From assembly GCF_001559595.1 (NCBI RefSeq), contig NZ_LNTY01000029.1, positions 62,001-126,000 of the forward strand: DNA of 64,000 nucleotides. The letters are read 5' to 3'. Of this stretch, positions 1 to 64,000 are shown one piece after another. A model generated the notes under the pieces. That model did not search any database, was not told the DNA's origin, and saw nothing but the letters and a program-made list of their open reading frames with translations. Source of the stretch: Enterovibrio coralii. GTDB taxonomy: Bacteria; Pseudomonadota; Gammaproteobacteria; Enterobacterales; Vibrionaceae. The position numbers and the translations under genes are program-made. Numbering within the stretch: position 1 is the stretch's first letter; the number at the start of each line of letters is the position of its first letter.

Positions 1-452
1 GCTTTACATTTCGGGCACGTGCCTTTTACGAAACGGTCTGGCAGGAACATTTCTTTTTCTGGGTCGAACAGCTGTGAAATGGTGCGGCTGTTGATGAAAC
101 CGTTGTTTTTCAGCTGGGTGTAGATGTACGACGCCAGTTCACGGTTCTCATCGCTGTGAGTGCTGTGATAGTTATCAAAGCTGATGTCAAAGCCTGCGAA
201 ATCTGCTTCGTGCTCTTTTTGCATTTCAGCAATCATGGCTTCAGGCTCAATACCCAGTTGCTGAGCTTTCAGCATGATAGGGGTACCGTGTGCATCGTCT
301 GCACAGATGAAGTTTACAGTGTTGCCACGCAGGCGCTGGTAACGCACCCATACGTCTGCCTGAATATGCTCTAGCATATGACCCAAATGGATTGAGCCAT
401 TTGCGTAAGGCAGGGCACAGGTAACCAGAATTTTACGTTGGTTTGCAGCCAT
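1..452 (-). CDS. metG: Methionyl-tRNA synthetase, N-terminal part (cut by window edge)
   Basis: Charges tRNA-Met with methionine in the cytoplasm. About 150 N-terminal residues are present; the gene runs off the left edge. The start ATG (450-452) opens [19 protein letters not shown], the classic class I catalytic start, with the HIGH-type signature HLGH at residues 22-25. The last visible residues, CPKCK, are the beginning of the zinc-binding Cys knuckle of the MetG connective-peptide region. The KMSKS loop and anticodon-binding domain lie outside. It is divergent from apbC, with about 200 bp between them, the arrangement known from enterobacteria and vibrios. Confidence 0.97.
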
Positions 453-655
453 AATTTAGATTGTTCGCTTTTGACAAATGAATCGGATGAATGCCGCAAA
501 TCTTACCTGATACGCGTTGGAAAGCCTAGCTTTCGCAGTGGTATTCCCGGTTAACGGGCTTAATTCATGTTTGAGCACGAAAACCGTGTGAATCCGCGGA
601 AAATTCATTAGGCTAAAAGAAGTTTCACATTTCCAAGTCGGAGAGCCTTCCCACT

Positions 656-1747
656 ATGTTTTTTGGCCGTGATAAAAACCAACTCGCAGAGTTGAATGAC
701 GTCATCTCACTTCTAAATCAATTCGAGCATTCCGCATTGGTTGCTGATTGGGCAAGCCATAAAGGCTTGGTAACGCAATCCAAAAAAGGGGATGTTTCTG
801 TCACGTTTCCCTTTGCTGCGAATGACCTTATTCAGTCCCTGAACGAATGGCTAGAAGCGAAAAAAGAAGCGGGAGAGGATATTCCAGATATCGCCATCAC
901 ATCGCGTGTTGCACCCATCAAAGCAGGCGATAAAGCCCTACTGAAAGGGGTGAAGAACTTGCTGGTGGTGAGTTCAGCAAAAGGTGGTGTGGGCAAGTCC
1001 ACTACCTCAGTGAATCTGGCGTTGGCGTTGAAAGCACAAGGTGCAAAGGTCGGTATTCTTGATGCCGATATCTATGGGCCGTCATTGCCAATTATGCTCG
1101 GCACCAAGGGTAAGCAACCTATTACGCTCGATGGCAAGTTGATGGAACCGATTGAAGCGCACGGTCTGTACAGTAACTCCATCGGCTATTTGGTGCCGGA
1201 TGAAGATGCCATGGTGTGGCGCGGGCCGATGGCTTCTAAAGCATTCGCTCAACTTGTTAATGAAACCCGTTGGCCTGACATCGACTATTTGATTGTCGAT
1301 ATGCCACCGGGCACCGGTGATATTCAACTCAGCCTTGCTCAGCAATTCCCTGTCACGGCAGCCGTCGTTGTGACAACGCCACAGGACTTGGCATTGGCCG
1401 ATGCTATTAAGGGCGTCGCAATGTTTGAAAAAGTCGCGGTCCCGGTACTCGGGGTCGTGGAAAACATGAGCTACCATATCTGCAGCCAGTGTGGTCATCA
1501 TGAAGCTATTTTTGGTCACGGTGGGGCGGTGAAGATAGCAGAGCAATATGGATTATCTTTGCTCGGTCAGGTGCCTTTGCATATCCAAATCCGCGAGGAT
1601 ATTGATGCCGGTAACCCGACGGTTGAATCTGCCTCGGAAAGTGAGTTCTCGACCATTTATAAGCAGCTTGCTTTGAATGTTGCCAGCCAATTGTATTGGC
1701 GTGGCGATGTGGCGGCTGAATCTATCGCGATCACGACAGTGAGCTGA
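656..1747 (+). CDS. apbC: Iron-sulfur cluster carrier ApbC/Mrp
   Basis: Cytoplasmic P-loop ATPase that carries and transfers Fe-S clusters. The 363-residue protein has an N-terminal DUF59-like segment (about residues 1-80), then a MinD/Mrp ATPase domain. The deviant Walker A motif KGGVGKST is at residues 109-116, the DADIYGPS switch at 136-143, and DMPPGTGD at about 215-222. The C276-x2-C279 pair (ICSQCG) is the cluster-binding motif of the family. The start ATG follows a GGAGAG stretch about 10 nt upstream. It is divergent from metG and followed by udk on the same strand after about 170 bp. Confidence 0.96.
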   Translation: MFFGRDKNQLAELNDVISLLNQFEHSALVADWASHKGLVTQSKKGDVSVTFPFAANDLIQSLNEWLEAKKEAGEDIPDIAITSRVAPIKAGDKALLKGVKNLLVVSSAKGGVGKSTTSVNLALALKAQGAKVGILDADIYGPSLPIMLGTKGKQPITLDGKLMEPIEAHGLYSNSIGYLVPDEDAMVWRGPMASKAFAQLVNETRWPDIDYLIVDMPPGTGDIQLSLAQQFPVTAAVVVTTPQDLALADAIKGVAMFEKVAVPVLGVVENMSYHICSQCGHHEAIFGHGGAVKIAEQYGLSLLGQVPLHIQIREDIDAGNPTVESASESEFSTIYKQLALNVASQLYWRGDVAAESIAITTVS

Positions 1748-1919
1748 CGCGCTTTTCTTCAATCGTCCTATGGAGTTGAACAATGCGCATTCAATGTGAT
1801 GAAACTTTGGGCATCTTGCTTTAGTTTGAGACTTTTATCACAAATTTAGATAGAAAGCGCGAGTTCAACTCCCTATAATCAGGCGGTTTATTTCTCGCCA
1901 TATTTCCGGGTATTCATTT

Positions 1920-2561
1920 ATGAGTGACAACAACCAATGTGTCATTATCGGTATCGCAGGTGCTTCTGCATCCGGTAAAAGTTTGATCGCCAGTACAATC
2001 TATCAGGAACTAAAAGAAAAAGTGGGCGATCACCAGATCGGTGTTATCACGGAAGACCGCTACTATCGCGACCAAGGTCACCTCAGCATGGAAGACCGCG
2101 TCAAGACGAACTACGACCACCCGCAGGCGCTTGACCATGATCTGCTGTGTAAGCACCTTAATGAGCTCATGGAAGGCAAATCAGTAGAAGTACCACAGTA
2201 CAGCTACTCAGAGCATACCCGTATGGAAGAAACCACCACAATGACACCGAAGAAAGTGATCATTCTGGAAGGTATTCTTCTGCTGACTGATCCGCGTCTA
2301 CGTGACATCATGCACGCCAGCATTTTCATGGACACTCCTTTGGATATCTGTCTTCTTCGCCGTGTTAAACGCGACGTTGCAGAGCGTGGCCGTACTATGG
2401 ATTCAGTGTTGGAACAGTACCAAAAGACTGTTCGCCCAATGTTCATGCAGTTCATTGAGCCTTCAAAGCAATACGCGGACATTATCGTTCCTCGTGGCGG
2501 TAAAAACCGTATCGCGATTGACGTGCTAAAAGCACACATCGCGAAACTGCTAAAAGCATAA
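1920..2561 (+). CDS. udk: Uridine/cytidine kinase
   Basis: Phosphorylates uridine and cytidine to UMP and CMP in pyrimidine salvage. The 213-residue length is standard for bacterial Udk. The Walker A motif GASASGKS is at residues 14-21. The substrate-binding EDRYYRD and NYDHPQALD motifs and the [12 protein letters not shown] lid segment are all visible. It is followed directly by a strong terminator, so it probably ends its own transcript. The ATG has little Shine-Dalgarno character, but the conserved N-terminus makes the start secure. Confidence 0.97.
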
Positions 2562-2568
2562 ACAAGAG

Positions 2569-2594
2569 AGCCGGACGAAAGTCCGGCTTTTTTT
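2569..2594 (+). terminator. Terminator after udk
   Basis: A perfect 8-bp stem (AGCCGGAC / GTCCGGCT) with a GAAA loop, followed by a run of T. It begins 8 nt after the udk stop codon. Confidence 0.93.
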
Positions 2595-2668
2595 ATACCT
2601 GTCGAACGACAAAATGTGACTTTTTTGCTCGATAAACAATACACATTTTAAATAGTGAGTATCGGGCG

Positions 2669-2718
2669 ATATACCCAAGTATTCTGAATCCAACCCTCTT
2701 CAGATTGCTTGGGTATAT
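2669..2718. repeat. Vibrio-type intergenic palindrome (TATACCCAAG element)
   Basis: Outer arms ATATACCCAAG (2669-2679) and CTTGGGTATAT (2708-2718) are perfectly complementary over 11 bp. Inner arms CTGAA (2684-2688) and TTCAG (2699-2703) extend the cruciform. Elements starting TATACCCAAG and ending CTTGGGTATA are common short interspersed palindromes in Vibrio and Photobacterium intergenic DNA. I see only this copy in the window. It lies between the udk terminator and asmA. Confidence 0.75.
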
Positions 2719-2816
2719 TCTTGAAATTGCATCATTTGCAGCAACATTTTCCTCGCTGATTCGTTAAGATAGTTGCAATTTGTTTTGTCGCCTTTCATAA
2801 GGAACTGATTACCATC

Positions 2817-4961
2817 ATGAAAAAGCTTCTCTACATCCTTCTTGGCTTGGTGCTTTTGGTTGTCATCGCCATTGGTGTCATTGTCGCCGTGATAAACCCT
2901 AATGACTTTAAACCGTTGATTGCGGATGAAGTGAAAAAAGCAACGGGGAGAGAGTTGGTTATTGATGGCGATATCAGCTGGCGTTTTTGGCCAAGTCTTG
3001 GCTTGTCGGTTGAAAAGCTGGCCTTCAAAAACCCACAAGGTTTTGCAGAACCTGACATGCTGAAGCTGGATAAAGCAGAGATGTCAGTTGCCGTAACGCC
3101 TTTGCTTTCAGACCAATTGGATATCGGCGTAGTGAGTCTTTACGGCGCACATGTGTTTATTCAAACCCTGCCAAACGGTGTCAGCAACTTGGATGGCCTT
3201 TCTGGCGAACCAACGACAACTGAAGACACCGCAAATAACCAGACTGCGCCAGCGCAAGCTGAAAGCGCACCTGCGGATACCAAGCCTGCGAAAGCATGGA
3301 CAATCACCATTGGCGGATTGGATATTGTGGATGCCAGCGCAACCGTGCGTGATGACAAAGCGCATACTCAAAGCGAAATTTCATCGTTGAACCTGAACAT
3401 TGGCAAGCTGGAAACGGGCGTTTGGGTGCCGATTGATTTTGATGTTACGGGCAAACAAAACGCGCTGACCTTTAATGCCAAGGGCAGTGCAGAAGCCATG
3501 ATTGACAAAGAAATCATGAAATCTCAGCTGCGTAAACTGGCTTTAACCGCGAGTGCGTCTGATGCACAGATGAAGCTGGAAAGTGCCACCATCAACGCTG
3601 ACCAATTGGGCTTGGGCGTTCCAATGGCACTGAGCTTTGAAGCAAAAGGCAACGCGAACGAGATGGCATTCGATGCCAAAGGCAAGACGTCGCTGAGAGT
3701 GGATGAAGCCATCTCGCTGATTTCAGCCACAGATATGGAGCTAAACACTCAGGTGTCAGGGAAAGGCCTGCCGCGCCCAGAAATGAAGATTGGCTTCAAT
3801 GGCGATATCGAGTTCGATAACAAAGCGAAGAAAGCCGCGCTAACCAACATGAAAGCCTCGGTTGATGAGCTGAATGTCGATGGTGAAGCGAGCGTAGTCT
3901 TAGCGGATATCCCGAAAGTACGCTTTGATGTTCACAGTCCAAAAATCGACGTTGATGCGTTCCTAGGTACCAAATCTGCGCCTGCGGAGAAACCTGCAAG
4001 CAGCGGTGGTAGCGCGGGAGACAAACCCGCTGCACCTGCCAAGAAACAACCGCTGAGCGAGGTTGAACCTGATCTGTCTGCGCTGAAAGGACTGGATATT
4101 GCGGGTGTCATCACCATTGATGATTTTATCGCGAGCAATGTGCAAGTGACTGATGTGATGGCGAACTTTGCGGTTAATCGCGGCAAGGTCGCTATCAATC
4201 AATTCGATGCCAAGCTTTATGGCGGCACCATCAATGCAAAAGGTAGTTTGGACGCAACGGTGTCACCTGCCCGTTATCAAGCGACCAAAGGCATTAAAAA
4301 CGTTGAAGTACAACCACTGCTCATGGCGGCTGCAAACCAAGATATGCTATCTGGTAAAGGCAGCATTGATGTCAACGTTAGCGGTGTGGGCCTGTCTGAA
4401 AAACGTCTGCGCAGCGGCATTACGGGTACCGTAGCGATTAACTTCGCGGATGGTTCGATAAACGGCATCAACATTCCTGAAATGATCCGTGAAGCCAAAG
4501 CAACGTTGAAAGGTCAGCGTGCGGAGTATGTGGAAGAGACCCGCAAGACCGACTTCAGTGGCATGAGCGCAACCTTCAACTTGGGCAAAGGCATTGCGTC
4601 AACGCGTAACTTGAAGATGGAAGCTCCAGCTCTGCGTGTTCATAGCGAAGGTCAAACTAACCTGCTGAACGAAACACTGGACTTTAATGTGTTCGTTTCA
4701 GTGGTTGGCACCAGTAAAGGTCAAGGCGGTAAAGACATTGACGAGCTGAAAGATCTGACCATTCCTGTGAAGATCAACGGCACTTGGCAAGCCCCCGGCT
4801 ATGAGCTGGATGTGAAGGCACTGCTTTCAAGCAACAAAGTGCTGGAAGAGAAAGCGAGAAAAGAAGCTGAGCGCGGATTGAAGAAGTTGTTGGGCGATAA
4901 AGCCGAAGACGACAAGGTCAAGCAAGTAACGGACAAACTGCTTAAAGGCTTGTTCAACTAA
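2817..4961 (+). CDS. asmA: AsmA family protein, outer-membrane biogenesis
   Basis: An inner-membrane-anchored periplasmic protein of the AsmA family. The family is linked to outer-membrane assembly and, more recently, to inter-membrane phospholipid transport. A single N-terminal transmembrane helix (about residues 4-27) is followed by the hallmark NPNDFKPLIADEVKKATGR segment and a long beta-rich periplasmic body with the usual C-terminal AsmA domain. At 714 residues it is longer than E. coli AsmA (about 617). The extra length includes two Ala/Pro/Ser-rich linkers near residues 132-160 and 384-410. It stands alone, with a terminator 18 nt after the stop. Confidence 0.93.
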   Translation: MKKLLYILLGLVLLVVIAIGVIVAVINPNDFKPLIADEVKKATGRELVIDGDISWRFWPSLGLSVEKLAFKNPQGFAEPDMLKLDKAEMSVAVTPLLSDQLDIGVVSLYGAHVFIQTLPNGVSNLDGLSGEPTTTEDTANNQTAPAQAESAPADTKPAKAWTITIGGLDIVDASATVRDDKAHTQSEISSLNLNIGKLETGVWVPIDFDVTGKQNALTFNAKGSAEAMIDKEIMKSQLRKLALTASASDAQMKLESATINADQLGLGVPMALSFEAKGNANEMAFDAKGKTSLRVDEAISLISATDMELNTQVSGKGLPRPEMKIGFNGDIEFDNKAKKAALTNMKASVDELNVDGEASVVLADIPKVRFDVHSPKIDVDAFLGTKSAPAEKPASSGGSAGDKPAAPAKKQPLSEVEPDLSALKGLDIAGVITIDDFIASNVQVTDVMANFAVNRGKVAINQFDAKLYGGTINAKGSLDATVSPARYQATKGIKNVEVQPLLMAAANQDMLSGKGSIDVNVSGVGLSEKRLRSGITGTVAINFADGSINGINIPEMIREAKATLKGQRAEYVEETRKTDFSGMSATFNLGKGIASTRNLKMEAPALRVHSEGQTNLLNETLDFNVFVSVVGTSKGQGGKDIDELKDLTIPVKINGTWQAPGYELDVKALLSSNKVLEEKARKEAERGLKKLLGDKAEDDKVKQVTDKLLKGLFN

Positions 4962-4978
4962 GCGTTATAAAGTTTTAT

Positions 4979-5010
4979 AAAGAAAGCCACCTAGTGTGGC
5001 TTTCTTTTTT
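4979..5010 (+). terminator. Terminator after asmA
   Basis: Stem GAAAGCCAC / GTGGCTTTC with a short loop, flanked by A-rich sequence and followed by a run of six T. Confidence 0.9.
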
Positions 5011-5134
5011 ATGCCTAATCAGCAAGTTAAACGCACCTCGAATCAGCCGAACCTCTCGTGTCTGCCTATACTGTTGTCTAAGAAAGTTTATAAAACGAGA
5101 CAGCCATAGACAACGCGCTAGCAAGGACGGCCAG

Positions 5135-6157
5135 ATGACAACACGCCTGTTCATACTACTTTCTCTCTTTTTGTGCTTCCCGGCATCGGCAAAGGACAGC
5201 TTTAAGGTGTGCTGGAGCCATTACGTGGGGTGGGAGCCATGGCACTACGTTGATACGAGTGGGACACTCAAACGATGGGCAGAAAAGTACGGCATTGATG
5301 TCTCCATTGAGCGCGTCGATGATTACGTGGATTCTCTTGAACGATTTACCAATGGCGAGTTTGATGCTTGCACCATGACCCAGATGGATGCGTTAGCGTT
5401 TCCCGTAGCCCAAGGCGTCGATACCAGTGTGTTGATTGTCGGCGATTACAGCAACGGGAATGATGGCCTTGTCAGTCATGAAGCCAAGACAGTGCCAGAC
5501 ATCAAAGGCAGTAACGTCTTGTTGGTAAAATACTCTGTTTCTCATTATTTGCTTAACCGGGCTTTGTCGAAGTCAAAAATGACCGAAAATGATGTTGAGA
5601 TTGTCGACACGTCTGATGCCTTGATTTTAGAGGCCTTTAGCAAGGACAAAGGCGTCAATATGGTGACATGGAACCCCATTTTACAGCGTGCTGTGGGAGA
5701 GACCGATGCCAATGTCCTGTTTGATTCCTCTCAATTGCCGGGCGAAATTTTAGATGTCATGGTGGTGAAAACTGGCGGCGATGAGAGGCTCAACAAAGTG
5801 CTGGTTGGAGCATGGTTTGAAGTGATGGAAAAGCTTCAGCGCGAGGACAAAGCCGTACTTTCTGCCATGGCGGAAAGCGCAGGCGTCACCTTGGTGTCTA
5901 TCATCAAACAACTTGATGCAACCAAGATGTTTTACAGCCCAAGAAAGGCGGTTCGAATTGCTCAAAGTAACTCACTGTTTAAGGCCATGAATAATGTGCG
6001 GGCGTTTTGTTTTGAACAAGGTTTGATGGGTGATATCGAGGATGTCGATGCGTTAGGAATTTCGTTTCCATCCGGAAAAGTGCTTGGGGACTCTGAGAAT
6101 ATCAAACTGAGGTTTGATAGCCGGTACATGGAAATGGCGGTAAACAACCAACTTTGA
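5135..6157 (+). CDS. Orphan periplasmic solute-binding protein (TauA/SsuA-like)
   Basis: A 340-residue exported protein with a clear signal peptide (hydrophobic core LFILLSLFLCF, likely cleaved after ASA at residue 19). The mature start, KVCWSHYVGWEPW, and the later TNGEFDACTMTQMDAL and DYSNGNDG stretches resemble the NrtA/SsuA-type proteins annotated as putative urea ABC transporter substrate-binding proteins. Ligand identity is not established. No permease or ATPase gene is adjacent, so it is either an orphan or serves a transporter elsewhere. I chose the ATG at 5135 over an in-frame ATG at 4994 because of the AAGGACGG ribosome site and the signal peptide; 4994 lies inside the preceding terminator. 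Confidence 0.85.
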   Translation: MTTRLFILLSLFLCFPASAKDSFKVCWSHYVGWEPWHYVDTSGTLKRWAEKYGIDVSIERVDDYVDSLERFTNGEFDACTMTQMDALAFPVAQGVDTSVLIVGDYSNGNDGLVSHEAKTVPDIKGSNVLLVKYSVSHYLLNRALSKSKMTENDVEIVDTSDALILEAFSKDKGVNMVTWNPILQRAVGETDANVLFDSSQLPGEILDVMVVKTGGDERLNKVLVGAWFEVMEKLQREDKAVLSAMAESAGVTLVSIIKQLDATKMFYSPRKAVRIAQSNSLFKAMNNVRAFCFEQGLMGDIEDVDALGISFPSGKVLGDSENIKLRFDSRYMEMAVNNQL

Positions 6158-6176
6158 GTTGAGAAAGATTAAATGG

Positions 6177-6205
6177 GAGCAAAGGCAAAAACCTTTGCTC
6201 TTTTT
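6177..6205 (+). terminator. Terminator between convergent genes
   Basis: A 9-bp perfect stem GAGCAAAGG / CCTTTGCTC, an A-rich loop and TTTTT. It ends the solute-binding protein transcript just before the convergent CBS gene. Confidence 0.88.
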
Positions 6206-6208
6206 CCG

Positions 6209-6651
6209 TTAAGCGCGTGCTTTTTTCTTCGTTTTCTCGTGCTTTAGCATGTCTTGCAACGCTGCCAACAAGTCAACAGCAGACAACATGCCGACAAGTG
6301 CGTCGGTTTTGTCTAGCACAGGCAAGGCACCGACATTGTGCGCCATCAGTGTCTTATTCGCTTTTGACAGGGTTTCATAGGTGCGGCAGGTAATGACATC
6401 TTTTTCCATAACATCGCCAACCGTGAGGTCGTCAGATAGAAGGTAGGGATGTTCGATGTCGGGCGCTTCATCTGCCCAGTTTGGACGGCGTAATTGCCGA
6501 TCACTGATAATCCCAACCAGTTGCTCGTCTTCCATCACAGGGAGGTGTCGAATGTCTTCATCTCGCATGAGGAAGTAGCTTCCCGAACGCCCATTTGAGG
6601 GGTAATAGTAATGAGTTTACGTGTCATATAGTCTGATACTTTTCCTGGCAT
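6209..6651 (-). CDS. CBS-domain pair protein (reading frame broken)
   Basis: A small soluble protein made almost only of two CBS domains, which usually sense adenine nucleotides. The true start is the ATG at 6649-6651 behind AGGAGAAAAAATAGG. Translation gives MPGKVSDYMTRKLITIT and continues to GVREA, then leaves frame near 6578. One added base there joins it to YFLMRDEDIRHLPVMEDEQ and the rest, giving a complete protein of about 147 residues. Without it only the 119-residue part starting at 6568 is seen. Convergent with the solute-binding protein gene and divergent from the membrane gene at 6833. A 19-bp palindrome lies 37 nt upstream. Confidence 0.87.
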
Positions 6652-6687
6652 CCTATTTTTTCTCCTCTTTAATCATCTCACTTTAAA

Positions 6688-6706
6688 ACCTACAAAAAGT
6701 AGGGTT
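6688..6706. promoter_or_regulatory. 19-bp palindromic element, copy 1
   Basis: ACCTACAAAAAGTAGGGTT: arms CCTAC and GTAGG around five A. It is identical except for one central base to the element at 40155-40173. In both places it lies 37-43 bp upstream of a minus-strand start codon, in a divergent intergenic region. The regulator is unknown. Confidence 0.55.
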
Positions 6707-6832
6707 GAAATGTTGAGAGCCAGAGCACAAAAATCCCGTGGCGATATCGAAACTCCGTAACGAAATATTTTCTAATTCGTACAGAGGAAGATAGTATTCA
6801 CGCTGATAACGATAATGATTTAGGAAGTAGTA

Positions 6833-7863
6833 ATGGATTCAATTTCTCAAGCGGCTTTGGGGGCGGCGGTTGCTGGACTGGTTGCAGGAAAGCGTTGTAC
6901 GCCAACGGTTTTGCTTGCTGGTGCGGCATTAGGAACCTTGCCTGACTTGGATGTTTTGCTCGATTATGGCGACCCCATTTCCAACATGATCAAGCACCGA
7001 GGCTTCAGTCACTCGCTGTTTGTTCTGATCCCATTTGCCGTCGCACTTTCTTTGGTTTGGAAACGTTTTGTAGCGACATCATGGCCTCTTTGGCAATTGA
7101 TGACACTGATTACGCTTGCGCTAACCACGCACCCAATTTTGGACTCCTTTACTACCTACGGCACGCAACTGTTCTGGCCATTAGCTGTGCCACCGGTTTC
7201 TATTTCCAGCATCTTTATTATCGATCCGCTTTATACCGTGCCATTACTTGTGCCTGTGCTAGCGGCGTTCATTTGGCGAAGCAAGCAGCGAAGCTGTGCG
7301 GCGTCGGTCTTGCGTTGTCTTCCCTCTATTTGTGTTGGTCGCTGATTGCGATGGGAATCATTAAAGACCGTGTGGAAGACAACGTGGCAGGTACACACCT
7401 TGAGGGTCAGCCAGTGTTTGTTGCACCCACTCCACTCAACACCGTGCTTTGGCGCATAGTAGTGTTGGATGGCGATAAATACTGGGAAGGCTTAGCGTCT
7501 CTGAAGGATGAAGACCCAACCATTGATTGGATGCCCATGGAGAAAGGCAATTGGCCATTCCCAGCCAAACCAAAGCTTCTGGATGATTTTGAGTACTTCA
7601 CCAATGACTTTGTCCGCTTCCAGCAAGAAGGGAAGGATCTGACCATGACGGATTTGCGTTTGGGCATGGCCATGTACCAACCGTTTAAATTCGTGGTGGC
7701 GCAAAAGGGCGAGGATCAAGTCTGGCACGTCGTTGAGCCTGAGCAGGTTGACCCAGGCCCAGTCTTACCAAGACAAATTCCAGCGTTGTGGATGCGACTA
7801 CTTGGCTGGCAGAGTATTGATGCCATGCTGTGTAATGAGAACGACTGTTTTCGGGACGGTTAA
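6833..7863 (+). CDS. YdjM/YbcI-like inner-membrane metal-dependent hydrolase (frame broken)
   Basis: A multi-pass membrane protein of the YdjM family (DUF457-like). The N-terminal part has the family motifs LPDLD, HRGFSHS and THPILDSFTTYG, whose His and Asp residues are the presumed metal ligands, and several hydrophobic helices. The frame breaks near 7290: one missing base splits the 170-residue N-terminal part, which ends in nonsense after residue 152, from the C-terminal part. The latter continues KLCGVGLALSSLYLCW to a soluble tail ending NENDCFRDG. Joined, the protein has about 343 residues, the usual size for this group. Its substrate is not known. The start ATG follows AGGAAG. Confidence 0.85.
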
Positions 7864-7899
7864 ACAACAAGGGCTCCAAACGGAGCCCTTGTTGTTTTT
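7863..7899. terminator. Bidirectional terminator
   Basis: A 15-bp perfect stem AACAACAAGGGCTCC / GGAGCCCTTGTTGTT, loop AAAC, then T. It sits between the convergent ydjM-like gene and cobO and can serve both. Confidence 0.93.
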
Positions 7900-7911
7900 C
7901 GCGAGGCAGTA

Positions 7912-8502
7912 TTACCAGTCGATGCCTTTACGCACTTTCACGCCGGCTTCAAAAGCATGTTTGACGTTACGTACCTCAGAGACGGTATCTGCCATTTCCG
8001 TGAGTGTGCGATGCGCAGCGCGGCCAGTGATAATGACCGACTGTTCACTTGGACGGTTTTCCAATGCCGTGACGACTTCATCCAGTTCGACATAACCGTA
8101 GGTCACCATGTAGGTCATTTCATCAAGCAGAATGACATCGTAGCTTGGGTCCGCTAGCATTCGCTTACATTCTTGCCACACTTCTTGTGCCGCGCGTGTA
8201 TCGCCTTCTTTGTCTTGCGTATCCCACGTAAAGCCAGTTGCCATTACATGGAACTCAACGCCGCATTGTTGCAGCAGATTTCGCTCACCACACTCCCATG
8301 TGCCTTTAATGAACTGGGCAACACCACACTTTTGTCCGTGACCCGTTGCGCGGGTGATCATGCCAAACCCTGAGGTTGATTTTCCTTTCCCGTTGCCGGT
8401 GATGACCAGCAGCAGGCCTTTTTCAATTTGAGCCGCGGCGACGCGTTCATCCACTTGTTCTTTGACTTTCTGTTGGCGGGCTTTGTAGCGATCGTCGCTC
8501 AT
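7912..8502 (-). CDS. cobO: Cob(I)alamin adenosyltransferase, CobA/CobO type
   Basis: Transfers the adenosyl group of ATP to cob(I)alamin, giving adenosylcobalamin. The 196-residue product matches CobO/BtuR. The P-loop GNGKGKST is at residues 36-43. Further family motifs are QFIKGTWECGE, LDEMTYMV and VIITGRAAH. I chose the ATG at 8500-8502 (MSDDRYKARQ) with AGGACC upstream; an in-frame longer start at 8577 lacks family similarity. No other cobalamin synthesis genes or cobalamin riboswitch are in the window, so it may serve cobinamide/cobalamin salvage. Confidence 0.95.
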   Translation of the reverse strand: MSDDRYKARQQKVKEQVDERVAAAQIEKGLLLVITGNGKGKSTSGFGMITRATGHGQKCGVAQFIKGTWECGERNLLQQCGVEFHVMATGFTWDTQDKEGDTRAAQEVWQECKRMLADPSYDVILLDEMTYMVTYGYVELDEVVTALENRPSEQSVIITGRAAHRTLTEMADTVSEVRNVKHAFEAGVKVRKGIDW

Positions 8503-8692
8503 TGTCGGGTCCTTTAATTCAAATAGCTGATTTCTATGCGCTGCTTTCGCGAATGGATCACAACATACCAAAACCAATTTTTATTGGAAGCGTGAACCGA
8601 AAGTAAATCTGAGTAAATCGCTATGGTATTTCAAATCGTATGTTAATCCGTCAACTACAATCACTCAGAACGCAACATAAGGGGATAGCATA

Positions 8693-9421
8693 ATGAAATC
8701 GTTAGGATGGCTGGTTTTAGGTTTGTCTTTGAATGCAACGGCGGGTGAAGTCGTCAACTATCAAGCCGATGGCATGGACTTAGAAGGCTACTATGCCGCA
8801 GCACAAGGGACGCCAAAAGGCTCAGTACTGTTGATTCATGACTGGGATGGCTTGACTGGCTATGAGCAAAAACGCGTCGATATGCTTTCCTCCATGGGTT
8901 ACAACACCTTTGCAGTAGACTTGTATGGCAAGGGAAACCGTCCGGTTGAAACCAGTGCGAAAAAAGCTGAGGTGGGCAAGCTTTATAAAGATCGAGAGAA
9001 AATGCGCGGCCTTATTTTGGCGGGGTTAAACCGAGCAAGAGCAATGGGGGTTGAAGATGTGGTGGTCGCGGGCTATTGCTTTGGCGGCGCGGCGACACTC
9101 GAGCTTGCCCGGTCGGGTAAAGGTGACGGTGTAAAAGGGTATGCAACGTTCCACGGCGGCCTGAAAACACCGGCGAACCAAAGCTACCCTGAAAATACTG
9201 CACCCATCTTTGTCTCTCATGGTGGCGCGGATAAAGGGATCCCAATGACGGATGTAGCTGACCTATCTGTTCAACTTGAACAAGCGAACGTGCCTTATCT
9301 GATTGAAGTGTACTCTGGGGCGCCTCATGCCTTTACGGTGTTTGATTCCAACCGTTATCGCGAAGCGGCAGACAAACAGTCGTGGGCTACCTTCAGCGAA
9401 TTTCTCGAAGCCAACCTTTAA
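8693..9421 (+). CDS. Exported dienelactone hydrolase family protein
   Basis: A 242-residue alpha/beta hydrolase of the dienelactone hydrolase family. The catalytic triad is visible: Cys129 in GYCFGG (nucleophile elbow), Asp180 in HGGADKG and His212 in GAPHAF. The N-terminus MKSLGWLVLGLSLNATAG is a likely signal peptide, implying a periplasmic enzyme, unlike the cytoplasmic ClcD type. The natural substrate is unknown; family members cleave lactones and esters. The start is well supported by AAGGGGATA 7 nt upstream. It appears monocistronic, and I see no clear terminator after it. Confidence 0.88.
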   Translation: MKSLGWLVLGLSLNATAGEVVNYQADGMDLEGYYAAAQGTPKGSVLLIHDWDGLTGYEQKRVDMLSSMGYNTFAVDLYGKGNRPVETSAKKAEVGKLYKDREKMRGLILAGLNRARAMGVEDVVVAGYCFGGAATLELARSGKGDGVKGYATFHGGLKTPANQSYPENTAPIFVSHGGADKGIPMTDVADLSVQLEQANVPYLIEVYSGAPHAFTVFDSNRYREAADKQSWATFSEFLEANL

Positions 9422-9489
9422 AGGCTAGCGGTAAGCGAGTGCCACAAAGGTTAAGATCCATCAAATGAGGCGGCAGTTCTTGTTGTTTG

Positions 9490-9500
9490 TTGTCTGACAA
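9490..9500. promoter_or_regulatory. FadR-subfamily GntR operator-like site 1
   Basis: TTGTCTGACAA is a perfect palindrome around one base. It fits the general TNGTnnnACNA operator of FadR-subfamily GntR regulators. A second copy lies 58 bp downstream, just before the tyrosine phosphatase start. Confidence 0.6.
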
Positions 9501-9512
9501 ATCATGGTGCTA

Positions 9513-9526
9513 CAGACGTCAGTCTG
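9513..9526. promoter_or_regulatory. Inverted repeat between the two GntR-like sites
   Basis: CAGAC-GTCA-GTCTG, 5-bp perfect arms. The arms contain the same GTCTG/CAGAC core as the flanking sites, so it may be a third, weaker binding site. Confidence 0.4.
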
Positions 9527-9547
9527 CTAGATTGGCATGAGTAAAAG

Positions 9548-9558
9548 TTGTCAGACAA
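9548..9558. promoter_or_regulatory. FadR-subfamily GntR operator-like site 2
   Basis: TTGTCAGACAA, a perfect palindrome around one base, matching site 1 at all but the centre. It ends 19 nt before the phosphatase start codon, a position suited to blocking transcription. Confidence 0.6.
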
Positions 9559-9577
9559 GACAGGATGTCGCCTCACT

Positions 9578-10044
9578 ATGAAAAATCACCAAGCCAAAAA
9601 GATCCTCGTTGTATGTATGGGAAACATTTGCCGTTCTCCGACCGGAGAAGCCGTGCTAAGGCAAAAGGCGAGTGAGCGTGGCATCGACGTGTTTGTCGAC
9701 TCTGCGGGCACCATTGGATACCACGAAGCTCTAAACCGGATGCCAGAAGCCGAGCAGCGGGTGAAGCGCGCGGCTATGACTTCTCAGGGATTTACTCTCG
9801 CCCCGTGGTAATGGAAGACTTTGAACGCTTTGACATGATTCTGGCTTCAGATAAAGCCAACCTCGCTGACCTTCTCGATGACTGCCCAAAACAATACCGT
9901 GACAAAGTCTCTTTGTTTTTAAGCCATGGTGATTCCAAGCTGGATGAAATTCCCGACCCTTACTTTGGGGCAGGAAGAGGCTTTGAGCTGGTGTTAGATT
10001 TGATTGAAGACGCCAGTGACAGCATTTTGGATAAGTGCCAGTAG
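9578..10044 (+). CDS. Low-molecular-weight protein-tyrosine phosphatase (frame broken)
   Basis: A cytoplasmic cysteine phosphatase acting on phosphotyrosine. The P-loop CMGNICRS gives catalytic Cys13 and Arg19, and the general-acid DPYFG motif lies near the C-terminus. The frame breaks near 9728. Adding one G there (GAAGGCTCT) restores YHEGSKPDARSRAAGEARGY and joins the N-terminal part to the C-terminal one (VVMEDFERFDMILASDK onward), giving about 155 residues, normal for the family. I prefer the ATG at 9578 to 9548, because family members start close to the P-loop and the 9548 codon lies inside the second operator-like palindrome. No capsule or kinase genes are nearby, so the partner kinase is unknown. 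Confidence 0.88.
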
Positions 10045-10066
10045 CGTTTGAATTTTCACCTATATT

Positions 10067-10098
10067 GAAAAGCCTGTCCCTGTCAGGCTTTTCTTTTT
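10067..10098 (+). terminator. Terminator after tyrosine phosphatase
   Basis: A 10-bp stem GAAAAGCCTG / CAGGCTTTTC with a 7-nt loop, followed by TTTTTC. Confidence 0.88.
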
Positions 10099-10210
10099 CT
10101 TGCCTGCATTTGCTAAACACTGAGCAAACTCACGGTATAACCCTTGTTTAAAATAGTTTGCTCTTATAAATTTAGGATCTATAGCTGCCATTTTAGTTTG
10201 AGGTAAGGGA

Positions 10211-11185
10211 TTGAAACTTCAACAGCTCAAATATCTTAAAGCGATAAAGGACAACAATCTGAATGTGTCCGCTGCTTCACAATCGCTTTTCACTACGCAA
10301 CCAGGCGTCAGCAAGCAAGTAGGGTTGCTTGAAAAAGAGCTGGGTGTTCGCATCTTTGAACGCCGCGGTAAGAACCTGAGTGGTATCACACCGATAGGCG
10401 AGCGCATTCTGGAGCAGGTCGAGCGCATGCTTGCCTTGGAGCAGAAGATCAAAGCATTGGCGAACGAACACTTGGATCCAAGTGTAGGCACGCTGAACAT
10501 ATACACCACGCACACCATTGCGCGTTACCTGCTGCCAAACAGTGTGTCTTACTTCACCCGTAAGTACCCAAACATTAACTTCCACCTGCATCCGACACTG
10601 CCGTTGCAAACCAAGGGCGTGATCAGCAAGGGCCATTCAGACTTTTCTATCGTGGCGCATGATGTGGGCTTGGACAATGACTTGATTGTGTTGCCAGCAT
10701 ACCGTTGGACTCTGGGTCTGGTTGTGCCAGAAGATCATCCATTGGCTGACATTTCGAAGCCGACACTCAAGCAATTGGCTGAATACCCAATCTTGAGTTA
10801 CGAGCCGGGTGCGACGGGGCGTCGTACACAAGATGAAGCGTTTGAGCGAGAAGGATTGTCGCCGAACTACTTCATGACGGTGATGGATGCGGACGTGATC
10901 AAGCGTTATGTTCAGCTCGGCTTTGGTATCGGTATTGTGTCATCACTGGCAGCGCGAGATATCAAAAACACTGGGCTTAAGTACATTAACCTTGACCACT
11001 TGTTCGAGCCGTCGAATGCGTGGATTTGTTTCTCGAAAGACATCCTGCTGCAAAACTACATGTACGATTTCTTGACCTCATTCTCGCCGCATCTCACCAA
11101 AACTTTGATGGAAAATGTGTTGATGCAAAACAGCAGTGAGAAAGTGGACACCTTGTTCGAAGGGCTTGAACTCCCGGTTTACTGA
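10211..11185 (+). CDS. CysB-like LysR-family regulator (paralogue of the cysB in this window)
   Basis: A 324-residue LysR-type transcription factor of the CysB/Cbl group, the same length as CysB at 23123-24097. The N-terminal winged helix-turn-helix (residues 1-60, NVSAASQSLFTTQPGVSKQV) is followed by the periplasmic-binding-like effector domain. The HTH helix and effector signatures (TTHTIARYLLP, DADVIKRYVQLGFGIGI) are CysB-like but clearly diverged from the true CysB. It probably controls a subset of sulfur, sulfonate or related genes, as Cbl does in E. coli; the effector is unknown. Translation starts at TTG (10211) behind GAGGTAAGGGA, the only start consistent with the conserved MKLQQLKY opening. 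The rare start codon may keep its level low. Confidence 0.88.
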   Translation: MKLQQLKYLKAIKDNNLNVSAASQSLFTTQPGVSKQVGLLEKELGVRIFERRGKNLSGITPIGERILEQVERMLALEQKIKALANEHLDPSVGTLNIYTTHTIARYLLPNSVSYFTRKYPNINFHLHPTLPLQTKGVISKGHSDFSIVAHDVGLDNDLIVLPAYRWTLGLVVPEDHPLADISKPTLKQLAEYPILSYEPGATGRRTQDEAFEREGLSPNYFMTVMDADVIKRYVQLGFGIGIVSSLAARDIKNTGLKYINLDHLFEPSNAWICFSKDILLQNYMYDFLTSFSPHLTKTLMENVLMQNSSEKVDTLFEGLELPVY

Positions 11186-11199
11186 CGAACATCGAATAG

Positions 11200-11229
11200 A
11201 AAAAAACGCCAGCGACATGCTGCGTTTTC
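11200..11229 (+). terminator. Terminator after CysB-like gene
   Basis: AAAACGCcAGC / GCTGCGTTTT, a 10-bp stem with a single bulged C, ending in TTTTC. It lies between convergent genes and may work in both directions. Confidence 0.7.
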
Positions 11230-11244
11230 GTTTGTAGGCTAAGG

Positions 11245-11619
11245 CTACTGACCATCATTTTCCGGTGGTGTACGAATCACTCTGCCCTGATTGTTATTCA
11301 CCTCAGGGTGGTCAACCAGCAAGTGTTTTCTAATCGCTGGTGGCACAGGTTCATTCTCCGGGTGGTGATGGTGGTATATCGGCGTTTTAGGTCGATATAC
11401 ATGATGAGGTCGGTCACCTTCTATGACGGTGTCGGGAATGCGTTTCCCAATAATGATTTCGATGGCCGTCATTGGGTCGGACTCATCAACCTCAACCACT
11501 TGGGTTTCTGTGACCTCTTCGGCTGCACTCAGTGAAAATGCATAGCCACCCAAAAGGATTGGCACAAACACGAGTGCAAGTCGACGAAGCACTTTAGAGT
11601 TCAGATCTGCAAAATGCAT
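11245..11619 (-). CDS. Small His-rich exported protein after the antiporter gene
   Basis: I do not recognise a family. The product has 124 residues: a basic N-terminus, a hydrophobic stretch (LALVFVPILLGGYAFSL) and a probable cleavage after residue 33 (SAA), leaving about 91 mature residues. The mature part has no Cys and holds eight His, including HHVYRP and a run of four His (YHHHHPE), plus many Pro, Asp and Glu. The ATG sits 9 nt after the antiporter stop behind a strong GGGGGGAAAG site, so the two genes are surely co-transcribed. This suggests a periplasmic role linked to acid stress or polyamine export, such as pH sensing, metal binding or acid chaperoning. That is inference only. Confidence 0.75.
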   Translation of the reverse strand: MHFADLNSKVLRRLALVFVPILLGGYAFSLSAAEEVTETQVVEVDESDPMTAIEIIIGKRIPDTVIEGDRPHHVYRPKTPIYHHHHPENEPVPPAIRKHLLVDHPEVNNNQGRVIRTPPENDGQ

Positions 11620-11628
11620 CTTTCCCCC

Positions 11629-12948
11629 CTAGGCCATTGAGCCATTGTCTCTGTTGTCGCGCGCCGCGATGAAGCCATAGAAAATATAGCCAAACAGCGT
11701 CAAGATTGCGCCATAGAAGACGGCCGATTGACCACAGGCGTAGACGCCATAAATACTGTAAACCACCGCCAAGGTGCCGATGAGTGCGCCCGTTTGGTAT
11801 TCCTTCTTGCTGACATTTTTCTTGCGAAGGATCACTTCGAGACCCGTCAGTGACAGAATGTACGGCACCATGTTGATAAATACCGCCAAGTTAAGCAGGA
11901 CGTTAAACTGATTTACGAGGTTTGGCGAAATGGTCATGAGTGCGAGTGCCAGCTCCAGACCTAGCATGATTAACATGCCTTTGATAGGTGCGTCTGCTTT
12001 GTTTACCTCACCAAATACTTTTGGGAAAAGCTTGATGTCTGCTGCGGCTTTTGACACTTGCGCATTCGTGAACTGCCAACCCAGCAAAGAGCCGATACAG
12101 GCGATAACAGCCAAGGCTGTGATGATGCTACCGACCGTTTCGTTAAACATATAGGTATAAACCAGACCAAATGGCGCGTCCGATTTCGCAAGTTCAGCGT
12201 TTGGAATAATGCCTTGAATCACCGAGGTGGAAGCGATATACACAATGGCGGTAAAGCTGGTGGCGAGCATACATGCCAAGGGGACATTCTTTTCGGGGTT
12301 TTCAACGGCCCCCGAGTTAGCCCCTGCAGACTCTATCCCGAGAAACGCCCAGAGCGTCAAAGCAATACCCGATGATATCGCGGTGATGTTCGTGTCTTGG
12401 TGCGGGTTCCATGCTTCTGCAAACACGTCTGGTTTAAACCAAAACCAACCCGCGATAGAAAGACCCACCACAGGAATAATGATACCCCATACGGTAATTG
12501 CCGAAATTTGCCCTGTGATTTTTGGTCCCCAAAAGTTGGCTACCATGGTCACGACAAGGATCGCGACAACGGCAATGAAAGTGTGGATAGGGGTGGTTTT
12601 AATCCAAGGGAAAAACGGTACTAAGTAACCGGCTGCCGAAACGGCAATTGCAACCGCACTGATTACGAGGCAGACGTAGTAAGTGTAAGAGGCGATAAAA
12701 AACGAGGATTTTCCGTGTGCTTCGTTAGCATACGCAGACATACCACCGTCTTTGTTGCAGTACATACCGCACTTTGCAAAGGCATAAGCGATACACATCG
12801 CACCAATTGCGGTCACTATCCACGAAAGCAGGGAAATCGCCCCTGTCTGCGCCAAACTGGCCGGCAGCATTATGATGCCTGACCCCATCATGTTGACCGT
12901 CACTATGGTAGTGAGGCCAACCAATCCCATTTTGTTTCCTGATGCCAT
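11629..12948 (-). CDS. PotE-type amino acid/polyamine antiporter
   Basis: A 439-residue APC-superfamily exchanger with about 12 membrane helices. The sequence follows PotE (putrescine-ornithine antiporter) closely: NKMG opening, VNMMGSGIIMLP, FAKCGMY, KITGQISAITVWG, LWAFLGIESA, SLLGWQFTNAQ and ISPNLVNQFNVL. AdiC is more distant. It exchanges external amino acid for the internal decarboxylation product, exporting a proton equivalent. The neighbouring divergent gene is an arginine decarboxylase, so arginine/agmatine may be the real pair despite the PotE-like sequence. The start at 12948 (MASGNKMG) has a GGAGAACAAGC ribosome site; the longer frame to 13038 adds 30 residues of no family character. 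It is followed by the His-rich protein gene. Confidence 0.9.
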   Translation of the reverse strand: MASGNKMGLVGLTTIVTVNMMGSGIIMLPASLAQTGAISLLSWIVTAIGAMCIAYAFAKCGMYCNKDGGMSAYANEAHGKSSFFIASYTYYVCLVISAVAIAVSAAGYLVPFFPWIKTTPIHTFIAVVAILVVTMVANFWGPKITGQISAITVWGIIIPVVGLSIAGWFWFKPDVFAEAWNPHQDTNITAISSGIALTLWAFLGIESAGANSGAVENPEKNVPLACMLATSFTAIVYIASTSVIQGIIPNAELAKSDAPFGLVYTYMFNETVGSIITALAVIACIGSLLGWQFTNAQVSKAAADIKLFPKVFGEVNKADAPIKGMLIMLGLELALALMTISPNLVNQFNVLLNLAVFINMVPYILSLTGLEVILRKKNVSKKEYQTGALIGTLAVVYSIYGVYACGQSAVFYGAILTLFGYIFYGFIAARDNRDNGSMA

Positions 12949-13051
12949 GCTTGTTCTCCACCGCTTGGGCTTTACTTGATATGCGGAAATGAGTTTCTTC
13001 CATGCACTGCCTCTACAGAGCATATAAGAGTCGCGCAAAAATGTGACATTT

Positions 13052-13076
13052 CTCGTGCTACAGAAAATTGCACGAG
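13052..13076. promoter_or_regulatory. Inverted repeat in the adiA/antiporter divergent region, site 1
   Basis: Arms CTCGTGC (13052-13058) and GCACGAG (13070-13076) flank TACAGAAAATT. The inner ACAGAAAATTG recurs exactly 90 bp downstream in site 2. Located 104 bp upstream of the antiporter start. Confidence 0.5.
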
Positions 13077-13140
13077 CCGTCGAAATGAAAGTAGATGCTG
13101 GGGCAGGGGAGGTTTGAATCGTTTACAAGACAGAGTGATA

Positions 13141-13165
13141 GATCAAATCACAGAAAATTGTGATC
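13141..13165. promoter_or_regulatory. Inverted repeat in the adiA/antiporter divergent region, site 2
   Basis: TCACA-GAAAAT-TGTGA forms 5-bp perfect arms within GATCAAATCACAGAAAATTG and the bases that follow. It shares the 11-mer ACAGAAAATTG with site 1. The CRP half-sites here face the wrong way for CRP. Located about 145 bp upstream of adiA. Confidence 0.5.
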
Positions 13166-13309
13166 AATGCAGTTGTAGGGTCGAACCGTTTTCTTTTTTT
13201 TCATAGTTGCTCTTTTGCGACTTTGCGTTGCTATGCTCTCTTCTATGGTGAATGAGTCTCAATAAACATTTGAGCGTTCTCTTCTTCATGTACAGTGCTG
13301 GGGTAGGCT

Positions 13310-15604
13310 ATGAAAACCTATGGAAAGAAATTTAATGTTCTGATTTTAGAAGAGGCCCACAGAGAGGGTGTTGTTGGAAACGCAATCGACAGATTGGTTT
13401 CTGAGCTCGAAGAGGGCGGAGCACGAGTCATGGTCGCCAACAGTTTTGATGACTGTTACTCCATGATTTTCACGAATACGGCACTGGATTGCTTGATGTT
13501 AACGTCAGCAATGAGTGGCTCTCAGGCAGAGGAAAACGACAGGTTCTTTGTGCTGATTGATAAGCTCAACCGTCGCCAGCAAGGCGTCCCCGTATTCCTC
13601 TTAGCAGAACGTAAAAAAATCACGCTGCATGTCACCAAAGAAATGATGGAAAAGGTTGATGAATTCGCATGGATTCTTGAAGACACGCCTGATTTCATCG
13701 CTGGTCGAGCAATTGCAGCAATGACGCGCTACCGAAATCAACTTCTTCCTCCACTGATGTCGGCATTGATGAAATATGACGACATCCACGAGTACTCATG
13801 GGCTGCACCGGGCCACCAAGGTGGTGTAGGCTTCACCAAAACACCTGCGGGTCAGCGCTTCTATAACTACTACGGTGAAGGGATCTTCCGTACAGATATG
13901 GGGATTGAGCGTGGCAGTTTAGGTTCTTTGCTCGACCACACGGGGTCGTTTGGTGAGAGTGAGCGATACGCAGCAAAAGTCTTTGGCGCACACCAATCGT
14001 ACTCGCTGGTAACCGGTACATCAGGTTCAAACCGTACGATCATGTCGGCGTGTATGAACGAGAATGACTTGGTCATTTGTGACCGAAACTGTCACAAGTC
14101 TATCGAGCAAGGTTTGATGTTATCAGGCTCACGTCCCGTGTATTTGGTGCCAACACGTAACCGTTACGGCATCATCGGCCCGATTTATCCAGACCAACTG
14201 TCTAAGCCTGTGCTGGATCAGCGCGCGAAAGAGTACTCACTCACAAAAGACTACGCAGACCAACGTGCTGTGTATGCGGTGTTGACCAACTGTACCTATG
14301 ATGGGCTGTGTTATAACGCAAAACGCGCTCAAGACATTTTGGCAGAGAGCAGTGACCGTATTCACTTCGATGAAGCTTGGTATGGTTATGCGCGCTTTAA
14401 CCCGATTTATGAAAACCACTTTGCGATGCGCGGCGATCCGGTAGACGACCCAGATGGTCCAACCGTGTTCGCTACGCACTCGACGCACAAACTTCTCAAT
14501 GCATTGTCTCAAGCATCATGGCTGCATGTGCGTAACGGTAAAGGCGCGATCAGTTATGAACGCTTTAACCAAGCGTACATGATGCACGCTACCACCTCAC
14601 CGCTGTATGCAATCAGTGCATCGAATGACATTGCGGTATCGCAAATGGCGGGTAACCGTGGGCATTCATTGACGCTGGAAGTGATTCGCGAAGCGGTGGA
14701 CTTCCGTCAGGCAATGGGCCGCTTGAATCGCGAATACAACGAGAAGGGCGATTGGTTCTTCAAACCTTGGAACGCGGAAGTGGTGAAAGATCCAGAAAGT
14801 GGTCAATCCTATGCGTTTGAAGATGCACCTGCCGATCTGTTGTGTGAAAGCCAAGATGCGTGGGTCATGCACCCAGGCGACAACTGGCACGGCTTCAAAG
14901 ACATGCCTGCGGACTGGTGTATGCTCGACCCCATCAAGGTCAGCATCCTCGCGCCGGGTATGGGTGATGATGGCAAACTGCTGGACACGGGTGTGCCAGC
15001 CGCGCTGGTAACCTTGTACCTAGGACGCTTTGGTATTGTGCCAACCCGTACTACGGATTTCCAAGTGATGTTCCTGTTCTCAATGGGTATCACCAAAGGT
15101 AAGTGGGCAACGCTGGTGAATACCCTGATGGCATTTAAACGCCATTACGATGCAAACACACCTCTTGCTGATGCCTTGCCTGATTTGGTGGCAGACTTCC
15201 CAGATGCTTACGGCGATTTGGGTCTGAAAGACTTGGGTGACAAGATCTTTGCCTACCTCAAGAAACACAACCCAGGCGAGGTGCTGAACGCGGCTTACGA
15301 GACGCTGCCAGAAGCCATCATGACGCCACGTGCTGCTTTCCAAGCGATTGTGGCTGACAACGTGGAAATGGTGCCTTCTCATCAATTGGTTGGTCGTGTC
15401 GCGGCGAATGCGGTTATCCCTTACCCACCAGGCATTCCAATGCTGATGTCAGGTGAAAGCTTTGGTGATGAAAGCAGTCCGCAAATCAACTACCTCAAGA
15501 GCCTCGAAGTGTGGGATGAAGAGTTCCCAGGTTTTGAGAAAGAAACAGAAGGGACAGAGCTTCACGATGGCGTTTACCACGTGATGTGTGTGAAAAACGT
15601 CTAG
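13310..15604 (+). CDS. adiA: Biodegradative (acid-inducible) arginine decarboxylase, AdiA type
   Basis: A PLP-dependent fold-type I decarboxylase converting arginine to agmatine and CO2, consuming a cytoplasmic proton. At 764 residues it is close to E. coli AdiA (about 755). A wing domain (about 1-130) is followed by the catalytic core, with FDEAWYGYARF and the PLP Lys394 in ATHSTHKLLNALSQAS. Both this signature and the downstream stretches (FNQAYMMHATTSPLYA, KPWN.EVV, GIVPTRTTDFQ, ETEGTE..DG.YHVMC) match AdiA rather than LdcC/CadA or SpeF. The start ATG follows GGGGTAGG. It is divergent from the antiporter gene with about 360 bp between start codons. Confidence 0.93.
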   Translation: MKTYGKKFNVLILEEAHREGVVGNAIDRLVSELEEGGARVMVANSFDDCYSMIFTNTALDCLMLTSAMSGSQAEENDRFFVLIDKLNRRQQGVPVFLLAERKKITLHVTKEMMEKVDEFAWILEDTPDFIAGRAIAAMTRYRNQLLPPLMSALMKYDDIHEYSWAAPGHQGGVGFTKTPAGQRFYNYYGEGIFRTDMGIERGSLGSLLDHTGSFGESERYAAKVFGAHQSYSLVTGTSGSNRTIMSACMNENDLVICDRNCHKSIEQGLMLSGSRPVYLVPTRNRYGIIGPIYPDQLSKPVLDQRAKEYSLTKDYADQRAVYAVLTNCTYDGLCYNAKRAQDILAESSDRIHFDEAWYGYARFNPIYENHFAMRGDPVDDPDGPTVFATHSTHKLLNALSQASWLHVRNGKGAISYERFNQAYMMHATTSPLYAISASNDIAVSQMAGNRGHSLTLEVIREAVDFRQAMGRLNREYNEKGDWFFKPWNAEVVKDPESGQSYAFEDAPADLLCESQDAWVMHPGDNWHGFKDMPADWCMLDPIKVSILAPGMGDDGKLLDTGVPAALVTLYLGRFGIVPTRTTDFQVMFLFSMGITKGKWATLVNTLMAFKRHYDANTPLADALPDLVADFPDAYGDLGLKDLGDKIFAYLKKHNPGEVLNAAYETLPEAIMTPRAAFQAIVADNVEMVPSHQLVGRVAANAVIPYPPGIPMLMSGESFGDESSPQINYLKSLEVWDEEFPGFEKETEGTELHDGVYHVMCVKNV

Positions 15605-15631
15605 CTTGCTAATTCTTCCTGAGAGATAAAG

Positions 15632-15660
15632 AAAAGGCCGGATCATATCCGGCCTTTTTT
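15632..15660 (+). terminator. Terminator after adiA
   Basis: A 12-bp perfect stem AAAAGGCCGGAT / ATCCGGCCTTTT with a 3-nt loop, followed by T. Confidence 0.94.
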
Positions 15661-15683
15661 ATTTTAGGGGGAGTCAGCTTGTC

Positions 15684-16871
15684 TTATGAACAAGCGATGC
15701 GAACGAAGATTTGCGCGCCGATCAGCAGGAAATCGTCATCCACGTAGTAAGGGCTTGAGTGCAGGTAGTTACAAATGCCTGCTTCTGCGTTACCACTGCC
15801 CAGGAAGAACATCGCGCCTTTCTGGTTTGCAGCCGCGTTAACCATCAGGCTGAAGTCTTCAGAACCTGTCATTGGTTTGCCGTGTGGGTCCAGACGATCT
15901 GCAGGAACAGTCGCTTGAGCCGCATCAACAACGCGCTGGTACGCTTCTGGGTGGTTGATTACCGCAGGGTAACCTTCACATTCCATGGTGGTTTTGAAAC
16001 CACGGATTTCACTTTCTTTCACGAAAGTGCCGAAGCTGTCTTTCAGGATTTGGTCAGTTTCCGCGTCCATTGCACGGATTGTACCGCGAGCCTGTGCGTA
16101 GTCAGGGATTGCATTGGGGATGCTACCGCCGTTGAACATACCACAACCGAATACAGCTGGGCTGAATGGGTTAGTACGTTTTGCAACAACGTAGTCCATG
16201 TCCATGATGATACGGCTAGCTTCACGAATTGCGTCCATACCTTTTTGAGGTGTAGAACCGTGCGCTGAAACACCGTGTACTTCCAGTGTCCAAGCTGAAC
16301 CGTAAGACGACATGATGCCGTTGTTGATTTTCACCATGCCGTATTCCAGTGCCGCGTCATTGTGCAGTGCATACACTTCCGCAACGCCTTCCATACAACC
16401 CAGCTCAACCATTTTGCTCGCGCCAGGTACACGCATGTCTTCTTCTGCCATTTGGAAAACAAAGCGAACGTTGTGTTTCAGTTCTTCTTTGTTTTCTGAC
16501 AGGTATTTCGCTGCGGTCAGGATGATAGCCATGTGGGTATCGTGACCACAGTTGTGTGAACGACCTTCGTGAGTAGAACGGTACTCGTTGTCGGTCATGT
16601 CTTGCATTTCCAGTGCGTCCATGTCCGCACGGAATGCTACGCGAGCCCATTCTGGGTTCACGGTCAGGTCAGCGATAAAGCCAGTGAAACCTTCGTAAGT
16701 GGTCAGCGAGTAACCCATCTCTGTCATCAGTGCCTGACAGTACGCAGAGGTTTTGAATTCTTCACCTGATACTTCAGGGATCTGGTGCAGATCGCGACGG
16801 GTCTTGATGCTGAACTCATGCAGGCCCAGCAGTTTGCCGTCCAGATTAAAATTGCTGTACTTAGCTGACAT
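15684..16871 (-). CDS. M20D-family amidohydrolase (hippurate/N-acyl amino acid hydrolase type)
   Basis: A cytoplasmic metallopeptidase-like hydrolase of 395 residues that removes acyl or aminobenzoyl groups from amino acids or similar amides. The metal-ligand motifs of the M20 family are present: RADMDALEM, NCGHDTHM, FQMAEED and GSEDFS. The dimerisation (lid) domain lies in the middle. The exact substrate cannot be read from the sequence. The ATG directly follows the stop codon of the upstream membrane gene, so it is the last gene of a three-gene operon with two membrane proteins. That suggests the substrate is imported by them, much as AbgT feeds AbgAB. Confidence 0.88.
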   Translation of the reverse strand: MSAKYSNFNLDGKLLGLHEFSIKTRRDLHQIPEVSGEEFKTSAYCQALMTEMGYSLTTYEGFTGFIADLTVNPEWARVAFRADMDALEMQDMTDNEYRSTHEGRSHNCGHDTHMAIILTAAKYLSENKEELKHNVRFVFQMAEEDMRVPGASKMVELGCMEGVAEVYALHNDAALEYGMVKINNGIMSSYGSAWTLEVHGVSAHGSTPQKGMDAIREASRIIMDMDYVVAKRTNPFSPAVFGCGMFNGGSIPNAIPDYAQARGTIRAMDAETDQILKDSFGTFVKESEIRGFKTTMECEGYPAVINHPEAYQRVVDAAQATVPADRLDPHGKPMTGSEDFSLMVNAAANQKGAMFFLGSGNAEAGICNYLHSSPYYVDDDFLLIGAQIFVRIACS

Positions 16872-17321
16872 TTAGATAATCCCTTTCATTTGGAAGCCGA
16901 TTTGCGCAACCATTGATGCGCCGAAGAAACAGCTAGTTGCAACAATCAGGAAGATAACGATAACTTTCCAAGACATCTTCTTCAGTTCTTCCATCTGGCC
17001 GCCTACAGACAGACCAGCGAATGCTAGCAACGGTACACACACTGACAGGAACTGGATCTTACCCACAGACTCCAGGAAGTAAGTGCGAACCGGCGTATCT
17101 GGAAGACAGATCAAAATACCGATGATGGTTGCGTATGCGAACGTTGGTAGAGAAGAAGGAATGAACTTCTTAGCAACCAGCGACAGGAAAACGATCACTG
17201 ACATCGCGATGAAGCTGTCAACCATCTCAAGTGGCGCAGTACCGTTCGTCAGGAATTGGGTAAAACCAGCCAGTACAATCGCAAGAGACACCAGCTTCAT
17301 GTCGTTAAAAATGGCTTTCAT
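16872..17321 (-). CDS. Small integral membrane protein, partner of the DUF3100 protein
   Basis: 149 residues with about four or five hydrophobic helices and short loops (PDTPVRTYFLESVGKIQF, GGQMEELKKMSW). I do not recognise a named family. It starts 4 nt after the DUF3100 gene and its stop touches the M20 amidohydrolase start, so all three are translationally linked. The likely picture is a two-component transporter made of this protein and the DUF3100 protein. The direction of transport and the ligand are unknown. Confidence 0.8.
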   Translation of the reverse strand: MKAIFNDMKLVSLAIVLAGFTQFLTNGTAPLEMVDSFIAMSVIVFLSLVAKKFIPSSLPTFAYATIIGILICLPDTPVRTYFLESVGKIQFLSVCVPLLAFAGLSVGGQMEELKKMSWKVIVIFLIVATSCFFGASMVAQIGFQMKGII

Positions 17322-17324
17322 GGC

Positions 17325-18147
17325 TTATTTACCTTTGTTACAGATTTTGTAGAGAAGTTCAGCCAGTGGCAGACCTAGGAAGGTCAGCGACAGAGCACCC
17401 AGTACTGAAGACAGCAGGTTAGATGCTGCAGCGATACTCAGAACTTGCTTCGCCATTTCTGGATCCAGACCTGAAACCAGTGCGCCTGATGCTGCGCTCA
17501 GCATTGAGCCTGAACCTACGCCCGAGCCTGCTGCCAGAGCCAGTGGGTGAAGACCTGTAAGTGGTGCGATACTGCCAAGAACAGAGAACCAAAGGGTGCC
17601 GATCACAGAACCACACAGGTAGATAGCCAGTACGCCAACGTACTCAGGCTACCGGTGCCGAATTTACCTTGAATAACAGCGATTGAAGGCTCACGCTGAT
17701 AGAAGAACATGCGCCGATCGCTTTACGGCCAAAGCCAAATTTCACAGCCAGAGGAACAGCAACCAGAATAGGAAGCAGGTTACCCAGCTCTTGCAGAAGC
17801 AGAGGAACACCCGCGTCGATGATCATTTCTAGGTTAGGGATGATCATGCCTGCGTATTGCGTGCCCAGAACCAGAAGACAGTAACCTACCATCTTGCCGC
17901 AGAAACCTTCTTCTTTCTCAGTGAAGATTTTGCCCCATGCTTTAACTTTTGTTTTGGTCCAGTTAACAGACAGAGCCATACCGAACATTACTGCGAACAG
18001 CATTGGTAGGATGGAAATGGTAGCAAAGCCCAGGTTGATTTTTTGGGTGCCGATAAGGAATTGCGAAACGAAAATTAGCGCAGCAACTGCGATGACACTG
18101 GTCATCACGATACGCGCTTGTCCGCCTTTGTTTTCTACGTTGCTCAT
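17325..18147 (-). CDS. DUF3100 membrane protein (frame broken twice)
   Basis: A polytopic membrane protein of the DUF3100 family. The N-terminal 155 residues are in frame from ATG 18147 (behind GAAGAAG) up to GRKAIGACSSIS. Adding one base near 17695 gives REPSIAVIQGKFGTGS, and a second near 17648 gives PEYVGVLAIYLCGSVIGTLW, which continues into the C-terminal 93-residue part rich in GSGVGSGSMLSAASGAL. Restored length is about 274 residues. Both missing bases extend a run of identical bases, so sequencing error is likelier than decay. First gene of an operon with a second membrane protein and an M20 amidohydrolase. Confidence 0.82.
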
Positions 18148-18260
18148 ACTTCTTCATCAAGTAAATGTGGAATCCAGGGCGATTATAGGGAGTGCGGAAA
18201 AGGGAAACGTGAATGAGATCAATAGTTGATTCCGGTATCTAGATGAAAACTAAATATCAT

Positions 18261-18275
18261 ATTCCCATATGGAAT
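18261..18275. promoter_or_regulatory. Inverted repeat upstream of the DUF3100 operon
   Basis: ATTCC-CATAT-GGAAT, 5-bp perfect arms, 114 bp upstream of the DUF3100 start. The size suits an operator, but no regulator gene is adjacent. The rest of 18148-18445 is promoter-like AT-rich DNA plus the terminator of the next gene. Confidence 0.3.
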
Positions 18276-18399
18276 TAGGGGTTATTGGGCGGTAAAAAGG
18301 TCGAGAGGCACGTGTTAACTGTGTTGCTGAATGGGCATGAAAAGTAACAAGTGTAACCGTCGTAATTATCTCACTTAACAACGATGGCGTGGTGGAATA

Positions 18400-18433
18400 A
18401 AAATAAACCCGGCGCAAAGGCCGGGTTTATTTT
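18400..18433 (-). terminator. Terminator after the solute-binding protein gene
   Basis: AAATAAACCCGGC / GCCGGGTTTATTT with a short loop. On the minus strand the hairpin is followed by a T-rich stretch. Confidence 0.9.
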
Positions 18434-18445
18434 TAGCAAGCAAGA

Positions 18446-19744
18446 TTATTGAACTGGCGGGCAGTACAGTGTCTCTGTTGACGCTTTTTTCATGCTGTCT
18501 TTCTGAGGCTGGTACCAAGATGCCAGCCCTTTTTGTAGCTGTTCTGTGGCTTGTGTTGGTGTCAATTGACCTGCCATCACACCGACGCTGGTTTCCCACA
18601 CTTCCAACTCAAGGTTTGGCTCTCCACGTGACAGGACTTGCGCCGTGTTGCGAATGGTTGAGTCACAGGTATCACGCCATGACATCATTTCCTGCGCAAT
18701 CGGATCTTTGACGTCAAAGAAGTGGTTAGACAGCGAGAAGAAGCCAGAGATTTCGTTGGTCAACAACTCAGCAAATTCCGCCGTGGTCATCCACTTAAGG
18801 AACAGTTCTGCGGCTTCTGGGTTCTTGGACTTGGAATAAATCCCCATGCCTAAGTCGGTGTGATCCGTGAAATAACAGGCATCACCTTTCTTTTCAACGG
18901 GCGGTGGGAACACACCCATGTTCACTTTGCCTTTAAAGGTCATGATGTCCCAAGAGCCCGCTGGATAGACCGCGGCTTTGCCAGTTGCGAAAGCGTCAAT
19001 CGCTTGCGCGTAACTACGCTGGTCAAAATCCTCGCCCATGTAGTTCGCCCACTTTTTCAACTCGGTGAAAGTTTGGCGGTATGCTTCACTGTCAATGCGC
19101 TCGGTACCTTGAACCAATGCTTCACGGCCATCTTCGCCTTTCCAGAAGGTTGGGCCGATGTTCTGAAAGCCCATGGTCGCGGCTTCCCACTTGTCTTTCG
19201 TGCCCATTGCAAGTGGCAGATAGCCTTCACGCTTGGCTTTTTCGAGTGCCCAGTAAAAATCTGCCTTGGTCACTGGCTCGTTGACACCAACTTCTTTGAA
19301 GATGTCTTTGTTGTAAAAGAAACCGTGGATCACTGATGCCATTGGCAAACAGAAGGTGGTCGCGCCGGAATCGGTTTGCCACGGTGTTTGCGCGAAGCTT
19401 GGGAAGTTCTCCATGCCTTCCATTTCGGTGACTTCTTTCAACAGGCCACGTTGGTAAAGGGCGAGTGAGCCATCAAAGGGACGACATGCAATCAAGTCGC
19501 CCGCTGTGCCTTGTGAAAAGCGCTGTTCCATGTCGCCATTCCATTTAGACGCATCCATGTCTGGCGGCGAACGGTATTCAACCTTGATGTTAGGGTAGTG
19601 CTTGTTGAAAGCAGGAATGATTTTCTCATTCCACACTTTGTCGTCACTGCGCCATGAGTCAATCACCAGCGTGGTCTGTGCACTGGCAAATGAAGAGACA
19701 GCCAAAGACATTGCAACCAATGGCAAGAGAGTCATTTTATTCAT
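18446..19744 (-). CDS. Sugar-type periplasmic solute-binding protein encoded after a chemoreceptor
   Basis: A 432-residue extracellular solute-binding protein of the carbohydrate family 1 type (MalE/UgpB-like). The signal peptide ends near ASA (residue 22), followed by TTLVIDSWRSDDKVWNEKIIPAFNKHYP. Other family stretches are SVIHGFFYNKDIFKEVGV, GKAAVYPAGSWD and EAAELFLKWM. No ABC permease or ATPase is near. Instead the gene starts 10 bp after a chemoreceptor stop codon, so binding protein and receptor are made together. The natural reading is a binding protein that delivers its ligand state to the receptor for chemotaxis, as MalE does to Tar. The ligand is unknown. Confidence 0.9.
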   Translation of the reverse strand: MNKMTLLPLVAMSLAVSSFASAQTTLVIDSWRSDDKVWNEKIIPAFNKHYPNIKVEYRSPPDMDASKWNGDMEQRFSQGTAGDLIACRPFDGSLALYQRGLLKEVTEMEGMENFPSFAQTPWQTDSGATTFCLPMASVIHGFFYNKDIFKEVGVNEPVTKADFYWALEKAKREGYLPLAMGTKDKWEAATMGFQNIGPTFWKGEDGREALVQGTERIDSEAYRQTFTELKKWANYMGEDFDQRSYAQAIDAFATGKAAVYPAGSWDIMTFKGKVNMGVFPPPVEKKGDACYFTDHTDLGMGIYSKSKNPEAAELFLKWMTTAEFAELLTNEISGFFSLSNHFFDVKDPIAQEMMSWRDTCDSTIRNTAQVLSRGEPNLELEVWETSVGVMAGQLTPTQATEQLQKGLASWYQPQKDSMKKASTETLYCPPVQ

Positions 19745-19754
19745 TATCAGTTCC

Positions 19755-21728
19755 TTACACGCGGAAGTTAGAAATCAGGTTTTGTTGCTCTTGCGCCAAT
19801 GTGGCTAATGCGTCGCTGCTTGATGCGGATTCACGCGCATCTTTTTCAGCTTCATAAGCAACATGCGCGATGCCATTGATGTGCTCGGCGACATCATGAC
19901 TCACCTTGATTTGTTCTTCGGTTGCTTGTGCAACATGAACTGTCATCTCTTGAATAGCCTGCATGCGTGCCACGATGTCCTGAAGGGTTTCGTCGGTCAT
20001 GCGGGTTTGTGTCAAACAGTCTTCCATTTGCTTCTGGCTAACACTCATGGTTTCCGCCATGCGTGATGCGTTGCCTTGCAGGTTGTTGATCATCTGCTGA
20101 ATTTCTTCAGTGGATTGCTGAGTACGTGTTGCTAGAGCACGCACTTCATCTGCAACCACTGCAAAACCGCGACCATGAGCACCTGCACGTGCTGCTTCAA
20201 TCGCTGCGTTTAGTGCTAGTAGGTTGGTTTGCTCAGCAATGTCCTGAATCACGTGTAGGATTGAACCAATGTGAGAAGAGTATTGGTTCAATTGCTGAGT
20301 GTTCGATACTGCTTCTTCGATATTGCCTGACAGTTGTTCGGTCAACTGGCGGCTGCGAGAGACTTGCGAGCGGCCACTGTTAGCTGCTTGGTTGGTGCTT
20401 TCTACTTCTGCCACCGTCATTTCAGTAGAACGAGAAATCTCTTTCGCACTCACTTCCATTTCAGAGATGGCAGCAGCGACTTGGTCAGTACGAGATTTCT
20501 GGTCTTCCACGCGAGACATTGCACTTTCGCTAACAGACGCTGAGCGTCCTGCTTCATCAAGCAGATGCTTCGCTCCGTCACCAAATTTCGCCAGCGTTTG
20601 AGACATGGTGCTGGCTAGCATGTCGATAGAGCGGCTTAGTTCGCCAAATTCGTCATGAGTGTCGTAGTTGGTGCGTGTACGCATGTCGCCCGCGGTCATT
20701 TTGTCGAGGACGTTGTTGATCAATGCCAGTGGTTTTTGAATGCTGCGTGTGGTGGTAAAACCAACCCACAAGCTGATAGCCGCAGCGATAGATGTCATCA
20801 AAATCACGTACAGGAACGCTTCGCTCACTGCCGTTTCAGCGGCAGCACGGCTTGATTGCGCTAATTGTTGCGCGTGATCGGCAAAGCGCTGAAGCTGAGA
20901 TTGGATACGTTCTAGCTGCTCATTGGTATCACGGTTTGCGCTCAGCAGGCCTTGGTTGATGCGTTGTTGCTGAGTTAGTACATCCAGCAAGCCACCTTGT
21001 CCCAGCGTGAGTGATTCCACCTTTTTCAAGTTACGCGAGTAACGCGCTTTTACGTCATCCTCAACGGAAATCAACTCAAGGCGTTTGAAGGCAATTTCTA
21101 TATCTTTAGACAGTACGGCGCGCAGCTTGGCTAGATCGGTGTCTTGGTTTGCACGACGCAGCAGTTTCAGGTCACGCGCAATACCACTGGTGATAAGTTC
21201 TGCGCGGTTATGCAGAGAACGCTTTACAGATGCTTTTTGCAAAAGCAGATTTGCCGCCCACTGGTAGGTGTCTTCAAGGCGCAGGAATTTCAAATCCAGT
21301 GCTTGACGCTGTTCGACCAAGTCCATTGAACGTTGCTGCATGTCCACCAGCACTTCTGCTTGGTCATAGTAGCGTGATGATGCTTGGTAAATAGCGCGCA
21401 GTTGTTGACGTTCTTCGTCTTGCACCGCGTTATTCTGCGCGCGGTTCAACGTTTGGAAAAAGCGTTGCTTTTGGTCTTCGAACACGCTGTCCACAGCGCT
21501 TACGTTCGTCAGGTCATTGTGGAAAGTGTTAACCAGCAGGTTTGTGCGCATCAACTGCGTGATCAGATCACCTGATGCAACAACCATTGGGGTGGATTGG
21601 TCAGTGATTTGTTCAACTTTGCTTTGAAGCGTTTGTGCGTTGAATAAGCTGACACTGCTGAGTAGAGCCATTAGTACGAAGACTAATGTGAAACCTGCGA
21701 TGGTTCGTTGTACTACGGAAAACTTCAT
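19755..21728 (-). CDS. Methyl-accepting chemotaxis protein with long helical periplasmic domain
   Basis: A 657-residue inner-membrane chemoreceptor. TM1 spans about residues 8-28, followed by a long, helix-rich periplasmic ligand domain (about 30-300) resembling helical-bundle sensors of HBM type. TM2 is at about 305-328, then HAMP, then the cytoplasmic signalling hairpin with the invariant tip [23 protein letters not shown]. There is no NWETF-type CheR/CheB tail. The first gene of a two-gene operon with a periplasmic binding protein. A FliA-type promoter lies about 130 bp upstream, tying it to the flagellar regulon. Confidence 0.95.
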
Positions 21729-21856
21729 TGTTCTCTCACTCTTACGGCAGTCTTGGGGACAGACAAAAAGTAATGTTTGGCGTTAAATTTTTATGACTCA
21801 AAATAAGTCAGCGGGCCAAAACAAAAATGGGGTAATAATTTTGACATCAATCGAAC

Positions 21857-21884
21857 TTATCGGCACTTGGTGTCACATTCTTTA
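21857..21884 (-). promoter_or_regulatory. FliA (sigma-28) promoter of the chemoreceptor operon
   Basis: On the minus strand, TAAA (21884-21881), 16 nt, then GCCGATAA (21864-21857). The -10 element is a perfect match to the sigma-28 consensus and the -35 core matches. Spacing is one longer than the usual 15. It lies about 130 bp upstream of the chemoreceptor start. Confidence 0.78.
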
Positions 21885-21993
21885 ATAAAAAATTGTTACG
21901 TAAAGCACAAAATAATTCGCGCTGGAAATTAAATTGGAAGCAAGATCAGGGAAATACTGATTATTGGCGGGGGACTGAATGGAATTGGACGTA

Positions 21994-22018
21994 ATAAAAA
22001 AGGCCCCGCAGGGCCTTT
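21994..22018 (-). terminator. Terminator after the coiled-coil protein gene
   Basis: AAAGGCCC / GGGCCTTT with a 4-nt loop; on the minus strand it is followed by TTTTTATT. The other sequence in 21729-22036 is the chemoreceptor promoter region. Confidence 0.9.
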
Positions 22019-22036
22019 AAAAAAGCAATTAGGAGC

Positions 22037-22792
22037 CTACCATTTCTTCTTCGGTGCGAAGAGTTCATCCAGTTCTTTGTTCTCTTCATTCTTAGGCTTG
22101 GCAGCCTCGGCACCTTGATTCAGCTTGGCATCGACTTCAGCAAGCATGGCAGTTAGGTTTTCTTTTGCTGATTGACAGTACGGGTCATTCTTAGCACTGA
22201 CAATCGCCAATGCTTTTTTCAGAAGCTGTTGCGCCGTACCCATTTGGCCTTTGATTTGTGCATCGTTAACACGCTTAATGACGTTCTCGATATTAATCTT
22301 GAGCTGCATTTGTTCTAAGCGAGCGTTTTCAGACACGAAAGCTTGCGTCGGCATACGTCCTTTTGTGTGCTCGGCTTTGATAACAGCACGTAGACGCTTA
22401 ACCAGTTTTAGCATTGAGATCGCTTCACGGTCACTGTCAGGAACACGGAAGGAGGTCGACTCTTTGTTTTGGTATGCCTGTTTGATTTGGTTAACTTGGT
22501 TTTGAACGTCAACAATGCGCTGAGGCAGGGAACGGTCCGTCTTATCGATGTCGTGCATCGTTTTCAACGCATCAAGAATTTTTTGGTTCAAACAAACCAG
22601 CAGTGTGCCACTGTATGGCAAATTGTGTGCGTTACCGATCAGCTCTTCGGTGGCATCAATAACAGCAATATATTTAGCCATTTCCTGGCGCTTAGATGAC
22701 TCTACGCGTTGGCGTTGCTGAGCCATGATGTTGTAACCAACAATCAAGCCAAGCAAGATAACAGATAGACCCACAATCAAGGCGATATTCAT
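22037..22792 (-). CDS. Membrane-anchored coiled-coil protein of unknown function
   Basis: A 251-residue protein with one N-terminal transmembrane helix (about residues 3-24, ALIVGLSVILLGLIVGYNIM) and a largely helical cytoplasmic or periplasmic body rich in Lys, Glu and Gln, with coiled-coil character (residues 100-225). The C-terminus is charged and ends LDELFAPKKKW. I do not recognise a named family; similar-looking proteins are found beside cysB in vibrios, from memory and unchecked. It is divergent from cysB with 330 bp between them and ends in its own terminator. Confidence 0.75.
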   Translation of the reverse strand: MNIALIVGLSVILLGLIVGYNIMAQQRQRVESSKRQEMAKYIAVIDATEELIGNAHNLPYSGTLLVCLNQKILDALKTMHDIDKTDRSLPQRIVDVQNQVNQIKQAYQNKESTSFRVPDSDREAISMLKLVKRLRAVIKAEHTKGRMPTQAFVSENARLEQMQLKINIENVIKRVNDAQIKGQMGTAQQLLKKALAIVSAKNDPYCQSAKENLTAMLAEVDAKLNQGAEAAKPKNEENKELDELFAPKKKW

Positions 22793-23122
22793 AAGCGAGC
22801 GTCGATATTCCCTGTTTCAACTTAGGCAGACTAAGATACACGATCTGCAAGTATGGTTATAGTTTGTTATTACTATTTTCGATCTTAGCTAAAATCTGGC
22901 GTGACGTAACGCTTTTCTCAAGCTTAGTGCGTTTGAACGCACGTTTATTACGCAACCAATCATGCAGTTACGGCAGCCTCTGTCATGACAAATTTCTAGG
23001 GCTGACGGCCAAATGCGTTAATTTTGAGCGATAGCTTGCGGATATAGCATCTACGCCTACTCAAATCCCACGATACACGTTATAAATCAACTGAGCCTTA
23101 CCCAATTGCCGCTGACAACTGA

Positions 23123-24097
<975 letters not shown>

Positions 24098-24126
24098 ATC
24101 TCTCTCCAAGAGATAGATGCCTGTTG

Positions 24127-24152
24127 AACCGCTGCACCTTGCAGCGGTTTAA
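24127..24152 (+). terminator. Hairpin after cysB, weak terminator
   Basis: AACCGCTGC / GCAGCGGTT, a 9-bp perfect stem with a 5-nt loop. Only three T follow, so termination may be partial and allow read-through to the methyltransferase gene. Confidence 0.6.
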
Positions 24153-24203
24153 GGTTATACTCCGCGCGTTCTAGTTTCATTGCCTTTCGGCTCGGAGTGC
24201 GTC

Positions 24204-25412
24204 TTGTCTACGGTAACATCCCCCTTAATCCAGCAGTTTTTGCAGCTTGACGATGTGTTGTCGCGCTACGTCAGTCTGTGGCAGGGCATGCCCTTTGACA
24301 GTCTGGATCTGCCGTGGCGAGAGTCTCACCCAGAGCTGTGCGATTGGCTGGATACCCAAAGCTTGGCATCGCTGCAAGCGTATAAAGAAGACCCCGCAAC
24401 GCTTCTAAAGGCGGTCAGTGCTTGGCTACCTGAGTGCGAAACCTTGACCGACATGAGTTCGGTGGCAGAGAACGAGGTCTCCGACATCACTTGTGACGAG
24501 CAATGGTCAACGGGTATTCCTGGGCGAAAGTGGTCTCAGATTCAAGCGTTTAACCAATCACTACCCATTGAAAAGCAAAGCCATTGGTTAGAGTGGTGCG
24601 CTGGGAAAGGGTATTTGGGACGTGTACTTGCCGCGTCAAGGCAAGCACAAGTGACCAGCCTAGAATGGCAGCAGGCATTGTGTGAAGACGGTCAGACATA
24701 CGCAGACAAGCACCATCTATCTATGGACTTCGTTCATGGTGATGCGTTTGCGCCAGAAAGCAAAGCTCTGTTATCTGGCTGCGATCATGCAGTCGCGTTG
24801 CATGCTTGTGGGGACTTGCACGTCACCTTACTTCAACACGCTGTTGGCACAGATGTTCAAACAGTCAGCGTATCACCGTGTTGTTATCACCTGATCAAAG
24901 ACACCAAATACCAACCGCTATCGACAGTGGGCAAGCAGTCTGCACTTTCTTTGTCTCGTCATGATTTGAAGCTACCTCTACAAGAAACTGTCACTGCGGG
25001 ACAGACGGTCAAAAACAAACGCTTTGTGGAAGTGAGCTTTCGATTAGGTTTTGATGCATTGCAGAGAAACTTGAACAAAGTTGATTGCTATCTGCCCGTT
25101 CCCAATGTACAAAAATCATTATTAAATGAAGGCTTTTCAGTATTTTGTCAGTGGGCGGCAGAGCAGAAGAATATGACGCTGCCTGATGACATCGACTTCG
25201 ACCATTACCAAAAAATGGGTGAAGCGAGGTTCCACCACGTGGAGAAAATGGAAACGGTCAGAACCTTGTTTCGACGTCCTTTGGAAATGTGGCTAGTACT
25301 GGATAGGGCTATTTACATGTTGGAAAACGGCTTTGACGTCGACGTAACCACTTTCTGCGAAAGAGACCTTACGCCGCGCAATCTCTTTATTCATGCCAGA
25401 AGGAAAGGCTAA
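24204..25412 (+). CDS. SAM-dependent methyltransferase-like protein
   Basis: A 402-residue protein with a methyltransferase fold in its central part: HWLEWCAGKGYLGRVLA (about residues 130-146) is the glycine-rich SAM-binding loop, and ALHACGDLHVTLL and SVSPCCYHLI follow at the positions of motifs found in related putative rRNA or small-molecule methyltransferases. The target is unknown. I choose the TTG at 24204, with GGAG 6 nt upstream, over an ATG at 24180 that has no ribosome site. The TSUP permease gene starts immediately after its stop, so the two are co-translated. Confidence 0.82.
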   Translation: MSTVTSPLIQQFLQLDDVLSRYVSLWQGMPFDSLDLPWRESHPELCDWLDTQSLASLQAYKEDPATLLKAVSAWLPECETLTDMSSVAENEVSDITCDEQWSTGIPGRKWSQIQAFNQSLPIEKQSHWLEWCAGKGYLGRVLAASRQAQVTSLEWQQALCEDGQTYADKHHLSMDFVHGDAFAPESKALLSGCDHAVALHACGDLHVTLLQHAVGTDVQTVSVSPCCYHLIKDTKYQPLSTVGKQSALSLSRHDLKLPLQETVTAGQTVKNKRFVEVSFRLGFDALQRNLNKVDCYLPVPNVQKSLLNEGFSVFCQWAAEQKNMTLPDDIDFDHYQKMGEARFHHVEKMETVRTLFRRPLEMWLVLDRAIYMLENGFDVDVTTFCERDLTPRNLFIHARRKG

Positions 25413-26135
25413 ATGGATCTGAGCTTTGAGCAGCTCATGCTTATTGCGCTAGCACTCTCAGCAGGCGCATTTGTTCAAAGCCTCATTGGGTTTGGCCTTG
25501 CCATCGTATCTGCGCCCTTTGTGATGATGATTGACCCCGTGCTGGTGCCAACGGCCGTTACGCTTGTGACCCTGTATCTTTCGTCCGTCAACACGTGGCA
25601 GTATCGCTCTCAGCTTTCTTTGCGTGGCTTGGGTTGGGCATTTATCGGTCGGATACCCGGCACGCTGGTGGCGGGCGTAATGCTTGCGTACCTCTCCATT
25701 TCTGCCATGCAAATGATGATGGGGCTTGCGGTACTGTTTGCGGTTATCGCCAGCTTGTTTAAGTTCTCGGTTGAGCCGAATAATAAGAACATGTTCTTGG
25801 CCGGATTTGTTGCTGCCATCATGGGAACGACCACCAGCATCGGCGGGCCGCCCATGGCACTGGTGCTACAAAAAATGGACGTGGTAAAGCTAAGAGCAAA
25901 CCTAGCGGGTTACTTTATTTTTAGCTGTGTGATCTCGCTGATTGCATTGGCATTCGCGGGCTACTTTACGCTTTGGCATGTCAAAGTGAGCTTGGTGTCT
26001 TTACCGTTTGTACTGCTATCCTCTGCCATTGCTTACAAGCTGGCACCTTATGTCAAAGCGGAATGGGTCAGGTACGGTTTGCTGGCGTTATGTTCATTTG
26101 CTGGTGTCAGCACCTTTATCCAAGGCTTGGCCTAG
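25413..26135 (+). CDS. TSUP/TauE-SafE family membrane permease
   Basis: A 240-residue membrane protein with about seven or eight helices. The two family repeats are visible: GAFVQSLIGFGLAIVSAPFV near the start and GFVAAIMGTTTSIGGPPMALVL near residue 140. TSUP proteins move sulfite, sulfonates or sulfoacetate, usually outward. Location after cysB makes a sulfur substrate plausible, but this is only context. The ATG abuts the stop of the methyltransferase gene, and a strong terminator follows. Confidence 0.9.
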   Translation: MDLSFEQLMLIALALSAGAFVQSLIGFGLAIVSAPFVMMIDPVLVPTAVTLVTLYLSSVNTWQYRSQLSLRGLGWAFIGRIPGTLVAGVMLAYLSISAMQMMMGLAVLFAVIASLFKFSVEPNNKNMFLAGFVAAIMGTTTSIGGPPMALVLQKMDVVKLRANLAGYFIFSCVISLIALAFAGYFTLWHVKVSLVSLPFVLLSSAIAYKLAPYVKAEWVRYGLLALCSFAGVSTFIQGLA

Positions 26136-26176
26136 CAGGACTTACCTTCGGATCTGGGAATGGAAATAACAGACAT

Positions 26177-26208
26177 AAAAAAACGCCAGCTTATCGCTGG
26201 CGTTTTTT
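26177..26208. terminator. Bidirectional terminator
   Basis: AAAAAACGCCAGC / GCTGGCGTTTTTT, a 13-bp perfect stem with a 5-nt loop between convergent genes. Confidence 0.94.
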
Positions 26209-26227
26209 GTTTGAACCTGGTTGACGC

Positions 26228-27115
26228 TTAGAACTTCAGGCTTACTTGCATACCTACGAACTGAGCATCGTAGCCTGCACCTGAATCCATTGCGTATTGC
26301 ATTGCTTCTTTATTGTCGAACCATGGGTTGTAGTTCATCTTCACTTCAGTGTCGCCTTGCCACAGACCCGTGATCCAGTGGTGAATATGGCCAACAGGGT
26401 TCAGGAAGAACAAGCTAACGCCACCCAGAGTGTCAGAGCCCAATACTTCGCCGCCGTTCGCAACGATGTCTTGCTCTGTCAGGTACATCCATTCACCCAC
26501 AGCAGCACCGAACAACGGTGTGACGATGATGTCCTGAATAGACGGCACTTCCGCGAATGATTCGACACCGTACTCCCAGAAGAAGGTAGACATTGTGAAG
26601 GAGTAGACGAACGATTCAAACTCGTTAAAACCAGAGTGACGTGCTGCTGTGTAGTAAACACCGCCAAAGTATGGGTGCATCACGTAGTTCAGGTAGTGGT
26701 CGTCTTTATCCCATACAGGGCCTTCAGACACGTTGTCCCACCACTTGTTTGCTAGGTTACTGAAATCGCGGTCTTCTGCTGTCCAGTTAGTCACACTTTC
26801 TGGCAGGAAGGTCATCATACCGACCGTTGCCACACTCAAACCCAAAATGGTGTAAGTCTGGCCCATCAGGTAATCCCAGTCTTTTTCAGGTGCAGTGCTG
26901 AGGTATTTCGGCAGTTGGTGCTTTGGTGCGTCGTTGAAACGCATGCCGTTGTCTGTCTCTACAGATGAGTTATCGCTCAGAGCAGTTGGTGCATAGCCGA
27001 AAGCATTTGAATAGTCATATGCTTGCTGTTCGAAATTCAGAGTTGAAGCATCAAAAGCAAAAGCAGATTGAGCACACAGCAAGCTTGCTGCTGCCAAAGT
27101 CGAGCGATAGCGCAC
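26228..27115 (-). CDS. DUF3943 exported protein
   Basis: A 295-residue protein of the DUF3943 family, with the conserved stretches NYVMHPYFGGVYY, SFVYSFTMSTFFWEYG and FFLNPVGHIHHW. A signal peptide precedes FDASTLNFE (cleavage near SAFA). The C-terminus MQVSLKF ends in Phe with alternating hydrophobics, as in outer-membrane or membrane-associated proteins. Its role is unknown. I choose a GTG start at 27115, because GGGAGATCCTCC directly precedes it and the result is a clean signal peptide; the longer frame to 27145 adds a Cys-containing stretch without a ribosome site. Convergent with the TSUP gene. Confidence 0.83.
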   Translation of the reverse strand: MRYRSTLAAASLLCAQSAFAFDASTLNFEQQAYDYSNAFGYAPTALSDNSSVETDNGMRFNDAPKHQLPKYLSTAPEKDWDYLMGQTYTILGLSVATVGMMTFLPESVTNWTAEDRDFSNLANKWWDNVSEGPVWDKDDHYLNYVMHPYFGGVYYTAARHSGFNEFESFVYSFTMSTFFWEYGVESFAEVPSIQDIIVTPLFGAAVGEWMYLTEQDIVANGGEVLGSDTLGGVSLFFLNPVGHIHHWITGLWQGDTEVKMNYNPWFDNKEAMQYAMDSGAGYDAQFVGMQVSLKF

Positions 27116-27271
27116 GGAGGATCTCCCACACAAACAAAATGCCAAACCATGCTTTACAGATCGGATCTGGAGCCTGGTTCGGCAACGAGTTAATTTCTAT
27201 ACACAAATGTGATTAATTTGTCGGTGCTACTTCCAACGTCCGTGTTAAAAACACCGTCACGATATCGTCTC

Positions 27272-28456
27272 TTAATTGATACCGTTTACCAATTGTGAGG
27301 CAATTACAATTAGGCCGCTAATCATAGCAATTGAAAGGGCGATATTTCCACCAAAAACTTGATACTTATCTTTGTTTAATCCCGCACGACGTACCTTTAT
27401 TGTCATCAGTACAGGAAGAATCACTGCAAGCAACACCAAGGCAATCGCAGCGTAGCCTAAGGCCTTGATAAATCCGTCAGGGTAGAACAGCGCAATCAAC
27501 AGAGGTGGCAGGAAAGTGATCGCCCCTGTTTGTAGGCGTCCTTTGAAAGAGTTTTCGCGTTTCAGTGAGTCTGAAATGAAGTCAAACAACCCCAAACTTA
27601 CCCCCAAAAACGAGGTCGCAAGCGCGAGGTCAGCAAACCATGAAATGGCAGAGGTAACACGTGGAGACATCACCACCGTGCTGATGGCATGGAAGAAGCC
27701 TTGCAAGTCACCGCTCGCTGACAGTGAACCTTGACCCAATGCGCCAAAGCTAGCCGCTTGCCAGAACAGGTAAATCAACAGCGGAAGCGCAGAGCCACAA
27801 ATCATGATAATGCGCAGAGAACGAATGTTTAGACCTGTGTAAGCAACAACGGAAGGAATGCTGCCGTGGAAACCGAATGAGGTGAACATGACAGGAATAG
27901 CTGCAACCATGAGGCCTTGTTCAATTGGCAGCATCATGAGATTGCTCATGGAAACGTGCGGTGTCAGTAGTCCCAATGACAATGCCAGCATAATGATCTT
28001 GAGCGCGAACAAACCACGGTTGATGAAATCTACTTTCTGCGTGCCCAACATAATGACGCTAGCCACCAATGCCGTGAAGACCACTGTGCCTACCGCTGGT
28101 GGGAGGTCAAAATGTGCAAACGCCGAAAGCTTGGTATTGAACTGGCCGCCACCGCCAGCAATGTATGCCGCGCAAAGTGCATATAGTAGGAACAGCGTTG
28201 CAAAGGTCGCTAGGTATTGACCTTTTCGTCCTAAGAATTGCTTCGCTAATGTATTGAGCGTTGCGCCAGCAGGAGCATGTTGATGCACTTCGAGCATCAG
28301 CAAAGCGGTATAACTCATCAGCATCCACATCGCAATCATGATGAGCGTTGATGTTGTAAAGCCCAATCCCGCAGAGGCGAGAGGCAACGCTAACATGCCT
28401 GCACCAACCGTCGTTCCGGCGATGATTAATATACTTCCTACTGTTTTACTTCTCAT
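27272..28456 (-). CDS. tyrP: Tyrosine-specific transporter, HAAAP family
   Basis: An inner-membrane proton symporter for aromatic amino acids. The 394-residue protein has about 11 helices and follows TyrP closely: RSKTVGSILIIAGTTVGAGMLALPLA, LLMLEVHQHAPAG, IPVMFTSFGFHGSIPS, FADLALATSFLGVSLGLFD and RLQTGAITFLPPL. Mtr and TnaB (tryptophan) are the nearest alternatives. A near-perfect TyrR box overlaps the expected promoter, which supports the tyrP call. The ATG at 28456 fits family starts better than the GTG 9 nt upstream. Confidence 0.9.
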   Translation of the reverse strand: MRSKTVGSILIIAGTTVGAGMLALPLASAGLGFTTSTLIMIAMWMLMSYTALLMLEVHQHAPAGATLNTLAKQFLGRKGQYLATFATLFLLYALCAAYIAGGGGQFNTKLSAFAHFDLPPAVGTVVFTALVASVIMLGTQKVDFINRGLFALKIIMLALSLGLLTPHVSMSNLMMLPIEQGLMVAAIPVMFTSFGFHGSIPSVVAYTGLNIRSLRIIMICGSALPLLIYLFWQAASFGALGQGSLSASGDLQGFFHAISTVVMSPRVTSAISWFADLALATSFLGVSLGLFDFISDSLKRENSFKGRLQTGAITFLPPLLIALFYPDGFIKALGYAAIALVLLAVILPVLMTIKVRRAGLNKDKYQVFGGNIALSIAMISGLIVIASQLVNGIN

Positions 28457-28472
28457 AGCTACCACTTAATGC

Positions 28473-28490
28473 TGTAATTTATTGTTTACA
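28473..28490. promoter_or_regulatory. TyrR box upstream of tyrP
   Basis: TGTAAT-TTATTG-TTTACA matches the TyrR consensus TGTAAA-N6-TTTACA at 11 of 12 defined positions. It ends 16 bp before the tyrP start, so bound TyrR would most likely repress. A weaker match (TGTAAT-CTTTTT-TGTACG) lies at 28599-28616, nearer the divergent CinA gene. Confidence 0.8.
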
Positions 28491-28538
28491 CCCTGTCTGG
28501 GTGGTGCGTTTTCATCCTGATTTGGCTGAATATTTCAC

Positions 28539-28556
28539 GGATTACAGGCGTAATCC
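28539..28556. promoter_or_regulatory. Inverted repeat between tyrP and the CinA-family gene
   Basis: GGATTAC-AGGC-GTAATCC, 7-bp perfect arms. It lies between the two TyrR-like sites. It could be a separate operator or an RNA hairpin in one of the leaders; no regulator can be assigned. Confidence 0.4.
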
Positions 28557-28689
28557 AGATTTTCGGGCTGAGGAGTGTAACAAAAGAAAAACGCATGGTG
28601 TAATCTTTTTTGTACGCAAGTTCTGGGTTGCGGTGTTAGCGACTGTCTGGGCATAATGGATGAACTTCAATGCATACAAGGAGATACCG

Positions 28690-29937
28690 GTGGAGCAGAG
28701 CAAACTTCGTGTTGCCATGTTAAGTACAGGCGAAGAGGTATTACACGGTGACATCACCGATACCAACGCTGCTTGGCTCTCGCGTCGTTGTTTCGAGGAA
28801 GGGTTTGCCCTTAATCGTCGAGTGACGACCGGTGATGCGTTGGACGATATTGCCATCGAATTAGTGCGTTGCAGCCAAGTCTCCGATGTGGTGATCGTTA
28901 ATGGTGGATTAGGTCCGACGACCGATGATCTCACCACCGAAGCCATGGCCATGGCGATGGATGTGGACGTAGAGCTCAACAGCTATTGGCTGACGGCACT
29001 TAAAGAGCGCTTCGAAAAAAATGGTCGCACTATGCCAAAGAGCAATATCAAACAAGCCATGCTGCCTGAAGGCGCAGAGCTGATTGATAATCCCGTTGGT
29101 AGTGCGTGTGGTTTTTCTGCAGAGCTTAATGGTTGCTTGATGTTCTTTACGCCGGGAGTGCCAAGCGAATTCAAGCAAATGTTCGAAGACGAAATTCTTC
29201 CGCGATTGCAAGCGCGCTATCCCAATACGGCCAAGCGTGAGATTCAGCGTCTTTACTCTTTTGGTGTTGGTGAGTCCACGCTTAACGATCGTTTCGAAGC
29301 GATAGATCTGCCGGAAGGTTTCGAGCTTGGTTACCGTTCAGCCCTTCCATTCATTGAAGTGAAGGTATTTTCACCTCGTCAGCATTCAGAAATCTCTTTG
29401 ATCACCGAAGCGATCAAGCATGCCATTGGCGATAACTTGGTGGGTGATGGCAAATCTTTGCTTGAGACCATGGGCGATTTGCTGCGTGAGTCAAGCCTGA
29501 GGCTGGCAGTGGCCGAGAAATTCACCGGTGGTTACCTGACAAATTGGCTCAATGAAAACGCTGACACCCAAAACGCCCTGACACAAGGATGGGTGTTAAG
29601 TGAGTCCTCTTTGGTAACAGAAAATGATTACAACCCGCTTGCGGCGGTCCTTGCTATGGCAACGGCGGCGCGAGAAAACGCAGGCGTTGAGATTGGTCTT
29701 GCCAGCGGGAATGTAGAAGCAGGGCGTGTGGCACTGGGGCTTTCAACTGCGATGGGTGATTGGGGCATCATCGTGAAAACGGGGCGTAAGTTAACCAACG
29801 AAGACTACCGTTGTTATGCGTCTACTATGATGCTCGACATGCTGCGCAGATACTTGACCGGAAAAGAAATGTTCCCAGAAATCAGCGCGCTGGCCACATT
29901 GGAATCGCTGCATATTCCTGTTGAAATCGAACAATAA
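28690..29937 (+). CDS. CinA-family protein with degenerate deamidase site (YfaY-like)
   Basis: 415 residues. The N-terminal MoCF/COG1058 domain is well kept (LSTGEEVLHGDITDTNAAWLS, NGGLGPTTDD, PVGSACGF, FFTPGVPSEF); such domains can act as ADP-ribose pyrophosphatases. The C-terminal PncC domain should carry ESCTGG at the nucleotide-binding/catalytic site, but here the motif reads AVAEKFTGG: the Ser and Cys are replaced by Lys and Phe. NMN deamidase activity is therefore unlikely, as in E. coli YfaY. I choose the GTG at 28690 because AAGGAG lies 9 nt upstream; an ATG at 28660 is upstream of that ribosome site. Confidence 0.88.
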   Translation: MEQSKLRVAMLSTGEEVLHGDITDTNAAWLSRRCFEEGFALNRRVTTGDALDDIAIELVRCSQVSDVVIVNGGLGPTTDDLTTEAMAMAMDVDVELNSYWLTALKERFEKNGRTMPKSNIKQAMLPEGAELIDNPVGSACGFSAELNGCLMFFTPGVPSEFKQMFEDEILPRLQARYPNTAKREIQRLYSFGVGESTLNDRFEAIDLPEGFELGYRSALPFIEVKVFSPRQHSEISLITEAIKHAIGDNLVGDGKSLLETMGDLLRESSLRLAVAEKFTGGYLTNWLNENADTQNALTQGWVLSESSLVTENDYNPLAAVLAMATAARENAGVEIGLASGNVEAGRVALGLSTAMGDWGIIVKTGRKLTNEDYRCYASTMMLDMLRRYLTGKEMFPEISALATLESLHIPVEIEQ

Positions 29938-29967
29938 AGAAAAGCCTGACAGAGTCAGGCTTTTTTA
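29938..29967. terminator. Terminator between CinA-family gene and glsA
   Basis: AAAGCCTGAC / GTCAGGCTTT, a 10-bp stem with an AGA loop, then T. It lies between convergent genes and may serve both. Confidence 0.9.
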
Positions 29968-29985
29968 CTTATGCGAACTAGACAG

Positions 29986-30925
29986 TTAAGACGCGTAGAT
30001 ATTCAGCCCCAGCGACTTCACCACATGAGCAATCATGCGCTGTGCGCGTACGCTATTGCCTGATTCATCCAGCGGCGGTGAAAATGCCGCGATGCCAAGT
30101 TTGCCTGGAGCCACGGCAAGAATGCCGCCGCCTACGCCACTTTTCCCCGGTAAACCCACTTCAAATGCCCAGTCGCCAGAATAGTCGTAGAGGCCTTCCA
30201 TGGTCATTTCCGCGAGGATATGTGGAATATTCGCGCCAGTGAGTACCTGCTCACCAGATACCGGATTGACACCTTTGTTCGCGAGCGTTGCACTCATTAC
30301 CGCAAGGTCTTTGCAGGTGACGAGTGTAGAGCATTGTCGGGTATAGACTTCACAGGCTTCCATCGGATCACAGAAGCAGTTGCCTGCTGCGTAGAGCAGC
30401 CATGCGATTCCGCGATTATGGAAGTTAGTCGTTTGCTCAGACTCGTTGATTTCATCGGACAGCACAATTTGGTTTGCGGTTAGCTTTCGCTGAATGTCGA
30501 GAATTCGAGACAACGCGCTTCCGCATTTTGCGCATTCAACAAGCTGACACTTGCCATCGCACCGGCATTTACGAGCGGAGATAAAGGCTTATCTTGATGC
30601 TCGCACAGTGCAAGAACCGAATTGAAAGGGAGACCCGTCGGCTCTGCGCCAATTTTTTCTCGCACCATTTCTGGCCCAACATCTTCCATCAACAAGGCCA
30701 ATGTGGCGACTTTCGAAATCGACTCAATCGCAAAACCATAGTCGCTTTCCCCCGCTTGGAATACTTGACCGTCAGCCGTCACTATCACCAAGGCGGAAAG
30801 TGCAGATGGCACAGAATCCAGATACGGGATGTAGCTTGCGTTCTCGCCCCCGGAAGGGCATGGAACAAGGCGAAGGTTTCATCGACCAGAGCCTGTAAAT
30901 CCGTGGCATTCGGCAATGTGTTCAT
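29986..30925 (-). CDS. glsA: Glutaminase (serine-dependent, GlsA type; frame broken twice)
   Basis: Hydrolyses glutamine to glutamate and ammonia; the ammonia consumes protons. The start ATG at 30923-30925 overlaps the gadC stop, behind GGAGGCAAGGC, and gives MNTLPNATDLQALVDETFALFHALPG. One missing base in a run of C (near 30849) and one near 30515 split it into three pieces. Restored, it has about 312 residues, the normal glutaminase size. The serine beta-lactamase-like motif SISK lies in the middle part, and GKSGVGGGILAV in the C-terminal part. Coupling to gadC and gadB mirrors E. coli glsA-ybaT and the glutamine-dependent acid resistance route. Confidence 0.9.
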
Positions 30926-32481
30926 GCCTTGCCTCCTTGATTCTTTTGATGGCTTTCTGTCACCAGTGGAGTGTGCTTATCAGAATGGTTCTGCAAGCCT
31001 GGGTGAACACCTTCAATCTGCCAAGTGAATGGGGCAAAGTCGGAGTTCTCATCGCGCCAATGTGGTTTTCTTACTGCGTAAATCACTAACGGAATCGCGA
31101 TGAACAGCAGTGTCAAACCGACCAAGAGCGAAATGAACACTGTTGGGCTACCGACAGCAATTTGGCTTGGTGGAATAAAGCTGAACGCAAACGCAGTCAG
31201 TGACGCAGTAAAGCCCACACCCGCAATGACATACAGACCTTTTTTGCCTCCCGGTACACGATATGGACGAGGGCGATTAGGCTGGCTGAAACGCAGGTAA
31301 ATCGCCGCGGAGAACATCAGCATGTACAGCGTTAAATAGATCACTGCCGCGAGCTGACTCAGGATTTGATATGCCGCTTCTACGGATGGAAGCACCACGA
31401 AGGTAATGGCCAAGAAGCTGACGATGATACCCTGTACGAGAAGGATATGTGTCGCCATGCCATTTTTGTTGGTGTGCTGCCAAAAGCGTGGCATGTAACC
31501 GGCTTTGGCCACTTCCAAAAGACCTGTTGAAGGACCCGCAACCCAAGTCACGATACCCGCCAGAACACCGATTGCTAGACAGATCGCCATGATAGGTGCA
31601 AGGAAGCCTAAACCTGCCCATTTGAACATATCAAAGTAGGCGACCAGCAAGCTTTGAGTGAGGTTGATGTCCGCACTTGGGATGACGAAAGCAATCGCCA
31701 GCGTACCTAGGATAAAGATCACCACAGTACCGAGTGCTGCCATACCGATAGCGAGCGGATAGGAGCGGGTGGGATTATCGAGATCTTTCACATGAATCGC
31801 ATTCATCTCCATACCGGCATAGAACAAGAAGATACTGGCAGCCAAGACGACATTATTGAAGTTTGAAAAATCGGGTACCAGTTGTGACCATGACAGATCA
31901 ATCTGAATTTTTGCGCCGCTGAAATAGAACGAGAAGCCTAGCAAAATCAGAATAATGGCGGGGATGATGGTACCTATGATACCGCCCCACTTAGAGAGCA
32001 GGGTAAACGCAGAAACGCCTTTAAACGCCACGAAGGTGGCAAACCAGTAGATGGCAAGCACAATGGCAAGAACAAAGAACTTGTTCTGCGACAAGGCTGC
32101 ATCAAAGGTCTGATCGGGACCGATAAAGGCCAGCGATACAGCACCAAAGGTCAAGGCTGTTGGGAACCAAACACAGACTTGGACAAAGAGTAAAAACATC
32201 GAAATAAAGGCGAGGCGAGGGCCAAAGGCTTCACCCACCCAGCGAAAAATACCGCCTTTTTCCGGCCAGCCTGTTGCTAATTCAGCAGCAACCAGTGACA
32301 CGGGCACCAAAAAGAATAACGCGGCAAAGACGTAGTAAAACACGGAACTAAGGCCATACTCTGCTTCCGCAGGTAGGCCACGAAGGCTGACCACGGCGAC
32401 CACGTTCATAATGGCAAACGTGGCGACACTGATTTTCCCAGCTTGTTTGAGATTGCTGTCTGAAGGCGATTTCTTATTCAT
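30922..32481 (-). CDS. gadC: Glutamate:GABA antiporter, GadC family
   Basis: A 519-residue APC exchanger with about 12 membrane helices. The opening KISVATFAIMNVVAVVSLRGLPAEAEYG and the middle stretches WPEKGGIFRWVGEAFG, FLFYAGMEMNAIHVKD and RPRPYRVPGGKKGLY are diagnostic of the GadC/YbaT group. It imports glutamate (or glutamine) and exports GABA, completing the proton-consuming cycle. The long polar C-terminal tail (about residues 480-519, including several His) corresponds to the pH-sensing plug of GadC. The gene lies between gadB (92 bp upstream) and glsA (4-bp overlap). Confidence 0.92.
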   Translation of the reverse strand: MNKKSPSDSNLKQAGKISVATFAIMNVVAVVSLRGLPAEAEYGLSSVFYYVFAALFFLVPVSLVAAELATGWPEKGGIFRWVGEAFGPRLAFISMFLLFVQVCVWFPTALTFGAVSLAFIGPDQTFDAALSQNKFFVLAIVLAIYWFATFVAFKGVSAFTLLSKWGGIIGTIIPAIILILLGFSFYFSGAKIQIDLSWSQLVPDFSNFNNVVLAASIFLFYAGMEMNAIHVKDLDNPTRSYPLAIGMAALGTVVIFILGTLAIAFVIPSADINLTQSLLVAYFDMFKWAGLGFLAPIMAICLAIGVLAGIVTWVAGPSTGLLEVAKAGYMPRFWQHTNKNGMATHILLVQGIIVSFLAITFVVLPSVEAAYQILSQLAAVIYLTLYMLMFSAAIYLRFSQPNRPRPYRVPGGKKGLYVIAGVGFTASLTAFAFSFIPPSQIAVGSPTVFISLLVGLTLLFIAIPLVIYAVRKPHWRDENSDFAPFTWQIEGVHPGLQNHSDKHTPLVTESHQKNQGGKA

Positions 32482-32501
32482 CTTTCTAATTCCTGCAAAT
32501 G

Positions 32502-32532
32502 TGTCTGGCCGTCACTGTGGCGCGGCCAGACA
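32502..32532 (-). other. Hairpin between gadB and gadC
   Basis: TGTCTGGCC / GGCCAGACA, a 9-bp perfect stem with a 13-nt loop in the intergenic transcript. There is no T-run, so it is more likely a processing, stability or attenuation element than a full terminator. Confidence 0.5.
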
Positions 32533-32573
32533 GGGATAAATGCAAAACTAACTTTTCTTGGGTTTAGAGCGAG

Positions 32574-33952
32574 TTAACCATGATGGAATGAAGACGTCGC
32601 ACCGGAGTGCACCTGTGGATATTGCTTGAAGTACTCAACGCAGCGTTTGAGGTCCTCCAACATGAGAGCGGCCATATCAAGCTGACACCGTGACGGATCA
32701 TAATGCGTTGGATGACGGTGTCTCGGCGATTACCTGGCAGAGGGTAAGACGCAATTTGCCAGCCGCGCATGCGCATGCGGTCTGAAAGATCGTACAGGGT
32801 GAAGCCCCAATCACCTTCTTTCAGGCTGTAGCTGAGCGCAGGCAGGCCACCACGACCATCATAGAAGAGGTCAAATGGACCGATTTTGGCAATTTCATCT
32901 GCCAACCATTGAGCGGTTTGTAGGCAGGACTCTTGGATGCCTTTGTAGCCATCAAAGCCCAAACGCAGGAAGTTATAGTATTGCGCCACAATCTGGCCGC
33001 CAGGGCGGGAGAAATTCAACGCAAAGGTTGGCATGTTGCCGCCAAGGTAATCGACTTTAAACACCAACTCTTCTGGTAAGTGTTGCTCGTTACGCCAAAC
33101 AACCCAGCCCACACCCAGAGGGGCAAGACCATATTTGTGACCGGAACTGTTGATAGACACAACTCGAGGAAGTCTGAAATCCCACTTCAGTTCTGGATTA
33201 ATAAATGGGGCGATAAACCCGCCCGAGGCACCGTCAACGTGGATAGGAACATCCAATCCGGTGGAGGTTTGTAGCTCATCGAGTTTTTTCGAGATAGCTT
33301 CGACAGGTTCGAAGACACAGGTGTATGTCACGCCGAGAGTTGGAACCACACCAATGGTGTTTTCGTCGACGTATTGCATGAGCTTGTCTGGGTTCATGCA
33401 TACTTCGTCACCATCTAGCGGTATTTCACGCATTTCTACATCAAAGTAGCGCGCGAACTTATGCCAACAGATCTGAACAGGACCGCAGACGATGTTTGGT
33501 TTGTCGGTTGGTAAGCCTTGCGCTTCGCGCTTTTGACGCCAACGCCATTTCATCGCCAGTCCGCCCAGCATCGCTGCCTCGGATGATCCCGTGGTTGAGC
33601 AACCTACCGTCGTTTCACTTTCTTGGCTGTTCCACAACTTGGCAAGAATGTGCACACAGCGTGCTTCAATCTCTGCCGTTTGCGGGTACTCGTCTTTATC
33701 GATCATGTTCTTGTCGATACAGACATCCATGAGTTCGTGAACACTCGGTTCCATCCAGGTAGAGCAAAATGTTGCGAGATTCTGGCGCGCATTACCATCC
33801 ATAAGCAGCTCGTCTTTCAGCATTTGCGCGACAAGCTCGGGTGACTGACTTTCTTTTGGTAGGGAGAATTTGGGTAGCTGGGTTTGAGAGAGGACCTCTT
33901 CGTAAATATCCTCACTTTCTGAACCCGTTTGATTTTTATAATGCAGTCCCAT
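32574..33952 (-). CDS. gadB: Glutamate decarboxylase (frame broken near C-terminus)
   Basis: A PLP enzyme converting glutamate to GABA and CO2, consuming a proton. It follows E. coli GadA/B along its length: Asp240 in HVDGASGGF contacts the PLP ring nitrogen and Lys273 in [13 protein letters not shown] binds PLP. A missing base near 32678 throws the last 40 residues out of frame; adding it gives [19 protein letters not shown] and an end at SSFHHG with stop 32574-32576, about 459 residues. The C-terminal His of GadB that closes the active site at neutral pH may correspond to this HH. ATG follows GGAG. First gene of gadB-gadC-glsA. Confidence 0.93.
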
Positions 33953-34257
33953 AGGTGTAGCTCCTTCAATGTGCCTTTGAGATAGAGAGTATTTCTAAAA
34001 GCGGTTAAAGCACCTGTAGGTATAGTAGAAACAACAATTGATTTTTGCCCTAGTTTTAAGATGCAATCTTAACTTGACGAAATATCTCAAAAATAAGAAT
34101 TGAAAGCGTTTTATAGTGGGTATTTAACTATGAATAGTGAATATAAATACAAAGAATGTGGATATCAGGTGTTTGCACTTCGCTAAGTGTTAGCGATCGG
34201 GTGGCAAGTCTAGGAAAGTGGTAGTAAGTGTCAGCGTGAATGAAGCGAGGGATTTTG
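33953..34257. other. Gene-free region upstream of gadB
   Basis: About 305 bp of AT-rich DNA holding the gadB promoter. There is an ACTAT-GA-ATAGT palindrome near 34128-34139. I could not identify a firm regulator site or any coding sequence. Confidence 0.5.
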
Positions 34258-34300
34258 GAAAAAAGTGCCGCGCCCCTCGAGTCAGAGGTTTGCGGCTTTT
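34258..34300 (-). terminator. Terminator of the nrdAB-yfaE operon
   Basis: On the minus strand, AAAAGCCGC...GCGGC-CTTTT with an inner CCTC/GAGG pair, followed by T. The yfaE stop codon (34282-34284) lies inside the hairpin. Confidence 0.75.
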
Positions 34301-34572
34301 CTTGCTACAAATGAAACTTGGTAGTCAAACTCAACATCGACATCTTGAGAAGGTGTTGAGCTGCATGTGAGGATTTCGCCAGCGGCGAGATATGCCATTG
34401 CATCTTCTTGTACGACAGCACCTTTTTGAAGCTTGCAGCGGCAGGCTCCGCAAACACCATTGCGGCATTGGAATTCAGGCTGAAGCCCCGCTTGCTCTAA
34501 TTGCTCAAGCAGAGGCTGGTGGGTGTTACCCACCAGCGTTTGACCGTTCACTGTGATAGTGATTCGGCTCAT
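34282..34572 (-). CDS. yfaE: 2Fe-2S ferredoxin YfaE, helper of class Ia ribonucleotide reductase
   Basis: A 96-residue plant-type ferredoxin. The four cluster cysteines are Cys36, Cys41, Cys44 (CRNGVCGAC) and Cys70 (LTCSS). It reduces the diferric centre of NrdB, helping to make and repair the tyrosyl radical. Its ATG overlaps the nrdB stop by 4 bp, the usual nrdA-nrdB-yfaE order of gammaproteobacteria. Confidence 0.96.
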
Positions 34573-35702
34573 AGTTCGAAGTCACCCAAATCGTCGACAT
34601 CAACATCGTTGTCGATCTGACCGACAAGGTATGAGCTGATCTCAGCTTCTTGAGGCGCGACCTGTACGTTGTCAGACGAGAGCCACGCGTTAATCCAAGG
34701 GATTGGGTTTTGGTTTGCGCCAACATACGCTGGTTTCAAGCCTACCGCAGACATACGCAGGTTAGTGATGTACTCAACGTATTGGCAAAGAATGTCTTTG
34801 TTCAGGCCGATCATCGAGCCGTCTTTGAACAGGTATTCAGCCCATTCTTTTTCTTGCTCGGCCGCGTCTTTGAACAGATCAAAACATTGCTGTTCACACT
34901 CTCTAGCGATTTCAGCCATCTCTGGGTCGTCTTCACCGCCACGCAAGATGTTCAGCATGTGTTGTGTGCTGGTGAGGTGGAGGGCTTCATCACGTGCGAT
35001 CAGCTTGATGATTTTTGCATTACCTTCCATCAGCTCACGTTCTGCAAAAGCAAACGAACACGCGAAGCTCACGTAGAAGCGGATTGCTTCCAGTGCATTT
35101 ACTGACATCAAACACACGTACAGTTTTTTCTTCAGCTCGCGAAGGGACACAACCACGGTTTCACCGTTCACTGTGTGCTCACCTTCACCAAGACGGTGGT
35201 AGTCGCTGGTCGCTTGAATCAGGTCATCGTAGTAACCCGCAATGTCATTCGCGCGCTTGATGATTTGTTCGTTCACGACGATGTCATCGAACACCAGCGA
35301 AGGGTTGTTCACGATGTTACGAATGATGTGCGTGTAAGAGCGAGAGTGAATGGTCTCTGAGAATGACCAGGTTTCAATCCAAGTTTCCAACTCAGGGATC
35401 GACACCAATGGCAGCAGAGCAACGTTCGGGCTGCGGCCTTGGATAGAATCCAGCAGGGTTTGGTATTTCAGGTTGCTGATGAAGATGTGCTTTTCATGCT
35501 CTGGCAGGTTTGCGTAATCGATGCGGTCACCAGATACATCCACTTCTTCTGGGCGCCAGAAGAAGGACAGTTGCTTTTCAATCAGTCTTTCGAAAATCTC
35601 GTACTTTTGTTGGTCGTAACGCGCCACGTTTACTGGCTGACCGAAGAACATTGGTTCTTTTAGAGGATTGTTGTTTTCTTTAGAGAAAGTGCTGTAAGCC
35701 AT
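34569..35702 (-). CDS. nrdB: Ribonucleoside-diphosphate reductase, beta subunit
   Basis: The radical-generating subunit of aerobic class Ia ribonucleotide reductase. The 377-residue protein has the diiron ligands in the stretches [25 protein letters not shown] and [13 protein letters not shown], and the acidic C-terminal tail (DDLGDFEL) that docks on NrdA. The start at 35702 ([10 protein letters not shown]) matches family N-termini; an upstream in-frame TTG is not needed. It follows nrdA after 67 bp containing a GC-rich hairpin and overlaps yfaE by 4 bp. Confidence 0.97.
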
Positions 35703-35737
35703 TGCTATCAATACACCGTGAAATAGTTAACCGTTAA

Positions 35738-35758
35738 GAGGGAGCTTTCGCTCCCCCT
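35738..35758 (-). other. Hairpin between nrdA and nrdB
   Basis: GGGAGC / GCTCCC around a TTTC loop, in the short nrdA-nrdB spacer. There is no T-run, so it is probably an mRNA stability or processing element. Confidence 0.45.
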
Positions 35759-35769
35759 AGAATTCAAAA

Positions 35770-38048
35770 TTAGATTTTACAAGCACCGCCTGCGCAACCA
35801 TCGTCTTCTGCAGCCAAATCTTGCTGTGCATCGTCTGCACCATCACGCGTGTTGTGGTAGTACAGCGTTTTCACACCCAGTTTGTAGGCGGTCAGCAGGT
35901 CTTTCATCAGCAGCTTCATTGGTACTTTGCCACCAGGCTGTTTGCTTGGGTCGTAGTTGGTGTTTGCTGAAATCGCTTGGTCGACAAATTTCTGCATGAT
36001 ACCCACTAACTGCAAGTAGCCGTCGTTAGACTCGATGTTCCAAAGCAGCTCGTAGTTGTCTTTGTATTTCTCAAACTCAGGCACAACTTGCTTCAGGATG
36101 CCGTCTTTTGATGCCTTGACTGACACATAACCACGTGGTGGCTCGATACCGTTGGTCGCGTTAGAAATTTGCGACGAGGTTTCAGAAGGCATCAGTGCTG
36201 ACAGAGTAGAGTTACGCAGACCGTGCTCAACGATTTCCTGACGCAGCGTCTCCCAATCGTAGTGCAGTGGTTCGTCGCAAATCGCATCCAAATCACGCTT
36301 GTACGTGTCGATTGGAAGCACGCCTTTCGCATACGTCGTTTCGTTGAATGACGGACATGCGCCGCGCTCTTTTGCCAGCCCCACAGATGCTTTCAACAAG
36401 TAGTATTGAATTGCTTCAAATGTGCGGTGTGTCAGGCCATTCGCGCTACCGTTTGAGTAGCGAACGCCATGCTTCGCCAAGTAGTAAGCGAAGTTAATCA
36501 CGCCTACGCCCAGTGTACGACGGTTCATGGTTGCTTTACGCGCTGCAGGCAGCGGGTAGTCTTGGTAATCCAGCAGTGAGTCAAGCGCACGGATAGTCAG
36601 ATCAGCCAATTCTTCCAGCTCATCAAGCTCTTTGATGGCACCCAAGTTAAACGCAGACAGTGTACACAGAGCAATCTCACCTTGGTCGTCTTCGACGTTG
36701 GTCAGCGGCTTGGTTGGCAGTGCAATTTCCAGACACAGGTTAGACTGGCGAATGGGTGCAACTTGTGGGTCGAACGGGCTGTGCGTATTACAGTGGTCAA
36801 CGTTTTGTACATAGATACGGCCAGTCGACGCACGCTCTTGCATCATCAGAGAAAACAGCTCAATCGCTTTCACTGTTTGACGCTTGATAGACGTGTCTTG
36901 CTCGTACTGCGTATACAGACGCTCGAATTCGTCTTGGTCAGCGAAGAAGGCATCATACAGTCCCGGTACATCAGATGGAGAGAACAGTGAAATGTTCTCG
37001 CCTTTGATCAGGCGGGTGTACATCAATTTGTTGATTTGAACGCCGTAGTCCATGTGACGAACGCGGTTTTCTTCAACACCACGGTTGTTTTTCAGAACCA
37101 GCAGGTTCTCTACTTCACGGTGCCAAATTGGGTAGAACAGGGTCGCTGCGCCGCCACGAACACCGCCTTGAGAACAGCACTTAACCGCTGTCTGGAAGTA
37201 TTTATAGAATGGGATACAACCAGTATGGAATGCTTCGCCGCCACGAATTGGGCTACCCAGCGCACGGATACGACCCGCGTTAATACCAATACCAGCACGT
37301 TGGCTAACGTAACGAACAATGGCACTTGCAGTGGCGTTGATAGAATCCAAGCTATCGTCACACTCAATCAGAACACAAGAGCTGAACTGACGCGTCGGGG
37401 TACGTACTCCAGACATGATGGGTGTTGGCAGCGAAATCTTGAATTGAGATACCGCATCATAGAAACGACGGATGTAATCTAGGCGCGTTTCTTTCGGGTA
37501 ATTTGCGAACAGACAGGCTGCTACCATAATGTACAAAAACTGTGCGCTTTCGTAGATTTCACCAGTAACACGGTTTTGTACCAAATATTTCCCTTCCAAC
37601 TGCTTCACAGCGGCGTAAGAGAAGTTCATATCACGCCAGTGATCGATGTAGCTGTCGAGGATGTCGAGTTCTTCTGCAGTGTAATCTTCTAGCAGGTGCT
37701 TATCATACTTGCCCATGTCCACCATTTTGCGAACGTGGTCGCCAAGTGTAGGTGGCTCAAACTGGCCGTAAGCCTTCTTACGCAAGTGGAATACGGCAAG
37801 ACGCGCAGCTAAGTATTGGTAGTCTGGCGTTTGTTCAGAAATGAGATCGGCAGCTGCTTGATGATTGTTTCGTGAATGTCTTCAGTTTTGATACCGTCGT
37901 AAAACTGGATGTGTGAGCGAAGTTCAACTTGCGAGACAGAGACGTTATCAAGGCCTTCAGCGGCCCATGTAATGACTCGGTGGATTTTGTCTAAATCGAT
38001 ATTTTCCTTCGCGCCACTTCGTTTTTGAACAGTGATTTGTTGGTTCAT
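35770..38048 (-). CDS. nrdA: Ribonucleoside-diphosphate reductase, alpha subunit (frame broken)
   Basis: The catalytic subunit of class Ia ribonucleotide reductase. The first 68 residues (ATP cone, MNQQITVQKRSGAKENIDLD) are in frame from ATG 38048. One missing base near 37857 then cuts the frame; adding it gives IIKAAADLISEQTPDYQYLAARLAVFHLRKKAYG and joins the remaining protein, about 759 residues in total. Active-site Cys residues are visible in SSCVLIE, NLCLEIALP and IALCTLSAFNLG, and the redox pair in the tail CAGGACKI. The gene is essential for aerobic growth, so the break is almost surely a sequence error. Two NrdR boxes lie upstream. Confidence 0.95.
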
Positions 38049-38123
38049 TTATCTTGTTCCCGGTATTTCCATGCCTGAAGACGTGTTTTTGCAAATTTCA
38101 CAAAATACAAGGCAGATTTGTGA

Positions 38124-38139
38124 TCAATATATGAATTAT
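38124..38139. promoter_or_regulatory. NrdR box, distal
   Basis: TCAATATATGAATTAT matches ACACTATATATAGTGT at about 10 of 16 positions. Its centre is exactly 31 bp (three helical turns) from the stronger box at 38155, the normal spacing for paired NrdR boxes. Confidence 0.6.
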
Positions 38140-38154
38140 GACTTGTGTGTCCAA

Positions 38155-38170
38155 CCACTACATATAGGGT
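38155..38170. promoter_or_regulatory. NrdR box, stronger
   Basis: CCACTACATATAGGGT matches the NrdR consensus ACACTATATATAGTGT at 13 of 16 positions. It is 107 bp upstream of the nrdA start. NrdR represses nrd operons when dATP is high. Confidence 0.7.
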
Positions 38171-38447
38171 CTTCGACTGACTTTGGTAACAAGATAGTGT
38201 TGAAGGGGGGATAATGCAAGTTGCTACTGATAGCGTTGTCTGTGGATATCTTGGGGATTGAAAGTTAAGGTTAGTGCTTACTAACCCCAATACACTAATC
38301 AATGCAACAGCATACGAAAAAGCAAATCTTTTTAGGCGGAACTGAGAAATAAAAAAATTTATTTTTCTTGCCTGAAAAGGCAAACAGTGCTGCGTGTTAA
38401 CTCATTGATCATTGGTCATTTTGTGTGCACGGTGTGTGTGATAAAGA
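38171..38447. other. Gene-free remainder of the nrdA upstream region
   Basis: AT-rich promoter DNA between the NrdR boxes and the downstream end of the HAD phosphatase gene. I found no credible coding sequence. DnaA or Fis sites would be expected here from E. coli but I could not assign any with confidence. Confidence 0.4.
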
Positions 38448-39104
38448 TCAGAATAATGACAGAACGTTTTCAATCTTGTTAAAAACAAGATCTGCCTCCC
38501 ACTCGAGAGGGTCGACCCCTTTTCCTACGTATCCCCATGCAGCGACGGCAGAATACATCCCTGCTGCTTTCGCAGCGACAATATCGTTTTGAATATCACC
38601 GATATAGATGCAGTCTCGTGGTGAAACGTTGAGCAATTCCGCAGTGTGAATCAAAGGTTCAGGGTGAGGTTTTGCGACAGGTAGCGTGTCAGCGCACACC
38701 AAGGCGCGGGTCTGCTGAAGTGCAGGGAAGTAAGTAAATAGCTGGTGCGTGAGAAAGCCCGGTTTATTGGTCATGATGCCCCAGGGTACGTTTTTGGCAT
38801 CCAGAGCTTGAAGCAACTCGACGACGCCCTCGTACATGCATGTAGCGCGGCAAATGTCTCTCTCATAGTGCTTAAGAAAGGAGAGCCTCAAGGAATCAAT
38901 GTCTTTGCCCTCTATTTGATCGCCGAAGCCAGTTTTCAGCAGCCCCCTTGCACCATGACTGGTGTTAGCCTGAATCTGCTCGTCTGACAGCGGGGGAAGC
39001 CCGTACTCTTTTAATACCATGTTGGCGGCATTGGCCATGTCAGGTGCGGTATCGAGTAGCGTGCCGTCCAAATCAAACAACACGGCGTTGATGCGTCCTT
39101 TCAT
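38448..39104 (-). CDS. HAD-family phosphatase (Gph/MupP-like)
   Basis: A 218-residue HAD subfamily IA hydrolase. Motif I is FDLDGTLLDT (residues 10-19), motif II MTNKPG, motif III K in AKPHPEP and motif IV YIGDIQNDIVAAKAAG. It is annotated as phosphoglycolate phosphatase in many relatives. Position beside ubiG matches the Pseudomonas gene mupP, an N-acetylmuramic acid 6-phosphate phosphatase, so peptidoglycan recycling is an alternative. The sequence alone does not settle the substrate. It follows ubiG by 39 bp, separated by a hairpin that may cause partial termination. Confidence 0.88.
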   Translation of the reverse strand: MKGRINAVLFDLDGTLLDTAPDMANAANMVLKEYGLPPLSDEQIQANTSHGARGLLKTGFGDQIEGKDIDSLRLSFLKHYERDICRATCMYEGVVELLQALDAKNVPWGIMTNKPGFLTHQLFTYFPALQQTRALVCADTLPVAKPHPEPLIHTAELLNVSPRDCIYIGDIQNDIVAAKAAGMYSAVAAWGYVGKGVDPLEWEADLVFNKIENVLSLF

Positions 39105-39132
39105 CGGGATGTCCTGTGTACGAGCAGATATA

Positions 39133-39155
39133 AAAATGCCCGGTTATTCCGGGCA
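39133..39155 (-). terminator. Hairpin overlapping the ubiG stop codon
   Basis: TGCCCGG / CCGGGCA with a 5-nt loop, followed on the minus strand by ATTTTTATA. The ubiG stop codon (39144-39146) lies in the loop. It may partly terminate before the HAD phosphatase gene. Confidence 0.75.
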
Positions 39156-39857
39156 AACAGTATGTACGATGTAGTTCACGTCTACATTACGTGGTGACAG
39201 CCAAAAATGATCGGTCAGCGGGTTGTAGTGCAGTCCGGTCATGTGTTTTTCGCGAAGCGGCGTCGCGTCAACCATGCGCAGCAATTCTGAAGGACGGATG
39301 AACTTGTCATGGTCGTGAGTGCCTTTTGGCACCACTTTCATGACGTGCTCGGCACCTACGATGGCGAACAAGAATGACTTCACATTGCGGTTCAACGTAG
39401 AAAAGAAGACATGACCGCCAGGCTTGACCAGCTTGGCACAAGAAGCGATAACAGACGCAGGGTCAGGAACGTGTTCCAACATTTCCATGCAGGTCACCAC
39501 ATCATATTGTTGTGCGTGAGATTCTGCGTGTTCTTCCGCCGTGCTTTGAATGTAAGAAACGTCGATGCCCGTTTCTAGTGCGTGCAGACGTGCAACGGTC
39601 AGCGGTTCTTTACCCATGTCGAGACCTGTGACCACAGCACCTTCCCTTGCCATGCTTTCGGCGAGAATACCGCCGCCACAACCCACATCCAGAACCTTCT
39701 TACCGAAAATACCGCCGCTTTGGGCGATCACATAGTTCAAGCGCAGAGGGTTGATGCGGTGCAAAGGCTTAAATTCGCCTTCCAGATCCCACCAGCGCGA
39801 AGCAATATCTTCGAATTTTTTGATTTCGGCTGGGTCGACATTACGTGGAGATGTCAT
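39144..39857 (-). CDS. ubiG: Ubiquinone biosynthesis O-methyltransferase
   Basis: Carries out both O-methylations of ubiquinone synthesis using SAM. The 237-residue protein starts [32 protein letters not shown], a UbiG hallmark. It has the SAM-binding motif [12 protein letters not shown], then [11 protein letters not shown] and [16 protein letters not shown]. The ATG at 39857 fits. It is divergent from gyrA and upstream of the HAD phosphatase gene, as in many gammaproteobacteria. Confidence 0.96.
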
Positions 39858-39948
39858 CGACTACTTATCCCTAAAAATGTTTTACCAATATATCGGGAAT
39901 ATACAGAAGTTTACGCGAGCGGGGGAGAGGAAAGATTGAAAACGCCGA

Positions 39949-39972
39949 AACCGGAGGCTTACACCCCCGGTT
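39949..39972 (-). terminator. Probable terminator of the 33-residue membrane protein gene
   Basis: AACCGG-GG / CC-CCGGTT pairs around a 6-nt loop, followed on the minus strand by TCGGCGTTTT. It lies 38 bp after the small gene and before ubiG. Confidence 0.55.
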
Positions 39973-40010
39973 AGAGTGACTCCAGTTGGCGAAACTATCG
40001 ATAATAAAAT

Positions 40011-40112
40011 TTATGCTGCACCGGCCAGCGTGATTGCCGCAAGCAGACCTAATAAAGTGTATTTACCGATAATGATCGCCATGCCCAATGCATTGATTGC
40101 TTGATATAACAT
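40011..40112 (-). CDS. 33-residue hydrophobic miniprotein
   Basis: A small ORF of 34 codons from ATG 40110-40112 to TAA 40011-40013. The ribosome site AAGGGGGACGCT is strong and well placed. The product, starting MLYQAINALGMAIIIGKYTL and ending LAAITLAGAA, has a single transmembrane span of about 20 residues. A candidate terminator follows, and the 19-bp palindrome shared with the CBS gene precedes it by 42 bp. I know no named homologue. Single-span proteins of this size often bind larger membrane complexes. The remaining parts of 39858-40478 hold the ubiG and gyrA promoters. Confidence 0.65.
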   Translation of the reverse strand: MLYQAINALGMAIIIGKYTLLGLLAAITLAGAA

Positions 40113-40154
40113 AGCGTCCCCCTTACAAACACGAAATGTGTCTGTATCATTTTC

Positions 40155-40173
40155 ACCTACAAAATGTAGGGTT
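40155..40173. promoter_or_regulatory. 19-bp palindromic element, copy 2
   Basis: ACCTACAAAATGTAGGGTT, 18 of 19 bases identical to 6688-6706. It lies 42 bp upstream of the miniprotein start and about 305 bp upstream of gyrA. TACA-N3-TGTA superficially recalls BlaI/CopY-type operators. Confidence 0.55.
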
Positions 40174-40478
40174 ATTGGGATCCGCTTCCCACTCTTCCTT
40201 TATTAAGCTTGTTTCATTTTGATTTGTGATCTGGGTGAATTTTGTGCGCTTGCTTCAAATGGATTTCCAGATGCGCCTCTGAGAGCCTCTAATCGAAAAT
40301 ACAACCTCCACCCTGAGATTGAGCGTTTTTTCGCCCTCTTGCCCCTTAGAGGGCCAAAATAAGAGTATTTCGTGATTTATCTCGGGTTTAGACTGTGACT
40401 CTTAGTGGGGTTTTATGGTATTCTCGCTGTCTTGCACGTAGTCAACTTTGACATACTTACCTGAGGGATATTGGCTCC

Positions 40479-43126
40479 ATGAGCGATCTTGCTAAAGAGA
40501 TCACGCCCGTCAATATTGAAGAGGAGCTGAAAAGCTCATATCTAGACTACGCGATGTCTGTAATCGTGGGTCGTGCTCTTCCTGATGTGCGTGATGGTCT
40601 AAAGCCTGTACACCGCCGCGTTTTATACGCGATGAACGTACTAGGCAATGACTGGAACAAAGCATACAAAAAATCTGCCCGTGTTGTCGGCGATGTGATC
40701 GGTAAATACCACCCACACGGTGACAGCGCTGTTTACGACACCATTGTCCGTATGGCACAGCCGTTCTCGCTGCGTTACATGCTGGTTGATGGTCAAGGCA
40801 ACTTCGGTTCTATCGACGGCGACTCCGCCGCTGCGATGCGTTATACCGAAGTTCGTATGGCGAAAATCGCCCACGAATTGCTGGCTGATCTGGATAAAGA
40901 AACCGTTGATTTCGTACCGAACTACGACGGCACAGAACAAATTCCAGAAGTCATGCCGACGCGAATCCCTAACCTGCTGGTAAACGGTTCTTCCGGTATT
41001 GCCGTAGGTATGGCGACCAATATTCCTCCGCACAACCTGACCGAAGTTGTAAACGGTTGTTTGGCGTATATCGAAAATGAAGACATCAGCATTGAAGAGC
41101 TGATGACGCATATTCCTGGTCCGGATTTCCCTACCGCTGCGATGATTAACGGTCGTAAAGGTATCGAAGATGCGTACCGCACCGGTCGCGGCAAAATCTA
41201 CCTGCGTTCTAAAGCAGAGATTGAAGTCGAGAAGAACGGTAAAGAAACGATCGTTGTTACTGAGATCCCTTATCAAGTCAACAAAGCACGTTTGATCGAG
41301 AAGATCGCGGAGCTGGTTAAAGATAAGAAGATCGAAGGTATCAGCGCACTGCGCGACGAGTCTGACAAAGACGGTATGCGTATTGTTATCGAGTGTAAGC
41401 GTGATGCAGTAGGTGAGGTTATCCTCAACAACCTGTACGCTCAGACTCAACTTCAGACTTCTTTCGGTATCAACATGGTTGCGCTGGACAATAACCAGCC
41501 ACGCTTGTTCAACCTGAAAGACATGCTGAAGTGCTTCGTGAACCACCGCCGTGAAGTGGTGACGCGTCGTACTATTTATGAACTGCGTAAAGCGCGCGAT
41601 CGTGCACATATCCTCGAAGGTCTGGCGATTGCTCTGGCGAATATCGATGAAATCATCGATATGATCCGCAATGCGCAAACCCCAGCGATTGCTCGAGAAG
41701 AGCTGCAAAAACGTGGTTGGGATCTTGGCACTGTAGCAGCAATGCTGGAAGCGACTGGCGTTGACGCTGCGCGCCCAGAATGGCTGGACGACGAGTTCGG
41801 TGTTCGTGACGGTAAGTACTACCTGACTGAACAACAAGCGCAAGCAATCCTGGATCTGCGTCTGCACAAACTGACGGGTCTTGAGCACGAGAAGATCTAG
41901 ATGAGTACAAAGAGCTGCTGGCATTGATCGGCGAGCTGATGCTTATCCTGTCTAGCCCTGAGCGTCTGATGGAAGTTATCACTGAAGAGTTGGTAGCAGT
42001 CCGTGACGGTTACGGTGATGAGCGTCGTACAGAAATTACAGCTGCAAGTGCAGACATTGACATCGAAGACCTGATCAACCAGGAAGACGTTGTTGTTACC
42101 CTGTCTCACGAAGGTTATGTGAAGTATCAGCCTCTGTCTGATTACGAAGCACAACGTCGTGGCGGTAAAGGTAAGTCTGCGACTCGCATGAAAGAAGAAG
42201 ACTACATTGAGCGTCTTCTGGTCGCGAATACACACGACACCATTTTGTGTTTCTCAAGCCGTGGTCGTATGTACTGGCTGAAAGTGTATCAATTGCCGCT
42301 GGCATCACGTACTGCACGTGGTAAGCCAATTGTTAACCTTCTGCCGCTTGAGCAGGACGAGCGCATCACTGCGATTCTGCCTGTGAAAGAATACTCAGAA
42401 GACAAATTTGTCTTCATGGCAACCGGTGACGGTACCGTTAAGAAGACGCCGCTGACAGACTTCAGCCGTCCTCGTAGCGCAGGTATCATCGCGGTGAACC
42501 TACGTGACGGTGACTCACTGATCGGCGTAGATATCACTAACGGTGACAACGACATCATGCTGTTCTCGAAGTCGGGCAAAGTTGTTCGCTTCAATGAAGG
42601 TCAAGTGCGTGGCATGGGCCGTACCGCAGCAGGTGTTCGTGGTATCAAACTGGCAGAAAACGACAAAGTTGTTTCTCTGATTGTTCCTCACAACGACGGT
42701 GATGTACTGACAGTAACTGAGAACGGTTACGGTAAGCGTACTGAGCTTGTTGAGTACCCAGCTAAGAGCCGTGCAACACAAGGTGTTGTATCTATCAAGG
42801 TCTCTGAGCGTAATGGTTGTGTGGTAGGTGCAGTTCAGGTTGAATCAGGCGATGAATTCATGATGATCACCAACGGTGGTACTCTGGTTCGTACGCGTGT
42901 TTCTGAAGTAAGCCAAGTTGGCCGTAACACGCAAGGTGTTACCCTGATCCGTACATCAGAAGGCGAGAAAGTGGTTGGTCTTCAACGTATCGATGAGCCG
43001 GATGAAGAAATCCTGCCTTTGGAAGACGGTGAAGAAACCTCTGTAGAAGCGACGACTGACGCAACCGCAGAAGCAAAACCAGAATCTTCTGAAGAAGCAC
43101 CAAAAGAAGACGACGGCGAAGAGTAA
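40479..43126 (+). CDS. gyrA: DNA gyrase subunit A (frame broken)
   Basis: The DNA-cutting subunit of gyrase, which introduces negative supercoils. Catalytic Tyr122 follows Arg121 (AMRYTE); the quinolone-resistance positions are wild type, Ser83 and Asp87 ([10 protein letters not shown]). The GyrA box QRRGGKG that starts the DNA-wrapping C-terminal domain is in the second part. The frame breaks near 41899: GAGAAGATC-TAG should read GAGAAGATC-CTA-GAT, restoring [19 protein letters not shown] and a protein of about 882 residues, normal for Vibrionaceae. The gene is essential, so a sequence error is by far the best explanation. The Asp/Glu-rich tail is typical. Confidence 0.97.
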
Positions 43127-43155
43127 TTCTCTCCGCAAGAGCACTTTGTCTATAG

Positions 43156-43183
43156 AAAACGCAGCATTGGCTGCGTTTTTTTT
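43156..43183 (+). terminator. Terminator after gyrA
   Basis: AAAACGCAGC / GCTGCGTTTT, a 10-bp perfect stem with loop ATTG, then T. Confidence 0.94.
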
Positions 43184-43384
43184 ATCACCTTTCTAAATCA
43201 AGCAGTAACGGAACACGAATTGTCGTTTCAATCGCGTCCAAAAGGTGATAAAACAAAATGAACAGATTTTGCGCGACGAGAGTTTGGTTTCCGGTTTTAG
43301 TGAAGTGGTCACCCACACATCGTTGGCACAGAGTAAATTAGAACATCATAAATAAGCGATAAAACGCAGGAGCATTCTGAAATC

Positions 43385-44467
43385 ATGGAAAAGGTCTATA
43401 ACTTCTCGGCTGGCCCGGCAATGTTGCCTGAGGCTGTTCTAGCAAAAGTTCAAGCAGAGCTGACGGACTGGAACGGTTCCGGTACTTCCGTAATGGAAGT
43501 ATCGCACCGCGGGAAGCCGTTTTTAGCTGTTGTTGCTGAAGCCGAGAAAAACCTCCGTGAATTGCTGTCTATCCCTGACAACTACCACGTTTTGTATGCT
43601 CAAGGCGGTGCGCGTGCGCAGTTTGCTGCCGTACCGATGAACCTTCTGGGTAATAACACCATCGCAGACTACATTGACGGTGGTTACTGGGCGGCAAGTG
43701 CTGTTCAAGAAGCGAAAAAATACTGCACGCCGAACGTGGTTAACGTGAAAACGGAAATCGACGGCAAGCGTGCGGTGTTGCCAGCAAAGAACTGGAAACT
43801 AAGCAGTGATGCGGCATTCGTTCACTTCTGCCCAAATGAAACGATTGATGGCATTGAAATCCGCGATTTACCAGAAACGGACAAACCTATTGTTGCTGAC
43901 ATGTCTTCGACGATTCTGTCTCGTCCAATCGACGTTTCGCAATACGGTGTGATTTACGCAGGTGCGCAAAAGAACATCGGTCCTGCGGGCATCACGCTGG
44001 TGATTGTACGCGACGACTTGCTGGGTAAAGCGAAAGATTACCTACCGAACATCCTGAATTACAAGACCTTGGTAGATAAGGAATCTATGTTTAACACGCC
44101 GCCGACCTTTGGTTGGTATCTGGCGGGTGAAGTCTACAAATGGCTGAAAGAGCAAGGTGGCGTGGAAGCGATGCAGAAGAAAAATGAAGCAAAAGCAGCG
44201 TTGCTTTACGACTTCATTGATTCGTCTTCTTTCTACGTGAACAACATCCACCCAGACAACCGCTCGTTGATGAACGTACCGTTCCAATTGGCAAACCCAG
44301 AGCTGGATGAGAAGTTCTTGGAAGAGTCTGATGCCCAAGGTCTGAAAGCACTGAAAGGTCACCGTGATGTAGGTGGTATGCGTGCGTCTATCTACAATGC
44401 GATGTCATTGGAAGGTGTGCAGGCACTGGTTGTATTCATGAAAGCCTTTGAAGCGCAAAACGCTTAA
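43385..44467 (+). CDS. serC: Phosphoserine aminotransferase
   Basis: A PLP aminotransferase making 3-phosphoserine (serine pathway) and 4-phosphohydroxythreonine (vitamin B6 pathway). 360 residues; opens [15 protein letters not shown] with the PLP Lys196 in [15 protein letters not shown] follows AGGAGCATTCTGAAATC. In E. coli it is in an operon with aroA; here a terminator follows serC and three other genes stand between it and aroA. Confidence 0.97.
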
Positions 44468-44486
44468 TGCTTGATAGAGTAAATAG

Positions 44487-44512
44487 AAAAGCCGTCGAAA
44501 GACGGCTTTTTT
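44487..44512 (+). terminator. Terminator after serC
   Basis: AAAAGCCGTC / GACGGCTTTT, a 10-bp perfect stem with loop GAAA, then TT. Confidence 0.93.
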
Positions 44513-44569
44513 GTACCCGCTAAACACGCACCAGCTTTTTGAGTTTCGTTTTGACTGAGCGCCAGTGCG

Positions 44570-45292
44570 TCACTGGAATGGGGGGATTTTACTTGTGAGA
44601 AAATCGATGTCTTCCTGTGTCGGTGAAACCCTTCCACCGTGTGCGAGCATGATGGAGTTCGTTTGCAGCGAAAACACCTTGTCGAGTGACGCTTTGTAAC
44701 GGTTTGGATAAAACACGGGAAAGGGGGGTATAAATCTGCCTTTTACCGTGACCATCAAATCAGCAACGTAAACAGTGCTGCTGGCTGCGTGATACAAGGA
44801 AATGTCTCTGTCCGTGTGGCCTGGGGTTTCCAATACTTGCCAGTCAGGAAAATCAGGAATGGCGTCACCGTCTTTCAAATACACATCGGCATGTAGACGT
44901 CGGCTATACCATACGCGTTTAGGTGCCTTACCCATGCGCTTTGCCATCCATTTCGCCAACGCGATATCAGTCCAATGCATCATGATGCCATCGAAACCTT
45001 TGTACCAATCTTGGTCAGCAATACCGGTAGCAATGCGACAACCCGTAATACTACGAAGACGGTGCGCGCCGCCCGCATGATCAGGGTGCATATGGGTGAC
45101 GATAATCCAGTTTAAATCCTCGATGGGACGGCGGAGGGTATTTTTTATAAAAGCCAACACCGCTCCTACGTCAGCACGGCTGCACCCATCGAGGAGCATC
45201 AAACCATGTTGATACTCAACGAGGTAGATAGATTGAATGTATCCCTCGATATGATGAAGCGTGTGATCGGCATTTGCTTGTACTTGGGTCAC
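44570..45292 (-). CDS. Metallo-beta-lactamase-fold hydrolase
   Basis: A 240-residue MBL-fold protein. The metal-binding signature THMHPDHAGG is present, with further ligands in the LETPGHTDRD, VYVADLM and MLAHGG stretches. There is no signal peptide, so it is cytoplasmic. Substrate unknown; relatives include glyoxalase II-like thioesterases and lactonases. I choose the GTG at 45292 because AAAGGAG lies 7 nt upstream; in-frame starts further upstream (45310, 45343) have no ribosome site and would add residues of no family character. Confidence 0.85.
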   Translation of the reverse strand: MTQVQANADHTLHHIEGYIQSIYLVEYQHGLMLLDGCSRADVGAVLAFIKNTLRRPIEDLNWIIVTHMHPDHAGGAHRLRSITGCRIATGIADQDWYKGFDGIMMHWTDIALAKWMAKRMGKAPKRVWYSRRLHADVYLKDGDAIPDFPDWQVLETPGHTDRDISLYHAASSTVYVADLMVTVKGRFIPPFPVFYPNRYKASLDKVFSLQTNSIMLAHGGRVSPTQEDIDFLTSKIPPFQ

Positions 45293-45396
45293 TAAGAACT
45301 CCTTTCTCATCTGACCAGTATGAGTATACAGAAATGATGACAAATTTGTTGTCGATGTTTTATCCCTGTTAAATGTGTGCGTTCTTTAATCAGTTG

Positions 45397-45425
45397 GCGC
45401 AAGCGTTTGCCGCAAACGATTGCTT
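45397..45425. promoter_or_regulatory. Two overlapping PurR-like operators before xanP
   Basis: GCGCAAGCGTTTGCCG (45397-45412) matches the PurR consensus ACGCAAACGTTTGCGT at 12 of 16 positions. CCGCAAACGATTGCTT (45410-45425) matches at 13 of 16. Between their centres lies a perfect CGTTTGC-C-GCAAACG inverted repeat (45404-45418). About 160 bp upstream of xanP. Confidence 0.65.
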
Positions 45426-45529
45426 TTTGTTTTTTCACTCCTAAAATGGCGCAACTTTCCTTCGCTACTTTCGCTTTTCTGTCTAAAAGCTCTGAGTAAC
45501 AGCAATCACAGAGCAAAGCTTTTTGACCA

Positions 45530-45554
45530 CTCAATGCCCAGTCAGCGCATTGAG
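45530..45554 (+). promoter_or_regulatory. Hairpin in the xanP leader
   Basis: CTCAATGC / GCATTGAG, 8-bp perfect arms, ending 29 nt before the xanP ATG; TTTTT follows after 8 nt. It could be an attenuator or a translation-control hairpin. Confidence 0.4.
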
Positions 45555-45583
45555 GATTGCGACTTTTTACAGGTATTGATGCC

Positions 45584-46965
45584 ATGACTTCTTCTCGCAC
45601 TAACGATAAAGTTCGCCCGTCTGAATTGGTTTATCGTCTCGATGACAAACCGCCTCTGCCCCAGACGTTGTTTGCTGCGGTTCAGCACCTGCTGGCCATG
45701 TTTGTCGCTGTGGTTACGCCTTCTCTCATTATTTGCCAAACTTTAGGGTTGCCAGCGTCTGATACAAACACCATTGTGAGCATGTCTTTGTTCGCTTCTG
45801 GATTGGCGTCTTTCATTCAAATTCGTACGTTTGGCCCGCTGGGTTCCGGTCTGCTTTCGATTCAAGGCACCAGCTTTAACTTCTTAGGTCCAATCATTGG
45901 TGCGGGTCTGGCGATGAAAGCGGGCGGCGCGACCGTCGAGGCCATGATGGCCGCGATTTTCGGCACCATCATGGTGGCGTCGATGACAGAAGTCTTCCTA
46001 AGCCGAGTTCTCGAACATGCACAGCGCGTCATCACCCCGCTGGTATCGGGCATCGTTGTAACCTTGATTGGTTTAACGCTTATCCAAGTTGGCCTAACGT
46101 CAATGGGTGGCGGTTATGCGGCGATTGAAAATGGCACCTTTGGTGATCTGAAGAACTTGCTTCTAGCTGGCTCAGTACTGGGTGTGATTGTTCTACTGAA
46201 TCGCATTAACAATCCATACTTGCGCGTGTCTTCCATTGTGATTGCCATGACCGTCGGCACATTGATTGCGTTTGCATTGGGCATGGTTAACACCGCTCCG
46301 GCAAACGATGTCGACTTCTTTGCGGTGCCAGTGCCTATGCAATATGGTTTGTCTTTCGACGTGGGTTTGCTGGTGCCATTGATCATTGTTTTCTTGGTCA
46401 CTTCACTGGAAGCCATTGGTGATATCACTGCTACGTCGGAGACGTCAGAACAACCTGTTTCTGGCCCAGTCTACATGCGTCGTATCAAAGGTGGTGTTCT
46501 GGCAGATGGTGTGAACTCTGCATTGGCGGCAGTGCTAAACAGTTTCCCTAACTCTACATTCAGCCAAAACAACGGCATCATCCAGCTAACAGGTGTGGCG
46601 AGCCGCTACATTGGTTATTTCATTGCCGGTATGTTGGTGCTTCTTGCTTGATGCCAGGCGTGGCAACCATGGTGCAGTTGATTCCTGAACCGGTTCTTGG
46701 CGGCGCAACCATCGTGATGTTCGGTACCATTGCTGCATCAGGTATCCGCATCATTTCACGCTGTGAACTGAACCGTCGTGCCATCCTTATCATGGCGTTG
46801 TCATTCTCAATGGGTCTGGGTATCGCACAGAAACCAGAAATCCTGCAATTTATGCCTGAGTGGATTAAAAACATTCTGTCTTCAGGTATGGCAGCGGGCG
46901 GCTTGACGGCCATCATCCTGAACTTGGTGTTGCCAATCGAAGATTCCAAAGACAACGAGAAGTAA
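45584..46965 (+). CDS. xanP: Xanthine permease, NCS2 family (frame broken)
   Basis: An inner-membrane proton symporter for xanthine. It follows E. coli XanP closely: [76 protein letters not shown] and [14 protein letters not shown]. UraA is more distant. The frame breaks near 46645: CTTCTTGCTTGA should read CTTCTTGGCTTGATG, giving [24 protein letters not shown] and joining the C-terminal part, about 460 residues in total. The start at 45584 ([10 protein letters not shown]) is preferred over a longer TTG start at 45557. PurR-like sites upstream fit purine control. Confidence 0.92.
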
Positions 46966-46974
46966 GATCTTGCC

Positions 46975-47016
46975 AAAAAGGGCAGGGCGACATGGTTCGT
47001 TCTGCCCTTTTCTTTA
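46975..47016 (+). terminator. Terminator after xanP
   Basis: AAAAGGGCAG / CTGCCCTTTT, a 10-bp perfect stem with a 16-nt loop, then TCTTT. Confidence 0.85.
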
Positions 47017-47087
47017 CTAAATAAACGCAATCCCCACCTCTCACTTTCGACAACCTGTTTCTATACTGAGAAACTGGAGGTGTCGTT

Positions 47088-48167
47088 ATGTCAAACCATT
47101 CAGATTCCAGCAATTTTGAATCCGTACCCTCTGGGACTTCTGCGGAAAATGAACACCAAGACGACTCGCTGACAACGGCCAGTAATGCTAAACCTTGTTG
47201 CCAATATCTCGATCCTGACGGGGAGGTTCACCAATGTCATGAGCCTGCTGGCGAATCGGGTTTTTGCTTTTGGCACGATGAGAACGCGCCTAAAGACGGT
47301 GATGATGTTAAGCCCCGTTTGGAAGAATACGCAAAGAGGGGCGGCCTGTTGCGCGGCATTGTAGTCAAGAGAGCTGACCTGCGTGATGTGAACTTGGTGA
47401 AGCATGGACCGGGTGGTGGGTATGATCTCAGTTATGCCAACTTTTATCGTTCGAACATGACGAACGCTCACCTGTTTAACGCAAAGTTTGATAACGGCAG
47501 TTTGATGAAGGCAGATCTTCATGACGCTAACATCCACTGTGCCAGCTTCATCAATTGTAACCTGCTCGGGGTTAAGCTCACTGACACCAAGATAGATAAC
47601 ATCAAAATTGGGCATACTCTTCAGCAAGAAGCGGAAGGGCGGATTGCCGAAAAACAGAGGGACATGGAAAAAGCTCTCGACCTCTACGAGCAATCAGAAG
47701 AGATATACCGAGACCTAAGGAAAGCCTCTGAGGCCCAGGGGATTTTCACCATGGCAGGCTATTTTCTTCAAAAAGAACTGACAATGCGTCGTTTCCAGAT
47801 GCCTATGTACTCAACGCAAAGGGCAATGTCGAAGACGGTGGATTTGTTTTGTGGGTACGGTGAAAGCCCCATTCGCGTTATCTTCTTTTCCCTCGCATTG
47901 ATACTGCTTTGCGCCATTATTTATTTTTATATGGGCATTCAGTATGCAGGAGAATATGTTGGGTACGCGGCAAGCCAGAGTTTAGAAAGCAATTTTTGGG
48001 CATTTTCTGATTGCCTCTACTACAGCGTGGTGACCTTTACGACGCTGGGCTACGGCGACTTTATACCGATAGGAATGTCGAGATTGGTGGCCGCTACAGA
48101 AGCATTCACTGGTAGTTTCACCATCGCACTGTTCGTCGTTGTGTTCGTTAAGAAGATGACACGCTAA
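47088..48167 (+). CDS. Pentapeptide-repeat protein fused to a two-helix K+ channel
   Basis: A 359-residue protein with an unusual order of parts. Residues 37-63 hold a Cys/His cluster (Cys37, Cys38, Cys50, His51, Cys60, His63) that looks like a small zinc site. Residues about 95-175 are pentapeptide repeats (ADLRD, YDLSYANF, MTNAHLFNAKF, LMKADLHDANI, ASFINCNLLGVKL), a right-handed beta helix. A charged helical linker (180-230) leads to a membrane channel unit: TM1 at 262-284, pore with the K+ filter TTLGYGD at 318-324, TM2 at 332-355. It is probably a tetrameric K+ channel with a cytoplasmic sensing domain. The ligand or signal is unknown. ATG follows GGAGGTGTCGTT. Confidence 0.88.
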   Translation: MSNHSDSSNFESVPSGTSAENEHQDDSLTTASNAKPCCQYLDPDGEVHQCHEPAGESGFCFWHDENAPKDGDDVKPRLEEYAKRGGLLRGIVVKRADLRDVNLVKHGPGGGYDLSYANFYRSNMTNAHLFNAKFDNGSLMKADLHDANIHCASFINCNLLGVKLTDTKIDNIKIGHTLQQEAEGRIAEKQRDMEKALDLYEQSEEIYRDLRKASEAQGIFTMAGYFLQKELTMRRFQMPMYSTQRAMSKTVDLFCGYGESPIRVIFFSLALILLCAIIYFYMGIQYAGEYVGYAASQSLESNFWAFSDCLYYSVVTFTTLGYGDFIPIGMSRLVAATEAFTGSFTIALFVVVFVKKMTR

Positions 48168-48280
48168 CCCACTGACGGGTAAATAAGAAGAAAACTGCAC
48201 ATCAGAGCAGCTGAGGGTAGCGACTCGGCTGCTTTTTCGTTATTGTCAGGGTACGAAACAATAAGGATCATGAAGTTCAG

Positions 48281-49564
48281 ATGGAGCAGTTGACGTTACA
48301 ACCAATTTCTAAGATTAACGGAGAGGTTAATCTTCCGGGCTCAAAGAGTGTTTCAAACCGAGCACTTCTTCTCGCCGCTTTTGCTAAAGGCACCACCCGT
48401 CTTACCAACCTACTCGACAGTGATGACATTCGTCACATGCTCAACGCACTGGCGAAACTGGGCGTGAGCTATCGACTTTCTGACGACAAAACCGTTTGTG
48501 AAGTAGATGGATTAGGCGGTGCATTCAACACATCTGAACCGCAAGAACTGTTTTTGGGTAACGCAGGCACAGCGATGCGTCCACTGGCTGCTGCACTTTG
48601 TCTTGGCAAAGGCGAGTACGTGCTGACGGGCGAGCCTCGCATGAAAGAGCGTCCTATCGGTCACCTAGTAGATGCAATGCGTGACGTGGGTGCTGACGTC
48701 ACCTATCTGGAAAACGAAAACTATCCGCCACTTCGTATCGTGAGCAAAGATATCGCGGGCGGTAGTGTAGAAATTGATGGTTCAATCTCAAGCCAGTTCC
48801 TGACGGCCTTCTTGATGACGGCCCCGCTATTTAGCGGTGACACAGATATCCGAATCAAGGGCGACTTGGTGTCTAAGCCGTACATTGATATCACGCTGCA
48901 CATCATGGCGCAGTTTGGTGTTGAAGTGGTGAATGACAACTACCAAACCTTCCGCGTGAAAGGCAACCAAACCTATGTTTCTCCAGGCGAATTCCTCGTT
49001 GAAGGCGATGCGTCTTCTGCGTCTTACTTCCTTGCCGCTGCTGCGATCAAAGGCGGTGAAGTGAAAGTAACGGGTATCGGTAAGAAAAGCATTCAAGGTG
49101 ATGTGCAATTTGCTGACGCACTGGCAGCAATGGGCGCCGAAATCGAATGGGGTGATGACTATGTTATCGCGCGTCGTGGGGAGTTGAAGGCGGTAGACTT
49201 GGATTTCAACCACATCCCTGACGCGGCAATGACAATTGCAACCACCGCACTTTTCGCTGAAGGCACTACCGCAATTCGCAATGTATATAACTGGCGTGTA
49301 AAGGAAACTGACCGCTTGGCTGCGATGGCGACAGAGCTCAGAAAAGTGGGTGCTGAGGTAGAAGAGGGTGATGATTACATCACCATTACCCCGACGGCCA
49401 ACCTCAAACATGCCGCGATTGACACCTATGATGACCACCGAATGGCGATGTGCTTCTCGCTAGTGGCGTTGAGCGATACGCCAGTGACCATTAACGATCC
49501 TAAGTGTACGTCGAAGACATTCCCTGACTACTTTGACAAATTATCAGCACTTGCGGAAAGTTAA
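48281..49564 (+). CDS. aroA: 5-Enolpyruvylshikimate-3-phosphate synthase
   Basis: Sixth step of the shikimate pathway. 427 residues, with the substrate-binding [16 protein letters not shown] (Lys22, Ser23, Arg27), the [12 protein letters not shown] loop, [15 protein letters not shown] and the C-terminal [12 protein letters not shown]. The Gly/Ala positions of the NAGTAMRP loop are those of the class I, glyphosate-sensitive enzyme. The ATG at 48281 follows AAGGATC. A terminator follows, so cmk has its own promoter. Confidence 0.97.
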
Positions 49565-49590
49565 CGTTCCGCATAGTGAGAAAAAGAGAA

Positions 49591-49622
49591 AATAGGTCGC
49601 ATCGCCGACCTGTTTTTTTTTC
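49591..49622 (+). terminator. Terminator after aroA
   Basis: AGGTCG / CGACCT with a 6-nt loop, followed by a long T-run (GTTTTTTTTTT). Confidence 0.88.
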
Positions 49623-49729
49623 TGAGACTTCCCTATAATACGCCCCCGATTCTTTGAAGCAGTTATTCGTCTCTGACGAAAGTGCATTTCGCGCTAACTG
49701 CTTCGGACGTAAACGATTTGGAGAAGTCT

Positions 49730-50416
49730 ATGTCTACCCAAGCACCTGTGATTACCGTTGACGGCCCAAGCGGCGCCGGAAAAGGTACCCTTTGCATGCT
49801 GTTAGCAGAGAAGCTGGGCTGGCATTTGCTCGACTCTGGCGCGATTTATCGTGTTTTGGCATTGGCGGCTATCCACCATGGTGTGGACACCGAGTCAGAA
49901 GACGCGCTAGTACCGCTGGCTGCGCACCTAGACGTGCAGTTTAAAGCGGAAGGTGAGCTGGTTAAGGTCATCCTTGAAGGCGAAGACGTATCGGGTGAAC
50001 TTCGTAAAGAAGAAACCGGTATGGCTGCGTCAAAAGTTGCAGCACTTCCTCGTGTTCGTGAAGCATTGTTGCGTCGTCAACGTGCATTCGCAGAAGCACC
50101 AGGTCTGGTGGCTGATGGTCGTGATATGGGTACCGTTGTATTCCCGCAAGCGGAAGTGAAAATCTTTCTGGACGCAAGCGCGGAAGAACGTGCGCAACGC
50201 CGCATGAACCAGTTGCAACTGAAGGGGTTAGATGTTAACTTTGACCGCCTTTTAAGCGAAATTCAGGAACGTGATGATCGTGACCGCAACCGTGCTGTTG
50301 CGCCATTGCGTCCCGCTGAAGACGCGCTGGTGCTTGACTCTACCTCTCTCAACATTGAGCAGGTGTTGGAGCAAGCATTGGCCTATATTGAAAGTAGATT
50401 GACCGTTGCTTCTTGA
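49730..50416 (+). CDS. cmk: Cytidylate kinase
   Basis: Phosphorylates CMP and dCMP. 228 residues; Walker [10 protein letters not shown] at residues 12-20, then [16 protein letters not shown] and [16 protein letters not shown] of the family. The ATG at 49730 sits behind TTGGAGAAGTCT; a longer in-frame start at 49682 has no family similarity. Placed before rpsA, as in nearly all gammaproteobacteria. Confidence 0.96.
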
Positions 50417-50517
50417 AGCAGCGGTGCAAGCCGTTGGTCGCAAGGATGATGACCGACATTAATATCAACCCCACGCGGTAGGATACCCGTGGACGTTTAA
50501 AATTGAAGATCAAATTA
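50408..50517 (+). promoter_or_regulatory. rpsA leader with S1 autoregulation-type hairpins
   Basis: Three successive hairpins: GCTTC-TT-GAAGC (50408-50419), GGTC...GACC (50436-50454) with AAGGAT in its loop, and CCACG-c-GGTA-GGA-TACC-CGTGG (50471-50492) with a GGA apical loop. No canonical Shine-Dalgarno stands before the ATG. In gammaproteobacteria the rpsA initiation region folds into hairpins with GGA loops and is recognised by S1 itself, so this is the expected autoregulatory element. Confidence 0.7.
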
Positions 50518-52188
50518 ATGACTGAATCTTTTGCTTCACTCTTTGAAGAGTCTCTTAAAGAGCTAGAAACCCGCCCAGGTGCGATCGTTAAAGGTACTGT
50601 AGTAGCTATCGAGAACGGTTACGTTCTGGTTGACGCAGGCCTTAAGTCTGAGTCTTCTATCCCAGCTGAGCAGTTCAAAAACGCTGCTGGCGAGCTAGAA
50701 ATCGAAGTTGGTGCTGAAGTAGACGTAGCACTTGACGCGATCGAAGATGGTTTCGGTGAAACTCAACTGTCTCGTGAAAAAGCGAAACGTCACGAAGCTT
50801 GGATCCAACTGGAGAAAGCTTACGAAGACGCTGAAACTGTTATCGGTGTTATCAACGGTAAAGTTAAAGGTGGCTTCACTGTAGAACTGAACGGCATCCG
50901 CGCGTTCCTGCCAGGTTCACTGGTAGACGTTCGTCCAGTACGTGACACTGCTCACCTGGAAGGCAAAGAGCTGGAGTTCAAAGTTATCAAGCTGGACCAG
51001 AAGCGCAACAACGTTGTTGTTTCTCGTCGTGCTGTTATCGAATCTGAAAGCAGCGTTGAGCGTGATGAACTGCTGGCTTCTCTGCAAGAAGGCATGGAAG
51101 TTAAAGGTATCGTTAAGAACCTGACCGACTACGGTGCATTCGTAGATCTGGGCGGTGTTGACGGCCTGCTGCACATCACTGACATGGCTTGGAAACGCGT
51201 TAAGCACCCATCAGAAATCGTTAACGTAGGTGACGAGATTCTGGTTAAAGTTCTGAAGTTCGATCGTGACCGCACTCGCGTATCTCTGGGTCTGAAGCAA
51301 CTTGGCGAAGATCCATGGGTAGCAATTGCTAACCGTTACCCAGAAGGCCACAAGCTGACTGGTCGTGTAACTAACCTGACTGACTACGGCTGCTTCGTTG
51401 AAATCGAAGAAGGCGTTGAAGGTCTGGTACACGTTTCTGAAATGGACTGGACTAACAAGAACATTCACCCATCTAAAGTTGTTAACGTGGGTGACGAAGT
51501 TGAAGTTATGGTTCTGGATATCGACGAAGAGCGTCGTCGCATCAGCCTGGGTCTGAAGCAATGTAAGAACAACCCATGGCAGATGTTTGCAGAAATGCAA
51601 AACAAAGGCGATCGCGTAACTGGTAAGATCAAGTCTATCACTGACTTCGGTATCTTCATCGGTCTGGAAGGCGGTATCGACGGTCTGGTTCACCTGTCTG
51701 ACATTTCTTGGAATGTTGCAGGCGAAGAAGCTGTTCGCGACTTCAAGAAAGGCGACGAAATCTCTGCAGTTGTTCTGCAAGTTGACGCTGAGCGTGAGCG
51801 CATCTCACTAGGCATCAAGCAGATGGAAGAAGACCCATTCAACAACTACATGGCTGACAACAAAAAAGGCGCTGTAGTTAAGGGTAAAGTAACTGCTGTT
51901 GACGCTAAAGGCGCAACTGTTGAGCTGGCTGAAGGTGTTGAAGGTTACCTGCGTGCTTCTGAAGCATCACGTGACCGCGTTGAAGACGCTACTCTGGTTC
52001 TGGCTGTTGGCGACGAAGTTGAAGCGAAGTTCACCGGTGTTGACCGTAAGAACCGCGTAATCAACCTGTCTGTACGCGCTAAAGACGAAGCAGAAGAGCA
52101 AGAAGCAATGGCAACTCTGAACAAAGCTGACGACGCTGCGTTCGGTAACGCTATGGCTGACGCTTTCAAAGCTGCGAAAAGCGAATAA
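50518..52188 (+). CDS. rpsA: 30S ribosomal protein S1
   Basis: Essential RNA-binding ribosomal protein that helps load mRNA. 556 residues made of six S1 (OB-fold) repeats; repeats 3-6 carry the typical [21 protein letters not shown] and [21 protein letters not shown] type cores. The start [21 protein letters not shown] matches E. coli. Codon use is strongly biased to preferred codons (GTT, CTG, AAA, GAA), as in highly expressed genes. Its leader likely allows self-repression. ihfB follows 70 bp downstream. Confidence 0.98.
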
Positions 52189-52199
52189 TAATGTGAACT

Positions 52200-52220
52200 G
52201 AGGGGGAAAAATTCCCCCTC
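52200..52220 (+). terminator. Hairpin between rpsA and ihfB
   Basis: GAGGGGGAA / TTCCCCCTC, a 9-bp perfect stem with a 3-nt loop. No T-run follows (TACAGTTATA), so it may only weaken read-through into ihfB. Confidence 0.5.
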
Positions 52221-52262
52221 TACAGTTATACTGTTGAGAAACATACTAAAAGCGGGGTGATC

Positions 52263-52541
52263 ATGACGAAGTCTGAGTTGATCGAAAGACTGTGTAGTCA
52301 ACAAACCCATCTTTCTGCCAAACAGGTAGAAGATGCCATCAAGGAAATCCTTGAACACATGGCCACTACACTCGAGGAAGGTGACCGAATCGAGATTCGT
52401 GGTTTTGGTAGTTTCTCTTTGCATTATCGCGCTCCTCGTGTTGGACGCAATCCAAAGACTGGTGACAAAGTTGAGCTCGACGGCAAGTACGTCCCTCACT
52501 TCAAACCAGGCAAGGAGCTTCGCGACCGAGTTAATCTTTAA
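52263..52541 (+). CDS. ihfB: Integration host factor beta subunit
   Basis: A DNA-bending architectural protein. 92 residues; opens [25 protein letters not shown] and has the beta-arm core [24 protein letters not shown], whose Pro intercalates at the DNA kink. The ATG at 52263 lies behind GCGGGGTG. Downstream of rpsA, the standard location. Confidence 0.97.
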
Positions 52542-52561
52542 CGGTTGATTCGATTCTGAAT

Positions 52562-52598
52562 AAAAAAACGGCATGCGCTACGTATGCCGTTTTTTTTA
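52562..52598 (+). terminator. Terminator after ihfB
   Basis: AAAAAACGGCAT / ATGCCGTTTTTT with an extended GCG-CTA-CGT tip, then T. Confidence 0.93.
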
Positions 52599-52720
52599 TG
52601 CCTGTTAGAATGGTCTGACAAGCCAAATTACTGCATAATCACACATAAACTGTCTGGCAAGTTACTGACATATTCATCAATTGAGTGTCATGGGCCGGAA
52701 AAAATAAAGAGGGAGTGACA

Positions 52721-53005
52721 GTGAAGATTATTGGCATCATATTACTCGTCGTGAGTTTTCTCGTAGCACTGGCTTTAGGGACACAAAATCAAGAAGTGGT
52801 GAACTTCAACTACCTGCTTGCACAGGGTGAGTTCAAACTGTCACTACTGCTAGGCATCGTATTTGGCACGGGCTTCCTGCTTGGCTGGTTGATTTGCGGC
52901 ATGCTTTACCTCAAAGCAAGAATGTCGGCTTCAATGCTGAGAAAGCAAGTTAATAAGCAACGCCAAGAGTTGGATAAGCTGCGCACGGACCCGGTTAAGG
53001 AATAA
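52721..53005 (+). CDS. lapA: LapA, lipopolysaccharide assembly protein A
   Basis: A 94-residue inner-membrane protein with two membrane helices (about residues 2-20 and 40-65) and a cytoplasmic coiled-coil tail (KARMSASMLRKQVNKQRQEL). It acts with LapB in control of LPS synthesis. I choose the GTG start at 52721 with GAGGGAG 6 nt upstream; the longer frame to 52685 has no hydrophobic start. lapB begins 6 nt after its stop. Confidence 0.92.
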   Translation: MKIIGIILLVVSFLVALALGTQNQEVVNFNYLLAQGEFKLSLLLGIVFGTGFLLGWLICGMLYLKARMSASMLRKQVNKQRQELDKLRTDPVKE

Positions 53006-53011
53006 CAGTAA

Positions 53012-54181
53012 ATGCTTGAGCTGTTGTTTCTATTGTTACCAATCGCCGCCGGTTATGGCTGGTATATGGGCAATAGGAATGCTCGTCATCGTCGACAGGA
53101 TCAGTCTCACCACCTTTCAAGGCAATATGTCGCAGGTTTGAATTTGCTGTTGTCAGATCAGTCTGACAAAGCAGTAGATTTGTTTATTGAGCTGCTACAA
53201 GTCGACAACGAGACGATAGATACTCATCTTGCACTCGGGAACCTATTCCGTTCACGCGGAGAGGTCGACCGCGCTATTCGTATTCACCAAAATCTTATCG
53301 CTCGCCCCAACCTAACCATTGATCAACGTAATCTCGCACTTCAACAATTGGCCAAAGACTATATGGTCGCGGGCTTTTTTGATCGTGCTGAAAAAATCTT
53401 CCATCAACTCGTCGATGAGCCGGACTACAAACAGTTCGCGCTGCAACAACTCCTCGCGATCTACCAACAAACCCGAGAATGGGAAAAGGCCATTGATACA
53501 GCCAGTCGCCTAGTTAGGTCTGGCAAGACCAAGCTTAAGCGCGACATTTCTCACTTCTACTGTGAACTCGCGATGCAGGCACTGGGTGATGAGGATGAAA
53601 GAACTGCCCGCCAGCTTCTGAAAAAAGCACTCTCAAACGATAAGGCGTGTGTACGCGCGTCTCTCATGCTGGCTCGTATCGACATTGAAAATGAAGACTA
53701 TAAAGATGCGATTAAGGCACTTGAACATATTCTTGAGCAAGATCCTGAGTTCATCAGTGAGGCATTGCCGTTGCTTGATAAGTGCTACCAGCACTTGGAT
53801 AAAGAAATGGCTTTGGTTCGATTCCTCAAAAGCTGTTTGGAAAAGAACACAGGTGCGACAGCAGAATTGATGATGTCTGATGTGATTAATTCACATGAGA
53901 ATGCGGCAATGGCACAGAGCTTCCTGACGCGTCAGCTTGTAAAAAATCCAACGATGAAAGGCTTCCACAAACTGATGGAGCTGCACGTTGAGCAAGCGGA
54001 AGAAGGTCGTGCAAAAGTCAGTTTGAACACATTAAAACATCTCGTAGAAGAGCAATTAAAAGTTAAGCCTCACTATCGTTGCCGTAAGTGTGGTTTTTCT
54101 ACCCATTCTTTGTATTGGCATTGTCCATCATGCAAAGGCTGGGGATCGATTAAGCCTATTAAAGGTCTAGACGGAGAGTAA
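53012..54181 (+). CDS. lapB: LapB, lipopolysaccharide assembly protein B
   Basis: An inner-membrane-tethered TPR protein that promotes FtsH-mediated degradation of LpxC and so sets LPS output. 389 residues: N-terminal membrane helix (LLFLLLPIAAGYGWYMG), nine or so TPR units, and a C-terminal rubredoxin-type metal site with two CxxC knuckles (CRKCGF and CPSCKGWG). Sandwiched between lapA and pyrF with 6-nt gaps on both sides, as in E. coli. Confidence 0.96.
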   Translation: MLELLFLLLPIAAGYGWYMGNRNARHRRQDQSHHLSRQYVAGLNLLLSDQSDKAVDLFIELLQVDNETIDTHLALGNLFRSRGEVDRAIRIHQNLIARPNLTIDQRNLALQQLAKDYMVAGFFDRAEKIFHQLVDEPDYKQFALQQLLAIYQQTREWEKAIDTASRLVRSGKTKLKRDISHFYCELAMQALGDEDERTARQLLKKALSNDKACVRASLMLARIDIENEDYKDAIKALEHILEQDPEFISEALPLLDKCYQHLDKEMALVRFLKSCLEKNTGATAELMMSDVINSHENAAMAQSFLTRQLVKNPTMKGFHKLMELHVEQAEEGRAKVSLNTLKHLVEEQLKVKPHYRCRKCGFSTHSLYWHCPSCKGWGSIKPIKGLDGE

Positions 54182-54187
54182 GTAGGA

Positions 54188-54883
54188 ATGCAGGACCCAA
54201 AAGTAATTGTTGCTTTGGATTACCCAAACATTGATCAGGCACTGGCGTTTGTTGATCGTATTGAGCCAGGCAGTTGTCACCTGAAAGTGGGTAAAGAGAT
54301 GTTTACCTTGTATGGTCCTGATTATGTGCGCAAGCTTCATGAACGTGGCCATACCGTTTTTCTGGACCTGAAATTCCACGATATCCCTAACACGTGTGCG
54401 CGCGCTGTTGCGGCAGCCGCTGAGCTGGGCGTATGGATGGTAAACGTGCACGCAAGTGGCGGTGAGCGCATGATGGTCGCTGCACGCGAGGCATTAGAAC
54501 CGTATGGTAAAGACAAGCCTCTGCTGATCGGTGTGACTGTGCTGACTAGCATGGAACAAAGCGATCTGGCAGGTATTGGTATTAGCCGTGAGCCACAAGA
54601 GCATGTGATGTCGCTGGCGACGTTGACCCGTAACAGTGGCCTTGATGGTGTTGTGTGCTCTGCACACGAATCAAGCATGCTGAAAAATGCGTTGGGCCAA
54701 GAGTTCAAACTGGTGACACCTGGCATTCGTCCTGCTGGTTCTGACGCAGGCGATCAACGCCGTATCATGACCCCAGTGGAGGCGGTAACTGCAGGGTCTG
54801 ATTACTTGGTGATTGGCCGCCCAATCACGCAGGCCGCAGACCCGATGCAGGTGTTGACCGACATCAACGCGTCTCTGCGTTAA
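54188..54883 (+). CDS. pyrF: Orotidine 5'-phosphate decarboxylase
   Basis: Last step of UMP synthesis. 231 residues; the catalytic [10 protein letters not shown] motif holds Asp60, Lys62 and Asp65. Further family motifs are VNVHASGG and TPGIRPAG near the phosphate-binding end, and VIGRPIT. ATG follows GGAGAGTAAGTAGGA. Last gene of lapA-lapB-pyrF, closed by a terminator. Confidence 0.97.
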
Positions 54884-54888
54884 TTAAG

Positions 54889-54914
54889 AAAACCGCCGTT
54901 TAGGCGGTTTTTTT
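54889..54914 (+). terminator. Terminator after pyrF
   Basis: AAAACCGCC / GGCGGTTTT with a 5-nt loop, then TTTT. Confidence 0.93.
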
Positions 54915-55088
54915 CTGCGTTTTATTCCTCATAAAAGCTCCTCTCTTTCTGTAATCACTCCTTACGTTTCATTTTCTCTTTACTTGCTTCGCATGTATCA
55001 CCGTTATGTACAAAAGGTTGCGTAATATAGTGTTTTTTCAATTTATTGATGAATTAGTATTTGCTGAGAAAATGAAAAGGAGTTCTTA

Positions 55089-57857
55089 ATGCGAAAGATT
55101 ATCTACCCCTTTGTTCTTGCAGGATTGGTTGGCTGCCAGACGACCTCACAAGCTCCCGTCCCAAATGACCCAAGCTGGCATGTTGGCCAACTAGAGAATG
55201 GAATGACCTACCATATTTATCCTTCAGATAAGGATGATGCAGTCTCTGTTCGGTTGGCGTTCAATGTCGGTAGCCTCCAAGAAACGGATGCACAGTTAGG
55301 TTACGCGCACTTTCTTGAACATATGGCTTTCAATGGTTCTACTCACTTCGACAACAACGATATTGATGCGTATTTCAGCAGCATTGGGGTGACGATGGGC
55401 CATGGAGCGAATGCTTTCACTGGCGAATATCAAACCGTCTATTTTGTCGACCTACCTAATAAATCGAGCTTAGACAGATCAATGACGTGGTTTGCGGATA
55501 TTGCATATGGCCTCAATCTGGATGCAAAAGCCATAGATGGGGAGATTGGCGTTGTCTACGGTGAGTGGCTGCATAGGGCTGGCGAAGGAAAGCCTTATGG
55601 GCAAGCAATCTATGAACACATTGCATCTCAAAGCCAGTTGGGTAGCCGTAAACCAATTGGTACGGACGTCAGCATTAAATCTGTAAACAAAGAAAAGCTG
55701 ACTGAATTTTATGAGAAGTGGTACCAGCCTCAACTTGCACATATCGTCGTATCCGGCGATGTAAAGCAACAGGAAGTGATTGACCTACTGAAAGAAAAGT
55801 TTGGTATTTGGGAGAAGGGCACGACGCCAAATCCAGAGCGTTACACTGCACCATCTTTTACTTCGGAACCCGTCTTATTGCACGATTCGGGAGCTGATGG
55901 TGCATCGACCGCGTACGTGTTTGACCTAGGGCCAGCCGCTATTTCTAATGAAGAGGAGCTATACGAGGACTGGGCGGAAGATGCGGTTTTATCTCTGATT
56001 AACAAAGAAATATCTGAAACCATGGTTGGCATTACAGGTAACGCTGAAGGCGCGCAGGTTTATGTTCTAGCTGCGGGTAATCGTGAATACTTGGTCATCA
56101 GAGCCGCGTTTCCTAGCGAAATGAGAGATGACGTGCAATCTGCCGTATCTCGAAAAATCGCTAACCTCAGAGATGTTTCAACAAGCGAAGAGGAAGTTGG
56201 CTCACTACGCTGGTATCCCAACTTCAAAAATTACGTGTTAGAGGCTGATGCCAACGTTACGACGAAAGAGCGAACAGATTTTTACTTAAACGGATTATTA
56301 ACTGCGTATCCGGTGCAATCTGTCGATGAAATGATGGATTTACGCCTTGCGTGGTCTAGGTATCTAACGAGAGAAAAATTTAATCACCATAAGCGGACCT
56401 TACTAAGTTCTCCTGCCACTATCTATGCGTTCTATACCAAAGATGAAACGGTGCACCAAGTAGATAAAAGTGTTGAGGTCGCAAACAATCTTTTGCTTGA
56501 AAAAGGGAAGAGTAACCAGTCAAAAGGAAAGCAATTCCTTGCCAGTGCAACAGGTAGCGGGGAAGTAGTTGCTGAACGCATCATTGGTAAAGACTTGTAT
56601 GTTTGGTCCCTAAGCAATGGAATGGAAGTCTGGTACCAGGACAACCCTAAAGCGGGTGACGAAGTGCGTATGGCAATTGGCGCAAAGGGTGGGCGCTCGC
56701 TGCTTACATCTGACTTGAACGGCGCCAGCTATTTGCTGTTTGACTCGCTTGTTCTTTCGGGAGTGGCAGGACTAAACGCTCAAGAGCTTCTGATCTACAT
56801 TAACGACCGCGGCTTAGGCGTTTGGCAAGACATCACACCAACCCGTCATGCATTTCATGCCTTTGCGTATAGGCAAAATCTCAATGACGTTCTTGTGCTA
56901 ATGCACCATGCGTTAAGCGAGCCTAACTTTGATGAGAAAGCACTAAAGCTTGCAAAAAGTAAGCTCACGCAAGAAGCCTATACCTTTGCCAATTCCAGCA
57001 ATGGCATCTTTGACCAAGGTGTATTTAATTGGCTAAGAGGTGATAACGGTGCCTACCAATTTGCATCGGCAGGCGATGTGATGCTGACTTCAGTTGAACA
57101 GCTAGAGTCGGTTCACAGAGCGTTTTTCAATAAAGGTAACGCGCCAGCACTCTACATTTCTGCAAATGTTGATGCAAACCGATTGAAGCGTGCCGTTGCG
57201 AAGAATATCGCGAGCATTCAGTTGAAAGAAGATGCGGGTATTCCCACTAACACGCAGCAAAGTCAGTGGGCAAAAGATGTTTCCCCTGTGCTAAGTACGA
57301 GTAGTGAAGAGAAGAATAAAGCGTTGTCGGCATTGTACGTTCTAAGTGATGTGCAAAATGATAGAGATGCTAAAACCGTATTTATCGATGAAATGATAAA
57401 TCGAATAGCAGATATGAGGACGTTCAACGAAGTTAGAGAAGCTCAGTCGCTGACCTACACACCAAGTGTCTGGGAGTTGTCTGTCGACAATGAAGCCAAG
57501 ACTGGATGGGGGTTTGCGGCAGTCGTGGAGCCTACGAATGCTAAACGTGCCACTGAAGCATTTGAGGAAATAGTGGCTGACTTGGGTAAAGGCATCTCTG
57601 TTGCTGAATTTGACGCTGTATCCAAACAGGTTAGAGAGGCAATGCAAGACAATGATGTGAATGCTGATGCCCAAACGAACATGTACAGTCGCTACTTGTT
57701 CAATGGCTGGGGTGTTGACGCATTATTAGACGTTGATAAGACCGTAGAGAGCATTACCTATGACGACGTCAATGACCGAGTCAAATCGATCTTTGGCGCG
57801 AATAGTAAGCTTGTGAAAGGCTATAACATGCCTCAAGGCGAGTTTGCACCTGAATAG
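55089..57857 (+). CDS. M16-family zinc metallopeptidase, lipoprotein
   Basis: A 922-residue insulinase/pitrilysin-type protease. A lipoprotein signal is present (MRKIIYPFVLAGLVGC, lipidated Cys16), so it is anchored in the envelope. The inverted zinc motif HxxEH is HFLEH, with His74, Glu77 and His78; the distal Glu ligand is expected around EIGVVYGEW (about residue 156). A second M16 domain with no zinc motif makes up the C-terminal half. Together the two halves form the usual clamshell. Codon use is more AT-rich and less biased than in the neighbouring housekeeping genes. AAAAGGAG precedes the ATG. Convergent with sapF. Confidence 0.92.
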   Translation: MRKIIYPFVLAGLVGCQTTSQAPVPNDPSWHVGQLENGMTYHIYPSDKDDAVSVRLAFNVGSLQETDAQLGYAHFLEHMAFNGSTHFDNNDIDAYFSSIGVTMGHGANAFTGEYQTVYFVDLPNKSSLDRSMTWFADIAYGLNLDAKAIDGEIGVVYGEWLHRAGEGKPYGQAIYEHIASQSQLGSRKPIGTDVSIKSVNKEKLTEFYEKWYQPQLAHIVVSGDVKQQEVIDLLKEKFGIWEKGTTPNPERYTAPSFTSEPVLLHDSGADGASTAYVFDLGPAAISNEEELYEDWAEDAVLSLINKEISETMVGITGNAEGAQVYVLAAGNREYLVIRAAFPSEMRDDVQSAVSRKIANLRDVSTSEEEVGSLRWYPNFKNYVLEADANVTTKERTDFYLNGLLTAYPVQSVDEMMDLRLAWSRYLTREKFNHHKRTLLSSPATIYAFYTKDETVHQVDKSVEVANNLLLEKGKSNQSKGKQFLASATGSGEVVAERIIGKDLYVWSLSNGMEVWYQDNPKAGDEVRMAIGAKGGRSLLTSDLNGASYLLFDSLVLSGVAGLNAQELLIYINDRGLGVWQDITPTRHAFHAFAYRQNLNDVLVLMHHALSEPNFDEKALKLAKSKLTQEAYTFANSSNGIFDQGVFNWLRGDNGAYQFASAGDVMLTSVEQLESVHRAFFNKGNAPALYISANVDANRLKRAVAKNIASIQLKEDAGIPTNTQQSQWAKDVSPVLSTSSEEKNKALSALYVLSDVQNDRDAKTVFIDEMINRIADMRTFNEVREAQSLTYTPSVWELSVDNEAKTGWGFAAVVEPTNAKRATEAFEEIVADLGKGISVAEFDAVSKQVREAMQDNDVNADAQTNMYSRYLFNGWGVDALLDVDKTVESITYDDVNDRVKSIFGANSKLVKGYNMPQGEFAPE

Positions 57858-57873
57858 ATTGGATTCTGAAACC

Positions 57874-57901
57874 AAAAGCCCTGCATCAGCAGGGCTTTTT
57901 T
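57874..57901. terminator. Bidirectional terminator
   Basis: AAAAGCCCTGC / GCAGGGCTTTT, an 11-bp perfect stem with loop ATCA, between the convergent M16 peptidase and sapF genes; it touches the sapF stop codon. Confidence 0.93.
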
Positions 57902-58706
57902 ATGCGACGTTGTAGCGAGAGCGCCTGTCCATGGTCGGTGCCGTAAAGTGGCTTTCGATAAGACGCTGGGTGAGGGCATTTTCTGGCGCGGAGAAAATCT
58001 CCTGTGTGGTACCTGACTCCACCACTTCGCCATTTTGCATCACCATCACTTTATCAGAGATGTGCTTAACCACGCCCATGTGCTGCGATACATAGATGTA
58101 GGACAGCCCCATCTTTTCCTGAAGCTCTAGCAAGAGGTTCAGGATTTGCGAGCGCATGGACATGTCCAAGCCATTCAATGCTTCATCGGCAACAATGACA
58201 CAAGGTTGCAAGATAAGCGCACGCGCGAGCGATACACGCTGCTTTTGACCTGTCGCTAGCATCTGAGGATAGAAATACGCATGCTCAGGCAGAAGGCCAA
58301 CCAAACGAAGCGTGTCCACCACACGCTTTTCGCGCTCTTGCGGCGTCATGTTTGTGTTTCGCTTCAGTGGGCTTTCCAAGATCTGACCAATTTGATTTCG
58401 CGGATTAAGCGATGTGTTGGGGTCTTGGAAGATCATTCTGATCAGCTTGCAGCGGGTCTTGTAGTCTTTTGGCTGCAAAATCTCGCCGTTTACGCGCACT
58501 TCGCCACCCGAAGGTTCAACAACCCCCGCCAGCATTTTTGCCAGCGTTGATTTGCCCGAGCCATTCTCACCAATCAGTGCCAGTGTTTCACCGGCCTCAA
58601 GAGAAAAAGATACTGGCTTCACTGCTTCAATCACGCGCTTGGTAAACAACCCCGTGCGGTAGTGATAGTTTTTACTCAAGCCTTCTACTTCAAGCAATGC
58701 GGTCAT
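57900..58706 (-). CDS. sapF: Peptide/putrescine ABC transporter ATPase SapF
   Basis: 268-residue ABC ATPase. Walker [11 protein letters not shown]-loop [15 protein letters not shown], a diverged signature ([14 protein letters not shown] in place of LSGGQ) and Walker [14 protein letters not shown]. The alteration of LSGGQ to MLATGQKQ is also found in other SapF proteins. It pairs with SapD to energise the SapBC permease. Its start overlaps the sapD stop by 17 bp. Confidence 0.94.
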
Positions 58707-59700
58707 GCTTTTTGACTTCCATATTGAGCGGGAAATGGCACGCGAACTTGTGGTTCTTAATCTTTTTCGTACGAGGAACTTCTACGCATTTACGCTGCGC
58801 ATACGGACAACGAGGTCCCAAACGGCAGCCAATTGGCAAGTTCTGAAGTGGCGGGATTGCACCCGGCAACGTTTCAAGTTTGCACTTATGCGGAATGTCT
58901 TTGCTGAAGTCTGGCATCGCCCTTAACAAGGCATTGGTATACGGATGATGCGGCTTTTCAAGGATCTGTTGGCGACTGGCCGACTCCACTGATTGGCCAC
59001 AGTACATAACAGTAATGCGGTCTGCCCATTGGGTAACCGTGGTCAAGTCATGGCTGATCAACAAAATGGTGGTATTCGAAAGCTGGTTGGTTCGACTCAA
59101 CAATCGGAATATCTGCGCTTGGGTAATCGGGTCCAAATCGTTGGTTGGTTCGTCGGCAATCAAAAGGCGAGGGCGGTTAGCAATCGCCATCGCAATCATC
59201 ACTTTCTGACATTCACCGTCGGTCAGTTCATACGGGTAGCTGTTCATCACACGCTTGTGGTCTTTGATACCGACCTTGTGAAGCAGCGCGATAGATTGCT
59301 GTTTACGCCATGACAGACGTTGCCACCAACTGCCACTGAACGAACTGGATGGAATAGCTTCTTCAAGCTGATAGCCAACCTGTTCTGAAGGATCCAAACA
59401 GGTTGAAGGCTCTTGGAAGATCATCGCAATGTCTTTGCCTACCACGTGGCGACGCTCGCGCGCAGGCAGCGAAAGCAAATCGATGTTACCCAAGCGAAGG
59501 CGGTCAGCACTGACGCGCCAATTGTCTTTGGTCACGCCACAGATGGCTTTTGCGACCAAGCTTTTACCTGAGCCAGATTCACCCACGAGACCGCGAATTT
59601 CACCTTCATTGATGGTCAAACTCATACGGTCAACCGCTTTAACAGGCCCTTGAGGCGTATCGATTTCGATGGTCAGGTGTCGAATGTCTAATAACGGCAT
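58690..59700 (-). CDS. sapD: Peptide/putrescine ABC transporter ATPase SapD
   Basis: 336-residue ABC ATPase of the DppD/OppD class. Walker [14 protein letters not shown]-loop [10 protein letters not shown], signature-like [16 protein letters not shown], Walker [14 protein letters not shown], and the C-terminal oligopeptide-transporter extension with its Cys-rich [12 protein letters not shown] stretch. E. coli SapD also helps TrkH/TrkG potassium uptake as an ATP-binding partner. ATG overlaps the sapC stop (TAATG). Confidence 0.95.
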
Positions 59701-60586
59701 TATTCTGTCCCCGCATTAACCGCTTGGCTAATTCCATCGCCAACCAAATTGACCACTAGCACACTTACCATGATGGCAAGTCCCGGCAGTGTCACCGTCC
59801 ATGGGGCTGTAAATACCAACTCAATCGAGTCACCTAGCATGGCTCCCCATTCTGGTGATGGGGCTTGCGCGCCCAATCCCAAGAAGCCAAGAGCTGCGAT
59901 ATCCAAAATCGCGACAGAAATAGCACGCGTTAGCTCGGTGCTGAGTGTGACGAAGATGTTTGGCAGTACAGAGTGATACAGAAGGTAAAAGCTGTTTGCA
60001 CCATCCAAGCGCGCGGCCAGAATGTACTCTTTCTCCATTTCCGCATGCACCGCGGTATACACCGAGCGGATAAAACGCGGGATAAGTGCCAGCCACACTG
60101 CGAGCAAAATGTTCAGTTCGCCGGGTCCTTTAAACGCCACAACGATGATTGCCAGTAGCAAAGACGGGATAGACAACACAGTATCAAGGATGTGGTTCAG
60201 GAAGCTCGATTTGAGACCTGATGTCATACCGGCAAGAATACCGATAAGCACACCAATGATACCCGCAGCCATGGCAACGAGGAGGCATATCCAAACGTCA
60301 GGCGAGAGCCAGCAATAAGGCGTGACAGCATGTCACGAGACAAGTCATCGGTACCAAGGAAGTAATCGACGGTACCCGCGTTGTCCCATGATGGTGGCTG
60401 CAACAAATGGCCCGTTTGGAATTGCGGATCATAAGGTGTCAGCCACGGCGCAAAAATGGTGACCAGCAGGAGAACACACAGTAGCCAAAAACCGGCCACC
60501 GCCAGTGTGTTTTCTCTGAATGCTCGCCAAGCGCGTTCCAACTGGGTAGGAATGCGCTGCTCTAAATAAACGCTATTTGAGGGCAT
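59700..60586 (-). CDS. sapC: Peptide/putrescine ABC transporter permease SapC (frame broken)
   Basis: An inner-membrane permease of the DppC class. The N-terminal part ([20 protein letters not shown] to GSRLTFGYA) is in frame from 60586; one missing base near 60285 (GGATATGCCTCC should have an extra C) cuts it. Restored, the sequence runs [26 protein letters not shown] and on to the end, about 295 residues, normal for SapC. The EAA loop is seen in the stretch around [14 protein letters not shown]. Overlaps sapB by 14 bp and sapD by 1 bp. Confidence 0.92.
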
Positions 60587-61534
60587 ACCATTCCTTCCTT
60601 GCCAGAGGGCTAATCGCTGCGCCTGCTAGATCTGAAAATATATTGGCCAGCAACACAACGCTACCGACGGTCAACACGCCTGCTTGTACAGCGACATAAT
60701 CTTTGAAACTCAGCGCATCTAGCAGCCAAGTGCCGATACCCGGCCAGTTGAAAATGGACTCGGTGATAATGGCGAACGTCATCATGGTAGAAATCTGAAT
60801 ACCGAACTTTGGAATGATCGGTGGCAGCGCGTTTTTCAGGCCGTGTCGCATGACAATCTCTGATTTTGAGAGGCCTTTTGTGGCGGCTGCTTTGATGTAG
60901 TTTTGGCTCATCACATCCGACACAGAGTCACGTAGCAACTTGATGATTTCTGTTGTGGGTGCCACGGCTAACACCAGCGTTGGCATAATGAGGTGGCGGA
61001 TGATGTCTTCCACTGCCTGACTGCGCTGAGGGTGGTTTGACAGCATCACATCGACCAAGGCAAAGCCTGTGGTGTTTGGAATCTCAAACAACAGGTTGTA
61101 GCGACCGGAAACCGGCAGCCAGCTAGGTACAAAGAAAACAGCATGATCATCAAAATGGCCATCCAGAAGATAGGCATTGAGAAGGTCAGCAGGGTGATGG
61201 ATGAAATCACGATATCAGCAGGTGAGCCGCGGCGAATGCCCGCAAGCGTTCCCAGAGGTATTCCCACAATCAGTGCCAACAGGAAGGCAAAAAAGCACAG
61301 CTCCATGGTGGCTGGGAACACTTCTGACAACGCTTGAGTGACTGGAAGTCCGTCTGCAGAGATACCTAAGTCGCCTTGCATTAACTGGCGTAGGTACTGC
61401 AACCAACCTGCCCAGAAGTCCTGCTGGTTGAATACGGAAAACGGGTCGAGCTTAACAATGTTGTAGCCGATGAGCGTCAGTATCAGCAGTGTAATGATGA
61501 AAAGATTGAGCCGGCGAATAGCATAGATCAACAT
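60573..61534 (-). CDS. sapB: Peptide/putrescine ABC transporter permease SapB (frame broken)
   Basis: An inner-membrane permease of the DppB class. The N-terminal part (MLIYAIRRLNLFIITLLILTL to MLFSLYL) is in frame from 61534; a missing base near 61124 breaks it. Adding one gives SWLPVSGRYNLLFEIPNTTG and joins the C-terminal part, about 320 residues in total. The EAA-type loop is in IKAAATKGLSKSEIVMRHGLKNALPP. It starts 3 nt after the sapA stop. Confidence 0.92.
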
Positions 61535-61537
61535 AGA

Positions 61538-63157
61538 TCAATGGCTCCTCGAAACATTTGCAAAAGATTTGTCTCCAAAAGGACTGAGATTAATACCCTG
61601 AAGGCTGGCGTTTCTCGCTTGATAATGTACGCCATGTGCGAGAGGGATAACGGGCATTCGGTCTTTTAATATGGTTTGTGCTTGCAGATATATGTCGCGT
61701 CGTTTTTCCTGAATATCTGTTGCTATTGCCGCATCTAAGTGACGATCGAAATAGCGGTTACACCAATTCGACAAATTCCAGCCTGTGAATTTGGCATTGC
61801 ATGAGAGCAATGGGCGAAGAAAATTGTCAGGGTCGCCATTATCGGCAATCCAGCCAGTAAGTACCATACCTAGATCACTAATCTCGTCACGAAGCAGTTT
61901 ACGATTGATGTCTTCTTGCGCAACGATGTTCACTTGGATGCCAATCATGGCCAAATTGGACTGGATCAACTCTGCTGCTTTGATAGGACTCGGGTTATAA
62001 GCTTTGGGTGTGAGTGGCACGAGAAGGTCCACACTGAAACCGTGTCGATACCCGGCTTTTGCCATCAGGCTCAGCGCAAGTTGAGGGTCAAACGCCATGC
62101 TGAGTTTTTCGTCATACGCCCAGGACATTGGCGGTAACATGCCTGTCGCGGGTGTGCCTGTACCGTGATAAACGGATTTGATTAACGTATCACGGTTGAT
62201 GGCAAGGCTAATGGCCTGACGGACTTCGAGCTCAGAAAGCGCAGGATGGCGCGTATTCAATGCTAAGAAGGCGACGTTCATTCCCGTTTGCGAGGCAAGC
62301 ACAAAGTCAGGGTTTTTTTCGATGACCGAAAGTTGACTGGCAACGGGGGAAGAAAGCACATCACATTCACGGGTGATGAGTTTTGCCAACGTGCCCGTAC
62401 CTCGAATACTGATGTCGTAGGCGACTTGCTCCATCGGCGCAGCACCATTCCAATATCCCCAATGGCGTTTTAGGCGAATGAGCTGGTGTGGCTTGTATTC
62501 ATCCAAGTGGAAAGCCCCTGAGCCAACAGGGTGCGTATCGATGCGCGAAAGTTCCCCGCTTTCAACCAGTGTTTCAGCATACTCGGCAGAATGAATGACA
62601 GCATAGGTGGTTGCCAGCGTTGATAGAAACGATACATCAGGACGTGAGAGGGTAAACTTTACCGAGTAGTCATCAAGGGCTTCGACTTTGGTGACCAGGC
62701 CTGAGAAGTCCATACTGTCGAACCAAGGATATTCGCCGCCAGAGACTTCATGAAAAGGATGCTCTGGGTCGATGAGTCGATTGAAGCTGAACACCACATC
62801 TTCGGCCATCACGCCACGGTGTGGAATAAACCAATCGGTCACTTGAAATTTGGCACTTCGGCGAAGTTTAAAGGTGTATTCCTTGCCGTCTGGGCTGACC
62901 GACCAGCTCTGTGCCAACATGGGAATGGGCTTGTAGGTGTTGGGATCTAGCTGAAGTAGCCGATCGAAGATTTGGCTTGAGAGCGCATCTGCGGTTAATC
63001 CCCCATCTGTCAGCTGGGGATTAAAGGTATTTGGTTGCCCTGGTCCGCAATAAATAAAGCCGCGGTTTCTCGCAGAGTTTTCAGAGAACGGGTCTTCACA
63101 TCCTGCCAGTAGTAACACGGCAACGCTTGCGGTCAGCAAACGACGTAATGCTCTCAT
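61538..63157 (-). CDS. sapA: Peptide/putrescine ABC transporter substrate-binding lipoprotein SapA
   Basis: A 539-residue periplasmic binding protein of the DppA/OppA class. The lipobox LLLAGC is near residue 20, so it is membrane-anchored rather than free. Family stretches include FIYCGPGQPNTFNPQLTDGG, LTADALSSQIFDRLLQLD, AFHLDEYKPHQLIRLKR and TGWIADNGDPDNFL. Sap systems are linked to resistance to antimicrobial peptides in Salmonella and Haemophilus, and to putrescine export in E. coli. I choose the ATG at 63157; an in-frame TTG 36 nt upstream adds a stretch that would spoil the signal peptide. First gene of sapABCDF. Confidence 0.93.
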   Translation of the reverse strand: MRALRRLLTASVAVLLLAGCEDPFSENSARNRGFIYCGPGQPNTFNPQLTDGGLTADALSSQIFDRLLQLDPNTYKPIPMLAQSWSVSPDGKEYTFKLRRSAKFQVTDWFIPHRGVMAEDVVFSFNRLIDPEHPFHEVSGGEYPWFDSMDFSGLVTKVEALDDYSVKFTLSRPDVSFLSTLATTYAVIHSAEYAETLVESGELSRIDTHPVGSGAFHLDEYKPHQLIRLKRHWGYWNGAAPMEQVAYDISIRGTGTLAKLITRECDVLSSPVASQLSVIEKNPDFVLASQTGMNVAFLALNTRHPALSELEVRQAISLAINRDTLIKSVYHGTGTPATGMLPPMSWAYDEKLSMAFDPQLALSLMAKAGYRHGFSVDLLVPLTPKAYNPSPIKAAELIQSNLAMIGIQVNIVAQEDINRKLLRDEISDLGMVLTGWIADNGDPDNFLRPLLSCNAKFTGWNLSNWCNRYFDRHLDAAIATDIQEKRRDIYLQAQTILKDRMPVIPLAHGVHYQARNASLQGINLSPFGDKSFANVSRSH

Positions 63158-63268
63158 AAGCCAATGATTTAGTGTTCGGGTTAAGTGTCTCAATTTACCA
63201 CTGAAGCGACCTTGTCACCAAGTGGTGGCGAAAAGAACAGCTCAAAATACAATGAATTGGGCGTGATT

Positions 63269-64000
63269 CTATACAGTGTCCTGAACATCCTCGCCCACCA
63301 AGTTATATTTTCTGAGCAAGCCCCTTATTTGATGGTAGCTTAAGCCCAGAAGCTCTGCGGCACGTCTTTGATTAAACTTGGCTTGTGTCATGGCTGATTC
63401 AACAATCTCTTTTTCTTGCTGTGTCTGCCATTGGCGAAGATCCATGGGGAAGGTGAAAGCAGGACTTGCCTCGTTCGCTTCTTCTGACGCATTGTCCCAA
63501 GGTGCCTTGAATGGGTCGAGATGAATCTCATCCACGGCACTGTGTTCATCTGCGTGACGATAGATGGCACGTTCAACCACGTTCTTGAGTTCACGCACAT
63601 TACCCGGCCATTTGTAGGAGAGTAGCGTCTTCTGTGCTTCTGGTGAAAAACCACTGAAGTAGCTGTAACCCAACTCACGACACATTTTGAGTGCGTAGTA
63701 TTCGGCAAGCAGAAGAATGTCGCCTTGGCGTTCACGCAGCGGCGGCAAGTGAATCACATCGAAAGCGAGTCGGTCTAGAAGGTCTGCGCGAAACTTGCCG
63801 TCATTGGCAAGTGTTGGTAAATCTTCATTGGTGGCACAAATCAGGCGAACGTCTGAGCTCAATACGTCACTGCCGCCGACACGTTCGTATTCCCCGTATT
63901 CAATAACGCGAAGCAGCTTTTCCTGCACACCCAAAGGCGACGTTGCAAGCTCATCCAGAAACAAGGTTCCGCCCTCAGCACGTTCGAAACGTCCTTTGTG
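63269..64000 (-). CDS. pspF: Phage-shock operon activator PspF, C-terminal part (cut by window edge)
   Basis: A sigma-54-dependent AAA+ activator. About 244 residues are visible: from HKGRFERAEGGTLFLDEL (Walker B region) through SSDVRLICATNEDL, RADLLDRLAFDVIHLPPLRER (sensor and R-finger) to the C-terminal helix-turn-helix (NQRRAAELLGLSYHQIRGLLRKYNL). PspF lacks a receiver domain and is controlled by PspA. Neighbourhood with sapA matches Vibrio gene order. The N-terminus, GAFTGA loop and any divergent pspA are outside the window. Confidence 0.93.
   Translation of the reverse strand, partial: HKGRFERAEGGTLFLDELATSPLGVQEKLLRVIEYGEYERVGGSDVLSSDVRLICATNEDLPTLANDGKFRADLLDRLAFDVIHLPPLRERQGDILLLAEYYALKMCRELGYSYFSGFSPEAQKTLLSYKWPGNVRELKNVVERAIYRHADEHSAVDEIHLDPFKAPWDNASEEANEASPAFTFPMDLRQWQTQQEKEIVESAMTQAKFNQRRAAELLGLSYHQIRGLLRKYNLVGEDVQDTV

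Follow-up and report, generated by a model that had tools for sequence, protein, structure and literature searches.

Why would a bacterium encode a periplasmic solute-binding protein (SBP) of the type used in sugar uptake directly behind a chemoreceptor, with no transporter beside it? The question is raised by two genes of Enterovibrio coralii, which lie on the minus strand of the window, the whole 64,000-nucleotide stretch of DNA that was analysed. The features of the locus are the following:

18398..18435, minus strand: terminator hairpin 3' of the SBP gene (-23 kcal/mol, z -6.47, 0/200 shuffles as good)
18446..19744, minus strand: periplasmic SBP (SBP_bac_1), 432 aa (PF01547, 114.5 bits against a cut-off of 26)
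19679..19744, minus strand: probable Sec signal peptide of the SBP, residues 1-22, without a lipobox cysteine (translation judged by eye)
19745..19754, minus strand: intergenic gap of 10 bp, which begins, directly after the receptor stop, with GGA, a likely ribosome-binding element (sequence)
19755..21728, minus strand: chemoreceptor (methyl-accepting chemotaxis protein, MCP), 657 aa (MCPsignal and HAMP above the Pfam cut-off)
19860..20348, minus strand: MCP signalling domain, receptor residues 461-623 (PF00015, 152.5 bits against 34.6)
20613..20750, minus strand: HAMP domain, receptor residues 327-372 (PF00672, 30.6 bits against 25)
20796..21647, minus strand: periplasmic sensor domain, receptor residues 28-311, predicted all-helical with a TorS-like fold (AlphaFold2 and Foldseek)
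21857..21884, minus strand: sigma-28 (FliA)-like site TAAA-N16-GCCGATAA (exact match)
21999..22018, minus strand: weaker terminator-like hairpin that separates the unit from the upstream ORF 22037-22792 (z -2.31, 4/200 shuffles as good)

Hairpin strength was judged by RNA fold energy against 200 shuffles. Since hairpins bound both ends of the unit (18398-18435 on one side and, ahead of the promoter, 21999-22018 on the other), we take it to consist of two genes. As the first-pass annotation had read, the SBP starts 10 bp after the receptor stop and neither an ABC permease nor an ATPase adjoins the unit; the only PF00528 permeases within the window are about 38 kb away, in what appears by eye to be an ABC operon of the peptide type, which encodes a binding protein of its own. 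Past the 18398-18435 terminator, on the same strand, lie genes for a DUF3100 membrane protein, a second membrane protein and an M20 amidohydrolase. These are not ABC parts, and in the other genera examined they are not found next to the pair.

The check that had been proposed, conservation of the pair among relatives, was run on 197 Vibrionaceae genomes. The SBP was found in 48, the sensor domain in 48 and both in 47, and in every one of these 47 the genes are adjacent, on the same strand and with the receptor first. In another, overlapping sample the receptor orthologue lies directly upstream of the SBP in 18 of 18 carriers. The single SBP-only genome has the receptor's cytoplasmic domain beside the SBP, running off the contig end, and the single sensor-domain relative without this SBP is the divergent receptor of genome G193, which comes after a sugar-type ABC operon whose binding protein is of another class. 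Carriers belong to Enterovibrio, Grimontia, Photobacterium, Veronia and some Vibrio, and one (G048) is from another family of the order; a class-wide search of 369 genomes with the sensor domain gave a match only in this genome. Gene surroundings differ across three divergent carriers, and the pair stays. Receptor and SBP are therefore stably linked, a trait that supports, and does not strictly define, membership in the class of chemoreceptors that are stimulated by binding proteins.

A cognate ABC permease encoded elsewhere in the genome had been named as the result that would overturn a dedicated sensing role. With a single permease subunit as query and a threshold of E<=1e-20, none of the 18 carriers showed a permease more than 35% identical to the cognate type, as expected of a binding protein dedicated to signalling; where the same subunit was matched in permease-linked loci (55 loci), it is at least 59% identical. 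This genome does encode six permeases that are 27-31% identical to the cognate type, and one as distant as this (about 30%) may use the SBP. Dual use of this kind, with the SBP also serving another sugar ABC permease and the receptor merely sampling it, is familiar from maltose-binding protein and Tar. It has a further precedent in PstS, which according to the cited text acts in both transport and CtpL-mediated taxis (PMC4926252). Nevertheless, each of the six permeases lies within about 2.2 kb of its own PF01547 binding protein, and two of the 18 carriers (G024 and G048) have no match at all at E<=1e-20, which makes dual use improbable. That taxis is the only job of the SBP, as was originally claimed, is what we infer from the missing permeases. 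The ABC genes behind the pair in locus L039 were weighed as a cognate transporter and rejected, since by eye they appear to be of the polar-amino-acid type with their own 252-aa binding protein. The C49 permeases, which had seemed to lack a PF01547 partner, are by eye adjoined by a binding protein of their own.

Outside Vibrionaceae, relatives of the SBP are encoded in ABC operons, mostly beside nagA-, nagK- and nagB/nagB-II- or murQ-type genes. Among the best 80 relatives in named genomes, 56 are accompanied by permeases, 23 are receptor-linked with no match to the permease and ATPase queries on the available DNA stretch, and 1 has neither. In a tree built from 87 rows, each of two groups, the 27 linked to the receptor and the 56 linked to permeases, makes up one side of a branch (100/99). 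Because this tree is poorly rooted, with outgroup branches of 7-10, the direction from transporter to sensor is one that we infer. The permease-linked operons of Marinomonas encode NagA and NagB above the curated cut-offs, and that of Kiloniella encodes NagA and MurQ above the cut-off, with the kinase and NagB-II models as best matches yet below it; permease-linked loci without nag genes in the stretch are L086, L100, L120, L125 and some cut ones.

What sugar, then, would the SBP bind? Its AlphaFold2 model (pLDDT 92.8, pTM 0.88) has as its first and second Foldseek matches the chitin-oligosaccharide binding proteins NagB1 and NagB2 of Paenibacillus, with raffinose, xylo-oligosaccharide and other sugar binders close behind. 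The sugar-stacking Trp, Tyr and Trp of NagB1 align with residues of the SBP, although identity is 20-22% and the contacts beside the aromatic platform differ (E167 to H140; S330-N331 to T296-D297). NagB1 and NagB2 are described in the cited text as predicted parts of sugar transporters (PMC8233162). The cleft-aligned residues H140, W186, Y245, W265 and D297 are identical in 17/17 receptor-linked and 17/17 permease-linked rows; elsewhere in the protein, 65 positions are conserved only in permease-linked rows and variable in receptor-linked ones, and 38 others are conserved only in receptor-linked rows. The SBP scores far below the cut-offs of two equivalog models for amino-sugar binding proteins, NgcE and CPR_0540 (TIGR03851, 30.5 of 399.65 bits; TIGR03850, 40.3 of 299 bits). 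The first-pass annotation named a sugar type, and it is the gene contexts of the relatives that narrow the predicted ligand from a sugar to an amino sugar. In this genome NagA is matched above the cut-off, as is GH18 at five places.

The same pair could work by the same mechanism on a ligand other than N-acetylglucosamine or chitobiose, for example N-acetylmuramic acid or a different sugar of peptidoglycan or glycans, in which case the cell would track mucus or bacteria that have lysed, and not chitin. A MurQ-like gene was matched in 40 of the 80 loci, with MurQ above the curated cut-off for L077, and a family-profile search of PDB sequences places raffinose binders first (RafE, 7e-25) and NagB1 seventh (1.3e-21). 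However, nine permease-linked loci (Marinomonas, Hahella, Balneatrix and Pokkaliibacter) encode NagB while nothing MurQ-like was matched in the stretch, and chitin-oligosaccharide binders rank first in Foldseek. We consider such a different ligand rather unlikely, and favour a small N-acetylated amino sugar of the N-acetylglucosamine or chitobiose kind.

The receptor has both the MCP signalling domain and the periplasmic sensor domain of chemoreceptors that are stimulated by binding proteins. The sensor domain was expected to be long and helical, and the model of its 284 residues, all-helical, agrees (AlphaFold2 mean pLDDT 90.8, pTM 0.77); conservation is highest at receptor residues 148-191. 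It matches no Pfam family at the cut-off. For 4HB_MCP_1 (PF12729) the window receptor scores 20.6 bits against a cut-off of 27, and the divergent G193 receptor passes with 32.6 bits. Pfam also has a model for the HBM domain of the McpS type, and no HBM model appears at E<=1 in a Pfam scan of 22 members. A search of PDB sequences with the sensor alignment gave just a designed protein (E 0.024) and a MerR regulator (E 0.52). By structure, the best match is 3o1h_A, TorS of a TorS-TorT complex (E 1.8e-4, TM 0.66/0.69, 276 aligned columns). TorS chains from such complexes reach TM 0.61-0.69 at 11-14% identity, and since the match is that of a predicted model at 11% identity, the whole-domain agreement is a likeness of fold and of nothing further. 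E. coli TorS solved without TorT (3i9w, rank 7) gives TM 0.46/0.48, no better than PilJ (ranks 3-4) or McpS (ranks 9-12).

The presence of PilJ and of McpS-type structures with malate or succinate among these matches would suit a receptor whose helical domain binds a small ligand of its own directly, with the SBP in an unrelated or buffering role, and McpN is reported to bind nitrate through a PilJ domain (PMC6381276). Yet the fit of McpS is moderate (TM 0.45-0.56), below that of TorS from TorS-TorT complexes, and it is exactly these two genes that co-occur and adjoin in 47/47 genomes. We therefore hold direct binding to be very improbable.

Taken together, these results lead us to consider it fairly probable that an N-acetylglucosamine-type SBP without a pump signals through the TorS-like chemoreceptor encoded beside it. 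In the periplasm, the SBP would catch a small N-acetylated amino sugar (N-acetylglucosamine, chitobiose or one closely related to them) and dock on the helical sensor domain; closure of the SBP around the sugar would alter the receptor dimer, hence CheA activity and swimming. Elsewhere the SBP family feeds ABC importers of amino sugars; among the Vibrionaceae carriers no matching permease was found and the protein is kept with the receptor, which suggests sensing as its main role. As the amino-sugar pump is absent here, the probable role of the pair is to guide swimming towards sugars of the chitin type and not to serve their uptake. Strong support for the first-pass annotation's view of a dedicated sensing pair comes from the invariant adjacency (47/47), the differing surroundings in three divergent carriers, the lack of any permease above 35% identity in 18 carriers, and the TorS-TorT fold match.

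Several known systems resemble this arrangement in part. TorS, which supplies the best solved fold match, is a sensor kinase, whereas here an MCP provides the output and its partner is of the SBP_bac_1 family; TorT is a binding protein of another class. In Halobacterium, the binding proteins BasB and CosB are reportedly encoded beside their transducers and serve taxis. In the Vibrio CBP-ChiS system the output is transcription and not taxis, and CBP belongs to an SBP family other than that of the SBP here. TorT binds the TorS sensor domain whether or not it carries ligand (PMC6321045). CtpL of Pseudomonas aeruginosa is likewise a chemoreceptor; its sensor domain is helical and bimodular, and the receptor is stimulated by the binding protein PstS when this carries its ligand (PMC4926252, PMC6321045). 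However, pstS neighbours the genes for the phosphate transporter in which PstS works (PMC4926252), whereas our SBP gene adjoins that of the receptor and the search for a cognate-type permease found none. In Halobacterium salinarum, BasB and CosB, both putative binding proteins, copurified with transducers including BasT and CosT, although these pairs are archaeal and concern amino acids and osmoprotectants (PMC3579733). CBP-ChiS shows a periplasmic chitin-binding protein reporting to a membrane sensor within Vibrionaceae (PMC10208484), and cbp and chiS have neighbouring locus numbers, with cbp counted among the chb operon (PMC11906056). The pectin-binding SPH1118 of Sphingomonas sp. A1 is a sugar-polymer binding protein used in chemotaxis, but it also serves assimilation (PMC9314435, PMC7055323). 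Among the literature matches listed (titles and abstract starts, in a collection outside which most subscription journals fall), none describes such a Vibrionaceae pair.

A bolder reading is possible, although on balance we lean against it in full: the pair would be the missing chitin-sugar chemotaxis receptor in part of the Vibrionaceae, the pumpless amino-sugar-type SBP a standing subunit of a TorS-fold chemoreceptor, bound both empty and loaded as TorT, LuxP and XylFII are with their kinases, and the TorS-like domain a docking module for different binding proteins. This last element is suggested by G193, where the receptor comes without this SBP and the ABC operon before it encodes a binding protein of a different class. 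Products of chitin breakdown attract swimming Vibrio fischeri, and a 2019 review describes the MCP for its chitobiose response as still to be identified (PMC6814793). The pair offers a concrete candidate for a chitin-sugar receptor in the carrier genera. It would also be a clean case of an uptake-type protein serving as a sensor, with no permease found, cleft-aligned residues unchanged and group-specific positions numbering 65 and 38.

The sigma-28 promoter claimed ahead of the receptor is borne out as an exact site at 21857-21884, its spacer of N16 being one longer than the N15 of the E. coli consensus. Exact TAAA-N14..17-GCCGATAA sites number 10 genome-wide against 1 for the reversed pattern, and when the 350 bp ahead of the receptor were shuffled, 0/60 versions gave an equally good site. 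The idea that a FliA-type promoter is the rule for this genome's receptors was rejected: a scan covered 20 other receptor stretches, in which a receptor was caught in 14 and none in 6 (11 further MCPsignal places lie outside the scan), and a site with at most one mismatch precedes 2 of the 14 (L155 and L162). Across carriers, a site with at most one mismatch and an N16 spacer is present at 13/13 Enterovibrio loci and 0/17 loci of other genera, among which L063 offers just 150 bp upstream. The putative sigma-28 promoter is thus a trait of the pair in this genus only, where FliA control is predicted.

The pair occupies the minus strand of the window, within a host genome of 5.5 Mb, and is arranged as follows:

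21999-22018, minus strand: weaker hairpin, between the unit and the upstream ORF
21857-21884, minus strand: sigma-28-like site
19755-21728, minus strand: chemoreceptor, 657 aa
18446-19744, minus strand: solute-binding protein, 432 aa, 10 bp after the receptor
18398-18435, minus strand: strong hairpin terminator

No ABC transporter genes adjoin the pair in the window's gene neighbourhood. Hence, the layout described in the first-pass annotation (receptor, 10-bp gap, binding protein, sigma-28-like site, no adjoining ABC transporter) is borne out. Past the terminator, the minus strand carries genes for two membrane proteins, one of them of the DUF3100 family, and for an M20 amidohydrolase; only some members of the host genus have these neighbours close to the pair. 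In the window they lie at 15684-18147, with a 149-aa membrane ORF as the other membrane protein, and the DUF3100 gene (17325-18147, minus strand) is split into two ORFs of 167 and 93 aa, by either a frameshift or a sequencing error; relatives such as that in locus L024 have a single 274-aa ORF. Elsewhere in the window, the permease at 60573-61534 (minus strand) of a peptide-type ABC operon (57900-63193) reads as two overlapping ORFs.

Conservation of the pair in relatives, proposed earlier as a check on the claim of a dedicated taxis pair, is found in both genome sets surveyed. The binding protein is present in 18/61 genomes (E<=1e-20; window genome counted), and in all 18 the receptor gene immediately precedes it in the same orientation. 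Among 197 Vibrionaceae genomes, 48 encode the binding protein (E<=1e-60), a patchy distribution, 48 the sensor domain (E<=1e-15) and 47 both, the two genes being adjacent with the receptor first in 47/47 (Fisher p 3e-43 for co-occurrence, a statistic that ignores shared descent). In G100, the genome with the binding protein and no sensor-domain match, the cytoplasmic part of the receptor (73% over 326 residues) runs off the contig end. In G193, which has a sensor domain and no binding protein of this kind, a divergent receptor (31% over 228 sensor-domain columns) sits behind an operon that encodes a permease, an ATPase, an RbsD/FucU protein and a binding protein of the Peripla_BP_4 family; the sensor-domain family may pair with different binding proteins. 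In this region (L142, G193:C2:1477000-1490000, at 4826-12713), the operon also encodes a protein with a weak, below-cut-off match to L-fucose isomerase. Gene surroundings differ in three divergent carriers (L037, L039, L040), and the receptor and binding protein behave as a unit. Separately, the binding-protein gene is interrupted in G005 (L034; one in-frame stop) and G017 (L038; two frames), while in G005 the reading frame of the receptor is also cut short; decay or assembly error is possible.

The sigma-28 promoter reported ahead of the receptor stands, as a putative promoter, for the window and its genus: the site is kept in 13/13 loci, seven of them exact matches and six one mismatch off, all with an N16 spacer. 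It fails as a trait of the pair, being found in 0/17 loci from outside the genus, for one of which the upstream stretch spans just 150 bp. Unlike the gene pair, the site does not hold as part of a conserved unit.

Named genomes were scanned with the binding-protein alignment, and the best 80 of at least 503 stretches encoding a relative were analysed: 23 are receptor-linked (receptor gene upstream), 56 have permeases downstream and one has neither. The 23 receptor-linked loci are the top-ranked and belong to Enterovibrio, Grimontia, Photobacterium, Veronia and Vibrio; permease and ATPase queries found no match in these stretches, five of which end at contig ends. The 56 permease-linked loci are from Kiloniella, Thalassospira, Marinomonas, Hahella, Rhodobacterales, Rhizobiales, two Chloroflexota, one Nocardioides and others; in one (L090), a receptor match of 37% lies away from the operon, on the opposite strand. 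In an 87-row tree, each group falls on one side of a branch (support 100/99), and the row nearest the window protein is that of Enterovibrio sp. ZSDZ35 (90% over 403 columns). Given that the transporter form is more widely spread, we infer that a transporter protein turned sensor and not the reverse, although the tree root is not resolved. The remaining locus, L074 of Salinibius halmophilus, encodes a 53% relative (5004-6227) with neither a receptor nor a permease match within the stretch, and is a second solitary form of the binding protein.

A cognate permease elsewhere, named in the first-pass annotation as evidence against its claim, was sought in 18 carriers with one cognate-type subunit (L087, a permease-linked locus, 7253-8116) as the query. 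Two carriers lack any match at E<=1e-20 and the other 16 have none above 35% identity; permease-linked relatives, including those of Chloroflexota and Nocardioides, reach at least 59% in the 55 loci with a match. Use of the binding protein by a distant permease is not favoured: no finding here speaks for it, and the six permease matches in the host genome (27-31% identity) all have their own PF01547 binding protein at a distance of about 2.2 kb or less.

No Pfam family reaches its cut-off in the sensor domain (residues 28-311) of the window receptor. Its model contains helices only (pLDDT 90.8, pTM 0.77), and the top Foldseek match among 350,542 solved chains is TorS of a TorS-TorT complex (3o1h_A; E 1.8e-4, TM 0.66/0.69, 276 columns). 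The first seven matches are five TorS and two PilJ chains, with McpS at ranks 9-12. The best fits are those of TorS taken from TorT complexes (TM 0.61-0.69); of TorS solved alone, 3i9y fits well (0.61/0.73) and 3i9w fits about as PilJ does (0.46/0.48). A periplasmic binding protein binds TorS, and PstS stimulates CtpL, a chemoreceptor that has a helical, bimodular domain (PMC6321045, PMC4926252). Since the predicted fold is TorS-like and both TorS and CtpL read binding proteins, the model supports, by analogy, a sensor domain that would dock a protein. The long helical domain claimed for protein sensing is upheld by the all-helical model and the TorS match, but PilJ and McpS show that the same fold class is capable of other functions. 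TorT, LuxP and XylFII are described as binding their sensors in both states and maltose-binding protein only when loaded (PMC6321045); by analogy, we lean towards a private binding protein that would dock in both states, in the fashion of the former three. Within the variable sensor domain, conservation peaks at residues 148-191 (mean majority fraction 0.82-0.87 versus 0.37-0.69 in other segments).

As for the ligand, neighbour matches among the same best 80 of at least 503 loci are NagA-like in 46, NagK-like in 49, GntR regulators in 47, MurQ-like in 40, NagB-II-like in 37 and NagB in 9. Such neighbours are found in none of the 23 receptor-linked loci nor in L074, and a few permease-linked loci (e.g. 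L086, L100, L125) lack them within the stretch examined. Curated models are exceeded in Marinomonas balearica (NagA 299.7 vs 225.65 bits; NagB 307 vs 236.9) and Kiloniella spongiae (NagA 304.2 vs 225.65; MurQ 334.6 vs 168); the NagK and NagB-II models are top matches for their genes, yet below cut-off. Amino sugars thus seem to be the substrates of most transporter relatives. Chitobiose-bound NagB1 contacts its sugar through residues including stacking W213, Y272 and W292 (PMC8233162), which align, via the printed alignment, with W186, Y245 and W265 of the window protein. These three and V138, H140, H295 and D297 are identical in 17/17 receptor-linked and 17/17 permease-linked rows, and 129 positions are alike in both groups (88% criterion). 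NagB1/NagB2 chains take Foldseek ranks 1, 2, 4, 5, 8 and 9, and NagB1 comes first in a single-sequence PDB search. However, a family-profile search places raffinose binders above NagB1, which counts against a NagB1-like ligand. Because of this ranking, an aromatic platform described as common to binders of several sugars (PMC8233162), differences at the other NagB1 contacts, and scores far under both cut-offs of two amino-sugar SBP models, gene context is the main ligand evidence. Among the possible ligands, GlcNAc, chitobiose or MurNAc would come first. The host genome has five GH18 places above cut-off, and an above-cut-off NagA match at C34:289107-290224 (L168, L169) that is divided between two neighbouring segments read in different frames.

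Private binding-protein partners also serve kinases such as LuxPQ, and those of Halobacterium are encoded beside their transducers and serve taxis. Stimulation of chemoreceptors by binding proteins is an established kind of signalling (PMC9602780), and private partners in Halobacterium are reported from copurification (PMC3579733). The present pair differs in that it couples a pumpless SBP_bac_1 protein, related to those of amino-sugar transporters, with an MCP whose sensor domain is TorS-like; this combination, patchy in Vibrionaceae, is what is new. We hold with moderate confidence that an amino-sugar binding protein without a pump signals through the TorS-like chemoreceptor. The pair is of interest as a candidate receptor system for chitin-sugar taxis, for which the Vibrio fischeri receptor was given as unidentified as of 2019 (PMC6814793). 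Finally, C87, C132, C290 and C360 of the window binding protein are invariant in 35/35 aligned binding proteins and perhaps form two disulfides.
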